Assembly (NCBI RefSeq): GCF_014696105.1
Contig: NZ_JACJPO010000062.1
Coordinates: 1 to 39,808 of the forward strand
Direction: 5' to 3'
DNA: 39,808 nucleotides
DNA from: Microcoleus sp. FACHB-1515
Lineage (GTDB): Bacteria; Cyanobacteriota; Cyanobacteriia; Elainellales; Elainellaceae
Position 1 is the stretch's first letter; every line of letters begins with the position of its first letter. The notes below the pieces were generated by a model. It was not told the origin of the DNA. It saw nothing but the letters and a program-made list of their open reading frames with translations, and ran no database searches. Below, piece after piece: positions 1-39,808 of this stretch. The translations under genes and the position numbers were made by a program.

Positions 1-153
1 GCAACGGCGGAAATTGAACTAGAAAAATTAAAATCTAAACTCGCTCAAACTATTACCCCGCAACCGTTTGAGCAATCGAGAAAATTGTTAAGAAAAATGC
101 GATTAACGCATAGCACGTTGCGGGTGAATCAACCGCCCAAATCGCGCCGTTGA
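1..153 (+). CDS. C-terminal fragment of an unknown protein (partial at window edge)
   Basis: Frame 1 is open from the first base to a TGA at 151-153 and encodes about 50 residues. The fragment starts with a charged helical stretch rich in Glu, Lys and Leu and ends in a basic tail containing RKLLRKMRL and a final PPKSRR. The start lies outside the window. I do not recognise the family. A decayed sequence with a similar RKL-RKMRL motif lies on the other side of the neighbouring transposase at 1854-1907, so this may be one copy of a small repeated gene. Coding status rests on the open frame and helical composition only. Confidence 0.5.
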   Translation, partial: ATAEIELEKLKSKLAQTITPQPFEQSRKLLRKMRLTHSTLRVNQPPKSRR

Positions 154-240
154 CCCGCAATATTGCTTTACATTTGCCGCCCATTCCACCGTCAATTCGC
201 GGTCATTTTTGCCGCCTTTGTCCAGTCATCGCATCTTTCG

Positions 241-1617
241 TTACACACAGGCGGGGGCGGCGATCGCATCCGGTGGCGAGGTCTGCCGCACTAAATCGCG
301 CAACCGCCGCAGGCCGCGCCAAATCGTTCTCGCGCCCGGTTCTCCATCGCTTTTGCGCCCCCAAAAACCACCCAATTGCGCGATCCACCGAATGCACTGC
401 TGTAGCCCTGGGTCCTCAAACCAATCGGGCGGCGCATCGTAGTAGTGGCATAAGGCTTGCCATTCTTCCGGCTCCAACTCCCAGTGCGCTTCGAGGTCAA
501 AGCGCGGATTATCTAGGGGGCGCACCAAGTATGTCAGCCACATCAGTCGCCACGCCACAATCGCAAATGTGGCAATCGCCCGTTCGATCCGATCGAAGGT
601 CTCAAGCTGCAACGACTCGACGCGGCAACCGCTTTTCAAGGTGTAGTGATACCGTTCAATCAGCCAGCGGTAGCTATACCAGCGCAACAGACACTGCGCC
701 TGCTCAAAACAGCCGATGGGCAAGCTGGTCACCAGCATCCAATTGACGGGTTGGTCTTCCAAGGCACACTCCTCCTCGATCGCCCATAACACCTGCACTT
801 GCATCGGCTCTAACTGCGGGTCAGTCAAATGCGTCGGTGGCTGCAACCACACACTCTCCCAGCACACGCTGACGATCGCTTCACGTCCCGCGCGGCGCGG
901 CGTACGTTGCAGTTGCAGTTGAAAGTAGCCCCTAGCTGGGGCCGATCGCATCATCTGATGCAGCGACACAGCGGCACTCTTTGGCGTGAGCTTCACTTGC
1001 CGATCGTGATGGATGCGAATCAAGTAGTCGGAGGTTTCTAGGCGCGGATAGGCCAATAACTCGTAGATGTCCGCTTCTCGGTCGGCGATCGTCACAATTC
1101 GTGTCGTCGGCAGCAAATCTTCGGTTGCTTGCAAGCTTTCGCTCCACCGCACACTCTCTTTTTGCGCGCTCGATCGCCGCTGCTGCAAGGTTTTGCGCCC
1201 CGACCGTGCCCACAGCCGCTGGTGCAAAATCCCCAACGGTGTGCCTTCGGGACTGACGCTCAACACACTATGCAGCAGCACCCCTTTGGTATCTGCACCC
1301 CGCAGATAGCCCAAACCCTGTTTGTGCCGATGGGCACTGTAGTCAAGTTCGGTCGTATCTTGAATCGCCAGCACCCATCCCCAGCAGGCACTGCGATTGA
1401 CTGCACTCCAGACATGGGACTCTGAGATCGAGGCCGCTTTGATCCGAGGATTCGCCCAAAAGTCATACATCCCTTGCAACGCCGCCCGATCCCGGCTCGC
1501 TAGCGGCACGCTTGACTCTGGGCTGGCGGCTAGATCTTCCACGATTTTCACCAAGCGCCGATTGCGCCGCACGTCGCCCAAGTTGGCGTGATCTAGCTCG
1601 CGACTAGCCCAACTCAT
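241..1617 (-). CDS. IS4-family (Tn5/IS50-like) transposase
   Basis: Cut-and-paste DDE transposase of 458 aa. The N-terminus (SWASRELDHANLGDVRRNRR) resembles the Tn5-type transposase DNA-binding domain. Catalytic residues are visible: D87 in IQDTTELDY, D179 in IADREAD, and the IS4 YREK signature as Y314-R317-E321-K328. The ATG at 1617 is preferred over the longer frame reaching 1749 because GGGTGAGG lies about 8 bases upstream and the domain begins right at that Met. The frame appears intact, so it may be active. I could not find convincing terminal inverted repeats or a target duplication, so the ends of this element are undefined. Confidence 0.9.
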   Translation of the reverse strand: MSWASRELDHANLGDVRRNRRLVKIVEDLAASPESSVPLASRDRAALQGMYDFWANPRIKAASISESHVWSAVNRSACWGWVLAIQDTTELDYSAHRHKQGLGYLRGADTKGVLLHSVLSVSPEGTPLGILHQRLWARSGRKTLQQRRSSAQKESVRWSESLQATEDLLPTTRIVTIADREADIYELLAYPRLETSDYLIRIHHDRQVKLTPKSAAVSLHQMMRSAPARGYFQLQLQRTPRRAGREAIVSVCWESVWLQPPTHLTDPQLEPMQVQVLWAIEEECALEDQPVNWMLVTSLPIGCFEQAQCLLRWYSYRWLIERYHYTLKSGCRVESLQLETFDRIERAIATFAIVAWRLMWLTYLVRPLDNPRFDLEAHWELEPEEWQALCHYYDAPPDWFEDPGLQQCIRWIAQLGGFWGRKSDGEPGARTIWRGLRRLRDLVRQTSPPDAIAAPACV

Positions 1618-1961
1618 TGATCGATCCTCACCCTTCCACAACCTCAGCAGTTTAACGGCCAAGCGGCGGGCGATCGACGCAGGCCACACAATGACGCTCA
1701 CAAGCATCGTGCTCGCAGCCCGATCGCTTAGGTCATCGCTGACCCTCACAGGTCAATTGAGTTTGTATGGTTTTGTAAGGCTGCGCGATCGAACCACTCA
1801 AGCAATCGCTGAAAGCCAGATGCTGCAACGCCTTTGACTGTAAAGCAATGTTGAGGAAATTGTAACGAAAGATGCGATTACGGATTAGCTGATTCAGGTT
1901 CAACGGCATCCGATCGACTTGGCGGTTTCCCGGATGCCGACTCACAGAGGGAGTACACATC
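1618..1961. other. Non-coding stretch upstream of transposase, with gene remnant
   Basis: This 344-base stretch contains the transposase upstream region, probably one end of the element, and a degenerate coding fragment at 1854-1907 described separately. I see no intact gene, RNA gene or clear terminator in it. Confidence 0.4.
1854..1907 (+). pseudogene. Decayed copy related to the gene end at 1-153
   Basis: Read in frame from 1854, this gives RKL-stop-RKMRLRIS-stop-FRFNG. The coding fragment at the left edge of the window reads RKLLRKMRLTHSTLRVNQ. The shared RKL-RKMRL core and similar DNA (both contain ATGCGATTA after an AAATTGT) suggest a degenerate relative broken by two stops. The match is short and could be chance. 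Confidence 0.3.
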
Positions 1962-2273
1962 ATGCTATCAGCTTCAGCCCCGCCCGATTCCATCGCCACC
2001 GCGATCGACCTGCTCAAACAATCCCAGCTCTCCCAAGCCCAACAACAACTCATCGAACACACCATCACCACGATCGCCAATCAGCAAGCTATATCAAAAA
2101 AAGGATATCTTCTCATGCCGATCGCTCGGATGGGGCACAATCAAATCAAACACCGTTGCGCTCCGCTCAGCCTCATCTACACATGGGGCTTTTTCATGCG
2201 CCGGAGTACGCCGGAGGTAACTAGATGTAGCGATCAAGGCAGGGCAATGAGATCAGCCTTTTCTGTCTGGTGA
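1962..2273 (+). CDS. Small hypothetical protein, probably a truncated gene
   Basis: The ATG at 1962 has a good ribosome binding site (GAGGGAG, about 8 bases upstream). The first 42 or so residues look like a real helical protein (SIATAIDLLKQSQLSQAQQQ, then LIEHTITTIANQQ). After residue 42 the composition changes abruptly and the remaining 60 residues look like translated non-coding DNA. The likely explanation is a genuine gene whose 3' part was lost or frameshifted near 2090. I do not recognise the family. The tail overlaps a pair of GCCGGA repeats at 2200-2215. Confidence 0.3.
   Translation: MLSASAPPDSIATAIDLLKQSQLSQAQQQLIEHTITTIANQQAISKKGYLLMPIARMGHNQIKHRCAPLSLIYTWGFFMRRSTPEVTRCSDQGRAMRSAFSVW
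2200..2215. repeat. Paired GCCGGA direct repeat (copy 1 of 3 loci)
   Basis: GCCGGA-GTAC-GCCGGA. A nearly identical 16-base unit (14 of 16 identical) occurs at 14817-14832, and a related pair (ACCGGA, 5-base spacer, GCCGGA) at 10169-10185. This copy lies in the short gap on the 3' side of the rep gene. Confidence 0.45.
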
Positions 2274-2366
2274 AAACCTTGACCGTACAGAAAATTCTCA
2301 CCAGCGCAAAGCTGAGTGTGTGGCGAGTAGCCCGCACCGATCGAGACGATCGACTGAGCGATTCAA

Positions 2367-5300
2367 CTAGCCGTACTCCTCAACGAACCGATGAAGGCTT
2401 CTAATGTGTGCGCGGACTCCAGCACTGAGCCGATCGAGCGCCTGTTGGATGACATCTGCGGCAAATTGCCGTGCAACCTGACGATAATCAGGCGGAACAT
2501 AGCACCGTTGCAGCGCGGCGACTGCTTCAGCAATCCCAAAATTAGGCTCGGATTGCACAAGGGGAGCTGGAACAGCAGCAACGTTGCGATCAACCTCCCT
2601 GACGGCCTTTGCTTCGGGCTGAGTGGGAACAACCGCGATGGCTAACTCCGTAGCGGCCTGCGGCTCAACTGCTACAACAATCGCAGCGGAAGCACTACCC
2701 GTCAGAGGCTTCGGCTGATAAAACTTGTTCCACCAGCCTTGAACGCGCTGCTTCACATCCGGCTCAACTTTCTGGAACTGCCTCATAATCTGCTGGCGCT
2801 GAATCTCAGTGCAGCGCCGGAACTCCTCAAAGAAGCTGGCGATTGCTTCAAGTGAATCGATCGCCGTCAGCACGTTGATCATCTGCTCTAACCACTCAGA
2901 CGACAGCAGCACTGAGGTGGCTTCAAGCTCATGGGAGCGAACCTGTAACGAATCAGTCGCAGTAGGATCAGTCGCTTGCACCTCGATCGCGCTCACTGGG
3001 CACTCTACGGCAGTAGGCGCGGCAATATCGACGGAGGCAAGATTGCCCTGGGCAAGCAAGTCAGGCAGGTTTGAGGGCGATCCTACAAGGGCTGTAGCAA
3101 CATCTAGCGGTGCTGACACTACTCCCTCACTGGCTATAGATCCGATAGGCTCTGCTGTCAGCGATTCGCGATCGGCTTGCCGCTGCGCGTCGGCGCGTAG
3201 CGCTGCGCGATCGCACAGGCGCGAACACTCGCCCGCTGGTTGAACCTCAATCGCGTTGGCGTACTTCTGATTCCACGCCTGCATCACAGCACAGCGATCG
3301 AGTGAATTAAACCCCTTGACTCGGTAGAAGCGAATTTCGCCATCTCCACGTACTTTTGCCTGGTCTAATCCAATTTTGATGAGCAGTCGCCGCACAAATG
3401 AAATCGGATCAGTCGCCTCGCTCACATTCAACTCGAATAGCCGCTGGAGCCGCCAGCGTCTCTGCCGCATAAACTCCATCACGGCGATGACCTGTGGATG
3501 TTCGTTGTGGTATTCCGGTTCATTGAGCAACTCAAGAACGCCGCATTCGCGAATGAATTCCACCTGCTCCAGCTTCAAATGCAAATCGGGTAAGTAGACA
3601 TCGCCATGCTGCCATTTGTAGAGGTTGGATTTCCACTTCTTCGCATCTTGCAGCTTTGCCACTTCAGGATGCTCGACCAGCCAGTAGAGCATTTGAGCAT
3701 TGAGCCAGCGCCGATCGTTGACCTTGCGCTCAAAGACGAATTCAGGTGTGAGCGTCACGCCTGGGAGGAAGTCTTGCAGCAACACCCCTTCGGCCTGGAT
3801 TCGCTGCGGTGTTGTGGCGCTCGAATCGCTTTGAATCGATCGCGCCTCTTCAACGGTCATGTTTGAGTGTGCGCCCTCGCTCAATTGCTCTGCTCGCTCA
3901 AAGCGGTCTCTCTCCTTTTGCCCCTTGATTTCCTGCCCAAACCAGTTGCTCGTCCCTGCCCAGTCGCGAATCTCGCAGTTTTCCATCTCGATGAGTTCCT
4001 GCCGAAGCTGAACGCCACATTGCGGCTTGGCATAGTTGGATCGCGCTTGGATGTTGGCAAGCAAATCAAAGTGAGCATTATTCCAGTTGCCGTCCTGCCA
4101 AAGCGAATTCAGGGCTTGCTTGAAAACTTCAATATCACCATCGGACTCCTCTTTTGCCATTTCAATGGTGAGATCGAAAACAGATTGCGTTCCGCCCGCT
4201 TTGGCATTCTGCCCAATGGTGCGCTTGACCACATCCGGCAGGGGCGATCGGCAACTGCCCATGTAGCTGTCGTTGCGATCGGTTGCCCAAATCGTCAGCG
4301 GCAGGCTGTGGCGCTCACGGGCAATCAGTTGACGAAACTCACATGGTTCAATCACACCAAAGTAGAAGGCGAAGATTTGGGTAAACCAAACCGTCTCGAT
4401 CGACACACCCACTTCCATTGAGGGACTGTAGAGCAGCACTAGGGGCTTGAGCCGTTCGATTTCCGAGTTAATGTATTGGACAAATCGCTTGCCTGCTTCC
4501 TCTTGGGTCGTGGTGGAGTCGATCCGCATGATGCGGCCTGCCAAGTGAGGAAACCGCTCCAGCAACCGCTTCTCGATCGCGACCAGTGCCGCTTGGGAGT
4601 CAGCCGGGATGATGATCGGTTGCTCTCGGCCTGAGAGTGCCATTGCCTCGAAATGCTCATAGATCAGCAGTTCCACGCTGTCTTGCTTCCCGGTGTAAAA
4701 ATCAACCGAGCGCGGCTGCCCCATGTGGTGATTGATGATTGTGAACGTCTTGGCCGTTTGAGGCGCAAGCTTGCGGACGTAGTCTACTTCTACATTTGTC
4801 AAATCTGCATCGCACAAAATGACCAGGCCACCATTGGCGATGATGCGCCGAATCAGTTGCGCCAACATTTTGAGAATCTGTGGCCGACGCTTTTTGACCT
4901 CGGTATTGGCAGTGGCAACGTGCTTTAGCCCCAGCCTGGCCTCGTCAAGAATCAGCACATCCCAGTGCTGGTCGGCAATCTTCCAGAAGCTATCCCAGCA
5001 GCAGCTACCCGCTGGTTGCTGGCTCTGCGCTTCCTCTGTGCTGCCGAGCGCGTCAATCCAGCGCATCTGGAAATTGGAACCGGAAAATTTCTCGCACTGC
5101 TCCAAGCCCAGCACCACACGAGGCGTAATGGATAGGACGCGCTTGCCCTGTTGCACGTAATGCTCGATCGCAGGCTTAAGCATGGCTTTCGACTTGCCTG
5201 ATCCTTTGCGTGAGAGCAAATTGACGATGCCCGTGAGCGGTAGCTTTTGCCAGAGTTCAGGCGGCAAAAACTCACAATCAAGTTCGAGATCGGGTGTCAG

Positions 5301-6446
5301 GGCAAGCGTGTTGAGGTAGCGCTGTGCCCGATCGACGCGCTGCTGATAGCTGGTTGGGGCGGCAGTGGCATCAAGTCCCCCATGCTCGACGGCGATCGCC
5401 GCAAATTCTGCAAAACTCAGGTAGCGAATCTGATCAAACTGCTCAGGCGGCAGTTCGTCAATATCGCATTCTTCCTTAGAAATTTGCCCCCACCAAGCGA
5501 CATCAACCTCATAGCCCAGCTTGATGAGAAAGTCGTGCTGAGTCAGCCAGCGCTGCATCACTGGCTTATTTTTCACGTCTCCAGCATCCGGTGTTAGCCT
5601 CACCCGCTTCAACGTGGGATGGCGATCGAACAGCGTGGCGAGGGTGTGCGTCGTGGTTTCGGGTGAACTCGCAAAGCTGCCATTGGTCGCGCCGAGGACA
5701 AGCGCATTGAGGCGATAGCGGGCAAGGCTGGCTTTGATGGCCGGACTATCGCAGAGCCACACCGCATCGCCTTGAACGGATTCGATCGGCACACACACCG
5801 CGATCGGCATTTCCGTGTCCAAATGCACGGGCGCATTCTGACAAGATACCCAGTGATAGCGCCCGATTGAGCCGTCGCGATGGCGAACCTGAAAGCCAAC
5901 GATCCATCCGTCCACGTCGCGAATCAGGCACAGAATGCCGATCGACTGGACGACCAATTTTCCGTTCTGCGATCGACCGGGGAAGTTGAGCGGGAATCCA
6001 ATCGGCAAGGCTTGCCACCGCTCAACGGTGCAGTAGCCATCGGCTTCAATCCACTCAGGCAAGAAACCACGATCAAGCAGGTGAACGCGATCGATCGCGC
6101 TCAGTGAAAGCGACTGAATCAGTTTGCAATTCCATTTGTCACGATCCACTGCTGGCAGTTGGGCGGCGATTTGGGCGTCCCGTTGTGCCTGCTTCTGCGC
6201 TCGCCTGAGTGCCCGTTCTTGTTCGCGATCGGCCTGCGACTTCTCAGCAAAGGTGGCAGCATTGGCCTCACTTTGCCACATGCCGAAGCCGTTGCGATCG
6301 TGGCCTTTGAAGATCCAGCCGCTCGGATTGGCGGTATCGTCGTGGCAATGCACAAAGCTCGTGAGCGGTGACTGGCGGCAGTCTTTCGCTCTACGTGCGC
6401 CGTTGCAGATGGGGCAATCGCGTTTGAGCCGTTTCCATTTGCTCAT
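2367..6446 (-). CDS. Plasmid replication protein, CyRepA1-like (primase/helicase-type)
   Basis: A 1359-aa protein expected to initiate replication of a cyanobacterial plasmid. The N-terminus has a zinc-binding-like cluster (C11, C14, C23 with nearby His), like a primase zinc finger. Residues about 215-300 look like a Toprim-type DUF3854 segment (VWLCDSPAIKASLARYRLNA, then LTPDAGD). A P-loop, SRKGSGKSK, lies at about 412-420 and a Walker B with VLILDEAR at D501-E502, so a helicase-type ATPase follows. The C-terminal third is Ala/Glu/Val-rich and low in motifs. The start at 6446 has GGAGGTG about 6 bases upstream. The ATG overlaps the stop of the upstream gene (ATGA), indicating translational coupling. 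Domain order matches what I know of the CyRepA1 family; the exact subfamily is inferred. Confidence 0.85.
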   Translation of the reverse strand: MSKWKRLKRDCPICNGARRAKDCRQSPLTSFVHCHDDTANPSGWIFKGHDRNGFGMWQSEANAATFAEKSQADREQERALRRAQKQAQRDAQIAAQLPAVDRDKWNCKLIQSLSLSAIDRVHLLDRGFLPEWIEADGYCTVERWQALPIGFPLNFPGRSQNGKLVVQSIGILCLIRDVDGWIVGFQVRHRDGSIGRYHWVSCQNAPVHLDTEMPIAVCVPIESVQGDAVWLCDSPAIKASLARYRLNALVLGATNGSFASSPETTTHTLATLFDRHPTLKRVRLTPDAGDVKNKPVMQRWLTQHDFLIKLGYEVDVAWWGQISKEECDIDELPPEQFDQIRYLSFAEFAAIAVEHGGLDATAAPTSYQQRVDRAQRYLNTLALTPDLELDCEFLPPELWQKLPLTGIVNLLSRKGSGKSKAMLKPAIEHYVQQGKRVLSITPRVVLGLEQCEKFSGSNFQMRWIDALGSTEEAQSQQPAGSCCWDSFWKIADQHWDVLILDEARLGLKHVATANTEVKKRRPQILKMLAQLIRRIIANGGLVILCDADLTNVEVDYVRKLAPQTAKTFTIINHHMGQPRSVDFYTGKQDSVELLIYEHFEAMALSGREQPIIIPADSQAALVAIEKRLLERFPHLAGRIMRIDSTTTQEEAGKRFVQYINSEIERLKPLVLLYSPSMEVGVSIETVWFTQIFAFYFGVIEPCEFRQLIARERHSLPLTIWATDRNDSYMGSCRSPLPDVVKRTIGQNAKAGGTQSVFDLTIEMAKEESDGDIEVFKQALNSLWQDGNWNNAHFDLLANIQARSNYAKPQCGVQLRQELIEMENCEIRDWAGTSNWFGQEIKGQKERDRFERAEQLSEGAHSNMTVEEARSIQSDSSATTPQRIQAEGVLLQDFLPGVTLTPEFVFERKVNDRRWLNAQMLYWLVEHPEVAKLQDAKKWKSNLYKWQHGDVYLPDLHLKLEQVEFIRECGVLELLNEPEYHNEHPQVIAVMEFMRQRRWRLQRLFELNVSEATDPISFVRRLLIKIGLDQAKVRGDGEIRFYRVKGFNSLDRCAVMQAWNQKYANAIEVQPAGECSRLCDRAALRADAQRQADRESLTAEPIGSIASEGVVSAPLDVATALVGSPSNLPDLLAQGNLASVDIAAPTAVECPVSAIEVQATDPTATDSLQVRSHELEATSVLLSSEWLEQMINVLTAIDSLEAIASFFEEFRRCTEIQRQQIMRQFQKVEPDVKQRVQGWWNKFYQPKPLTGSASAAIVVAVEPQAATELAIAVVPTQPEAKAVREVDRNVAAVPAPLVQSEPNFGIAEAVAALQRCYVPPDYRQVARQFAADVIQQALDRLSAGVRAHIRSLHRFVEEYG

Positions 6447-7027
6447 GCTGCACCTCCATCGGTTTTAGAGGTGTTGCGATCGCTTGCCGCTGCGCGGCTG
6501 CGCGTAGCGCTGTCGCGATCGAGTCCATCGCTAAACAGGTCAAACGCTTCACTTTTGCCGCTGGCTGTGTGCGTTGCGGCCTGTGGATCTGTCTCCTTTC
6601 GTTTGCGTCTGTGTGTCTCCATCCAGGCGAGCCACTGGAGATCGACGACCCAGCCACAATCAGTAGAGCAGAGGGAGTGATCGAGGCCACCAATCTTAAT
6701 TGGCGCACCGCACAAGCGGTAATTTTTGAGGGAGTTAAAAGCGGGATTTTTGGGATCGACCCAGCCTTGCGGCAATTCCTTTGCTGAAGTTGGAGCGAGC
6801 GGAACCAAGCGATCAATCGCGGTGGGCGGAGTGGGGATCGATACCACAGTCGCGGCGGGCGTTGGTACGAGCGGCGGCTGTGGGGCGTGTTTTGAGCGGG
6901 GCGATCGCTTGTCGCTGCGCGACTGCGCGGAGCGCGGTTGCGGTCGCGGCACTGTCGGGCGGGCGATCGATCGGGTGGCGAGCGGATGCGAGTGTGGTGC
7001 ATCCCCAAATAGCGGCAGTTGCGGCAT
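6443..7027 (-). CDS. Hypothetical protein co-translated with rep
   Basis: This 194-aa protein is read just before rep, and its stop overlaps the rep start by 4 bases. The first half is Pro/Ser/Arg-rich and probably disordered (repeated PRPQPRS-like stretches). The conserved-looking part is residues about 85-140: GWVDPKNPAFNSLKNYRLCG, then LCSTDCGWVVDLQWLAWMETH, with three Cys that might bind metal. It could be a replication accessory protein or a regulator of rep; only the coupling supports this. The start at 7027 has AAGGA about 8 bases upstream. No known family recognised. Confidence 0.7.
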   Translation of the reverse strand: MPQLPLFGDAPHSHPLATRSIARPTVPRPQPRSAQSRSDKRSPRSKHAPQPPLVPTPAATVVSIPTPPTAIDRLVPLAPTSAKELPQGWVDPKNPAFNSLKNYRLCGAPIKIGGLDHSLCSTDCGWVVDLQWLAWMETHRRKRKETDPQAATHTASGKSEAFDLFSDGLDRDSATRSRAAASDRNTSKTDGGAA

Positions 7028-7108
7028 TGTGATGTCCTTGCTGTTGGGTTAGCAAGGGCAACTCACCCGATCCAATTTTCCACACCTCGATCCGTGTGCC
7101 TCAATCGC

Positions 7109-7154
7109 CAACCAGCAATACACCCATCTCACTCAATGGGTGTATTGCTGGTTG
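7109..7154. promoter_or_regulatory. Perfect 19-bp inverted repeat upstream of the rep operon
   Basis: CAACCAGCAATACACCCAT (7109-7127), an 8-base loop, then its exact complement (7136-7154). On the plus strand it is followed by TTTT, so it could terminate plus-strand transcripts. It also lies about 80 bases upstream of the first gene of the rep operon, so a rep mRNA starting to its right would carry it in its leader. Alternatives are a copy-number attenuator, a Rep or regulator binding site, or part of the replication origin. Confidence 0.6.
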
Positions 7155-7213
7155 TTTTCGTGAAATACAGTAGACCATTGCGATAGCATTCGCTAAGCTA
7201 GAAGGTGATCGAA

Positions 7214-7247
7214 AAAAAAATCCAATCCGGGCGGACGAGATTTTTTT
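7214..7247. terminator. Bidirectional A/T-flanked hairpin between the 7341-9068 operon and rep
   Basis: AAAAAAATC (7214-7222), a short inner stem TCCG-GG-CGGA, then GATTTTTTT (7239-7247). The A-tract and T-tract on opposite sides let it act in either direction. For minus-strand transcription it lies downstream of the gene ending at 7341, isolating rep from that operon. The GC stem is only 4 bp, so terminator strength is uncertain. The rest of the 313-base gap (7028-7340) holds the 7109-7154 repeat, presumably the rep promoter, and an imperfect inverted repeat around 7301-7333. Confidence 0.5.
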
Positions 7248-7340
7248 CATTTGGTTTCGGGCGAATAACCCTGAATACGCAGCCTCTGGGCTTCTGGCTT
7301 GACCCTCCTCGTCGAATACCGACAAGGGGGGTTAGCTGTT

Positions 7341-8147
7341 TTAAGAAGTCTTTCGGCTACGTCGTGAAGCTAGATAGCCTCGAATAAAGTCAATAACTTG
7401 CTCTTTCGTGACAAGGGCGGTTGTGCCCATCTTGCGAATCGTCAAGTATTTCTGATCATCCATTGTGACGTACAAATGCTCTGGATGATCTCCCAAAACT
7501 GTCTCTTGCCATAGGACTAGAAGCTTTGCCAGTGGTCGCCGTCTGTCTCTTGCTGATTGTCCAAGCAAGTCGTACCGCTGCCGTCTTAGCCATCGTTCCT
7601 GTTCCGCTAGTTCAAATAAGGGATCAGGTTCCCATGTCTTTGATCCACCTCCTTTTTTCCGAAACCGTAATGCTTCTCGCTCCTCGTTGTAGGTGACTTT
7701 TGCATCTCCTAGCGAGCGAATTTGAATGAGAACGTATTCCTTGTCTGAGAATCGCAGGAAAAAATCGATTTCTCGCAAGCCCTCCGGTTTGAGTCCAATC
7801 TCGATCGCCACGTTCTCATCTTCAAGCGCTTCCATCAGTTCTGTCATCAGAAAGAAGCGCTGGCTCGTCGTCTGGAGTTCCCCCAGTAGCGAACTTAATG
7901 CTGGTAGTGCAGCCATCGCTGTGAATAAAGGACTCAGCAGAATAAATCCTGCTATTCCTCCTAAGCCAGCAGCGGCGCAGGCAAGGGAAAGTCGGTCTCG
8001 CTCTTGCTCTAGCTGCCTCAGTTTGGCTTGATTTTCTTGTGCAAACTCTCCCACAACAAAGCCGAATTGAAGGCCATCCTCTATTCTCGCTTGCAGCCTG
8101 TAGCCTTGAATCAGTTCCAGTTGCGGTGGGGTTGAGTAGGCAAACAC
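7341..8147 (-). CDS. Hypothetical membrane-associated protein with possible nuclease-like domain
   Basis: This 268-aa protein follows the Uma2 gene with a 4-base gap, so the two are probably one transcript. Residues about 37-52 form a charged helix, followed by a long Ala/Gly/Leu-rich hydrophobic stretch (about 53-88) that could be one or two membrane helices. The next part (EIDFFLRFSDKEYVLIQIRS) resembles the beta-strand pattern of PD-(D/E)XK folds, but a canonical E-x-K is missing, so activity is doubtful. The C-terminus is basic. The start is a GTG at 8147 with GGGGGA about 7 bases upstream. Family not recognised. Confidence 0.65.
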   Translation of the reverse strand: MFAYSTPPQLELIQGYRLQARIEDGLQFGFVVGEFAQENQAKLRQLEQERDRLSLACAAAGLGGIAGFILLSPLFTAMAALPALSSLLGELQTTSQRFFLMTELMEALEDENVAIEIGLKPEGLREIDFFLRFSDKEYVLIQIRSLGDAKVTYNEEREALRFRKKGGGSKTWEPDPLFELAEQERWLRRQRYDLLGQSARDRRRPLAKLLVLWQETVLGDHPEHLYVTMDDQKYLTIRKMGTTALVTKEQVIDFIRGYLASRRSRKTS

Positions 8148-8151
8148 CGTT

Positions 8152-8733
8152 CTATCCCCCGATCGCGCGACGGAACTCTTTGTATGCCTCGATTCTGGAC
8201 GTTTCCGCCATCAGCACACACCGCGCTAACAACTGAATGTCGAGATCGCGCAAGTGTGGAAGCTCACTGCGGTAGATGCGTTCGTAGCCCTGCTCTCGCA
8301 GGTGATGCAGCGTGAATAGGCCATCTTCCCAAAACCAGACCTCCGACACGCCAAGCGCCTGATAGCGCTCCAGCTTGTTTACCCGATTGGTGAAGACCAC
8401 CTCGATCGACAGGTCTGGAACGGACTTTTTGATTCCAACCCAGTAAGACTCGTCAGCTTGGGCGGCTGCCGTGCCGACTTTTTCTTGCGTCATTGATCCA
8501 GCCGGAATAAATTCAACCCCACGCTGCATCAGAAACAGTTCGACGAGAAATCCAATAATGGTTTTGAAAAACTCGTGATTTTCTCCAGGCATCAATACCT
8601 CAATCGTGCCGTTGTAATAGGACAACCGCACGTTGGGAAAGCCTTCTAAGCCCTTTTGAATGTGCTTGAACTGCTCCCAGGTGCGATCGGGGTAGACCGT
8701 GACTTGATCGGTTTTTTCGAGTAGCTGTGTCAT
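8152..8733 (-). CDS. Uma2 family (DUF820) PD-(D/E)XK endonuclease
   Basis: This 193-aa protein has the Uma2 hallmarks in order: TWEQFKHI, then LSYYNGTIEVLMPGENHE, then QADESYWVG, PDLSIEVVFT and KLERYQALGVSEVW. The acidic residues around PDLSIEVV and the following K/Y helix form the expected nuclease site. The family is strongly expanded in cyanobacteria, with unclear biological roles. Length is normal, so the gene looks intact. The ribosome binding site is weak (GGAGCG, about 12 bases upstream). It sits between a coiled-coil gene and the 7341-8147 membrane protein on the same strand. Confidence 0.9.
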   Translation of the reverse strand: MTQLLEKTDQVTVYPDRTWEQFKHIQKGLEGFPNVRLSYYNGTIEVLMPGENHEFFKTIIGFLVELFLMQRGVEFIPAGSMTQEKVGTAAAQADESYWVGIKKSVPDLSIEVVFTNRVNKLERYQALGVSEVWFWEDGLFTLHHLREQGYERIYRSELPHLRDLDIQLLARCVLMAETSRIEAYKEFRRAIGG

Positions 8734-8765
8734 GGCGTTAGCTTCGCTCCACGTCGTGTTCGCTC

Positions 8766-9068
8766 CTAAGAGGCCAGTTTTGCAATCAGGGTATTGATCG
8801 TCTGCTGCTGCTGCGCGGCCAACTGCACCATCGATTGCACATTGTTGGCTTGGAGTTTGGCAACGTCGCGATCGGCCTCGATCGCCTGAAGAATCTGACG
8901 GGCAATCCCCTTGAGTTCTGTCATTCCTGCATTGAATTGAGTGACTTGAACCGCTAGCTTGTCGATCGATTCCACCACCCGATCGAGGCGTTCGGTTAAC
9001 CGTTGGTCAAGATTGTAGATTCTGGCCTCTGTTGCTTCGAGTTGTGCTTGAATTGCGTCTCTTGCCAT
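8766..9068 (-). CDS. Small coiled-coil hypothetical protein
   Basis: This 100-aa protein is almost entirely helical with heptad character (LEATEARIYNLDQRLTERL, then VESIDKLAVQVTQF, then QQQQTINTLIAKLAS). The start at 9068 has GAGGGCG about 6 bases upstream. It is encoded 32 bases before the Uma2 gene on the same strand. Uma2 genes in cyanobacteria are often near short coiled-coil proteins, but a functional link here is only inferred. No catalytic motif is visible. Confidence 0.65.
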   Translation of the reverse strand: MARDAIQAQLEATEARIYNLDQRLTERLDRVVESIDKLAVQVTQFNAGMTELKGIARQILQAIEADRDVAKLQANNVQSMVQLAAQQQQTINTLIAKLAS

Positions 9069-9111
9069 GTCGATCGCCCTCTGTTTCGCTGATCTTAGCT
9101 CATTTGTCGTT

Positions 9112-9140
9112 TTGATAAATTTCTCTACCTCTTTTAATAG
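9112..9140 (+). promoter_or_regulatory. Sigma-70-type promoter for the GNAT/HTH pair
   Basis: TTGATA (9112-9117), a 17-base spacer, then TAATAG (9135-9140). Transcription would start near 9147, just before the GTG at 9162. The -35 box is part of TTGATAAA, the same octamer that forms half of the palindrome at 10112-10128, so one regulator might bind both. Confidence 0.5.
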
Positions 9141-9161
9141 GAAATATCGATTTGCTCAGCG

Positions 9162-9848
9162 GTGCTAGCTTTATTGAAAATGATAAGTTTTCCTGTGCCG
9201 AAAATGCTACCCTCTCCTCATGTCTCAGCCTGCGAACAATTAGCCGAAATGCTGTCTCCGCCCCGTTCTGACCTGCACATTCAAAGTCTTACAACGCTGG
9301 AGCAATTGCAGCAGCTTTGGAAAATAGACAAACAAGCCTATGTGGATTGCAGTCTTGAGTTTGATGAATTCGCGCAATGGTGGACTCTTTACCCGCTAGG
9401 TTCTCAATGCCTAATGAGCGGCAATGACATTGTTGCATCGATTGGAATCTATCCACTGCTGCAAGATCAGTGGCAAGCTTTTTGCAGTGGTACGCTTCCC
9501 GAATCCAGCCTTGTCCCTGTCTCTCTAGACAGGTGTGAGGTTAGTCCCCAGCATTACTGGTATGCCTCTGGCATTGTTGTGATTGAGGAGTTGAGAGGTT
9601 GGGGTGCTAGCCCCCTAAAGACGTTGCTTCAATATGCTTTGTCTGGATGGCTCTCCTCCAGCCACGTTGCTTACCCACTCCAACTTTGCGCTGTAGCCGA
9701 GTACGCGATCGGAGCAAAAATTTTAAATCACTTCGGACTTGTTAAACAGTGTGATGCGGCTGAGATGCCGAATGGTTGCGAATTATACAGTATTAGCCTT
9801 GACTCGCATCGACAAGCGCTTCACCTGTTGAAATCTAAAGGACTGTAA
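9162..9848 (+). CDS. GNAT-like acetyltransferase-fold protein
   Basis: This 228-aa protein has a pattern suggestive of a GNAT fold. A helical N-terminal part (LEQLQQLWKIDKQAY) precedes strands (QCLMSGNDIVASIGIYPL). Then comes YWYASGIVVIEELRGWGASPL, in which the strand plus R-G-x-G/A resembles the acetyl-CoA-binding segment, and LKTLLQYAL as the following helix. The match is weak and the substrate unknown. The GTG at 9162 is used because a good promoter ends just before it; ATGs at 9180 and 9204 are alternatives and no start has a clear ribosome binding site. The next gene follows after 2 bases, so the two are co-transcribed. Confidence 0.6.
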   Translation: MLALLKMISFPVPKMLPSPHVSACEQLAEMLSPPRSDLHIQSLTTLEQLQQLWKIDKQAYVDCSLEFDEFAQWWTLYPLGSQCLMSGNDIVASIGIYPLLQDQWQAFCSGTLPESSLVPVSLDRCEVSPQHYWYASGIVVIEELRGWGASPLKTLLQYALSGWLSSSHVAYPLQLCAVAEYAIGAKILNHFGLVKQCDAAEMPNGCELYSISLDSHRQALHLLKSKGL

Positions 9849-9850
9849 CG

Positions 9851-10102
9851 ATGGAGCCAAGAGAGTTTGTGTCGAAGTGGGGCATAACGCGAGATGAACT
9901 TGCCTCTTTAACCTCTAAGTCTCTACCGACAGTCAATCGCTGGTTTGCTGACGAGGCAAAGCGTGATCCAGGGGCAGAAGTGTTAACGCTCCTCGCTTCG
10001 ATCGATGCCTTATGGACTGCTCGTGCCTCCCTAGATGGGCTGCCTAGCCATATTTGGGCGGTCTACACCTTAGCTATGGCTCGAAAAAGAATATCAAACT
10101 GA
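9851..10102 (+). CDS. Small helix-turn-helix DNA-binding protein
   Basis: This 83-aa protein has an XRE-like helix-turn-helix in its first half (FVSKWGITRDELASLTSKSL, then PTVNRWFADEAKRDPG). The second half is helical (EVLTLLASIDALWTARASL). It starts 2 bases after the GNAT-like gene. A small DNA-binding protein paired with a GNAT-fold protein recalls GNAT toxin-antitoxin modules, but those usually have the antitoxin first and of ribbon-helix-helix type, so this is only a possibility. It could regulate through the TTGATAAA sites at 9112 and 10112-10128. Confidence 0.65.
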   Translation: MEPREFVSKWGITRDELASLTSKSLPTVNRWFADEAKRDPGAEVLTLLASIDALWTARASLDGLPSHIWAVYTLAMARKRISN

Positions 10103-10111
10103 AGAAATAAA

Positions 10112-10128
10112 TTTATCAAATTGATAAA
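10112..10128. promoter_or_regulatory. Palindromic operator candidate TTTATCAA-A-TTGATAAA
   Basis: A perfect 8-bp inverted repeat around one central base, placed just after the HTH gene and about 85 bases before the 10214 gene. The right half contains TTGATA (10121-10126), a possible -35 box for the downstream operon, so a bound protein would block transcription. Confidence 0.5.
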
Positions 10129-10149
10129 AATATCTTTTACTGTGCTAAC

Positions 10150-10200
10150 GTAATTCGTAGGACAACAGACCGGACGTTCGCCGGAACCCTACAAAATTAC
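10150..10200. repeat. Nested inverted repeats in the leader of the plasmid operon
   Basis: Outer arms are GTAATTCGTAGG (10150-10161) and CCTACAAAATTAC (10188-10200), complementary apart from one inserted base and one mismatch. Inside is GTTC-GCCG-GAAC (10176-10187), overlapping the ACCGGA/GCCGGA pair at 10169-10185. It lies between the likely promoter and the ATG at 10214. It could be a structured mRNA leader, a protein-binding site such as a centromere, or a transfer origin. Confidence 0.5.
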
Positions 10201-10213
10201 TGGAGTACAACCT

Positions 10214-11041
10214 ATGGAAATGCAGACAGCGCCTAGCTTTGGGCGCACAGATTCGATTGTCATTCCATTCCCCGGACAGCCAGCGGAATCGCTCGCTAGC
10301 CGTCCGCAGGACAATCCCTCGGACTCACCCCGGACAGAATCAGGACGCACCTACACCTTCAAGCAAGCGGCTGAACTACTGGAGTGTGGGGACGAATCGA
10401 CTCTACGCAATCGCTACTGGAAGCAAAAAGTTGAGCCAGCCTTTCGCCACTGCCCGACACCGCTGCAATCGATCGCCAAATACGACACCAACGGCAACCC
10501 GATTTATCGCTTGAACGAGACTGCGATCGAGGTGCTACGGGCGTTTCTGACGGCAAAAGCCGAAGGCCGCGACGATGCGTTTCTAATGGCCGCAAGAGAG
10601 CAATTTCCCGCTCCTTTGCCACCCAATCAGCAGGAAGCGCAATCGCAGCCTCAGCGAGAAATCAACGTTGAAACAAAGGCCGCGATCGTTGTGGACACGC
10701 CCGCTCTACCGCAGACTTACTCGCTGGCAGCGCTCACCGGAGAGGCGATCGAGATTAATGATCCGATGGCTCTGGCAACGCAAATCGTGCAGGCGATCGA
10801 TCACGTCCAAACCGCCATGCAAACCGACATCGAGCGCAAAGAACAGAAGCTCAATGAGACTCGCAAAGCCAAAGAAATCGTCAGCAACAAAGTGCAGGAA
10901 TTGAAGCTCGATCAGCGCTTCTATCAGGAGAAAAATTCACAACTGAGCCAATCGCAAACCTCGGATACGCAGGCATTGCAGGAGTTGGCAGCGTTTATGC
11001 AAGCGTTGGGAAAGCCCCCCGCCGCTTCCCCCGCTGGTTAA
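10214..11041 (+). CDS. HTH plus coiled-coil protein, possibly with a frameshifted membrane tail
   Basis: This 275-aa protein heads the large plasmid block. Residues about 46-110 resemble a MerR/winged-helix DNA-binding domain (YTFKQAAELLECGDESTLRN, then YWKQKVEP). A Pro/Gln-rich linker follows, and residues about 195-260 form a coiled coil (HVQTAMQTDIERKEQKLNET, then SNKVQELKLDQRF). It ends with KPPAASPAG at the stop. The start at 10214 follows TGGAGTACAACCT, so GGAG lies about 9 bases upstream. A -1 reading frame beginning at the CCCCCC run (11015-11020) adds a basic stretch and a transmembrane helix, described separately. Family not recognised. Confidence 0.75.
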   Translation: MEMQTAPSFGRTDSIVIPFPGQPAESLASRPQDNPSDSPRTESGRTYTFKQAAELLECGDESTLRNRYWKQKVEPAFRHCPTPLQSIAKYDTNGNPIYRLNETAIEVLRAFLTAKAEGRDDAFLMAAREQFPAPLPPNQQEAQSQPQREINVETKAAIVVDTPALPQTYSLAALTGEAIEINDPMALATQIVQAIDHVQTAMQTDIERKEQKLNETRKAKEIVSNKVQELKLDQRFYQEKNSQLSQSQTSDTQALQELAAFMQALGKPPAASPAG

Positions 11042-11190
11042 TCGGCAGTGCGATCGCGCTGGCTGTGTGTGCAGTGGCGATCGCCTTCTGGCTCCAGTTT
11101 TCACCCCGCTCCAAACAGCAAAGCCCCCACCCGCAAAGTTTCTCAGCTTCACCAATTGGCGATCGCCTCAGTCAAGTTCTCTTAATTTGA
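11020..11190 (+). other. Open -1 frame encoding a transmembrane tail without its own start
   Basis: From the second CCC of CCCCCC (11015-11020), a -1 shift enters a frame open to the TGA at 11188-11190. It reads RRFPRWLIGSA, then IALAVCAVAIAFWLQF, then a polar tail ending SQVLLI. This is a textbook basic anchor plus one membrane helix. No ATG or GTG with a ribosome binding site serves this frame. Either it is made by ribosomal frameshifting, or the C-tract carries a frameshift mutation or sequencing error and the real protein is a single 320-330-aa membrane protein. Confidence 0.55.
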
Positions 11191-11203
11191 AGGAGTTCAA
11201 ACC

Positions 11204-11320
11204 ATGCGACAAATCATTTTCGGAGTCTTGCTGGTCTTTTTGCTGATGTGGTTCTGGGATGGCAAACCAATTGACAATCAGCCTTCCGGTAACGATCAGC
11301 CGCCCGTTTCACTTCAGTAG
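11204..11320 (+). CDS. 38-aa single-pass membrane peptide
   Basis: The peptide starts MRQIIFGVLLVFLLMWFW and ends in a polar Asn/Gln/Pro-rich tail. Residues 4-18 form one membrane helix; the N-terminus is short and basic, so it may sit Nin-Cout or be a signal anchor. AAGGAG lies about 8 bases before the ATG, the best ribosome binding site in this block. It begins 13 bases after the -1-frame membrane tail ends, so the two are probably co-transcribed. Function unknown; a small subunit of an envelope complex is one possibility. Confidence 0.6.
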   Translation: MRQIIFGVLLVFLLMWFWDGKPIDNQPSGNDQPPVSLQ

Positions 11321-11381
11321 CACCGTTCACTTTTTCCAGTTTTGGCCTTCACATTCAACCCACTTCACCTATTAACTTGTC

Positions 11382-11552
11382 ATGGCAAGAAACTCGAACA
11401 ACTCCAACAGCAACCTCACGATCGAATCGTTCTTCATCACGCTTTTAGCCTTCTTCGCAGTGCTGGGATTGCTGCAAAAAACGGGTGCAATTTCCAACGC
11501 CGATGTGCAGCAGGCGAATCCACTGCGGCAACCGCAAGTGCAGTCGTATTGA
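11382..11552 (+). CDS. 56-aa single-pass membrane protein
   Basis: It begins MARNSNNSNSNLTIES, has one hydrophobic helix (FFITLLAFFAVLGLL, residues 17-31), and ends in a Gln-rich tail. It is translated in the frame opposite in sense to nothing else convincing and fits between the 38-aa peptide and the 260-aa protein, all on the plus strand. The ribosome binding site is weak. Together with the neighbouring peptide and membrane tail it forms a run of small single-helix proteins. Coding status rests on composition and context. Confidence 0.5.
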   Translation: MARNSNNSNSNLTIESFFITLLAFFAVLGLLQKTGAISNADVQQANPLRQPQVQSY

Positions 11553-11597
11553 TTTTGCCGAAGCTCAAAAATCACACCCCATCGGAGAAATAAACTC

Positions 11598-12380
11598 ATG
11601 CCACGCTCACGCCGCAATCAGCCCGAACCCGAACCCGCGCGCGACTTTCCGACCGATGTAGACTTCGATTTCACGCCGCCCCAGAGCAGCGAGAATCAGC
11701 CCACACCTCAGCCGCAATCGAACGTGAGGCCGTTTCCCTCACTGCCGACTGTGCCGCGATCGCCTCACCTGAATCTGCCCGAAGTCGAAGGGCTAGAGCG
11801 GATTTTGCAAACGCCCGATCTCAACTTCACGATGCCCGATTTCGTGGGTGCTGTACCCACTGATTTATATCGGCCTTCATCGAGTTCCATTCCTGAAGTC
11901 ACCGATGAAGAATACCAGCGCGAATCGAAAATCGGCGCAAACAAACTCAATGCGGTCAAACTGCAAAATCAGTCGCTTTTGATTGTGGAAGAAGAGTCAA
12001 AAGGTGCTGTGATTGCCTCGCGCATTGCAGGCAATGTCGCCACTGCCCTCGTGAACTTCCGCAAGGCTCAGGTGAACTACTTAGTCGGCATGGAAGCGGC
12101 AGATATCGCTTATGAAGTCGGAACTGCCAAGAACGCCGAAACGCGCACGAATGGCTTCAAGGAAGTGTCGATCCTGCAAGAGAAGGGTCGATCGCTCGAC
12201 GAGCGATTCCGAGGCGCACAAATCAAAACGAATTTAGAGCGCGAAAAGAACGCCAACTCTCAGCTTGAGGTGAATCAGCAAATCCGCATCCGCCCAGTGA
12301 TCCAAGACAAACTTGATGCGGAGTTTGAACTGTTGAAGAATAGCGCCGCAGAAGCGCGGCAAAAGCTCAGCTACGGCTAA
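11598..12380 (+). CDS. Hypothetical helical protein of the plasmid block
   Basis: This 260-aa protein has a Pro/Gln-rich, probably disordered N-terminal third (residues 1-100, with PEPEPARDF and PQPQSNVRPF). The rest is a long, highly charged helical region from about residue 105 to the end (EYQRESKIGANKLNAVKLQN, then RGAQIKTNLEREKNANSQ). GGAGAAATAAACTC precedes the ATG. A middle stretch, GAVIASRIAGNVATALVNFR, could be a weakly amphipathic or membrane-contacting helix. I do not recognise it. Its position just before the coiled-coil ATPase suggests a structural partner of that protein. Confidence 0.65.
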   Translation: MPRSRRNQPEPEPARDFPTDVDFDFTPPQSSENQPTPQPQSNVRPFPSLPTVPRSPHLNLPEVEGLERILQTPDLNFTMPDFVGAVPTDLYRPSSSSIPEVTDEEYQRESKIGANKLNAVKLQNQSLLIVEEESKGAVIASRIAGNVATALVNFRKAQVNYLVGMEAADIAYEVGTAKNAETRTNGFKEVSILQEKGRSLDERFRGAQIKTNLEREKNANSQLEVNQQIRIRPVIQDKLDAEFELLKNSAAEARQKLSYG

Positions 12381-12390
12381 TCCTAGTCAC

Positions 12391-12415
12391 TGCCCCTAGA
12401 ACGCTTCTAGGGGCA
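12391..12415 (+). promoter_or_regulatory. Intercistronic hairpin with 11-bp perfect stem
   Basis: TGCCCCTAGAA (12391-12401), loop CGC, TTCTAGGGGCA (12405-12415). It lies in the 45-66-base gap between the 260-aa gene and the ATPase gene. There is no T-tract after it, so it looks more like an mRNA-stability or attenuation element than a full terminator. Confidence 0.6.
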
Positions 12416-12446
12416 CACCGCCCTGTTGTGGAGCATTTTCAAGGCC

Positions 12447-14792
12447 ATGAAACTCACGCTTAAACATCAACTGGCAATCTTAGGCGGGTCTGTCTCGACA
12501 GTGGGGGCGATCGCCTTCTGCTTCGGCTACTGGACGAATCCCACAGCGAAACTCTCACCCTTGCTGCTCTCCTACGCTTTGGGTGTTGGCTCGGTCGCGG
12601 CTGTCGCTGTTGCCCGCGATCGCAGTGGCGAACTCAAGCTAGAAGTATCCAGACTCAAGGCCGCACTCGATCGGCTCCAAGCCAAGCTCGATGAAGAGTA
12701 CCAGGATAAGCAGCAGACCACTCAGGCGGCGATTCAAGCGCAAAACAAAGTCGAGAAGCTGCAAGAGCGTGTCGGCAGGTTGCAGGCTGATTTAGACGCG
12801 GCTGAGGGCAAAAATCAAGAGTGGATGATTGCCGCGAATCAAACTGCTGATGCTGTCCAGACGTTGAAAGCAAAGCTGACTGAGGCGCAATCAGAACTCG
12901 ATCGCACAGTGGCACACTACCAGAGCGCCGATCGCAAGGAGAACCACATTGCCGTCAAGCAACAGGTCGATGAAATTCGATCGCGCCTGGTGGCTGTGCA
13001 AAATCGCAAGGCTGAGGCGTGGCAAGAAGCTCAGCAGCAGAAGATTTACACCGAACTGGGCAAACAGCAAGCGCGGGTCGATGAACTGGTGCAAGCGGTT
13101 GATCGGCTGACGGCTGAAGTTGAGCAACTGACGGCTGAAAACGAAAAGCTGATTGAGGAAAATAAGCAAGCTGGACGCGACTTCTACGCAATCGAGCATG
13201 AAGCGTTGCCGAAGATTCAGCATACCTACGAAACCGATCTCAAAGACTGGGAAAGTCAGGTGAATCGATCGCTTGACGATCTGCGAGCGGCCAATGTGCA
13301 GCAGCAGCAACAAATCGCGCAACTGGAAGCGCCCCGATTGTTTCGCGGTGGCACATCGATCGATGACGTGGGCAACCGCATCATCAAGCACTTTGGAGAA
13401 GCGGGCGTGATTTTTGATGCGATCGAGTCGGTGATGTTCCCTGGCGGCTGGCGGCTGAAGTTCAAGGTCGATCGCAACGCCGATAGCACCCGTTTAGCAC
13501 AGTCAGAGTTGGATAAGCACCGCGAACACTTGGGACTGTGGGGATTGTCGCAACGCCCGCTCGACTTCGTCTTAGACACGCGCAACTTCATTGTGAGTGT
13601 GGATTTGTTCAGCGCTCCCGACAGCGGCAGAGCGCGGCCTGCGTCTGCTGCCAGTAGTGCGGGAGTTCCCACTGCGATCGCCCCCCCTGCCAGTGGTGAA
13701 GCGGCGATCGCCCCTGCTCCCCATGCAGATCGCTTTCAGGAACTCGGCTGCTACAGCGCGGCAGAGTTTGAGTCAGTGGTCAGGCTCAAATTTGTTCCCC
13801 GTGTGCGGGTTGTCGCAGGTTCCACAGGTGGCAAATCGCCGCTGCTGGAATTAATTACTTGTGCGATCGCCCGTAGTCAGGGCGGCGAAATTTGGCTGAT
13901 CAACCCCATCCCCGGCAGTCCGAAAGATTGGTTTCACATCCCTGGTGTGATTGCCCCTGGCTGCAATGGCATCGAGGCGGCGATCGCGTGGTTGGGCAAA
14001 GCACACCAAGAATTCGAGCAACGGCGCAACGATCTTCCCGGTGCGGCAGAGAAGCACTTCATTACGGTCATGGTCGATGAGATTAATGCGATCGCCCGTG
14101 ACTATGCCGAATTAGGCACGGTAATGAAAGATTTCTATCAACTTTCCGACCATACCAAGATGGGCTTTTTGACCGCAGGACAAGGCGGTAATGTTTCCGG
14201 TGTGAGCGGTGGATCGAAGGCCACAGCAAAAACAGGAAATGCGGCAAAGCTGATGGAAGAAGACTTTCAAAATGCCACACAAGTTTTCACAGCAGCAGCG
14301 GCAAAAACTTGGATTAAGAAGCAGCTAAAAGGAGTGGAAGCAACGCCCTATCTCGATCGGCTTTCGGCGTTGAATCGGTTATGTGAAGAACTGAATGAAG
14401 CTGAGAATAAATCAGCTTATCCGCGTGATCCTGCTACAAAAAAAGTATCACCCGATGCGTATCGGATTGCTCTAGTTGTATCTCCAAGAGAGGCAGAACC
14501 CTTCTTCATTCAACTGCCTCCGTACAGCAGCTATCGCGATCGCATGGCTGGAATTAGCTATCCCAAAAATGCGATCGTGACCGCTCCACAGGCACATCAA
14601 GTGGAGTTAGGATTGCTCGCTTCATCCAACAGCTTGCCAGACGATTTTACCTGCGTTCACTGCGGTCATCATAGCAAACGGCGCAAGGGAACTTACGCAG
14701 ATGGCACACCGAAATATGTGTGCAGTTCATGTAGCCGCGCTACCGCCCGTCTGGACGCTGCAATCGAGACGCCCAGGACGGACACCCCGTAA
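12447..14792 (+). CDS. Membrane-anchored coiled-coil FtsK/HerA-like ATPase with C-terminal zinc finger
   Basis: This protein of about 781 aa has two N-terminal membrane helices (ILGGSVSTVGAIAFCFGYW and LLLSYALGVGSVAAVAVA). A long coiled coil (about 60-270) contains DRLQAKLDEEYQDKQQTTQA and repeated Glu/Gln/Lys heptads. The ATPase domain has P-loop VAGSTGGKS at 458-464 (where FtsK/TraD/HerA proteins usually read GxTGSGKS) and Walker B ITVMVDEINAI at D544-E545. A zinc ribbon ends it: C736, C739, C759, C762. FtsK/HerA relatives pump or translocate DNA or coupled substrates, so a role in plasmid transfer, segregation or defence is plausible but unproven. Start choice is uncertain: ATG 12447 has only AAGG close by; an in-frame TTG lies at 12426. 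Confidence 0.8.
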   Translation: MKLTLKHQLAILGGSVSTVGAIAFCFGYWTNPTAKLSPLLLSYALGVGSVAAVAVARDRSGELKLEVSRLKAALDRLQAKLDEEYQDKQQTTQAAIQAQNKVEKLQERVGRLQADLDAAEGKNQEWMIAANQTADAVQTLKAKLTEAQSELDRTVAHYQSADRKENHIAVKQQVDEIRSRLVAVQNRKAEAWQEAQQQKIYTELGKQQARVDELVQAVDRLTAEVEQLTAENEKLIEENKQAGRDFYAIEHEALPKIQHTYETDLKDWESQVNRSLDDLRAANVQQQQQIAQLEAPRLFRGGTSIDDVGNRIIKHFGEAGVIFDAIESVMFPGGWRLKFKVDRNADSTRLAQSELDKHREHLGLWGLSQRPLDFVLDTRNFIVSVDLFSAPDSGRARPASAASSAGVPTAIAPPASGEAAIAPAPHADRFQELGCYSAAEFESVVRLKFVPRVRVVAGSTGGKSPLLELITCAIARSQGGEIWLINPIPGSPKDWFHIPGVIAPGCNGIEAAIAWLGKAHQEFEQRRNDLPGAAEKHFITVMVDEINAIARDYAELGTVMKDFYQLSDHTKMGFLTAGQGGNVSGVSGGSKATAKTGNAAKLMEEDFQNATQVFTAAAAKTWIKKQLKGVEATPYLDRLSALNRLCEELNEAENKSAYPRDPATKKVSPDAYRIALVVSPREAEPFFIQLPPYSSYRDRMAGISYPKNAIVTAPQAHQVELGLLASSNSLPDDFTCVHCGHHSKRRKGTYADGTPKYVCSSCSRATARLDAAIETPRTDTP

Positions 14793-14800
14793 AAACGGGG
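14785..14800 (+). promoter_or_regulatory. Hairpin overlapping the ATPase stop codon
   Basis: CCCCGT (14785-14790), AAAA loop, ACGGGG (14795-14800). The ATPase stop TAA at 14790-14792 is inside the hairpin. No T-run follows, so it may slow translation termination or protect the mRNA end rather than terminate transcription. Confidence 0.4.
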
Positions 14801-14816
14801 ACGAACGAGACAGTCT

Positions 14817-14832
14817 GCCGGAGTTTGCCGGA
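14817..14832. repeat. Paired GCCGGA direct repeat (copy 2 of 3 loci)
   Basis: GCCGGA-GTTT-GCCGGA, 14 of 16 bases identical to 2200-2215. It lies in the 160-base non-coding gap between the ATPase and nuclease genes. Confidence 0.45.
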
Positions 14833-14953
14833 CTTTTGCACGGCTCAAAGCTGCGCTCATTGCGACGTTTTCGGCTCATGCGTCCAGCCGTGTCCAGCCT
14901 GAAACGTCTCGCCGCCTCGATCAATGTCCACCAGAAAAGCTTGAGGCATTCAC

Positions 14954-15475
14954 ATGGAATTCAATAGCGAAAGAGAACTACAAGACTACTGCTTAGAAGT
15001 GCTGCGATCGAAAGGCATCCAGGCGCGTGAAGAGGTCTGGTGTGGTGGACTCCGCGCCGATATTGTGATCGATCGCGCCGTTATTGAACTGAAAAAAACG
15101 CTCACCAGAGACGCCATCTTTCAAGCAGTTGGACAGGGAGAGCGATATCAGAAAAGGCTAAAAAAAGATGAACTTTGGATTGTCGGACAAACGCCAAAAG
15201 ATTACGAGTCAGCTAGGAGCGCACTGCATACAGCTAGAGAACTGGCGAAAGAAGGAATTCGCGTCTCATTTGTCGATCGAGATGCGTACTGGCAGGCAGG
15301 TTCATACCAGTCTTCTATGCCGCAATTGCCGCAAATCTCATTCGATTGGATTGAGCAATATCGAGTTGCGCTTGCAGTTGGCTTCATTATTCTCACTCTG
15401 CTGGTGTGGGATGGAAAAACTCGACCTGCTAGAGAGCCAATTCGTGATACGCCTTTCACAACGATTCATCTTTAA
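14954..15475 (+). CDS. Membrane-anchored PD-(D/E)XK nuclease
   Basis: This 173-aa protein carries a PD-(D/E)XK nuclease core: RADIVID with D36, then IELKK with E45-x-K47, then a Gln helix, AVGQGERY (Q61). The family usually cuts DNA or RNA. Residues about 137-152 (RVALAVGFIILTLLVW) form a C-terminal membrane helix, tethering the nuclease to the cytoplasmic side. The start has GAGG about 7 bases upstream. Its 3' end overlaps the next gene by 65 bases. It follows the coiled-coil ATPase, so the two may form a membrane complex acting on DNA entering or leaving; the target is not known. Confidence 0.75.
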   Translation: MEFNSERELQDYCLEVLRSKGIQAREEVWCGGLRADIVIDRAVIELKKTLTRDAIFQAVGQGERYQKRLKKDELWIVGQTPKDYESARSALHTARELAKEGIRVSFVDRDAYWQAGSYQSSMPQLPQISFDWIEQYRVALAVGFIILTLLVWDGKTRPAREPIRDTPFTTIHL

Positions 15476-15806
15476 GTCTCTCAATTCTCAGTTTCAGCCC
15501 TGCTTTGAAGTGATTTGTGCTGCGTTTTCTGTGATTTGTTTTGCTGCGATTCTGCTATTTTTAAGCCTTGCTTCTAGTGCTGGAGTCAGCCCGATCGCGC
15601 TGTTGTTCGGTCGCTTTACGATCGCCTTGAGCGGGTTAAATAGGCAATTGCCCTCGCTGGACGAGGCTACGGTGATTGGGGTGCTGCAAGCAGGTGATCC
15701 CGTGCGGCTTACTGGCTGGGTTGCTCAAGGGGATGGTGTGACGTGGGTGAAGGCGATCGCTGCTGCTCAGTATCCCAATCAAGTCGGTGATCAAAGGCCA
15801 TTGTGA
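15411..15806 (+). CDS. Membrane protein with SH3b-like extracytoplasmic domain
   Basis: From the ATG at 15411 (131 aa) there is one membrane helix (FEVICAAFSVICFAAILLFL, then SLASS) followed by a segment like a bacterial SH3 domain: ATVIGVLQAGDPVRLTGWVA, then GDGVTWVKAIA. SH3b domains often bind cell-wall peptides or proteins. The first 22 codons overlap the end of the nuclease gene in another frame. A longer open frame back to 15168 runs through the nuclease and is judged a shadow, since its N-terminus has no family-like features. The ribosome binding site is unclear. Confidence 0.6.
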   Translation: MEKLDLLESQFVIRLSQRFIFKSLNSQFQPCFEVICAAFSVICFAAILLFLSLASSAGVSPIALLFGRFTIALSGLNRQLPSLDEATVIGVLQAGDPVRLTGWVAQGDGVTWVKAIAAAQYPNQVGDQRPL

Positions 15807-15885
15807 TGATCGGGTCGATCGCTGGTTGTCGTGATGGAATTGAGTATGCGGCACAATCTTAGAACGGGTGTTGGAGGTCAAGGCT

Positions 15886-16092
15886 ATGCTGTCAGAATTT
15901 GAAGCCTTTGCGCGAGAGTGGGAAACTGCGGAGCGATCGCGCCACACCCGCTTATTGGAGCAATTGCGGCGCGAGTATCGAGAATCGCCGCAAGTTTCCG
16001 CTCCGGGCGAGATTGCGATCGATGCACCCTACTCAGTGCGGTTGCCCCGTGCCGTTTCTCTTCAGCAGGTGAAGCCAAAACTTAATGACTAG
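15886..16092 (+). CDS. Small helical hypothetical protein
   Basis: From the ATG at 15886 (68 aa), with GGAGGTC about 7 bases upstream, this reads MLSEFEAFAREWETAERSRH, then an Arg-rich helix and a polar tail. It lies 79 bases after the SH3b-like gene. Family not recognised. The start at 15868 is less likely because it lacks a ribosome binding site. Confidence 0.5.
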   Translation: MLSEFEAFAREWETAERSRHTRLLEQLRREYRESPQVSAPGEIAIDAPYSVRLPRAVSLQQVKPKLND

Positions 16093-16399
16093 AAACTGAT
16101 GCTGTTGAAACAGCCTGAGAAGTAGCAGAGCGCGAGAAGCGGGGTGAGGTCTTCGTGGGAGCGCGATCGCCTTTTCCTGTTAAGGTTCAACTTGCTTAGT
16201 CTCGGCCCATAGCTGAATTTGCAGCACCGCTGCCACCCACGCTGCTTGTCGATCGTCTGCTGTCAAGTTAAGGTGGGACAGTCAAATTTGACGCAGTGGT
16301 TTGGGCAAGCTACCCAAGCTGCGGCTAGCGGGGGGATGGAAAAGTTCTTTCCGACCCCCCCTTCTAGTCTTTTGATTCAGCGATCTTGCAGTAGAAACG
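16093..16399. other. Intergenic region with strong hairpin
   Basis: No convincing gene. It contains the hairpin at 16330-16360 described separately and a minus-strand open stretch of about 33 codons (16180-16281, ending QLWAETKQVEP) that reads like protein but lacks a start, possibly a remnant. Confidence 0.4.
16330..16360 (+). terminator. Hairpin terminator candidate ahead of the second nuclease gene
   Basis: GGGGGG (16330-16335), GGAAA (16338-16342), short loop, TTTCC (16348-16352), CCCCCC (16355-16360). It is followed by CTTCTAGTCTTTT, so a T-rich tail is present but not immediate. It would separate the block ending at 16092 from the gene at 16400. Confidence 0.45.
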
Positions 16400-17440
16400 A
16401 TGTGGCAGTTTGACAGCGAACTCAGTCTCGAAGCCTTTGTGAATGTTCATCTGCTGACGCTGCTCGATCTCAGTCCATTAGCGCGGCAGTTCTTTATCAA
16501 TTCCCAAGTCTGCGACATTTTAGCGGTCAGCCCTCAAAGGCAACTGACCATTCTGGAGTTGAAAAACACCGAGGATCGCTACATTGTTCAGCAGCTAACC
16601 CGCTACTACAGCGCCATTCTCACGCATAAGCCATTTGCAGACCAAGTCGATTACAGCCTGCCGATTCGCTTGGTGGCGGTCGCGCCAAACTTCCACGCGC
16701 ATAACTTCATCGATCGCCAGTACAGCCAACTTTTGTTTGAATTTTTCATCTTTGAGGTGCAATCCCAGTCTGAGCAGTTTCAGTTTTGTCTGACCCAGCC
16801 GGATGGTAGTTTGATCCGCTGCATTGACATTCCAAGCGCCTTTCACGCCACGCTCATGAACATGGCTCTCCCTGCGCCTATCGAAGTCGAGCGCAAACTG
16901 CCGCCACCGCCCAAATCGCTCCGCCAACTGGTGGAAACGCTGGCTCCAACAGAGCAAGACTACGTGCTGCAATTGCGGCAGCAAATGCTGATGTTCAGCG
17001 ATCAGATGCAGGAAGTCGGACGAACGACGAGCACTCAGTACGGCTTGCGGAAGGGAGAAAAGGATCTCTACAAAACGAAGCTCTGCGCTCAGTTCGTCCC
17101 GTTCTACTCCGGGAGCGATCGCCCCTGTCTCATGTTGCAGTTGCCTTACCCGAAGAAAGAGTTTGGCGCTCCCGGACGGCGATTTAAGCCAGAACGAGTC
17201 AAAGGGCTAACGTGGACGCAGGTATCGCATCAAAAGGACTTGTGGAATTGCACCGCGCCGATTCAACTGTTTTCGTATCTGGGTAAGACGCGAAACTACC
17301 ACAGCTATTCCTACGACCTGAACACTTATGCTCAGATGTACTTCGACCTGACAGGGCAAGAGCGCAAACTGCGATCGATCGCAGATGTTGTTGATTTGGC
17401 GCTCGGTGAGTGGCAGCAGAACCTCACAACGGCGAAGTAA
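16400..17440 (+). CDS. PD-(D/E)XK nuclease-like protein
   Basis: This 346-aa protein has an N-terminal nuclease-like core: VCDILAV with D39, ILELKN with E53-x-K55, then a helix with Q64 and RYY (68-70). This D...ExK...QxxxRY pattern matches the NucS/DUF91 and RecB-like nuclease group. The second half is unrecognised, with a basic middle (KGEKDLYKTKLCAQFVPFYS) and many aromatic residues near the C-terminus. Start at 16400; the ribosome binding site is weak. It stands alone after a hairpin. It might be a DNA-repair or defence nuclease; target unknown. Confidence 0.7.
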   Translation: MWQFDSELSLEAFVNVHLLTLLDLSPLARQFFINSQVCDILAVSPQRQLTILELKNTEDRYIVQQLTRYYSAILTHKPFADQVDYSLPIRLVAVAPNFHAHNFIDRQYSQLLFEFFIFEVQSQSEQFQFCLTQPDGSLIRCIDIPSAFHATLMNMALPAPIEVERKLPPPPKSLRQLVETLAPTEQDYVLQLRQQMLMFSDQMQEVGRTTSTQYGLRKGEKDLYKTKLCAQFVPFYSGSDRPCLMLQLPYPKKEFGAPGRRFKPERVKGLTWTQVSHQKDLWNCTAPIQLFSYLGKTRNYHSYSYDLNTYAQMYFDLTGQERKLRSIADVVDLALGEWQQNLTTAK

Positions 17441-17469
17441 TGCCATTTCTAGAGTAACGATGACTCAAT

Positions 17470-17997
17470 TTAGGCCGTAGAAGAAATGTTTAATTCAACC
17501 GATCGCGTCGGTTGTTTTGCTTCTACCGCTTCAAACTGAATCAGTGGTGAAAGCTGCTTGGTGACACAGATTTCACAAATTTGTGCTTCTAACGTGAACT
17601 CATTTTGCTCGACCCAAGCAGATCGAAGCTGTAAATGCTTTTCGATGCACTGTTGCTGGCAGCAGTCACACTGTACGCTCTGTACGGTTGCTCGACCGAA
17701 TCGCATCGCTAAGGCTAGGGGTGAGAGGTTTGGATTTTGCTCCTTCGCTTTTCGCATTCCGGCTTCTCTAGTTTCTTCCTGCTCAAGTGGAACTGCTGCA
17801 AAGTAATTTTCCCAGCAGGAACGGCAGACATCCGCTCGCAATCCTTCAACGGTCTCAATGGGATCAATCATCCAGCGATCGGGCTTGCGTTTGTTGCCAG
17901 GAATACAAATTCCCTTTCCCATCCAGGCTGATAGCTCAAAATAGTTTCTGTTTTGGCAGGTTGTATTGCAGATGTCACACACCACAGGTCTAGACAT
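17470..17997 (-). CDS. Cys-rich double zinc-knuckle protein (intact paralogue)
   Basis: This 175-aa protein has two similar Cys modules. The first is VCDICNTTCQ (C7, C10, C14) closing with DVCRSC; the second is VQCDCCQQQCIEKHLQLRSA, closing with QICEIC. Each has four or five Cys spaced like zinc ribbons. Between them is a charged linker (EETREAGMRKAKEQ). It is divergent from a paralogue at 18127 with 129 bases between the starts. Function not recognised; a zinc-binding scaffold or DNA/RNA-binding role is possible. The 5' spacer has no clear promoter. Confidence 0.7.
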   Translation of the reverse strand: MSRPVVCDICNTTCQNRNYFELSAWMGKGICIPGNKRKPDRWMIDPIETVEGLRADVCRSCWENYFAAVPLEQEETREAGMRKAKEQNPNLSPLALAMRFGRATVQSVQCDCCQQQCIEKHLQLRSAWVEQNEFTLEAQICEICVTKQLSPLIQFEAVEAKQPTRSVELNISSTA

Positions 17998-18396
17998 GAA
18001 TTTCTTGGCAAAACTCTATCCTCAGATTACTTCCAAAACGTTCTATCTTAATTGAGTTTGTAATAGTAATTGTGATAGTGAAACCTTTAAGCGCTAATAT
18101 TCTTCTACTGCTAGCGTTAAAACATCATGGCGCATCTAATTCTCTGTGATATCTGCAAACGTTCCTGTCAAAGTTCTGAAGTCATTGAACTAGAGAGCTG
18201 GTACGGCAAGAAGTTAGCGCAAAAAGGGAATCGACGCAAAGACGATTGCTACACGGCTGTTTTAATGGGCGATCGAGAAGGTTTGCGGGCTGACATTTGC
18301 GCTAACTGTATGCGCTCTCAGTTTGTCAATGTTACTCTTCACGCTGTTTTGACGCAGAAACAGATGTTTGAGCAGCGACGACGAGATTACCCTCAT

Positions 18397-18406
18397 GAGT
18401 CTGGTC
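18397..18406. repeat. Target site duplication, left copy (GAGTCTGGTC)
   Basis: Identical to 19694-19703; flanks the IS4-family element at its outer left end. Confidence 0.95.
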
Positions 18407-19693
18407 CTGGTTGACTGACAAAACTCAAGATGCAGAGCAGTAGGACTTGACTGTAAATTCGCGCTGTAATTGTTTCTGTAGCTGCTTTTTAGAGGCGAAA
18501 GCGGGGTCAGGATCAAGTTGCCCTTGCAGCGCCAGGGTGAGGAATAAATGCCAGCCCTGATAAACGACCCCCTTGAACCAACTCCAGCCAAGTCGTAGAT
18601 AGCTGTTGCCGCGCTGCCAATGACAATCGACCCATCTGCGCTTGCCACTAGCGACGACCTGTTGCCCCTGCACGGTCAGCACAAGTGTCGCAACAGCTAG
18701 GACAAGACACAAGCGGGACAGCGCAATGACTGAGCGTACTTCAGAGCGTTCCAGTTGAAAGCCGTTCGATTTTTCATCGAGTAATTTTTCTTCAATCGCA
18801 AAGCGAAGCGCATACTCACGAAACGTTTGTAGGGTTGCAGGTTCATTGGTCGCAACTAACCAGCACTGCTGGGAAAGCGGATCGCGTCCAATCGCAAGAT
18901 GAAGTTTGGCAAGCGGCTTGGTTTTGGTCAAGCTCACCCCTTGCAAGAGCACCACTTCTCCAAGTGCCAATCGATATTGATTGAGTTGGCTCCAGCCCTT
19001 GCCAGGACGATGAATCCAGGTATTGCTTTTGACACGAATACGGAAGTTCCAGTGCAATTGGTCACGCAAATAGCGCATCAGTTGTACATCGGCAAACCCT
19101 CGGTCTGCCAAGAAACAAACGGAAACACCCGTAGGGACAAGTTTTGCCGCCCGCTGGAGCATTGCCTGGTAGACACTCAATTGAACGCTACTGCTGCGGT
19201 GTCGAATCACTCGCCAGACCAGCGGGACGGCCCGTCCCCGGAACTGCACCGACAACCGAATCAGGCAGAACTCGTCCCACAACATCGAGGTGTCTTCAAT
19301 CAGCACGATGGTTGAGCTTCCCCAGTGAGCCAGCGCCTTTTGAATCAACGGACTATACAGCTTGTGAACATTGATGCGAGGGTTGTGCAACCAACGGCTA
19401 AAACGGCGTTGATGACTTTGAGCAAAGGCGGCACGAGTGCGGCTGTAGATTGCCCACTTCGGTAAGCTGATGCACTCGGCGCAAATCACCCCAATCACCA
19501 TCCAAATGAAGGTTTGCAGATGTCGTCGATCTGCCCAAGTGTTGGATTGACCCAGCAGGGTTTGCAGCTGATGATGAAGATGGGAGGTTCTCATGGTGGA
19601 ACTGTTCAAGTGTGGTAACTTTCACAGTAAGCCAGAAGCGCCCTTGCACAAGGGCTGAGCCTCCCTTCCCTCCTACTTTTGTCAGTCAATCAG
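18407..19693. mobile_element. Complete IS4-family insertion sequence, 1287 bp
   Basis: Left end CTGGTTGACTGACAAAA (18407-18423) and right end TTTTGTCAGTCAATCAG (19677-19693) are inverted repeats of 17 bp with one mismatch. Both flanks carry GAGTCTGGTC as a perfect 10-bp target duplication. The only gene is a minus-strand DDE transposase. All parts needed for transposition appear intact. Confidence 0.97.
18425..19594 (-). CDS. IS4-family DDE transposase
   Basis: This protein of about 389 aa has the DDE triad: D101 in IEDTSMLWDEF, D164 in FLADRGFADV, and the YREK signature Y261-R264-E268-K275. It fills most of the 1287-bp element. The ATG at 19594 is preferred; a TTG at 19609 would add five residues. 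Neither has a clear ribosome binding site. Length and motifs are normal for the family, so it is probably functional. It is distinct from the Tn5-like transposase at 241-1617. Confidence 0.92.
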   Translation of the reverse strand: MRTSHLHHQLQTLLGQSNTWADRRHLQTFIWMVIGVICAECISLPKWAIYSRTRAAFAQSHQRRFSRWLHNPRINVHKLYSPLIQKALAHWGSSTIVLIEDTSMLWDEFCLIRLSVQFRGRAVPLVWRVIRHRSSSVQLSVYQAMLQRAAKLVPTGVSVCFLADRGFADVQLMRYLRDQLHWNFRIRVKSNTWIHRPGKGWSQLNQYRLALGEVVLLQGVSLTKTKPLAKLHLAIGRDPLSQQCWLVATNEPATLQTFREYALRFAIEEKLLDEKSNGFQLERSEVRSVIALSRLCLVLAVATLVLTVQGQQVVASGKRRWVDCHWQRGNSYLRLGWSWFKGVVYQGWHLFLTLALQGQLDPDPAFASKKQLQKQLQREFTVKSYCSAS

Positions 19694-19703
19694 GAGTCTG
19701 GTC
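19694..19703. repeat. Target site duplication, right copy (GAGTCTGGTC)
   Basis: Identical to 18397-18406; directly follows the right inverted repeat and resumes the interrupted gene in frame. Confidence 0.95.
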
Positions 19704-20008
19704 TTAAAGCGCTACGGTTGACCGCAGGTTATTCTATTGGCTCGGTAACTTGTGACAATTGCCAATCAGACTGTTATGAGAAGCATCTTCAGTTCAAAGC
19801 TAGCTGGCTCGCAGAGGATGGTTCAGAACTGACGGCTGAGTTTTGTGAGCCTTGCACTGAAGAAAAGTTGAAGCCGCTCGTGAGTTTTCAAGCAGTTGCC
19901 TCTGCTCCTGCTGAAGCAACCGCAGCCGCGCTGTGATTTTACAATAGCAGTCCCAGATAAGAAAATGAATTGCCCAACTTTGTAACTGCGCTTCACTAAT
20001 AAAAATGC

Positions 20009-20053
20009 AAAACAGCCTTCAGTTGTTGCGCTGACTGGTTTATAGGCTGTTTT
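20009..20053. terminator. Hairpin terminator after the Cys-rich gene
   Basis: AAAACAGCC (20009-20017) and GGCTGTTTT (20045-20053) are exact complements. The A- and T-ends make it usable in both directions, so it can also serve the minus-strand remnant at 20113-20292. The outer stem is strong; the 27-base loop may pair further. Confidence 0.75.
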
Positions 20054-20112
20054 ATGACGAATTTGTAGCGCTGCCTAATTTAATACATTTCTCGGAAAAT
20101 ATAGATAAATTG

Positions 20113-20292
20113 CTAATAGCAATCGCCACCCTTTGCCATGATGATTTCGCCGTTCTCTCCTTCCTTCACACAGCGCACGTCTGCATAAAAGTTAGGATTT
20201 GCCCAGCGATGTCAGATTGGAAAGAGAATGGTCGCCGCTGCTGGTAAGCCTACAATCGTCATTCGTTTCCAGCGGGTTTTCCCTAGTTTCAT
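20113..20292 (-). pseudogene. Small secreted protein gene with an in-frame TGA
   Basis: The ATG at 20292 starts MKLGKTRWKRMTIVGLPAAA then TILFPI, a good signal-peptide pattern with basic n-region and hydrophobic core. A TGA at 20212-20214 follows. The same frame continues HRWANPNFYADVRCVKEGEN, then GEIIMAKGGDCY and a TAG at 20113-20115. The downstream part looks like a short mature exported protein with two Cys. This suggests one nonsense mutation in a 59-residue gene. A 26-aa peptide might be the true product, or a start could lie elsewhere. Family not recognised. Confidence 0.4.
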
Positions 20293-20330
20293 GTGATGTC
20301 CCATCGATCGCCTGATGGTAGAGTGCCCAA

Positions 20331-20567
20331 ATGTCTATTTACAATGGTGAGCCGATCGAGCCGCCGCCCCAACGCTGGAGCCGAGCGCAACAGCTTGAAT
20401 TGCTGATGTGGCATCCGCTCTTTACGGGGTTGTGTCCGCAGTGCCGCTATCAGTTTGAGCAGGGGAGCGATTGGTGGGATTGTCCTGAATGTGGGTGGAA
20501 GGATGAGGTGGGGCGATCGCTGCCTCTGCGTTCTATACTGGGTAAATTACATTTCAAGAAAAATTGA
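20331..20567 (+). CDS. Small zinc-ribbon protein upstream of arsR
   Basis: This 78-aa protein has one zinc ribbon: CPQCRYQFEQGSDWWDCPEC (two CxxC pairs). The rest is polar and unrecognised. Its TGA overlaps the ATG of arsR (TGATG), so the two are translationally coupled. The relation to arsenic is by position only; the Cys pairs could bind zinc or, speculatively, arsenite. No clear ribosome binding site lies upstream of 20331. Confidence 0.65.
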   Translation: MSIYNGEPIEPPPQRWSRAQQLELLMWHPLFTGLCPQCRYQFEQGSDWWDCPECGWKDEVGRSLPLRSILGKLHFKKN

Positions 20568-20890
20568 TGTCGAAGCAGTCCACCCTCGCATCCAATGCAA
20601 TTGCTGCTGGCTTTCATGCGCTTTCGGAACCGCTGCGTGTGCAAGTCCTGGATCTGCTGCGAACCAAAGAACTGTGCGTGTGCGACTTGTGTGAGGCATT
20701 GAACCTGCCACAGTCGAAGCTGTCATTTCACCTCAAGGTGCTGCGGGAAGCTGAGCTAGTGCGATCGCGCCAAGCAGGACGCTGGATTTACTACAGCCTG
20801 AATCTGCCGCAATTTGTTGTGCTGGAGCAGTACCTCGCGGAATACCGCCGCTTCAGCCCGATTGTGCCTGCTCGTCCTTGCAGTGACTAA
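20567..20890 (+). CDS. arsR: ArsR-family arsenite-responsive repressor
   Basis: This 107-aa protein is an ArsR/SmtB winged-helix repressor. The metal-binding motif ELCVCDLC (C37, C39, C42) lies in the alpha-3 helix as in classical arsenite sensors, and the recognition helix reads PQSKLSFHLKVLREAELV. Arsenite binding to the Cys triad would release it from DNA. The second start, ATG at 20567, is chosen over a TTG at 20564 because it overlaps the preceding stop. An ATCAA-N6-TTGAT operator lies just downstream of the gene at 20971-20986, controlling the aquaglyceroporin operon. Confidence 0.93.
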   Translation: MSKQSTLASNAIAAGFHALSEPLRVQVLDLLRTKELCVCDLCEALNLPQSKLSFHLKVLREAELVRSRQAGRWIYYSLNLPQFVVLEQYLAEYRRFSPIVPARPCSD

Positions 20891-20963
20891 GCTTTCTATC
20901 AAATTTTTTAGAATCGAAGTCTAAATTTTTGTTGACAAAGCTCCTCTGCCTCAGTCTAACTGC

Positions 20964-20998
20964 TTGACTCATCAACATAATTTGATGTATCAATATTT
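20964..20998 (+). promoter_or_regulatory. Candidate ArsR operator/promoter of the ars operon
   Basis: ATCAA-CATAAT-TTGAT (20971-20986) matches the ArsR/SmtB imperfect-palindrome pattern. It overlaps a second palindrome TTGAT-GT-ATCAA (20982-20993). A TTGACT (-35 like, 20964-20969) lies before it and TATCAA (-10 like, about 20988) overlaps it, with an 18-base spacer. Another TTGACA lies at 20932-20937. A repressor here would block the promoter. Confidence 0.55.
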
Positions 20999-21062
20999 TT
21001 AGATGTGATATAAAGACCACATCAACACTTCAGCAGGTGCAAATCCTGCGTGGAGGAGACTT

Positions 21063-21125
21063 ATGGCTGCTGCGATCCGACCTCGACGGAAAAGAGCGGA
21101 CATTCTAGCGATCGCAATTCATTGA
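21063..21125 (+). CDS. 20-aa open frame with strong ribosome binding site (leader peptide?)
   Basis: ATG 21063 has GGAGGAG about 5 bases upstream, the best ribosome binding site in the ars region, and encodes MAAAIRPRRKRADILAIAIH. It ends 13 bases before the aquaglyceroporin ATG, which has only a weak site, so translation of the peptide may feed the channel gene. It could instead be the 5' scar of a lost gene. Small size makes this uncertain. Confidence 0.35.
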   Translation: MAAAIRPRRKRADILAIAIH

Positions 21126-21138
21126 TTGAGCTGAAAAG

Positions 21139-21882
21139 ATGAGCTTGAAATCCGTCCGCTATTCGCAGTCCCATTCGATCGTGCAAGTTTGGGTTAAAGG
21201 CGTTAAGCCACTTGTTTCCGCTGTCGTGATTGCCGAAGCGATCGGGACATTTGTGCTGGTCTTTGCAGGCACAGGAGCCGTAATGGTCAACTACATCACG
21301 GAGGGGGCGATCACACATCTGGGAGTCAGTTTGGTATTTGGGGCGGTGGTGGCCGCCTTAATTTATGCGCTCGGTCACATCAGTGGGGCACATCTGAACC
21401 CAGCCGTGACGTTGGCGGTGTGGAGCGGTGGCTTCTTTCCAGGACATCAAGTGCTGCCCTACCTGTTCGCTCAATCGATGGGCGCGATCGCGGCCTCATT
21501 CGTGCTGCGATTGTCGTTTGGGTTTGTCGCCAATCTCGGTGCAACCTTGCCCCTCCAAGACAACTGGCTTCAGGCCTTGGTGCTGGAAGGCATTTTGACG
21601 TTCATTTTGATGCTGGTGATTTTGGGGGCGGGTTTGGATCGGCGGGCATTAGTGGGCTTTGCCGGGATTGCGATCGGCCTGACGGTCGGACTTGAAGCCA
21701 CTGTGATGGGGCCAATCACCGGAGCGAGCATGAATCCGGCGCGATCGCTGGGGCCTGCCCTCGTCGGCAATCTCTGGCAGCACCATTGGGTGTATTGGGT
21801 CGCGCCGATCGTCGGAGCGCAACTGGCCGTATTGCTTTACAAGCGGTTGTTCTTCAAAGACGCTCGATCAGACAGCTTTTAG
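21139..21882 (+). CDS. Aquaglyceroporin (MIP family), AqpS-type arsenite channel
   Basis: This 247-aa channel has the two signature half-helices: HLNPAVT and SMNPARS, with six membrane segments around them. The extra N-terminal 25 residues are hydrophilic. MIP channels conduct neutral arsenite (As(OH)3). In the S. meliloti ars operon AqpS replaces the ArsB pump and lets arsenite made by ArsC diffuse out. The gene order arsR-aqp-arsC-arsH here is the same. Substrate specificity is inferred from context. arsB and acr3 are absent from the window. Confidence 0.88.
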   Translation: MSLKSVRYSQSHSIVQVWVKGVKPLVSAVVIAEAIGTFVLVFAGTGAVMVNYITEGAITHLGVSLVFGAVVAALIYALGHISGAHLNPAVTLAVWSGGFFPGHQVLPYLFAQSMGAIAASFVLRLSFGFVANLGATLPLQDNWLQALVLEGILTFILMLVILGAGLDRRALVGFAGIAIGLTVGLEATVMGPITGASMNPARSLGPALVGNLWQHHWVYWVAPIVGAQLAVLLYKRLFFKDARSDSF

Positions 21883-21904
21883 TTTCAACATTGAAAGGAG
21901 TTAC

Positions 21905-22333
21905 ATGATGAAGCGTGTCATGTTTGTGTGCAAAAAGAACTCGGCGCGATCGCAGATGGCCGAAGGATTCGCCAAACACTTGGGAACCGGAAAAATTGAC
22001 GTGACCAGTTCAGGACTCGAAGCGAGCCAAGTGCGGCCAGAGGCGATCGCCACGATGCAAGCGGCAGGCGTTGATATTAGTTGCCAAACTTCCAAACCGT
22101 TAAGCGACTTTGATCCAGCAGATTTCGATATCGTCATTTCGCTGTGTGGCTGCGGCGTTAATCTGCCGCCCGCTTGGGTCACACGCGAAGTGTTTGAAGA
22201 CTGGCAGTTAGATGACCCCGCCGAGCAGCCCGAAATCTTTCCCAGAGTGCGCGATCAAGTGCGAGAACGGGTGATTGGCTTGATCGCATCCCTAGCCGCT
22301 GAACCCGTCGTGTCAGGCAAGTCGCATGAGTGA
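21905..22333 (+). CDS. arsC: Arsenate reductase, LMW-phosphatase fold, glutaredoxin-type
   Basis: This 142-aa enzyme reduces arsenate to arsenite. The phosphate-binding loop CKKNSAR (C9 to R15) is the CX5R site, and CGCG (C81, C83) plus the acidic EDWQLDDP loop are where this family places its resolving Cys and catalytic Asp. The pattern fits the glutathione/glutaredoxin-dependent group described from Synechocystis. AAGGAG about 5 bases upstream supports the start. The stop overlaps the next gene by 8 bases, so the operon is tightly packed. Confidence 0.9.
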   Translation: MMKRVMFVCKKNSARSQMAEGFAKHLGTGKIDVTSSGLEASQVRPEAIATMQAAGVDISCQTSKPLSDFDPADFDIVISLCGCGVNLPPAWVTREVFEDWQLDDPAEQPEIFPRVRDQVRERVIGLIASLAAEPVVSGKSHE

Positions 22334-22802
22334 GCCGCAGCCCCAGCCGATCGCAGAAAATCTGTGGTGGGTGATTCCAGGCAAGCTCGCTGGAGTTCGC
22401 AAGCCCACAGTGGAAGAGCTAGCTGATTTACAGGCGGCAGGGGTTGGGGCGATCGTCTCCGTGATGGACGATCCCACTGATCTCGATCTCTATGAGCAGG
22501 CCAAGCTTCCCTTTCGTTGGCTGCCCACAAAGGGAGGAACAGCCCCCACTCGTGAACAAATTCAGGAGCTTCAAGCGTTTGTTGAGCAGCAACATCAGCT
22601 TGGCAGTGCGGTTGCTGTGCATTGCACCAGCGGCAATCGTCGCACCGGAACGATGTTGGCTGCTTATTTAATTTGCACCGGAGCATCCTATGAAGAGGCG
22701 ATGCAAATTATTCAAACCGCCAATTCCAACGCTGAATTACGAACAGCCCAAACTACATTTCTACAACAGTTAGCCGGAGAATCATTTGGTGAGCGCGTCT
22801 GA
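22326..22802 (+). CDS. Dual-specificity phosphatase-like protein in the ars operon
   Basis: This 158-aa protein has the CX5R loop [12 protein letters not shown] (C100 to R106) of the dual-specificity/tyrosine phosphatase family and upstream [14 protein letters not shown], consistent with the general-acid loop. The ATG at 22326 lies inside the end of arsC. Its substrate is not evident; it could be a phosphatase or a second arsenate-binding enzyme, since CX5R loops also bind arsenate. Its placement between arsC and arsH suggests a link with arsenic. Confidence 0.8.
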
Positions 22803-23457
22803 TCATCCCACTCGTATTTTGTTTTTGTACGGCTCATTGCGTGAACGGTCTTACAGCCGCTTGCTGGCAGAAGAGGCAGCGCGAATTATTCAAGAATTTG
22901 GCGCTGAAGTTAAATTCTTCGATCCGCGTGAACTGCCCATCTACGGCAGTGTGCCCGATACGCACCCGAAAGTTCAGGAGTTACGTGAGCTAAGCCAGTG
23001 GTCAGAAGGCCAAGTGTGGACAAGCCCTGAAATGCACGGGCAGATCACGGGTGTCCTGAAAAACCAGATCGACTGGATTCCGCTGAGCATCGGAGCCGTT
23101 CGCCCCACGCAGGGCAGAACCTTAGCCGTGATGCAGGTGAGTGGCGGTTCGCAATCATTCAACGCCGTCAACACGCTGCGGTTGCTCGGTCGCTGGATGC
23201 GAATGTTCACCATCCCCAATCAATCGTCAGTAGCGAAAGCCTATCAGGAATTCAACGAAGACGGCACAATGAAGGATTCGGCCTATCGCGATCGCGTCGT
23301 GGATGTGATGGAGGAGCTTTACAAATTCACCTTGCTGCTGCGCGATCAGGTGGAGTATCTGACCGATCGCTACAGCGAACGCAAAGAAAACGGCACTCAA
23401 GCATCGGTGCGCGACATTGGCAAAACCCTCAATCGCGTTAATCTCAATAAGATGTAG
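22789..23457 (+). CDS. arsH: ArsH NADPH-dependent FMN oxidoreductase
   Basis: This protein of about 222 aa has a flavodoxin-like fold with FMN loop [10 protein letters not shown] near the N-terminus and the ArsH core: [20 protein letters not shown], then [19 protein letters not shown] and [16 protein letters not shown]. ArsH oxidises trivalent methylarsenicals to less toxic pentavalent forms. The GTG at 22789 is chosen over a TTG at 22786 because GGAGA lies 8 bases upstream. The gene overlaps the phosphatase gene end by 14 bases. Confidence 0.93.
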
Positions 23458-23479
23458 CCTTGCATTCCAACCAACCTAA

Positions 23480-24646
23480 ATGCTCAAAAGCAACCCTGCC
23501 CTGAGATTTATCGTTTTGCTGGGATTTGTGAGCCTGTGTGCAGATGCCACTTATGAAGGAGCACGCAGCATTACAGGGGCTTACCTGGGGGCATTGGGAG
23601 CTAGTGGCGCGATCGTGGGTTTGGTAGCGGGACTGGGGGAGTTGATCGGGTATGGCTTGCGATTGCTCACTGGCTATTGGAGCGATCGCACCCGCCAGTA
23701 TTGGGGCATCACAACGCTGGGCTATTTCATCAATACTGCTGTCGTTCCCCTGATGGCACTGGCTGGCCGCTGGGAAGTACTTGCTGGCCTAATGATTGCA
23801 GAACGCACTGGAAAAGCGATTCGGACTCCGCCCAGAGATGTGCTGCTCTCTCACGCCGCGATCAATGTGGGCAGGGGCTTTGGCTTTGGGCTACACGAGG
23901 CAATGGATCAAATTGGGGCGGTTGCAGGCCCGCTGTTAGTTACAGCCGTGCTTGCGTCGCAGGGGAGCTATCCCGGTGGCTTTGCAATTCTGGCAATTCC
24001 CGCCTTGCTGGGACTGGCGGTGTTGCTGATTGGTCAACGGCTTTACCCGAATCCGCGTGAGTTTGAGCCAACGCTTCAGGATTTGCACTCAGAAGGGTTG
24101 CCCCGCCAGTTCTGGGTTTACCTGAGTGCGGTCGCCCTAATCGCCGCAGGCTATGTGGACTTTCCGCTGATTGCCTTTCACCTGCAACAGTCAGGCATGA
24201 ACCAGCCAACTCAGATTCCGCTGCTCTATGCGCTGGCGATGGGCGTGGATGCGATCGCGGCGCTCGTCTTCGGCTACTGGTTTGATCGCATCGGCATTAC
24301 AACGCTAATCATTGCCATTCTGTTTTCGCTGGGATTTGCACCCCTCATCTTCGTCGGTGGTTCTGCGGTTGCCGCTTGGGGAATGGTGCTGTGGGGCATC
24401 GGCATGGGAGCGCAAGAATCAATCTTGAAAGCAGTCGTGGCGGGCATGGTTCCACCCGAACGTCGCGGGTCTGCCTATGGCATTTTCAACACAGGCTATG
24501 GTCTAGCTTGGTTCGCAGGGAGTGCGCTGATGGGAGTCCTGTACGATCGCGCTTTAAGCTGGCTGGTGGTTTTCTCCGTTGGGATGCAACTGCTAGCGAT
24601 TCCAGTGCTATTGCGAGTGAGTCGATCGACCGCTTTGGGAGGCTGA
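23480..24646 (+). CDS. MFS transporter, probable arsenical exporter
   Basis: This 388-aa protein has about 12 hydrophobic segments and MFS loop motifs (YWSDRTRQ after the second segment, YWFDRIG after the eighth). It lies between arsH and a YdjM-like gene in one orientation with short gaps. Arsenic operons often hold MFS exporters (ArsJ, ArsK and others). I cannot assign a named type: ArsJ normally partners with a GAPDH gene, which is not here. Candidate cargoes are arsenite, a methylarsenical or the product of ArsN. The N-terminal loop (CADATYEGARSITGAYLGAL) is distinctive and could help classification. Confidence 0.82.
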   Translation: MLKSNPALRFIVLLGFVSLCADATYEGARSITGAYLGALGASGAIVGLVAGLGELIGYGLRLLTGYWSDRTRQYWGITTLGYFINTAVVPLMALAGRWEVLAGLMIAERTGKAIRTPPRDVLLSHAAINVGRGFGFGLHEAMDQIGAVAGPLLVTAVLASQGSYPGGFAILAIPALLGLAVLLIGQRLYPNPREFEPTLQDLHSEGLPRQFWVYLSAVALIAAGYVDFPLIAFHLQQSGMNQPTQIPLLYALAMGVDAIAALVFGYWFDRIGITTLIIAILFSLGFAPLIFVGGSAVAAWGMVLWGIGMGAQESILKAVVAGMVPPERRGSAYGIFNTGYGLAWFAGSALMGVLYDRALSWLVVFSVGMQLLAIPVLLRVSRSTALGG

Positions 24647-24651
24647 AGCGC

Positions 24652-25236
24652 ATGAACACTCCCTCACACTTGCTGATGGCGGCGGCGATCGACAAAGCTT
24701 TGCCACGAGTTCCGATCGTCAAAACAGCGTTTCTGTTGGGATCTGTCGCGCCAGATGTGCCGTTGTGGATCTTGTCGATCGGCGGCATCGTCTACTACCG
24801 CTTCCTCTTGGGCTGGGACAGCGCAGACGTGGCGCATCTGCTGTTTGATGACCTCTATTTTCATCATCCGCTTTGGCTCATTGGTCACAATGTTCTGCAT
24901 TCGCCCGTGCTGCTTCTGGTTGGGCTGAGCGTGGTGTGGCGATCGCGCCGCAATATTGGGTCTCGATCGTGCGGGTGGTTTTGGTTTCTGGTTGCGTGTC
25001 TACTGCACAGTGCGGTCGATATTTTGACGCACGCCGATGATGGGCCGCTGCTGTTGTTTCCCCTCAACTGGAACTTGCGGTTTCACAGTCCAGTGAGCTA
25101 TTGGGACTCAAACCACTACGGCAGGCAATTTCAGGTGTTTGAACTGGCGCTCGATGGTGTTTTGTTGATTTATCTGCTCAAGCAGCGAGTCTGTCGATTT
25201 TTCCGCAAGGTCAACCGATTTCATTGCGATCGTTGA
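24652..25236 (+). CDS. YdjM-like metal-dependent hydrolase family membrane protein
   Basis: This 194-aa protein starts MNTPSHLLMAAAI. It has several hydrophobic segments, a central FDDLYFHHPLWLIGHNVLHS with clustered Asp and His, and LLHSAVDILTHADDGP later. This His/Asp pattern fits the LexA-binding YdjM/metal-dependent hydrolase family of membrane proteins. The start at 24652 has GGGAGG about 10 bases upstream and lies 5 bases after the MFS stop. The longer frame from 24376 is the MFS gene read in another frame. Role in arsenic metabolism unknown. Confidence 0.75.
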   Translation: MNTPSHLLMAAAIDKALPRVPIVKTAFLLGSVAPDVPLWILSIGGIVYYRFLLGWDSADVAHLLFDDLYFHHPLWLIGHNVLHSPVLLLVGLSVVWRSRRNIGSRSCGWFWFLVACLLHSAVDILTHADDGPLLLFPLNWNLRFHSPVSYWDSNHYGRQFQVFELALDGVLLIYLLKQRVCRFFRKVNRFHCDR

Positions 25237-25254
25237 AATAGAAACAGGCCAACC

Positions 25255-26178
25255 ATGTTCGACGTGATCCGCCAAGCTGAATCTCAAGATGCCAAACTGA
25301 TCGCCCAACTGCTCGATCGCTGCCAATTGCCCAATGCTGATTTCGCCAAACACCTCCCGTACTTTCTAGTGGCAGAGCAAGCAGGCGCGATCGTCGGCGT
25401 GGCTGGACTGGAGTGGTATGCTCCCGCTGCGTTGCTGCGGTCGGTCGCGGTCGTGCCGGAGTGTCGATCGGCTGGGCTAGCGCAAGAATTAGTGCGGCGC
25501 TTACTTGACCAAGCCTACAGTGACAGCATTCGGCAGCTATTTTTACTGACAACCTCGGCCTCCGACTTCTTTTTGCGCTTTGGATTTCAAGTGGGCGATC
25601 GCACTCAGGTTCCGCCCGTCGTCCTTGCGTCCGCCGAATTTCAAGGGGTTTGTCCAGCTTCTGCCGACTGCATGACCCTGACGCTGCATCATGCACCGCT
25701 GCTGGTTCGCCGTGCTGCTGAACTGGATGTTCCAGCCATCACGCGCATCTATAACCAGGGCATTGAGGAAGGAACAACCTTTGAGACCGAACCACGCACC
25801 GAGGCGCAGCAGCAAACGTGGCTAGAGAATCATCGCGATCGCTATGTGGCGATCGTCGCGGTGCGCCAAGGGGAGGTCGTCGGTTGGGCTTGCCTCAATC
25901 CCTTCAATGCGCGTTACGCCTACCGTTGGGTGGCGGATGTGTCGGTGTATGTCGATCGCCCCAATCGATCAACCGGAATTGGAACGGCCTTGATGCAAGC
26001 GCTAGAGCGGCGGGCGAAAGCGGTGGCGTTTCATAAACTCGTTTTGACCACGTTCCCAGAACTTGCGGCAGTCAAACTCTACGAGAAACTGCACTACCGT
26101 AAAGTTGGCATTTACAAGGAACAAGGACAGTTGCACGATCGCTGGCAAGACACGCTGATTCTGGAAAAACTGCTCTAA
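25255..26178 (+). CDS. arsN: ArsN2-ArsN1 fusion: double GNAT arsenical acetyltransferase
   Basis: This 307-aa protein has two GNAT domains. Residues 1-145 match the ArsN2 pattern: LLDRCQLPNADFAKHL, then VGVAGLEWYAPAALLRSVAV, RSAGLAQELV, LLTTSASDFFLRFGF and the end segment FQGVCPASADCMTL. Residues 152-307 match ArsN1, the arsinothricin/phosphinothricin type: ITRIYNQGIEEGTTFETEPR, then VVGWACLNPF, VSVYVDRPNRSTGIGTALMQ and KVGIYKEQGQLHDRWQDTLI. ArsN1 N-acetylates the arsenic antibiotic arsinothricin; the ArsN2 substrate is unsettled. The two are usually separate genes. Frames and lengths look complete, so both domains are probably active. It ends the ars gene cluster. Confidence 0.88.
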   Translation: MFDVIRQAESQDAKLIAQLLDRCQLPNADFAKHLPYFLVAEQAGAIVGVAGLEWYAPAALLRSVAVVPECRSAGLAQELVRRLLDQAYSDSIRQLFLLTTSASDFFLRFGFQVGDRTQVPPVVLASAEFQGVCPASADCMTLTLHHAPLLVRRAAELDVPAITRIYNQGIEEGTTFETEPRTEAQQQTWLENHRDRYVAIVAVRQGEVVGWACLNPFNARYAYRWVADVSVYVDRPNRSTGIGTALMQALERRAKAVAFHKLVLTTFPELAAVKLYEKLHYRKVGIYKEQGQLHDRWQDTLILEKLL

Positions 26179-26263
26179 ACCCATCTCTGACGGAAGGGGT
26201 TGGAATCGAGGCGATCGACCTACCTTAAAAGGTGAAGCCCCAATCTTACCGACTTTGACTGTG

Positions 26264-27460
26264 ATGCAGGCAACTGAGAACGTGAAGGCCACTCAAGCGC
26301 GGCAACGGCGCTACGATCTCGACTGGCTCAGAGTGCTGGCCGTTCTGCTCCTGCTGTATTTCCATACAGCGGCCATTTTCTATCAGGGCGAGTTGGGCGA
26401 GTTTTACATTCAGAATGTGCGATCGAGCCAGATCATGAACGGCTTCATTCTGTTTGTCCATCAGTGGCACATGCCCCTGTTTTTTCTGGTGTCCGGGGCA
26501 GGCACTTGGTTTGCGCTGTCATTTCGATCGGCTCGGCAGTATGTGCAAGAGCGCGGTCAGCGCCTTTTAATTCCCTTTGTCTTCGGCACGTTGGTACTGA
26601 TTCCGCCCCAGGTCTATCTGCGGCTCGTGAGTCGTTCTAGCTATCACGATTCATACTTCCAGTTCTACCCGCAATTCTTCAATGGCATTCGTCCGCACGG
26701 CAATTTTGAGTGGGGGCATCTTTGGTTCATCCTCTATCTATTCACGTTTTCGATCGTGGTGCTGCCGCTGCTGCTTGAGTTGAGAAAGCCCAAATCGCAC
26801 TGGCAATCGACACTCGCAAACTGGGTCGAAAAACCGGGCGTGATTTTGCTATTGGGATTGCCCTTAGCGGCGATCGAAGGGGCGCTGCGACCGCACTGGA
26901 TTGGGTTTCAAAATCTCTACGATGACTGGGCAAACGTTTGTTTATATTTGCTGTATTTCGTTTACGGCTATCTCATCTGCTCAGACGATCGATTTGGAGA
27001 AGCGATCGACAAGCATCTGGGTATTGCTTCGGGTCTGGCTGCCCTGTGCATGAGCATCTTGCTGGGGCTATGGCAAACCCACAGCATTCCCGATCGTGGC
27101 TATTTCCTGGTCTATATTCTGTATCAATGCTTTCGAGGCTGCAACGCTTGGTTTTGGGTCGTCGCGCTATTGGGTCTCGGTCGTCGGTACTTGAATTTCA
27201 ACCATACGCTGCTGAAATACGCCAACGAAGCAGCCTATCCGTTTTATTTACTTCACCAAACGGTTTTAGTGGTAATCGGCTTTTACGTCGTGCGCTGGAA
27301 TGTTAGCATCATGGCGAAGTTTATCGTCATTAGTACGGCGTCGCTGCTGGTGACGATCGCGCTGTATGAACTGTTGATTCGGCGCTTCAATCTGGCTCGA
27401 TTTTTGTTTGGACTTAAACTCATTTCGCGACAGGCAATTATTCAAGATAGCCAATCCTAG
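26264..27460 (+). CDS. Acyltransferase-3 family membrane protein
   Basis: This protein of about 398 aa has around ten membrane helices. It begins RYDLDWLRVLAVLLLLYFH (the His is the likely catalytic residue of this family). The second hallmark HMPLFFLVSGAGTWFAL and the later FPYxLHQ-like AAYPFYLLHQTVLVV agree with the OafA/OpgC acyltransferase family, which O-acylates sugars or glucans at the membrane. The ATG at 26264 is preferred to a TTG at 26255; no clear ribosome binding site. It follows the ars cluster by 85 bases and may be independent. Confidence 0.88.
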   Translation: MQATENVKATQARQRRYDLDWLRVLAVLLLLYFHTAAIFYQGELGEFYIQNVRSSQIMNGFILFVHQWHMPLFFLVSGAGTWFALSFRSARQYVQERGQRLLIPFVFGTLVLIPPQVYLRLVSRSSYHDSYFQFYPQFFNGIRPHGNFEWGHLWFILYLFTFSIVVLPLLLELRKPKSHWQSTLANWVEKPGVILLLGLPLAAIEGALRPHWIGFQNLYDDWANVCLYLLYFVYGYLICSDDRFGEAIDKHLGIASGLAALCMSILLGLWQTHSIPDRGYFLVYILYQCFRGCNAWFWVVALLGLGRRYLNFNHTLLKYANEAAYPFYLLHQTVLVVIGFYVVRWNVSIMAKFIVISTASLLVTIALYELLIRRFNLARFLFGLKLISRQAIIQDSQS

Positions 27461-27497
27461 AATCGTTAACTCAGTCAAACGATCGACCGAATCATGA

Positions 27498-28337
27498 TTA
27501 AAAATTCGTCAAGAATTCGGAGACAAGGCGGTTAAATTCTGCGGCTCGCTCAAAGTGTGACCAGTGCCCACAAGGATCAAAAAGCTGGAGGCTAGCATTC
27601 GGCAACTGCTGCATTGCAGTTTGGGCATGAGCGACGGGCAAAATTTGATCTTGTTTTCCCCAAACGATCAGTGTAGGCGCGGTAATGGTGGAGAGGCGAT
27701 CGACGATCGGCTGATAAACCTCACGTCTCACCCCCCACCAATCAATATTGGTGCGAATCTGGGCGATGAGTGCCTCCGGTGCGCCGGAAAGACTCAGGAG
27801 GGTGTGGAAGCGATCGATCCATTCGTCTGTAATCAAGGCTTGATTCTCGACAGCCTGCTTCAAGGTCAAGGCCGTGCTGCTGCGGGTGGGCTTATAGAAT
27901 CGGTCTACCAAGGGCAGATTTGCCAGTCGCAAGCTCCAAGAAACCTCTTGACCTAGCCCTAAACTGTTGACCAGCAACAGCTTCTCGATCTGCTGCGGGT
28001 ACAACAGGGCAAATTGCAGCGCGATTCCGCCGCCCATCGAGTTGCCGATCAAGCTGAGGCGATCGAGTCCCATTTCATCTGCAAAACCTTTAACAAACTC
28101 GGCGAGAGCCACTAGCGAGTAGGAAGTGAGCGGCTTATCCGATCGCCCTGAGCCGACGAGATCAAGTGCATAGACTTGGTGATGCTGTGCGAGTGCCTCA
28201 ACATTGAGCGCCCAAGTTTCGATCGCGCTGCCGATGCCGTGAATGAAGACGATCGCGCTGCCCTGCGTCCCCAAGCGCCAATAGCGCGTATTCACATCAC
28301 CCACCCAAACATATTGATCTTGCGGACTCTGTTGCAT
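27498..28337 (-). CDS. Alpha/beta-fold hydrolase
   Basis: This 279-aa protein carries the alpha/beta hydrolase signatures: oxyanion-hole FIHGIGSAIETW, nucleophile elbow GNSMGGG (Ser), LVGSGRSDKP between them, catalytic-acid VWGKQDQILP and the histidine in DPCGHWSHFER. Length and motif spacing are normal, so a serine hydrolase is likely; the substrate is unknown. It converges with the acyltransferase gene on the plus strand; the 37-base gap holds no obvious terminator. Its N-terminal VGDVNTRYWRLG is typical of the C-C hydrolase/haloperoxidase-like group. Confidence 0.88.
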   Translation of the reverse strand: MQQSPQDQYVWVGDVNTRYWRLGTQGSAIVFIHGIGSAIETWALNVEALAQHHQVYALDLVGSGRSDKPLTSYSLVALAEFVKGFADEMGLDRLSLIGNSMGGGIALQFALLYPQQIEKLLLVNSLGLGQEVSWSLRLANLPLVDRFYKPTRSSTALTLKQAVENQALITDEWIDRFHTLLSLSGAPEALIAQIRTNIDWWGVRREVYQPIVDRLSTITAPTLIVWGKQDQILPVAHAQTAMQQLPNASLQLFDPCGHWSHFERAAEFNRLVSEFLTNF

Positions 28338-28653
28338 GGTTGCTTGATGTGACTGATATAAGCCAGGATCACACCATCAAAGTTTAGTTGTTTAATGAAT
28401 GGAATGAATGGAAGCAAGCCACGATTGAAATGCTCATCCACTGATTTAAGCCGCTTCGGTTGTGATTGCTCAACGGTGTGATGTATGCGATCGCTGTGCT
28501 GTCCAGTGCGAGGCTCAACGGTGTGATGTATGCGATCGCTGTGCTGTCCAGTGCGAGAAGCACGATCATGACCACTGCTGTCGTTGTGCTGAATCTTGCC
28601 GTCAAATGGCTGCTTGAACTGGCGACCGAACCCATCTAAGTTATCGTGACGCG
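28338..28653. other. Intergenic stretch with a tandem duplication
   Basis: No convincing gene. Short open frames exist on both strands across the 45-bp repeats. The plus-strand reading (AIAVLSSAR, then MTTAVVVLNLAVKWLLELAT) resembles a membrane-protein remnant, but it has no reliable start. Confidence 0.35.
28468..28557. repeat. Two perfect 45-bp tandem repeats
   Basis: 28468-28512 and 28513-28557 are identical. The unit starts GCTCAACGGT, contains GCGATCGC, and ends CCAGTGCGAG. As 45 is a multiple of three, both strands stay open through the repeat. It looks like a replication-slippage duplication. Confidence 0.95.
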
Positions 28654-28914
28654 CTAGAGCAGCAGATCGAGCACCGCTCGAAGATTCGCTAGTTCGGCCT
28701 CAACATCTCCACTTTCAGCCGCCTCCACTAAGCAGTGTTCTGTGTGATCGGCCACGATCAAGGAAGCCACTTTATTCAGGGACGATCGCACCACCATGAT
28801 CTGCACAATCACATCTGGGCATGGTCGTTCTGCCTTGATCATCTTCTGGATGCCCTCGACATGGCCGCTGATGCGAGCAAGGCGGTACTAGGGGCTTTTG
28901 CTTTGCTCAAGCAC
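28654..28914 (-). pseudogene. CsoR-family metal-sensing repressor with a nonsense codon near its start
   Basis: From GTG at 28914 the frame reads MLEQSKSP, then TAG at 28888-28890, then YRLARISGHVEGIQKMIKAE and RPCPDVIVQIMVVRSSLNKV, ending LRAVLDLLL. The part after the stop is an almost complete CsoR/RcnR/FrmR-type (DUF156) repressor with the conserved Cys (C in ERPCPD) and the H-x3-C pair (DHTEHC). A CAG to TAG change (KSP-Q-YRLARIS) would explain it. A shorter product from the ATG at 28842 would lack the first helix. These repressors sense copper, nickel or formaldehyde; no transporter partner is next to it. Confidence 0.7.
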
Positions 28915-29543
28915 TTATGTTTCAAGAAACTCAACACTGATAAACAGCGTATTTCTTGCCCGCCCTTTGGTTGAATTGTTGTTAGAAAATATACAAGAGG
29001 AAGGGTTTTTCGCCTTGTTTGTATCTTTTATTATGGGTGAAAAGCAGCGCTACGGGACTCAAGCTATCGATCGCCCTGGGACAGTTATTTGGGTGTCACA
29101 TCAGAATTAGTGGGCAAGCTTGTTCTTGATACCCTCAAACGCCAACTTCAACATCCATTGATTAATTAGAACCGTTATCATCAGCAATTCCAATTAAAAG
29201 TCAGCAATATATGCACAATCAATCAGATATTCAAAAGTAGGGCGATTTCTATTGTCATCTCGATCGAACTTGCTCTACGCTAGTGGCGAAAGAGGGCAAC
29301 GACTGATTTGCATAGAACTCAGAGTTTCTAAACGTTTCAGCCCCGGACTTCATCTTCTTAATTATCAGTGTTTGTGAGTTGACGACTGGCCTGCATTTAC
29401 CGTCTTTTACTTTTCAGGGAACGAGCACTGACAATCGAACTGATTTGAGCGCATTCACCTTTTTAGCATCAGCATCCGCTGTCTTCACGAGATAGCGGTC
29501 GTTCGCCATCTTTCACACTTTGTCTAAATTTTAAGGAGACATC
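28915..29543. other. Large intergenic region before the CHRD gene
   Basis: This 629-base stretch has only short, low-quality open frames (including one at 28898-29110). I see no clear RNA gene, array or terminator. AAGGAG lies just upstream of the ATG at 29544. Confidence 0.5.
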
Positions 29544-30965
29544 ATGGAAGGATTTGCCCCAAAACCAGAGGAGAATCAAAATCAAGTTAGCGCAACAGAT
29601 TTGTTTGTTCCAACTGCGACGACGACAAGCGCGATCAACGCGACGCAAGGCTCGTCTGTTCTCGATTCAGATCTAAAAGATGCCCTGGCTGCAACTGTTC
29701 AGGCTCCGGTAATTGCCAGCGAAGATGCCGACCACGATCACGGCAATCCTGGCAGCAAACCGGAATCGCACGTCGATTTGAATGCAGTGGATATCAAATC
29801 GATCGATCTCTCGAATGCCACAGGTCGCCGCAGCGTCGGCAAGCTAGTGAGAATGGCGCTCTCCGGCGGCGACTTCCTCGATCCTGGCGCTGGCAACAAT
29901 ACGGTGATTGCTGGGGGTGGCAATGACATCATCGTCGGCAAAGGCGGTGGGATTAACACTTTCACCACGGGCACCGGGCGAGATGCGATCGTGCTGGGAG
30001 CCGAAACGACCAATCGCATTTTTGACTTTGACCCCACCAAAGACACGATCGCCATTGATTCGAGCGTGGCGATGGAAAACATCGTGGTTGCTCAGGGCAA
30101 AAATCCGGGCAAAGGTGGCTTGAAGCAGCCGTTTGACAGTGTGAATAACACGCTGATCATCGACAAATCCGCCAATCACATCTTGGGGGTTTTGACCTTC
30201 ACCAAGGCTGAGAGCTTGACGAGTAAAAACTTTGTGCAAGTCCAGTCGGAACTGGTCGATCGCATCGGTCAATTTGGTCGCTTCTCCAATACGCAAGAAA
30301 CGGGTGATGGCGGACAGCAGCTTAACGGCACAACCGGACGCGACAAGATGATTGGTCGCGGCGGCGATGACTTCCTGTTTGTCGGCGATGATGGCTTCAA
30401 GATCGGCACGGCCAAAGGCGGCGGCGGCACGGAGTTTCCCTTCAGAACCGATAGCCCCGGAACCAGTGAACTCAATGCTGAACTGAAAGGCGGCGTGCTC
30501 AACATCAGCGGATCGTACAAAGACTTCGATGGCGCACCGCTGTTTAGCCAGGGTGAGACAGAACTTGATCCCAAGACTCGAATTCTCAATGGTTCTGACC
30601 CGAAGGCGCTAATTGACGGCTTCTTGAAAGTTCCCAAGGATGTCGAGGGCAACAACCTGTCTGGAACTCACATGCACTTCTCTCCGGCGGATGACAGTCG
30701 CGGCAATTTCGCCGATGCCACTGTGGTTCGATACCTGAGCGAGACGATCACGGATGCCAAATCCGGTACGTTCTCCGGGCAATTTAAGCTGACGCCAGAA
30801 GAGCAAGCGGCACTGCTAGCTGGCAACCTCTACGTCAATGCTCACACGAACGTGGATCTTGATGGCGATGGTGAGGCTGGATTCGCAACGGGCGAAAATC
30901 GCTTGAACTTTAACCAGAACACGATGCAGTTCACGCAGCGATCGCGCGAATTCTTCCGTAGCTAA
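29544..30965 (+). CDS. CHRD-domain protein with RTX-like glycine-rich repeats
   Basis: This 473-aa protein has a C-terminal CHRD domain (about 325-450): LNISGSYKDFDG, then SGTHMHFSPADDSRGNFADA, then GTFSGQFKLTPEEQAALLAG and NLYVNAHTN. The middle has RTX-type GGxGxD motifs (GGGNDIIVGKGGG, then GRDAIVLG, then GTTGRDKMIGRGGDDFLFVG), which bind calcium and often mark secreted proteins. No N-terminal signal peptide is evident; RTX proteins use type I secretion. AAGGAGACATC precedes the ATG. The N-terminus is Ser/Thr/Ala-rich and His-rich near DADHDHG. Likely a cell-surface or secreted protein; function unknown. Confidence 0.85.
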   Translation: MEGFAPKPEENQNQVSATDLFVPTATTTSAINATQGSSVLDSDLKDALAATVQAPVIASEDADHDHGNPGSKPESHVDLNAVDIKSIDLSNATGRRSVGKLVRMALSGGDFLDPGAGNNTVIAGGGNDIIVGKGGGINTFTTGTGRDAIVLGAETTNRIFDFDPTKDTIAIDSSVAMENIVVAQGKNPGKGGLKQPFDSVNNTLIIDKSANHILGVLTFTKAESLTSKNFVQVQSELVDRIGQFGRFSNTQETGDGGQQLNGTTGRDKMIGRGGDDFLFVGDDGFKIGTAKGGGGTEFPFRTDSPGTSELNAELKGGVLNISGSYKDFDGAPLFSQGETELDPKTRILNGSDPKALIDGFLKVPKDVEGNNLSGTHMHFSPADDSRGNFADATVVRYLSETITDAKSGTFSGQFKLTPEEQAALLAGNLYVNAHTNVDLDGDGEAGFATGENRLNFNQNTMQFTQRSREFFRS

Positions 30966-30998
30966 CGGTTCTTGCTGTGTTTTTTCCTTGAGATCAAC

Positions 30999-31037
30999 AC
31001 AGCTTGTTGAGGAAGTGATTGCCCCTCAACAAGCTGT
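30999..31037 (+). terminator. Terminator after the CHRD gene, with a competing hairpin
   Basis: ACAGCTTGTTGAGG (30999-31012) and CCTCAACAAGCTGT (31024-31037) are perfect complements, followed by TTCTT. GCTGTGTT (30974-30981) can instead pair with AACACAGC (30996-31003), overlapping the left arm, so two exclusive folds are possible. Confidence 0.75.
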
Positions 31038-31051
31038 TTCTTCAAGTTATT

Positions 31052-31411
31052 TCAGTGCCCCATACCTTCGTGATCAGCGGCGTTAGGGGCTGATTGTTCT
31101 TGCGGGGCAAAGCTACTTCTATCTAGCTGTAAAATACTCATGCTCGATCGCCCGATACTCAATAATCCCATTGATACGGTTCCCACACTAACCAACCCCA
31201 TTGAAACCAATCCCATTGAAATTACTCCCATTGGGGCTAACCCAATAGAAATTAATCCGTGCGGAATTGCGCCGATCGAAATAATTCCGTGCGGCGATAC
31301 TCCAATCGAAAATATACCGTCGTGCGGAGCGATGCCGATCGACACAAGCTTTAGGCGCTTTTTGCTTTCTTGCATGTAAATTGTGCTGAGATTTTGTAGG
31401 TCATCAAGCAT
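31052..31411 (-). CDS. Octapeptide-repeat protein (ISIG-x-x-P/M-H/M-G)
   Basis: Residues about 26-95 are a continuous repeat of eight: VSIGIAPHDG, FSIGVSPHG, ISIGAIPHG, LISIGLAPMG, VISMGLVSMG and so on, about nine units. This regular pattern should form a beta-solenoid-like stack. The C-terminus has Ser/Gln and HEGMGH. A promoter -10 TATAAT (31422-31427, minus) lies just upstream, so the longer frame to 31534 is unlikely; the ATG at 31411 would be leaderless and the ATG at 31375 is an alternative. It is divergent from the DUF305 gene. Its His/Met content is suggestive of metal handling, by inference only. Confidence 0.6.
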   Translation of the reverse strand: MLDDLQNLSTIYMQESKKRLKLVSIGIAPHDGIFSIGVSPHGIISIGAIPHGLISIGLAPMGVISMGLVSMGLVSVGTVSMGLLSIGRSSMSILQLDRSSFAPQEQSAPNAADHEGMGH

Positions 31412-31421
31412 AAACCAGCAA

Positions 31422-31427
31422 ATTATA
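31422..31427 (-). promoter_or_regulatory. -10 box TATAAT of the octapeptide-repeat gene
   Basis: Exact TATAAT on the minus strand; a weak TTACAG lies 16 bases upstream as -35. A transcript would begin about 31412-31416, which argues for a start codon at 31411 or 31375. Confidence 0.45.
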
Positions 31428-31539
31428 CTTGTCAAAAGACAAGCTGTAAAACCTAGTGAATTCACTTTGAAACTTAACCGGATAGCAAAGAAGACGGATG
31501 AATAGTGAGATGGAAATTCAAAGGCAACTGTCACTCAAA

Positions 31540-32232
31540 ATGATGAAATTTAAGCAGCCGCTACTGATGGTAGTTTTGGGTAGTATTGCCGCCCTGTTGT
31601 CGACTAGCATTACTGCCTGTACCAGTTCATCTTCCAACCCTCAATCTGATAGTTCGGAACAAGCTTCTCCCGCGATCGAAAGTCCAATAGTTGGAATGGA
31701 TCATAGTTCCGAAACGTCACTGGATAGCATAAGCCATAATACCGATTTAGGGCCGAAAGATAAATCTTTTGATCTGCGGTTTATCGATGCAATGACTCCT
31801 CATCACGAAAAAACAGTGAGGATGGCGCAAGAGGCGTTGCAAAAGTCAGACCGCCCGGAGATCAAGCAGTTTGCTCAAACCTTGATGAACGAGCAAGCGC
31901 GAGAAATTGCTCAAATGCAAGTATGGCGGGTTAATTGGTACTCAGCGGCGGGCGATACCCACGTGATGTACGACGCCAAGACGGGGCAAACCGTCCCGAT
32001 GCCCGCAGCAATGACAACCAATGAAGCATTAGGAGATGCGGATGAGCAGTTTGATCTGCGGCTAATTAATGCACTCATTCCGCATTTTGAGGGCGGCATT
32101 GAGATGGCGAAACAGGTATTGCAAAACAGCGATCGCCCGGAAATGAAGCAGCTTGCTCAAGCAATTATCGACAGTCAGCAACAGGAACTCGATCGACTGC
32201 GCGAGTGGAAACAGCAATGGTACGGACAGTAA
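31540..32232 (+). CDS. DUF305 lipoprotein with two four-helix domains (CopM-like)
   Basis: From the ATG at 31540 (230 aa) it opens with a lipoprotein signal: MMKFKQPLLMVVLGSIAALL, then lipobox STSITAC. Two DUF305 units follow: FDLRFIDAMTPHHEKTVRMA and FDLRLINALIPHFEGGIEMA, each with a helical second half (SDRPEIKQFAQTLM and SDRPEMKQLAQAII). The DUF305 proteins include copper-binding CopM of Synechocystis. The first unit keeps HH, the second has HF, so metal binding may differ. The frame extends to an ATG at 31498; neither start has a convincing ribosome binding site. Confidence 0.82.
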   Translation: MMKFKQPLLMVVLGSIAALLSTSITACTSSSSNPQSDSSEQASPAIESPIVGMDHSSETSLDSISHNTDLGPKDKSFDLRFIDAMTPHHEKTVRMAQEALQKSDRPEIKQFAQTLMNEQAREIAQMQVWRVNWYSAAGDTHVMYDAKTGQTVPMPAAMTTNEALGDADEQFDLRLINALIPHFEGGIEMAKQVLQNSDRPEMKQLAQAIIDSQQQELDRLREWKQQWYGQ

Positions 32233-32303
32233 ACTGTTCGAGTAATCATAATTGGATTGTTTAAATATCCTCTTGCCAGTTGAGCCAATTTAGTGTTGAA
32301 TAA

Positions 32304-33053
32304 ATGGGCGAAATTAAGCTGAATTGGCATATGGGTGCTAAAAGTAGTTTGTGCTTCAAAGCTGTGCTGATCGTTGCTGGGTTGAGCTTTTTATCTGCAA
32401 CGGCGATCGCTCAAAAAGAAACAGTAGCAGCAATTCAATCAAGGCTCAGTTTTGATGCACCTCCAGAGGCGAGCGCTCCACTCGAATCGCGTTTAGAAGA
32501 ACAGGCAACCGACACGCTAACCATTACTGCGCCAACGTCAATTGCCCAAGTTCAACCGGATCAGGTTGCCCCAAATCTATGGCAAAACGCTTCTTTTCCG
32601 GTTGAAAACTTTCAAGCTTACACTTCTGCTTTTGGCTATCGAGTTGCACCCGATGGCAGAGCGTCTGAAGAATTTCACTATGGTTTGGATATGGCGGCTC
32701 CCGAAGGCAGTTCTATTCGCAATTGGTGGACAGGTGAAGTCTTGGAAGTTTCAGACAATACCGCTTGTGGAACTTCGATCGTGGTGCAATCTGGCAGTTG
32801 GACAGCGAAATATTGCCACATGCAAGGCAATGTTGAATCAGGCAATGATGGACGTTATTTACGCAGCGGTGGCTTCAATATTCGGGAGGGTCAACCGATT
32901 TCAGCAGGAGAACCGATGGGTCGAGTGGGCATGACGGGTCGCACAACTGGCCCGCACCTGCATTGGACGCTTAAATATAACGATAGCTACGTCAATCCTG
33001 CTTACGTGCTAAGAGCAATGTATCAGGCTCAACAAGCCCAAGCTGTGCGATAA
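32304..33053 (+). CDS. M23 (LytM) family metallopeptidase, secreted
   Basis: This 249-aa protein has a signal peptide (KAVLIVAGLSFLSATAIAQ) and a C-terminal M23 domain. Zinc ligands are in HYGLDMAAP (H-x3-D) and HLHW (HxH), with GRVGMTGRTTGPHLHW between and after. M23 enzymes cut peptidoglycan cross-links or act as LytM-type regulators. The ATG at 32304 has no clear ribosome binding site; an alternative is 32331. It lies between the DUF305 gene and a second M23 gene on the opposite strand. The stop TAA starts a small palindrome shared with 34420-34435. Confidence 0.85.
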   Translation: MGEIKLNWHMGAKSSLCFKAVLIVAGLSFLSATAIAQKETVAAIQSRLSFDAPPEASAPLESRLEEQATDTLTITAPTSIAQVQPDQVAPNLWQNASFPVENFQAYTSAFGYRVAPDGRASEEFHYGLDMAAPEGSSIRNWWTGEVLEVSDNTACGTSIVVQSGSWTAKYCHMQGNVESGNDGRYLRSGGFNIREGQPISAGEPMGRVGMTGRTTGPHLHWTLKYNDSYVNPAYVLRAMYQAQQAQAVR

Positions 33054-33066
33054 CGCCTCGGTGTTA
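33051..33066. repeat. Palindrome overlapping the M23 stop codon (TAACGCC-type)
   Basis: TAACGCCTCGGTGTTA: an imperfect stem containing the stop TAA. A near-identical palindrome TAACGCCGAGGCGTTA lies at 34420-34435 and carries the stop of the CDF gene. The two flank the second M23 gene. Confidence 0.5.
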
Positions 33067-33105
33067 GATGACATGATCGCTTTAGCCAAAAGTGCATAAC
33101 ACTTT

Positions 33106-34329
33106 TTAGCCGCGATCGTCTGCGGGTCGAGCCTGCGCCGTCTGCAATGCCTGAACAAGCTGGGCAAGAGAAGTTTCGAGCATCTGACCTGGATCAAGCG
33201 CTTGCCAGCCTTGATCGGTGAGTTCACGATATTCAAAGTGCAGGTGCGGACCAGTTGAGTACCCGGTACTGCCGACGCGCCCGATCACCTCGCCCTGATT
33301 CACCCATTGACCGGGCTGCACAAACAGTTCAGACATGTGCGGGTAAAGCGTTTGGGCAGTCGGCTGGCGGAAGCTGTCGCGATCACGAGCCTCTAAATCA
33401 TGATTCAACATGACTGTCAGACCGTAGCCGCCCATCCAGTCTGCACTTGCCACCTGTCCTGAATAAGCCGCCAAAACTGGAGTGCCCATCGGTGCGCCCA
33501 AATCTATGCCGCTGTGGAAGCGTCTAGTCCCTGCGATCGGATGAATGCGCCAGCCAAAGACCGAGGTAATCGCGGCAGGAATCGATAGTGGAAAAACCAT
33601 TGCCGTATTGTTATTGCCAATCCGTCCGGGCGGGCGGACGGTGAGATTGTAGAAGCGGTTGCCGCTGGCGGTTGCACTTGATGCGCTCATAGGACGAGTG
33701 CCGATCGAACGAGCGATCGCCCTTTGGCTGCGGCTCACAAGGCTGGGAATTCCTCCACTCGCGGTTGCAGTGCTGGCCGTTCCGCTAGCAACGGGAATGC
33801 GGCGATTCGCACAAACGCTATTGGGAACGCTGCTACCTTGAGAAAGCGCATATTGGCATCCGGTCGATCGCTCTGAGAGCATGATCGATCCGGGTCGCTG
33901 CTCGTCGCGCTGGGTTGCCCCGATGCTGTAGTCGGTCGTGTCGATGTAGGTGTTGGCACTGGGAGCCGGACGCGGAGCGGGTGCTTCAACTACAGGTGCA
34001 GGTGCAGGTGCTTCGCGGCGGGGGCGTTCGACCTGTTGCACAGGTGCGGGGCGGGGTGCTTCAATCGGGGCGATCGCTTCAGGGCGAGCGACTTCGGGCT
34101 GCGATCGCATCATGGGTTCAGGCGGCGCGGCAATGGGAGCAGGCGCGGCGGGAGCGAGCAAATCTTGAGCGCTGGGCACACTCGCAGCGGGATCAGCAAC
34201 TTGAGCAAAACTGACGCCGCTGCTAAGCAAGCTTAGCCCGCCTGCCAAGGCGATTCCTTGCAGCAGTTGCCGATAGGCTGAACGAGGAGCAAATAATTGA
34301 GCCGTGTGACGGGATGACATCATGAACAT
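33106..34329 (-). CDS. M23 (LytM) family metallopeptidase with long Pro/Ala linker
   Basis: This protein of about 407 aa has an N-terminal signal peptide (QLLQGIALAGGLSLLSSGVS), then a long Pro/Ala-rich linker (about 50-130; repeated PAP and EAPRPAP), then an M23 domain with RFHSGIDLGAP, GRVGSTGYSTGPHLHFEY and the HxH and H-x3-D zinc ligands. The linker should let it span the periplasm or wall. The ATG at 34329 has AGG about 6 bases upstream; the TTG at 34353 is unlikely. M23 enzymes hydrolyse or remodel peptidoglycan. It is on the opposite strand to the other M23 gene. Confidence 0.85.
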   Translation of the reverse strand: MFMMSSRHTAQLFAPRSAYRQLLQGIALAGGLSLLSSGVSFAQVADPAASVPSAQDLLAPAAPAPIAAPPEPMMRSQPEVARPEAIAPIEAPRPAPVQQVERPRREAPAPAPVVEAPAPRPAPSANTYIDTTDYSIGATQRDEQRPGSIMLSERSTGCQYALSQGSSVPNSVCANRRIPVASGTASTATASGGIPSLVSRSQRAIARSIGTRPMSASSATASGNRFYNLTVRPPGRIGNNNTAMVFPLSIPAAITSVFGWRIHPIAGTRRFHSGIDLGAPMGTPVLAAYSGQVASADWMGGYGLTVMLNHDLEARDRDSFRQPTAQTLYPHMSELFVQPGQWVNQGEVIGRVGSTGYSTGPHLHFEYRELTDQGWQALDPGQMLETSLAQLVQALQTAQARPADDRG

Positions 34330-34419
34330 CTGAGCCTGAAAGAGCAAGTGCAAGTGTGCCCGTAGGCAGCGAAGCGTGTCGCCAATAATGAAGGCGCAGG
34401 GCTTGAAATATCATAACTG

Positions 34420-34435
34420 TAACGCCGAGGCGTTA
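34420..34435. repeat. Perfect palindrome overlapping the CDF stop codon
   Basis: TAACGCC-GA-GGCGTTA; the minus-strand stop of the CDF gene (34433-34435) is its right end. Together with 33051-33066 it forms a pair of similar hairpins about 1.37 kb apart. No T-tract follows. Confidence 0.55.
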
Positions 34436-35335
34436 GACAACATTATCAGGTGTTAGCGCACAGGGAATTGCTGCATCTCCCAATTCAATTTGAATGGTGG
34501 GATGTTCGATGCTAAATCGATCGTGCAGGTCTCGATAAACTCGTGCTAAAAATTCATCGCCAGGATGACCGTTCGGCACCACCAAATGAGCCATTAATGC
34601 CGTTTCAGTTGTACTCATTGCCCAAATATGTAGATCGTGAACGCTTGCAACTTCAGGAAGCTCCCTGAGATAAGTCCGCACAGCTAACGGTTCAATTCCC
34701 GCAGGAACAGCATCCATAATTAGGCTGAGTGATTCTCGAAACAAGCGCCAAGTGCCAACGACAATCACAACTGTCACAATTAGGCTCACAACTGAATCAA
34801 CCCATAGCCATCCTGTCACCAGAATCGCGAAACCTGCGAGAACAACGCCGACGGATACGAGCGCATCTGCAACGAGGTGAAGAAATGCACCACGAATGTT
34901 CAAATCGCGTTTTCGTCCAGAGAGAAACATGAGGGCACTGCCAGTATTGATCACAATGCCGATCGCCGCAACAATGATTACAGTTGTTCCTTCAACCGCA
35001 GCAGGTTCACGCAGTCGTTGAATCGCTTCCCAGCCCAATCCACCTGACACCACAAGCAGAAAAACTGCATTTAAGAGTGCAGCTAAAATCGAAGAGCGTC
35101 TAAATCCAAACGTGCGGCGTGAAGTTGGCAAGCGGCGAACGAGCAAGCTGGCTATCCAAGCAAAAACGAGTCCCAAAACATCGCTCAAGTTATGACCCGC
35201 ATCTGCAATTAGGGCTAAAGAATTTGCTAAAACTCCGTAAACAGCTTCAATTACGACAAAGGTTGAATTGAGGGCAACACTGATAATAAAGGCGCGATTG
35301 TAATTGGCTGGCTGATGGTTGTGGCTGTGTGACAT
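34433..35335 (-). CDS. Cation diffusion facilitator (CDF) metal exporter
   Basis: This 300-aa protein has a His-rich N-terminus (MSHSHNH) and six membrane helices. The metal sites are in ADAGHNLSDVLG (helix 2) and HLVADALVSVG (helix 5), both H-x3-D, the form seen in Zn/Cd/Co exporters such as CzcD. A C-terminal cytoplasmic domain is present (LRELPEVASVHDLHIWAMST, then VVPNG and IEHPTIQIELGD). It would export divalent metal in exchange for protons. It is the last gene of the minus-strand metal operon, 29 bases after the CPBP gene. Confidence 0.92.
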   Translation of the reverse strand: MSHSHNHQPANYNRAFIISVALNSTFVVIEAVYGVLANSLALIADAGHNLSDVLGLVFAWIASLLVRRLPTSRRTFGFRRSSILAALLNAVFLLVVSGGLGWEAIQRLREPAAVEGTTVIIVAAIGIVINTGSALMFLSGRKRDLNIRGAFLHLVADALVSVGVVLAGFAILVTGWLWVDSVVSLIVTVVIVVGTWRLFRESLSLIMDAVPAGIEPLAVRTYLRELPEVASVHDLHIWAMSTTETALMAHLVVPNGHPGDEFLARVYRDLHDRFSIEHPTIQIELGDAAIPCALTPDNVV

Positions 35336-35364
35336 TGCTCAAATCCCATAGAGGTTGTTGATAG

Positions 35365-36183
35365 TTAATGTTTTGTTCCGCGAATTCCAAGGGCGATTAG
35401 TCCCAGGAAACCTAGACCCATAACTCCGGCCAGCGGATTTTGATCGATGCCTGTCACCCAAGTTGGCACTCGATCGGTGTAGACAATCCAATCTGTGACA
35501 TCAACGAGGTAATAGCCCCAGACCAGTCCGGCATGAAGTCCGATCGCAACGCCCAATCGATCGCCATATCGCTGCCTTGCCCAGCCTAAAGTCAGTCCCA
35601 GCAATAGCAGTCCGGGAAAGCTGGGCAGGGTTCGGACAATTTCTGCCCAGGGTTTGATGAAATGCACAGCCGCGTAGATTGTGCTGCTGATCCACAGGGC
35701 AACGCCATAGCCGTAGTCCAATCGGAATTCGTCCACCATCCAGCCGCGAAACAAAAGTTCTTCCGCAAAGCTCACGGCGATCGCCACCCCCAAACCCTCA
35801 AGCAGCGATCGAATCAGCGTCGGCGGCACTGCTTGCCAGGTCAACCAGCCAAACCATCCTTCCAGGCCAAACAGCGCGAAGATACTTGCAAATCCAAATA
35901 CCAAACTGATGATTAACTCCAGTTGATTGCGCGAGGTTGGCTTTAGACCATGCTCATAAAGCGGGTGCAACTGCTGATGGACGCGCCTACCCCAACGACG
36001 CAGTAGCCAAATAAACGCTGTGTAAAGAATTAGCAGCAAAGCAATCCCCACAGCGCTACTCGATCGCCAAATGAAATAGATTGGAGCGGCAATCGGCAAC
36101 CACAACAGCATCAGCATCAACACAAAAACGCTAAAGCGAATCGGGGCTGGATAACGCGCAATTTTTGAGCGTAAAAATGTCAT
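35365..36183 (-). CDS. CPBP-family intramembrane metalloprotease
   Basis: This 272-aa membrane protein has the CPBP (CAAX/bacteriocin-processing) motifs: FAEELLFRGWM (EExxxR), AAVHFIKPW (the second motif) and GLHAGLVWGYY (third motif). Several hydrophobic helices surround them. The ATG at 36183 overlaps the stop of the CDF-like gene (ATGA), so it is translationally coupled; a longer frame to 36294 is judged to be a shadow. CPBP proteases process membrane peptides or act as immunity proteins. Its place in a metal-efflux operon is unusual and its substrate unknown. Confidence 0.88.
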   Translation of the reverse strand: MTFLRSKIARYPAPIRFSVFVLMLMLLWLPIAAPIYFIWRSSSAVGIALLLILYTAFIWLLRRWGRRVHQQLHPLYEHGLKPTSRNQLELIISLVFGFASIFALFGLEGWFGWLTWQAVPPTLIRSLLEGLGVAIAVSFAEELLFRGWMVDEFRLDYGYGVALWISSTIYAAVHFIKPWAEIVRTLPSFPGLLLLGLTLGWARQRYGDRLGVAIGLHAGLVWGYYLVDVTDWIVYTDRVPTWVTGIDQNPLAGVMGLGFLGLIALGIRGTKH

Positions 36184-36842
36184 TCGATCGATTGAGTCCT
36201 TAGCAGTTGAAGTCCCGATCGCATCAAAACGAACGCATTGGCAATAATTAACACTGCAACTAGCAATCCGACCGCCGTATCCACCCAAAGCCACTGCAAG
36301 AAATACACGGCTAGAGCGGATAGTAGAACCGCGATCGCGCTGAAAATATCAGCAATTCCATGTAGATAAATTCCACGAATATTGAGGCTGTGATGGCTCT
36401 CTGGATGCAGCAAGCGAACGCAGTAAATATTAATAATTAAACTTAAAGCAGCAACGAGCATGGGTAGACCCGCTAGGAGTTGAGGCGTTTGCAGCCGCTG
36501 AATTGCTTCTTGAAAAATGAGCAGTGCGGTCGCGATTAAACTCAAGCCGTTGAGGACGGCAATTCCAGCTTCGACGCGCCGATAGGTTTGAGTCGAGCGC
36601 TGCATCACGCCCCGTCGCAGCAGCCGAATGATCAATAGTGTCAAGATTAAAGAAAAAACATCTGAGAATAAATGACCTGCGCCAGCTAATAGCGATAAAC
36701 TGTGACTCCAGATGCCAATTGCGAGTTCGACGAGAAACAGCGTCGATCGCAAACCGAGCACTAGCCAAAGGCACTGAGCTGGTATCGATTCAAGATCAGA
36801 GGGTTGTTTCAATTGCTCAACCTGCATCATGTCGATCGCCAT
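36180..36842 (-). CDS. CDF-like membrane protein lacking the cytoplasmic domain
   Basis: This 220-aa protein covers the six-helix CDF membrane part only. Helix 2 reads AGAGHLFSDVFSL, helix 5 HGIADIFSAI: both H-x3-D metal sites are kept, but the Asp before the His in helix 2 (ADAGH in the 34433 gene) is Gly. Helix 6 ends the protein where the cytoplasmic metal-sensing domain should begin (LRTQSIE then stop). It lies between the TPR gene and the CPBP gene, overlapping both. It could work alone, heterodimerise with the full CDF protein, or be a regulator. It is not a frameshift product, since the frame ends cleanly. Confidence 0.85.
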   Translation of the reverse strand: MAIDMMQVEQLKQPSDLESIPAQCLWLVLGLRSTLFLVELAIGIWSHSLSLLAGAGHLFSDVFSLILTLLIIRLLRRGVMQRSTQTYRRVEAGIAVLNGLSLIATALLIFQEAIQRLQTPQLLAGLPMLVAALSLIINIYCVRLLHPESHHSLNIRGIYLHGIADIFSAIAVLLSALAVYFLQWLWVDTAVGLLVAVLIIANAFVLMRSGLQLLRTQSIE

Positions 36843-37945
36843 TATCCCGATCCTTGCAAATTCCGCAATATCAGTTCAATTTGTTGAACGGCGTCTTGAT
36901 TTCCCTGCTGCTGAAAGAGGCTGTGGGCTTGTTCAAACGCAGCGATCGCTTCTGCCATGCGGCCTCGATCGCGCAGGGCAACGCCCAAGTGGTAGTAAGA
37001 ACTGGCATCTTGAGGAGCCAGCGCGATGACCTGCCGATGCTCCACGATCGCCATCAGCGTGTTTTGCTGCTCCATCAAGATATCGGCGATCGCTTTGCGT
37101 GCCTCCACGAGATCCGGCTGGAGTCTGACGGCCTGCTGATATGCCTGCAATGCTTCCTCCACGTTGCCTTGTGCCTGAAGAATGCTGCCGATTTGCAGCC
37201 GCACCATGCCATTGGCCGGGTCAAGCTGAGCGGCTTGCTCAAAGGCGGCGATCGCTTCAGCCACGTTGCCTTGACTCAACCAGGCAATCCCTAAGTTCAG
37301 TCGGGCGGTGGCATCACGTGGGGTAAGGGCGATGACCTGCTGAAAAATCTGAGTGGCTTCGGCCAGTTGCCCCTGCTGGATTAAAAGAATTCCCAGGGCT
37401 TGGTAGGCAATCGCGTTGGTCGGAGCGAGAGCGATCACCTGCCGAAACGCGGCGATCGCGCCGTCATAATCTTGCTGCCGCAACGCCACCACGCCCAGCC
37501 CTAGATACGCATTGACATTAGTTGCTTCTAGCTCGATCGTGCGGCGATAAGCAGCGGCGGCTCCGGCATTGTCTCCGGCATTCGCCAGACTGTAGGCATA
37601 AGCGTAGGAGTAAGCCGCGTTGCGAGTGTCGAGGGCGATTGCCTGCTGAAAAGCAGTGGCGGCGGCAGGAAAATTGCTTTGAATCGCTTCCAAATAGCCG
37701 ATCGCCGAAAAGATGCGGGGATTATCTGACGCTAAGCTGCTAGCGTGCTGATACAGCGCCAGTGCTTCCGAGAAACGGTTTGCGTCTACAAGGTTTCGAC
37801 CCCGTTGAAAAATGTCATTTAGCTCTCGATCGGCTTCTGGTTCGCTCAGGGTTTGACTCGCATCGTGTGCCCAAGCAGTCAGCGGTGCTGCCACACCTAA
37901 GAGACTTGCCGCGATCGCTCCGACGATGCTCTGCGCTATCCGCAT
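36842..37945 (-). CDS. Secreted tetratricopeptide-repeat protein
   Basis: This protein of about 367 aa has a signal peptide (AQSIVGAIAASLLGVAAPLT, then AWA) and about nine TPRs, for example IFSAIGYLEAIQSNFPAAAT, ALGILLIQQGQLAEATQIFQ and NLGIAWLSQGNVAEAIAAFE. TPRs bind protein partners, so a periplasmic scaffold is likely. The ATG at 37945 has AAGGTG 8 bases upstream, so it beats the GTG at 37954. The stop shares its final A with the ATG of the CDF-like gene (TAATG), so these are coupled. It lies in the metal operon behind the VKOR gene. Confidence 0.88.
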   Translation of the reverse strand: MRIAQSIVGAIAASLLGVAAPLTAWAHDASQTLSEPEADRELNDIFQRGRNLVDANRFSEALALYQHASSLASDNPRIFSAIGYLEAIQSNFPAAATAFQQAIALDTRNAAYSYAYAYSLANAGDNAGAAAAYRRTIELEATNVNAYLGLGVVALRQQDYDGAIAAFRQVIALAPTNAIAYQALGILLIQQGQLAEATQIFQQVIALTPRDATARLNLGIAWLSQGNVAEAIAAFEQAAQLDPANGMVRLQIGSILQAQGNVEEALQAYQQAVRLQPDLVEARKAIADILMEQQNTLMAIVEHRQVIALAPQDASSYYHLGVALRDRGRMAEAIAAFEQAHSLFQQQGNQDAVQQIELILRNLQGSG

Positions 37946-37985
37946 GATTTTCACACCTTGAGATTCACAATTCTTCGGGCTGATC

Positions 37986-38918
37986 TCACTGCGGCAGCGT
38001 TTCTAGCGAGTTGCGAAAGTTCCTATCTCCCTGATAGCCAGAGAGTTGTGCAAGCTCCTCCAGAGATTGGGTTCCTCTAACGGTTTGACCATTGACAACC
38101 CAGGTGGGAAAACCTTGGACGTTCGCCGCTTGGCAGCGAGCCATTTCGGTGTTGGGGGCGTCTTGGGCACACTCGACGTAGGGAATGAACTGCGCGGCTT
38201 CTCGCCCAAAAAGCTGCTTTTGATCGTGACAGTGCGGACACCAGTAAGCGCCGTAAAATACGGCTCCGATCGACTGGAGGTGCTTTGCCAGATTAATTTC
38301 TGCCGCACCCGATCGCGTCGTGATGTTGTAGCCGGGTGCCTGCTCAGCGGAAGACTGCGCGATCGCTGGGTTATTCACATTGGCATAAACGCCCAGTGTG
38401 CCGACTAGCACAATCACGCCAACGATCGCGCCGCTAAACAAAAGCTGCCCGACATCTTGCCAGTCGCGTCCAATCAGCGACAGGATGAACAAGCTTAGCG
38501 ACAAAAAGGCCGACGCAAGGCAATAAACGCAAACGGTTTTGATCTCAAATGCCAGTAGGTACATTAAGTAGCCGCTGAAGACCATCATTGAGGTGCTACC
38601 CAGAAATAGCAGCAGTCCGGTTGTGTTCTCAACCTTGGCTTGCAGGTCAGATTTCTTGTTAATTAGCAGTGGGGCGATCGCAAACGCAACCATGCTGAGA
38701 TAGGCCAGCAGACCGAACAGCGCCAGCGGCTGACCAAACACCGTTGCATACGGACTCGACAGCACAATGTCACAGCCGCTCGTCGGGCAAGCCGCTTCGT
38801 TGCCCGTAAATTTGGTGTAGGTCAAGTAGGCAGTGACGGCGGCTCCGATCGAGGCCAGTCCCGCAATCAGCAGGCGTGACCAGCGTTGAATCCAAGGGGT
38901 AGATCGTTGACGTGGCAT
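37986..38918 (-). CDS. VKOR-thioredoxin fusion disulfide-forming protein
   Basis: This 310-aa protein combines a vitamin K epoxide reductase domain of four or five membrane helices (C44, C49, and the CVYC pair C130-C133) with a periplasmic thioredoxin-like domain (WCPHC, C228 and C231, plus C251 and C263). VKOR oxidises the thioredoxin domain using quinone, making disulfides in exported proteins. The architecture is usual in cyanobacteria. It begins 26 bases after the P-type ATPase gene, and ends 40 bases before the TPR start. No strong ribosome binding site is evident. Confidence 0.93.
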   Translation of the reverse strand: MPRQRSTPWIQRWSRLLIAGLASIGAAVTAYLTYTKFTGNEAACPTSGCDIVLSSPYATVFGQPLALFGLLAYLSMVAFAIAPLLINKKSDLQAKVENTTGLLLFLGSTSMMVFSGYLMYLLAFEIKTVCVYCLASAFLSLSLFILSLIGRDWQDVGQLLFSGAIVGVIVLVGTLGVYANVNNPAIAQSSAEQAPGYNITTRSGAAEINLAKHLQSIGAVFYGAYWCPHCHDQKQLFGREAAQFIPYVECAQDAPNTEMARCQAANVQGFPTWVVNGQTVRGTQSLEELAQLSGYQGDRNFRNSLETLPQ

Positions 38919-38944
38919 GAGAAGGTTTTGTGTGAAATAAACGA

Positions 38945-39808
38945 CTATTTAAGAACTCGCGAGGCGTTGAAGATGGCGAGGAGCGCGACACCGACATCGG
39001 CAAAGACGGCTTCCCACAGCGTTGCCAGCCCGATCGCACCTAGTCCAATGAAAATGGCCTTGATGCCCATTGCCAGGACGATGTTTTGCACCACAATCCG
39101 GCGCGTCTTACGAGCAATTTGAATCGCCTCCGCCACCTTGGACGGGGCATCGGTCATGATCACCACGTCTGCGGTTTCGATCGCGGCATCTGATCCCAGT
39201 CCGCCCATCGCCATCCCGACATCGGCTCTGGCGATTACAGGCGCATCGTTGATGCCGTCACCGACAAAGGCAATTTTGCTTTTGCCTGCCCGACTCAAGA
39301 GAGTTTCGATCGCGTTGACCTTATCTTCCGGCAACAGTTCCGCCATGAAGGAACTCAAGCCCAAGTTCTCTGCCACTCGTTGAGCCACGGCTTTGTTATC
39401 TCCGGTGAGCATCACGGTGTTTTCAACACCAACGGCCTTGAGGTCGCGAATGGCTTGAATCGCGTCGTCTTTGATTTCGTCGGCAATCAGAACGTATCCG
39501 GCGTAGCGGCCATCGACGGCGAGGTGAACGATCGTGCCGCCCACATCACAGGTGTCGTGAGCAATCTTTTCGCGGTGCATCAGGCGATCGTTCCCCGCCA
39601 AAATTGTTTGATTTCCAACTTTGGCTCGAATGCCGTGCCCTGCAATTTCTTCGTAGTCTGTCACGTCACTTTCGGCGATCGCTTGCCCGTAAGCGTCGCG
39701 AATCGACTGCGCGACCGGGTGATTGGAATGCACTTCTGCTTTGGCGGCTAGGGTCAGCACTTCTGAGCGCGAAAATCCGTTTCTCGTTTCGATTTGGCTC
39801 ACCTTAAA
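38945..39808 (-). CDS. P1B-type heavy-metal ATPase, C-terminal part (partial at window edge)
   Basis: The frame runs off the right edge; 287 residues are present. It includes the actuator-to-nucleotide-domain linker (SNHPVAQSIRDAYG, the HP motif), nucleotide-binding GHGIRAKVGN, MLTGDN and VGDGINDAP with the final two helices. The last segment AVFADVGVALLAIFNASRVL, with a Lys in IKAIFI, is typical of zinc/cadmium/lead/cobalt exporters. The missing upstream part should carry the DKTGT phosphorylation site. It heads the metal operon, followed by the VKOR gene. Metal identity is inferred. Confidence 0.93.
   Translation of the reverse strand, partial: FKVSQIETRNGFSRSEVLTLAAKAEVHSNHPVAQSIRDAYGQAIAESDVTDYEEIAGHGIRAKVGNQTILAGNDRLMHREKIAHDTCDVGGTIVHLAVDGRYAGYVLIADEIKDDAIQAIRDLKAVGVENTVMLTGDNKAVAQRVAENLGLSSFMAELLPEDKVNAIETLLSRAGKSKIAFVGDGINDAPVIARADVGMAMGGLGSDAAIETADVVIMTDAPSKVAEAIQIARKTRRIVVQNIVLAMGIKAIFIGLGAIGLATLWEAVFADVGVALLAIFNASRVLK

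Follow-up and report, generated by a model that had tools for sequence, protein, structure and literature searches.

A conserved P260–ATPase gene pair with a variable nuclease slot on cyanobacterial plasmids, and its possible part in relaxase-independent DNA transfer

We analysed a 39,808-nucleotide stretch of Microcoleus sp. FACHB-1515 (the window), in which a sequence-only reading had picked out an undescribed block of plasmid genes. As judged from sequence comparison, the block is real, and its conserved core is two adjacent genes, encoding a helical protein (P260) and an FtsK-like ATPase, with a variable nuclease slot. In 54 of 62 non-redundant loci P260 (profile match) directly precedes the ATPase; homologues are not scattered, and the claim of a conserved set stands for this pair and a recurrent nuclease, not for the whole gene list or its tiny peptides. 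By analogy we tentatively propose, giving it a little less than an even chance, that the module may be a relaxase-independent double-stranded-DNA transfer machine, TraB- or TdtA/NurA-like in action and a member of neither system. All the ORFs that had been named are present on the plus strand; they and their neighbours lie in the window as follows.

2367 to 6446, minus strand: CyRepA1-like plasmid replication protein (Rep), 1359 aa, divergent from the block; tblastn to PLSDB, with only DEAD, below cut-off, from Pfam
7341 to 8147, minus strand: protein of the "mem268" cluster (cluster 8, 12 loci), one TM helix, between Rep and the block
8152 to 8733, minus strand: Uma2-family protein (PF05685, E 2.8e-7)
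9851 to 10102, plus strand: HTH_3/Xre-like small regulator (PF01381, E 4.8e-4, below cut-off)
10214 to 11041, plus strand: HTH/coiled-coil protein, 275 aa, at the head of the block; HTH by inspection
11204 to 11320, plus strand: 38-aa single-TM ORF, preceded by AAGGAG
11382 to 11552, plus strand: 56-aa single-TM ORF (ORF list, hydropathy)
11598 to 12380, plus strand: P260, 260 aa, helical partner protein (profile match, alignments A2 and A6)
12447 to 14792, plus strand: FtsK-like ATPase, 781 aa, with two TM helices, long coiled coil, motor and zinc ribbon (alignments A1 and A5; AlphaFold model)
13716 to 14573, plus strand: ATPase motor domain, model residues 423-708 (Walker A GSTGGKSP, Walker B MVDE)
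14652 to 14732, plus strand: ATPase C-terminal zinc ribbon, CxxC...CxxC (invariant cysteines in A5)
14954 to 15475, plus strand: PD-(D/E)XK-like nuclease with C-terminal TM helix (motif DIVID..IELKK; modest model and fold match)
15510 to 15806, plus strand: TM and SH3-like ORF, GTG start assumed (tblastn to Oculatella L078)
15868 to 16092, plus strand: 74-aa ORF with relatives near block copies L020 and L019

Several PLSDB matches of the Rep are annotated "plasmid replication protein, CyRepA1 family". P260–ATPase pairs recur with Rep usually on the opposite strand, divergently upstream of the module in 41 of the 51 loci whose upstream stretch is 7 kb or longer, supporting the suggestion of a membrane-bound DNA-handling module on plasmids beside CyRepA1-type genes. 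A simple hydropathy scan predicts a TM helix in five block ORFs, where at least four had been claimed. Uma2-like genes adjoin many copies of the block and are thus a recurrent neighbour; the "mem268" protein had no match in Pfam. The HTH/coiled-coil protein, whose ORF is confirmed, had no Pfam match above cut-off, and its HTH is a call by inspection; it is 72-73% identical in a sister genome, and different or very diverged proteins take the head of the block in other loci. At the other end, the 74-aa ORF matches ORFs near L020 and L019 (phmmer E 2.8e-21 and 5.2e-21).

P260 has a low-complexity N-terminus and, by inspection, a helical C-terminus. Pfam, NCBIfam, PHROGs and PADLOC gave no informative name for either core protein, in keeping with the view that the set matches no named system. 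In a second copy within the window's genome, P260 and nuclease are 69% and 79% identical to their window counterparts, whereas the motor segments are only 24-28% identical. This pattern looks as if the DNA-choosing part of the motor were swapped; it could alternatively reflect fast evolution of the sequence, and the second-copy ATPase is flagged as a long branch in the tree. Each of four plasmids of one Fischerella strain carries one module copy, one of them truncated, which points to action of the module on its own plasmid. The cyanobacterial hosts given by genus name are filamentous; this tie is weak and may simply follow host kinship.

As modelled, the ATPase is a member of the FtsK-HerA superfamily, with a RecA-like FtsK-type motor and intact Walker A and B motifs. 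The query was 12450-14789, without the start Met (ATG at 12447). FtsK motors led the Foldseek matches (best 6t8g_C, E 8.8e-8), followed by TcpA of a conjugative plasmid (E 1.8e-4), and VIA gave Z 12.5 against FtsK 2ius (3.7 Å over 210 residues) and Z 12.9 against TcpA 6o1y (4.0 Å over 210 residues). Walker A GK[ST]P is present in 39 of 39 ATPase rows, Walker B D543 and E544 are invariant in A5, and the motor domain mostly has a pLDDT of 85-96; the TM helices, with residues 1-56 at pLDDT <50, are a low-confidence part of the window model. At the C-terminus A5 shows no gamma winged-helix domain and instead a zinc ribbon, with C735, C738, C758 and C761 invariant and zinc-ribbon Pfam models matching up to 18 of the 39 members. 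PF01580 (FtsK_SpoIIIE) is not listed for the window ATPase, nor among the best 25 of 76 Pfam families for the 39 members. The two-helix coiled-coil ATPase with a zinc ribbon thus holds up as first described, and sequence and model together show an FtsK-fold motor preceded by two predicted N-terminal TM helices and by a long coiled coil, with P260 as constant partner and often a tethered nuclease.

The nuclease slot is exchangeable, PD-(D/E)XK-like in the window and GIY-YIG elsewhere. C-terminally membrane-tethered nucleases lie near the ATPase in 25 of 68 loci; the other 43 have no nuclease of the kinds looked for. In the window the TM helix predicted by hydropathy starts at residue 133, and D36, E45 and K47, forming D...ExK, do not vary across the 6 rows of A3 or the 5 rows of A7. 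The model, built from 5 rows, has a mean pLDDT of 61.5; its best chain is the CdiA-CT toxin 4zqu_A at Z 8.0, the tool rating Z <8 as middling, followed at such middling values by NucS/EndoMS (7.0-6.5), PaqCI (6.5) and XisH (5.8), with several restriction enzymes in the top 20. Because these fold matches are only modest, it is the D..ExK motif that carries the PD-(D/E)XK assignment; motif and C-terminal helix agree with the original call.

The neighbouring small ORFs fared less well. Of the "membrane SH3b-like protein" the ORF is present and its Pfam match weak (SH3_3, E 0.028, below cut-off). The best, still weak, support for an SH3-like domain comes from a 41% match (tblastn E 3e-8) to the C-terminal part of one Oculatella nuclease-SH3 fusion, which itself matches SH3_3 at E 0.0059, below cut-off. 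The 38-aa and 56-aa ORFs, which had been listed as two single-helix peptides, have no homologue in 14 other loci at tblastn E 0.05, and single-TM ORFs upstream of P260 are not enriched (27/58 loci, against 29/58 antisense and 114/290 random stretches); to judge by sequence, they are probably not conserved parts of the module. Unrelated-looking single-TM ORFs occupy their position in L060 and L019.

An exchangeable nuclease beside a constant motor also suits defence or plasmid competition, in which the pump would feed incoming or rival DNA to the membrane nuclease, with the various nucleases as effectors. Differing nuclease folds adjoin the motor, HerA-effector complexes (SIR2/HerA, HerA-DUF4297) are among the ATPase fold matches, and among the near-identical ATPases of a single clade the gene that follows varies: HNH-like with a TM helix in L067, a three-TM protein with a PycTM match below cut-off in L065, another gene in L066. 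In PADLOC, however, the ATPase has only coiled-coil matches (LmuB, JetC), and one GIY-YIG protein and, weakly, a 346-aa neighbour match nuclease domains. The module's place is beside Rep and not among cargo genes, several plasmids that share one host each retain a copy, and most loci lack a nuclease of the kinds sought. We consider this role quite unlikely.

All 12 complete ATPase-bearing plasmids tested carry a telomere resolvase (TelR), and of nine further records with TelR, five hold the module too. Terminal palindromes occur at several module-bearing records or contigs, including the paralogous contig C56; none was seen in L100 or at the ends of pLBY, despite TelR. The TelR count and the palindromic ends together suggest that the module marks linear hairpin plasmids. 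The window contig, which is incomplete, has neither TelR nor a terminal palindrome; we infer that its plasmid, too, is linear. The association of module and TelR is a new observation, beyond the reach of a single-stretch reading. RefSeq already names a "protelomerase family protein" on these plasmids. The association could mean that motor and nuclease, alongside the resolvase and a small tyrosine recombinase, process replication products or multimers; a 217-aa cluster (cluster 6) occurs in 15 loci, and its L101 member is a PF00589 tyrosine recombinase. Three TelR records (W17, W20, W21) nevertheless have no module, so telomere resolution does not need it, and we know of no such motor in known hairpin replicons. 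Linear-replicon maintenance is improbable as the module's role.

Distribution of relaxases argues for transfer by another route. None of the 12 complete plasmids has TrwC, and, checked for membership of a known conjugation system, 10 of the 12 lack the PF03432 relaxase, on which the module therefore does not depend. Among 25 hand-picked plasmids, related to one another and with W19 omitted as ambiguous, 2 of the 17 that carry the ATPase have PF03432, against 7 of the 8 that do not carry it (Fisher p 5e-4): relaxase and module tend towards mutual exclusion. A tblastn search of PLSDB recovered 13 records with the ATPase, 12 of which MOB-suite typed as non-mobilizable.

We suggest that the ATPase would hexamerise at the membrane on a platform built by P260 and the coiled coil, that motor and zinc ribbon would choose the plasmid's own DNA, and that the nuclease would trim or cut it at the base of the pump. 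The intact plasmid, usually linear with hairpin ends, would then be pushed into the next cell along the filament or into a different cell, using neither a relaxase nor a type IV channel of its own. The FtsK/TcpA fold, intact motifs, constant P260, exclusion of relaxases and non-mobilizable typing support this transfer reading. So do a 16.4-kb plasmid that retains the module beside its own ParM-like protein, the copy on each of the four Fischerella plasmids and the divergent motor of the second copy in the window's genome. It is weakened by the zinc ribbon in place of a TraB-like winged-helix recognition domain, by the nuclease in only part of the loci and the lack of enrichment of Spd-like proteins, by the low-confidence TM helices, by pLBY and the NIES-3755 plasmid, which hold relaxase and module together, and by the stop codon in one of five further ATPase genes (W18). 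Bolder, and in our view less likely than not, is the idea that hairpin-ended linear plasmids of filamentous cyanobacteria may pass between cells in double-stranded form by this dedicated relaxase-free pump of P260, FtsK-like motor and exchangeable tethered nuclease, a separate type of conjugation suited to DNA without free ends, on plasmids typed as non-mobilizable.

The main rival to transfer is segregation, in which the membrane motor and P260 would position or pull linear hairpin plasmids when the cell divides, either unaided or together with ParM/ParR-like or ParA-like products of downstream genes, and the nuclease would be an accessory. FtsK itself acts in chromosome segregation, and the module adjoins Rep. 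In many Nostocales loci the ATPase is followed by a ParM-like gene (phrog_691 partition protein; ALP_N below cut-off; "ParM/StbA") and a small gene that looks ribbon-helix-helix by inspection. On the examined stretch, 34 of the 68 loci have a ParM- or ParA-like gene, which may mean that the module is part of segregation; the other 34 have none, so it neither replaces nor requires them there. The module's motor, with its FtsK fold, is not a partition-type NTPase (ParA, ParM, TubZ), and the ParM/ParA-like genes are separate neighbours. Linear replicons elsewhere rely on ordinary ParA/B, a membrane-tethered nuclease would be unexpected, and the opposed distribution of relaxases would be left unexplained. 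We regard segregation as unlikely, if a serious contender.

A genome-packaging ATPase of a phage-plasmid or satellite is highly improbable. TerL-like genes are present on some plasmids (9 of 68 loci), and among the BFVD fold matches are packaging ATPases of viruses, FtsK-like and A32-like, together with an uncharacterised protein of 712 aa from a phage of the cyanobacterium Nodularia (E 2.1e-6). Against this, tblastn of 50,697 phage records with one query gave no match, neither of two IMG/VR scans yielded a confirmed relative, TerL was not seen in 59 of the 68 loci, and a two-TM anchor with a coiled coil seems ill-suited to a packaging motor.

These plasmids, mostly typed as non-mobilizable, nevertheless retain a constant DNA machine in the membrane that is driven by energy. 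Should it transfer DNA, genes would flow among cyanobacteria by a hidden route, and filamentous strains that are hard to transform might gain a tool; should it segregate DNA, it would be a partition motor of an unexpected kind. Through the tie to TelR, the biology of linear cyanobacterial plasmids also becomes open to testing. Among the open-access papers listed, no title or abstract start describes the module or such plasmids in cyanobacteria; cyanobacteria are mentioned in the text of one paper on hairpin telomeres (PMC3558466).

Among known systems, FtsK/SpoIIIE shares the motor fold, the Walker motifs and membrane helices ahead of the motor. The module ATPase differs in its long coiled coil, plasmid location and constant P260 partner, FtsK carries a gamma domain where the module has its zinc ribbon, and no FtsK model is among the best 25 of 76 Pfam families for 39 module ATPases. 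HerA-NurA and HerA-effector pairs likewise join a motor to a nuclease, and HerA complexes are among the fold matches. HerA is a soluble protein whose ring is bound directly by its nucleases, whereas in the module both motor and nuclease have predicted membrane helices, and the ATPase is not recognised as HerA by PADLOC. TcpA of pCW3 shares the fold, at the Z of 12.9 given above; it is reported to be closer to FtsK than to VirD4-type proteins (PMC12857230) and serves a T4SS-like apparatus with a relaxase (PMC5365140, PMC12857230). A co-encoded relaxase, as for such a coupling protein (TcpA/VirD4), is found on only two of 12 complete module plasmids, or two of 17 with further records.

TraB of Streptomyces is described as a single membrane-associated FtsK-fold translocase of small plasmids that have neither relaxase nor T4SS (PMC12857230, PMC3218068). 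Most relatives are likewise relaxase-free plasmids with one membrane FtsK-like translocase, the incomplete window plasmid not being counted among them. The module ATPase has a zinc ribbon in place of the C-terminal HTH that reads 8-bp clt repeats, and the window has no clt-like repeats near the ATPase, the only repeat cluster there being of the GCGATCGC type. TraB plasmids have Spd-like small membrane proteins, of which module loci show no excess (27/58, against 29/58 and 114/290). The module differs from TraB plasmids in its cyanobacterial hosts, linear plasmids and, in many loci, tethered nuclease. We know of no P260 in the Thermus TdtA-NurA system. TdtA was fitted to HerA, and its gene is part of an element integrated into a tRNA gene (PMC5365140). 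The module's nuclease is of another kind. TdtA is reported to need the NurA-like nuclease for efficient transfer (PMC5365140), and this transjugation shares with the module a membrane ATPase of the FtsK-HerA superfamily and a nuclease encoded alongside it.

The genes that the sequence-only reading had named in the block at 10214-16092 are all present on the plus strand of the window, which is contig C59 within a 5.8-Mb genome with cyanobacterial relatives. Three of them matter most:

11598-12380, plus strand: P260, a helical protein of about 260 aa
12447-14792, plus strand: ATPase of FtsK fold, which with P260 forms the module
14954-15475, plus strand: PD-(D/E)XK-like nuclease with a C-terminal transmembrane (TM) helix

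The ATPase gene starts with an ATG at 12447; our query spanned 12450-14789, and residue numbering therefore starts one later. We modeled the protein with AlphaFold from an alignment of 39 rows, comprising the window and 38 of the 41 loci found in the named genome collection (L061 and L069, which are split, and L084, a near-duplicate, were left out). The model has a confident motor at residues about 423-708 (pLDDT mostly 85-96) and two long helices, 59-159 and 166-293, separated by a break; its TM helices were modeled poorly, and all TM calls come from a hydropathy scan. Foldseek placed FtsK motors at the top (E 8.8e-8) and TcpA of the conjugative plasmid pCW3 next (1.8e-4), and the structure-comparison tool VIA gave Z 12-13 against FtsK, TcpA and EccC and about 12 against HerA. 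GK[ST]P ends the Walker A motif in 39/39 rows; Walker B D543 and E544 are invariant, as are the four cysteines of the C-terminal zinc ribbon. Scans against Pfam, PHROGs and NCBIfam placed neither the ATPase nor P260, the nuclease or the HTH/coiled-coil protein in an informative family: what the ATPase matched was noise from coiled coils or zinc ribbons, and the 25 families listed, of 76 Pfam families matched by 39 ATPase members, include no FtsK model. PADLOC gave the ATPase coiled-coil matches only, the ATPase profile found coiled-coil and zinc-finger chains among the best 60 of 357 PDB sequence matches, and profiles of P260 and of an HNH-like protein found no PDB sequence match. From the fold matches and Walker motifs we conclude that the ATPase belongs to the FtsK-HerA superfamily, without a match to a named family in the libraries used. 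Among the open-access papers listed for our searches, no title or abstract start describes the module, and passages of one CyRepA1 paper (PMC10899382) contain none of “linear,” “telomer” and “ATPase.”

A single-protein search found ATPase relatives in 7 of 60 genomes, the window's own included, and a profile matched 43 of 388 genomes of the same class, matches near E 1e-4 to 1e-3 probably being coiled-coil noise. The ATPase also occurs in 13 PLSDB records, one of them a near-duplicate; a Niallia match, confined to a zinc ribbon within a transposase, was not counted. Small plasmids with the module include one of 17.5 kb in Nostoc sp. UHCC 0870 and one of 16.4 kb in Calothrix sp. PCC 7716. Our census comprises 68 loci, excluding duplicates (L100, L107, L111, L114, L122, L123) and L125, in which no ATPase ORF clustered, and used profiles built from clusters of those same loci. 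P260 lies directly upstream of the ATPase in 54 of the 62 non-redundant loci with enough sequence. Two of the eight loci scored without it, L065 and L067, do have P260, overlapping an over-long ATPase ORF call; they were kept as misses, as were L106 (ATPase gene interrupted by transposase genes) and L082 (ATPase gene split). The P260 cluster covers 61 loci, 34 of which form its alignment. A replication (Rep) gene lies upstream and divergent in 41/51 loci with at least 7 kb upstream. Within the stretches fetched, we found a telomere resolvase (TelR) gene in 34/68 loci, a tethered nuclease in 25/68, a ParM-like gene in 26/68 and a ParA-like gene in 10/68; the last two are neighbors that speak for a role in segregation, which we regard as rather unlikely. 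Two loci with the module are filed under a Woesearchaeota MAG (L067) and a Flavobacterium MAG (L096); as L067 hardly differs from a locus of Drouetiella, both look like misbinned pieces of cyanobacterial plasmids.

The tiny membrane peptides, put forward from sequence alone as a component of the block, did not hold up: they are not conserved among other loci, and the region ahead of P260 is no richer in single-TM ORFs than the antisense strand or random stretches. A repeat search found no clt-like repeats beside the window ATPase, and repeat clusters near the block consist only of GCGATCGC-type motifs; some other plasmids have repeat clusters, at positions that are not shared.

The third gene is more variable. 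In the window nuclease D36, E45 and K47 are invariant, and its model, of modest quality, comes closest to a CdiA-CT toxin (Z 8.0), followed by NucS/EndoMS (about 7), with restriction enzymes also among the matches. The protein matches phrog_5928, a family of unknown function (E 2.9e-5), and its profile drew eight weak PDB sequence matches (best E 0.43). A GIY-YIG protein of T5orf172/MUG113 type occupies the nuclease place in 13 loci, its gene lying between P260 and the ATPase in L101 and L113; other GIY-YIG or HNH-like proteins are rarer there, the HNH assignments being by inspection, as Pfam gave no match. A single C-terminal TM helix is present in 7/7 PD-(D/E)XK and 13/13 full-length GIY19 proteins, sets collected by homology and hence free of TM selection bias; one 36-aa fragment match to these sets is without TM. 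One HNH and two HNH-like nucleases were picked by a filter for small C-terminal-TM proteins near the ATPase, and two GIY22 proteins were retained for having a TM (six other cluster members, elsewhere or fused differently, have none); because TM was the selection criterion, the helices of these proteins are no independent evidence. As background, 32 of 396 called ORFs of 120-240 aa, some nucleases included, encode C-terminal single-TM proteins. On the ATPase tree (64 rows, proteins below 480 aa left out), PD-(D/E)XK and GIY-YIG types are each scattered over several places, several rows being flagged as long-branch. Given this scatter, and a TM helix in all full-length homology-collected members, the membrane nuclease is, as far as sequence comparison goes, a recurring, yet optional and exchangeable partner. 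Exchangeable nucleases would suit a defense system, an explanation that we consider improbable. Two further proteins lie downstream: in the window, outside the conserved set, a 346-aa protein at 16400-17440 with a NucS_C-like match below cut-off; and at L065:12584-13156, downstream of the ATPase, a three-TM protein with a weak match, also below cut-off, to PycTM (a Pycsar effector), at whose place close relatives of the L065 ATPase have different genes.

The genome of the window carries a second block on contig C56, whose P260 is 69% and nuclease 79% identical to those of the window. Its ATPase looks like a mosaic by comparison: identity is 37-48% in the anchor and coiled coil, 24-28% in the motor segments and 20% in the zinc ribbon, against 87-90%, 74-83% and 61% for the same segments of the sister-genome ATPase. 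This suggests that the motor was exchanged while the membrane platform was retained, and that the motor may carry what has to differ between co-resident plasmids; fast evolution is the alternative explanation of the low motor identity. Fischerella sp. NIES-4106 has four plasmids, each with an ATPase copy, one of them truncated.

TelR (PF16684) was found in 12/12 complete plasmids with the ATPase that were tested, NZ_AP014645.1 having been omitted from this and the relaxase test as a near-duplicate of NZ_AP014641.1. Nine further TelR records, hand-picked rather than random (AP018300, NZ_CP040279, NZ_CP040290 and AP018283, for example, were left aside), include five in which a divergent ATPase gene lies at most about 1.5 kb from TelR (a stop codon interrupts one of these genes), one ambiguous case and three without ATPase. 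The linear record pNPM10, whose inverted ends measure 957 bp, has the order P260, ATPase, GIY-YIG with TM, TelR. Record junctions or contig ends carry palindromes in L029, L103, L105, L112 (both ends), L094, C56, G026:C76 and G002:C120; the core CCGTTAATTTAAATTAACGG is found in L029 (across the junction) and L103, and its two halves lie at the two pNPM10 ends. L102 (Rivularia pRIV7116.01) has, instead of a terminal palindrome, a 1095-bp perfect inverted repeat around 5343, as if read through a hairpin end. L100 showed no such palindrome and L101 only short internal ones; the ends of pLBY, a record deposited as linear, had none either. Hairpin-type palindromes or halves are also listed for L135, and most palindrome records show TelR genes. 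On C56 the TelR gene adjoins the terminal palindrome; on C231, the contig of the sister genome with a block closely related to that of the window, TelR lies near the contig start, with no palindrome within the end pieces read. We infer that the window's own plasmid is linear, and linear plasmids appear to be frequent among filamentous cyanobacteria, despite the circular form in which several records are deposited. The association with TelR might point to telomere or multimer processing, which we consider very unlikely. The cyanobacterial hosts of the module named by genus are filamentous; both TelR plasmids from unicellular hosts that were tested (W20, W21) lack the module, as does W17 from Nostoc. 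Host kinship can explain the filamentous-host pattern.

Elsewhere on the contig, 20564-39802 may be a region for resistance to metals or metalloids: its genes match low-molecular-weight phosphatase, FMN reductase, MFS transporter, aquaporin and DUF305, and inspection adds probable cation-efflux proteins. Contig C45 of the same genome starts with roughly the same 110 bases as the window, probably a shared insertion sequence at an assembly break; C45 also has a gene for a PF03432 relaxase, ParA-like genes (by inspection) and a short TelR piece. Phage origin of the module was rejected, there being no tblastn match in a phage collection and no confirmed relative in two viral scans. Terminase large-subunit-like genes lie on L029, L077, L081, L102, L103, L133 and L134, several with a small HTH protein; a PHROGs scan found no capsid family among 10 proteins of L102 and L103.

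Relaxases are scarce on plasmids with the module. PF03432 occurs in 2/12 complete ATPase plasmids, TrwC in 0/12, and Mob_Pre gave no match, in a search whose control was also silent; MOB-suite types 12 of the 13 PLSDB records with the ATPase as non-mobilizable. With further records added, PF03432 is found in 2/17 module plasmids vs 7/8 without the module (Fisher p 5e-4). A relaxase is present in each of the five circular control plasmids, which were taken among the best 60 of 192 matches, not at random. The 505-kb L. boryana plasmid (W19) was excluded, its best match (E 4e-17 over model positions 19-378) being mainly coiled coil, with no motor. Because the sample is small, hand-picked and made up of related plasmids, we treat the opposition of relaxase and module as a lead, not proof.

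We tentatively favor relaxase-independent DNA transfer as the function of the module, for its likeness to two known systems and for an argument from plasmid ends: a pump for double-stranded DNA would suit plasmids with covalently closed ends, to which the single strand made by a relaxase would be unsuited. The best matches for an FtsK-like motor that is anchored in the membrane and encoded on small plasmids, most of them free of relaxase, are TraB of Streptomyces and TdtA of Thermus. TraB is described as a single translocase that moves double-stranded DNA (PMC12857230, PMC3218068). A nuclease gene lies beside that of the TdtA ATPase, and Thermus transfer by TdtA is reported to be efficient only with this neighboring NurA-like nuclease (PMC5365140).
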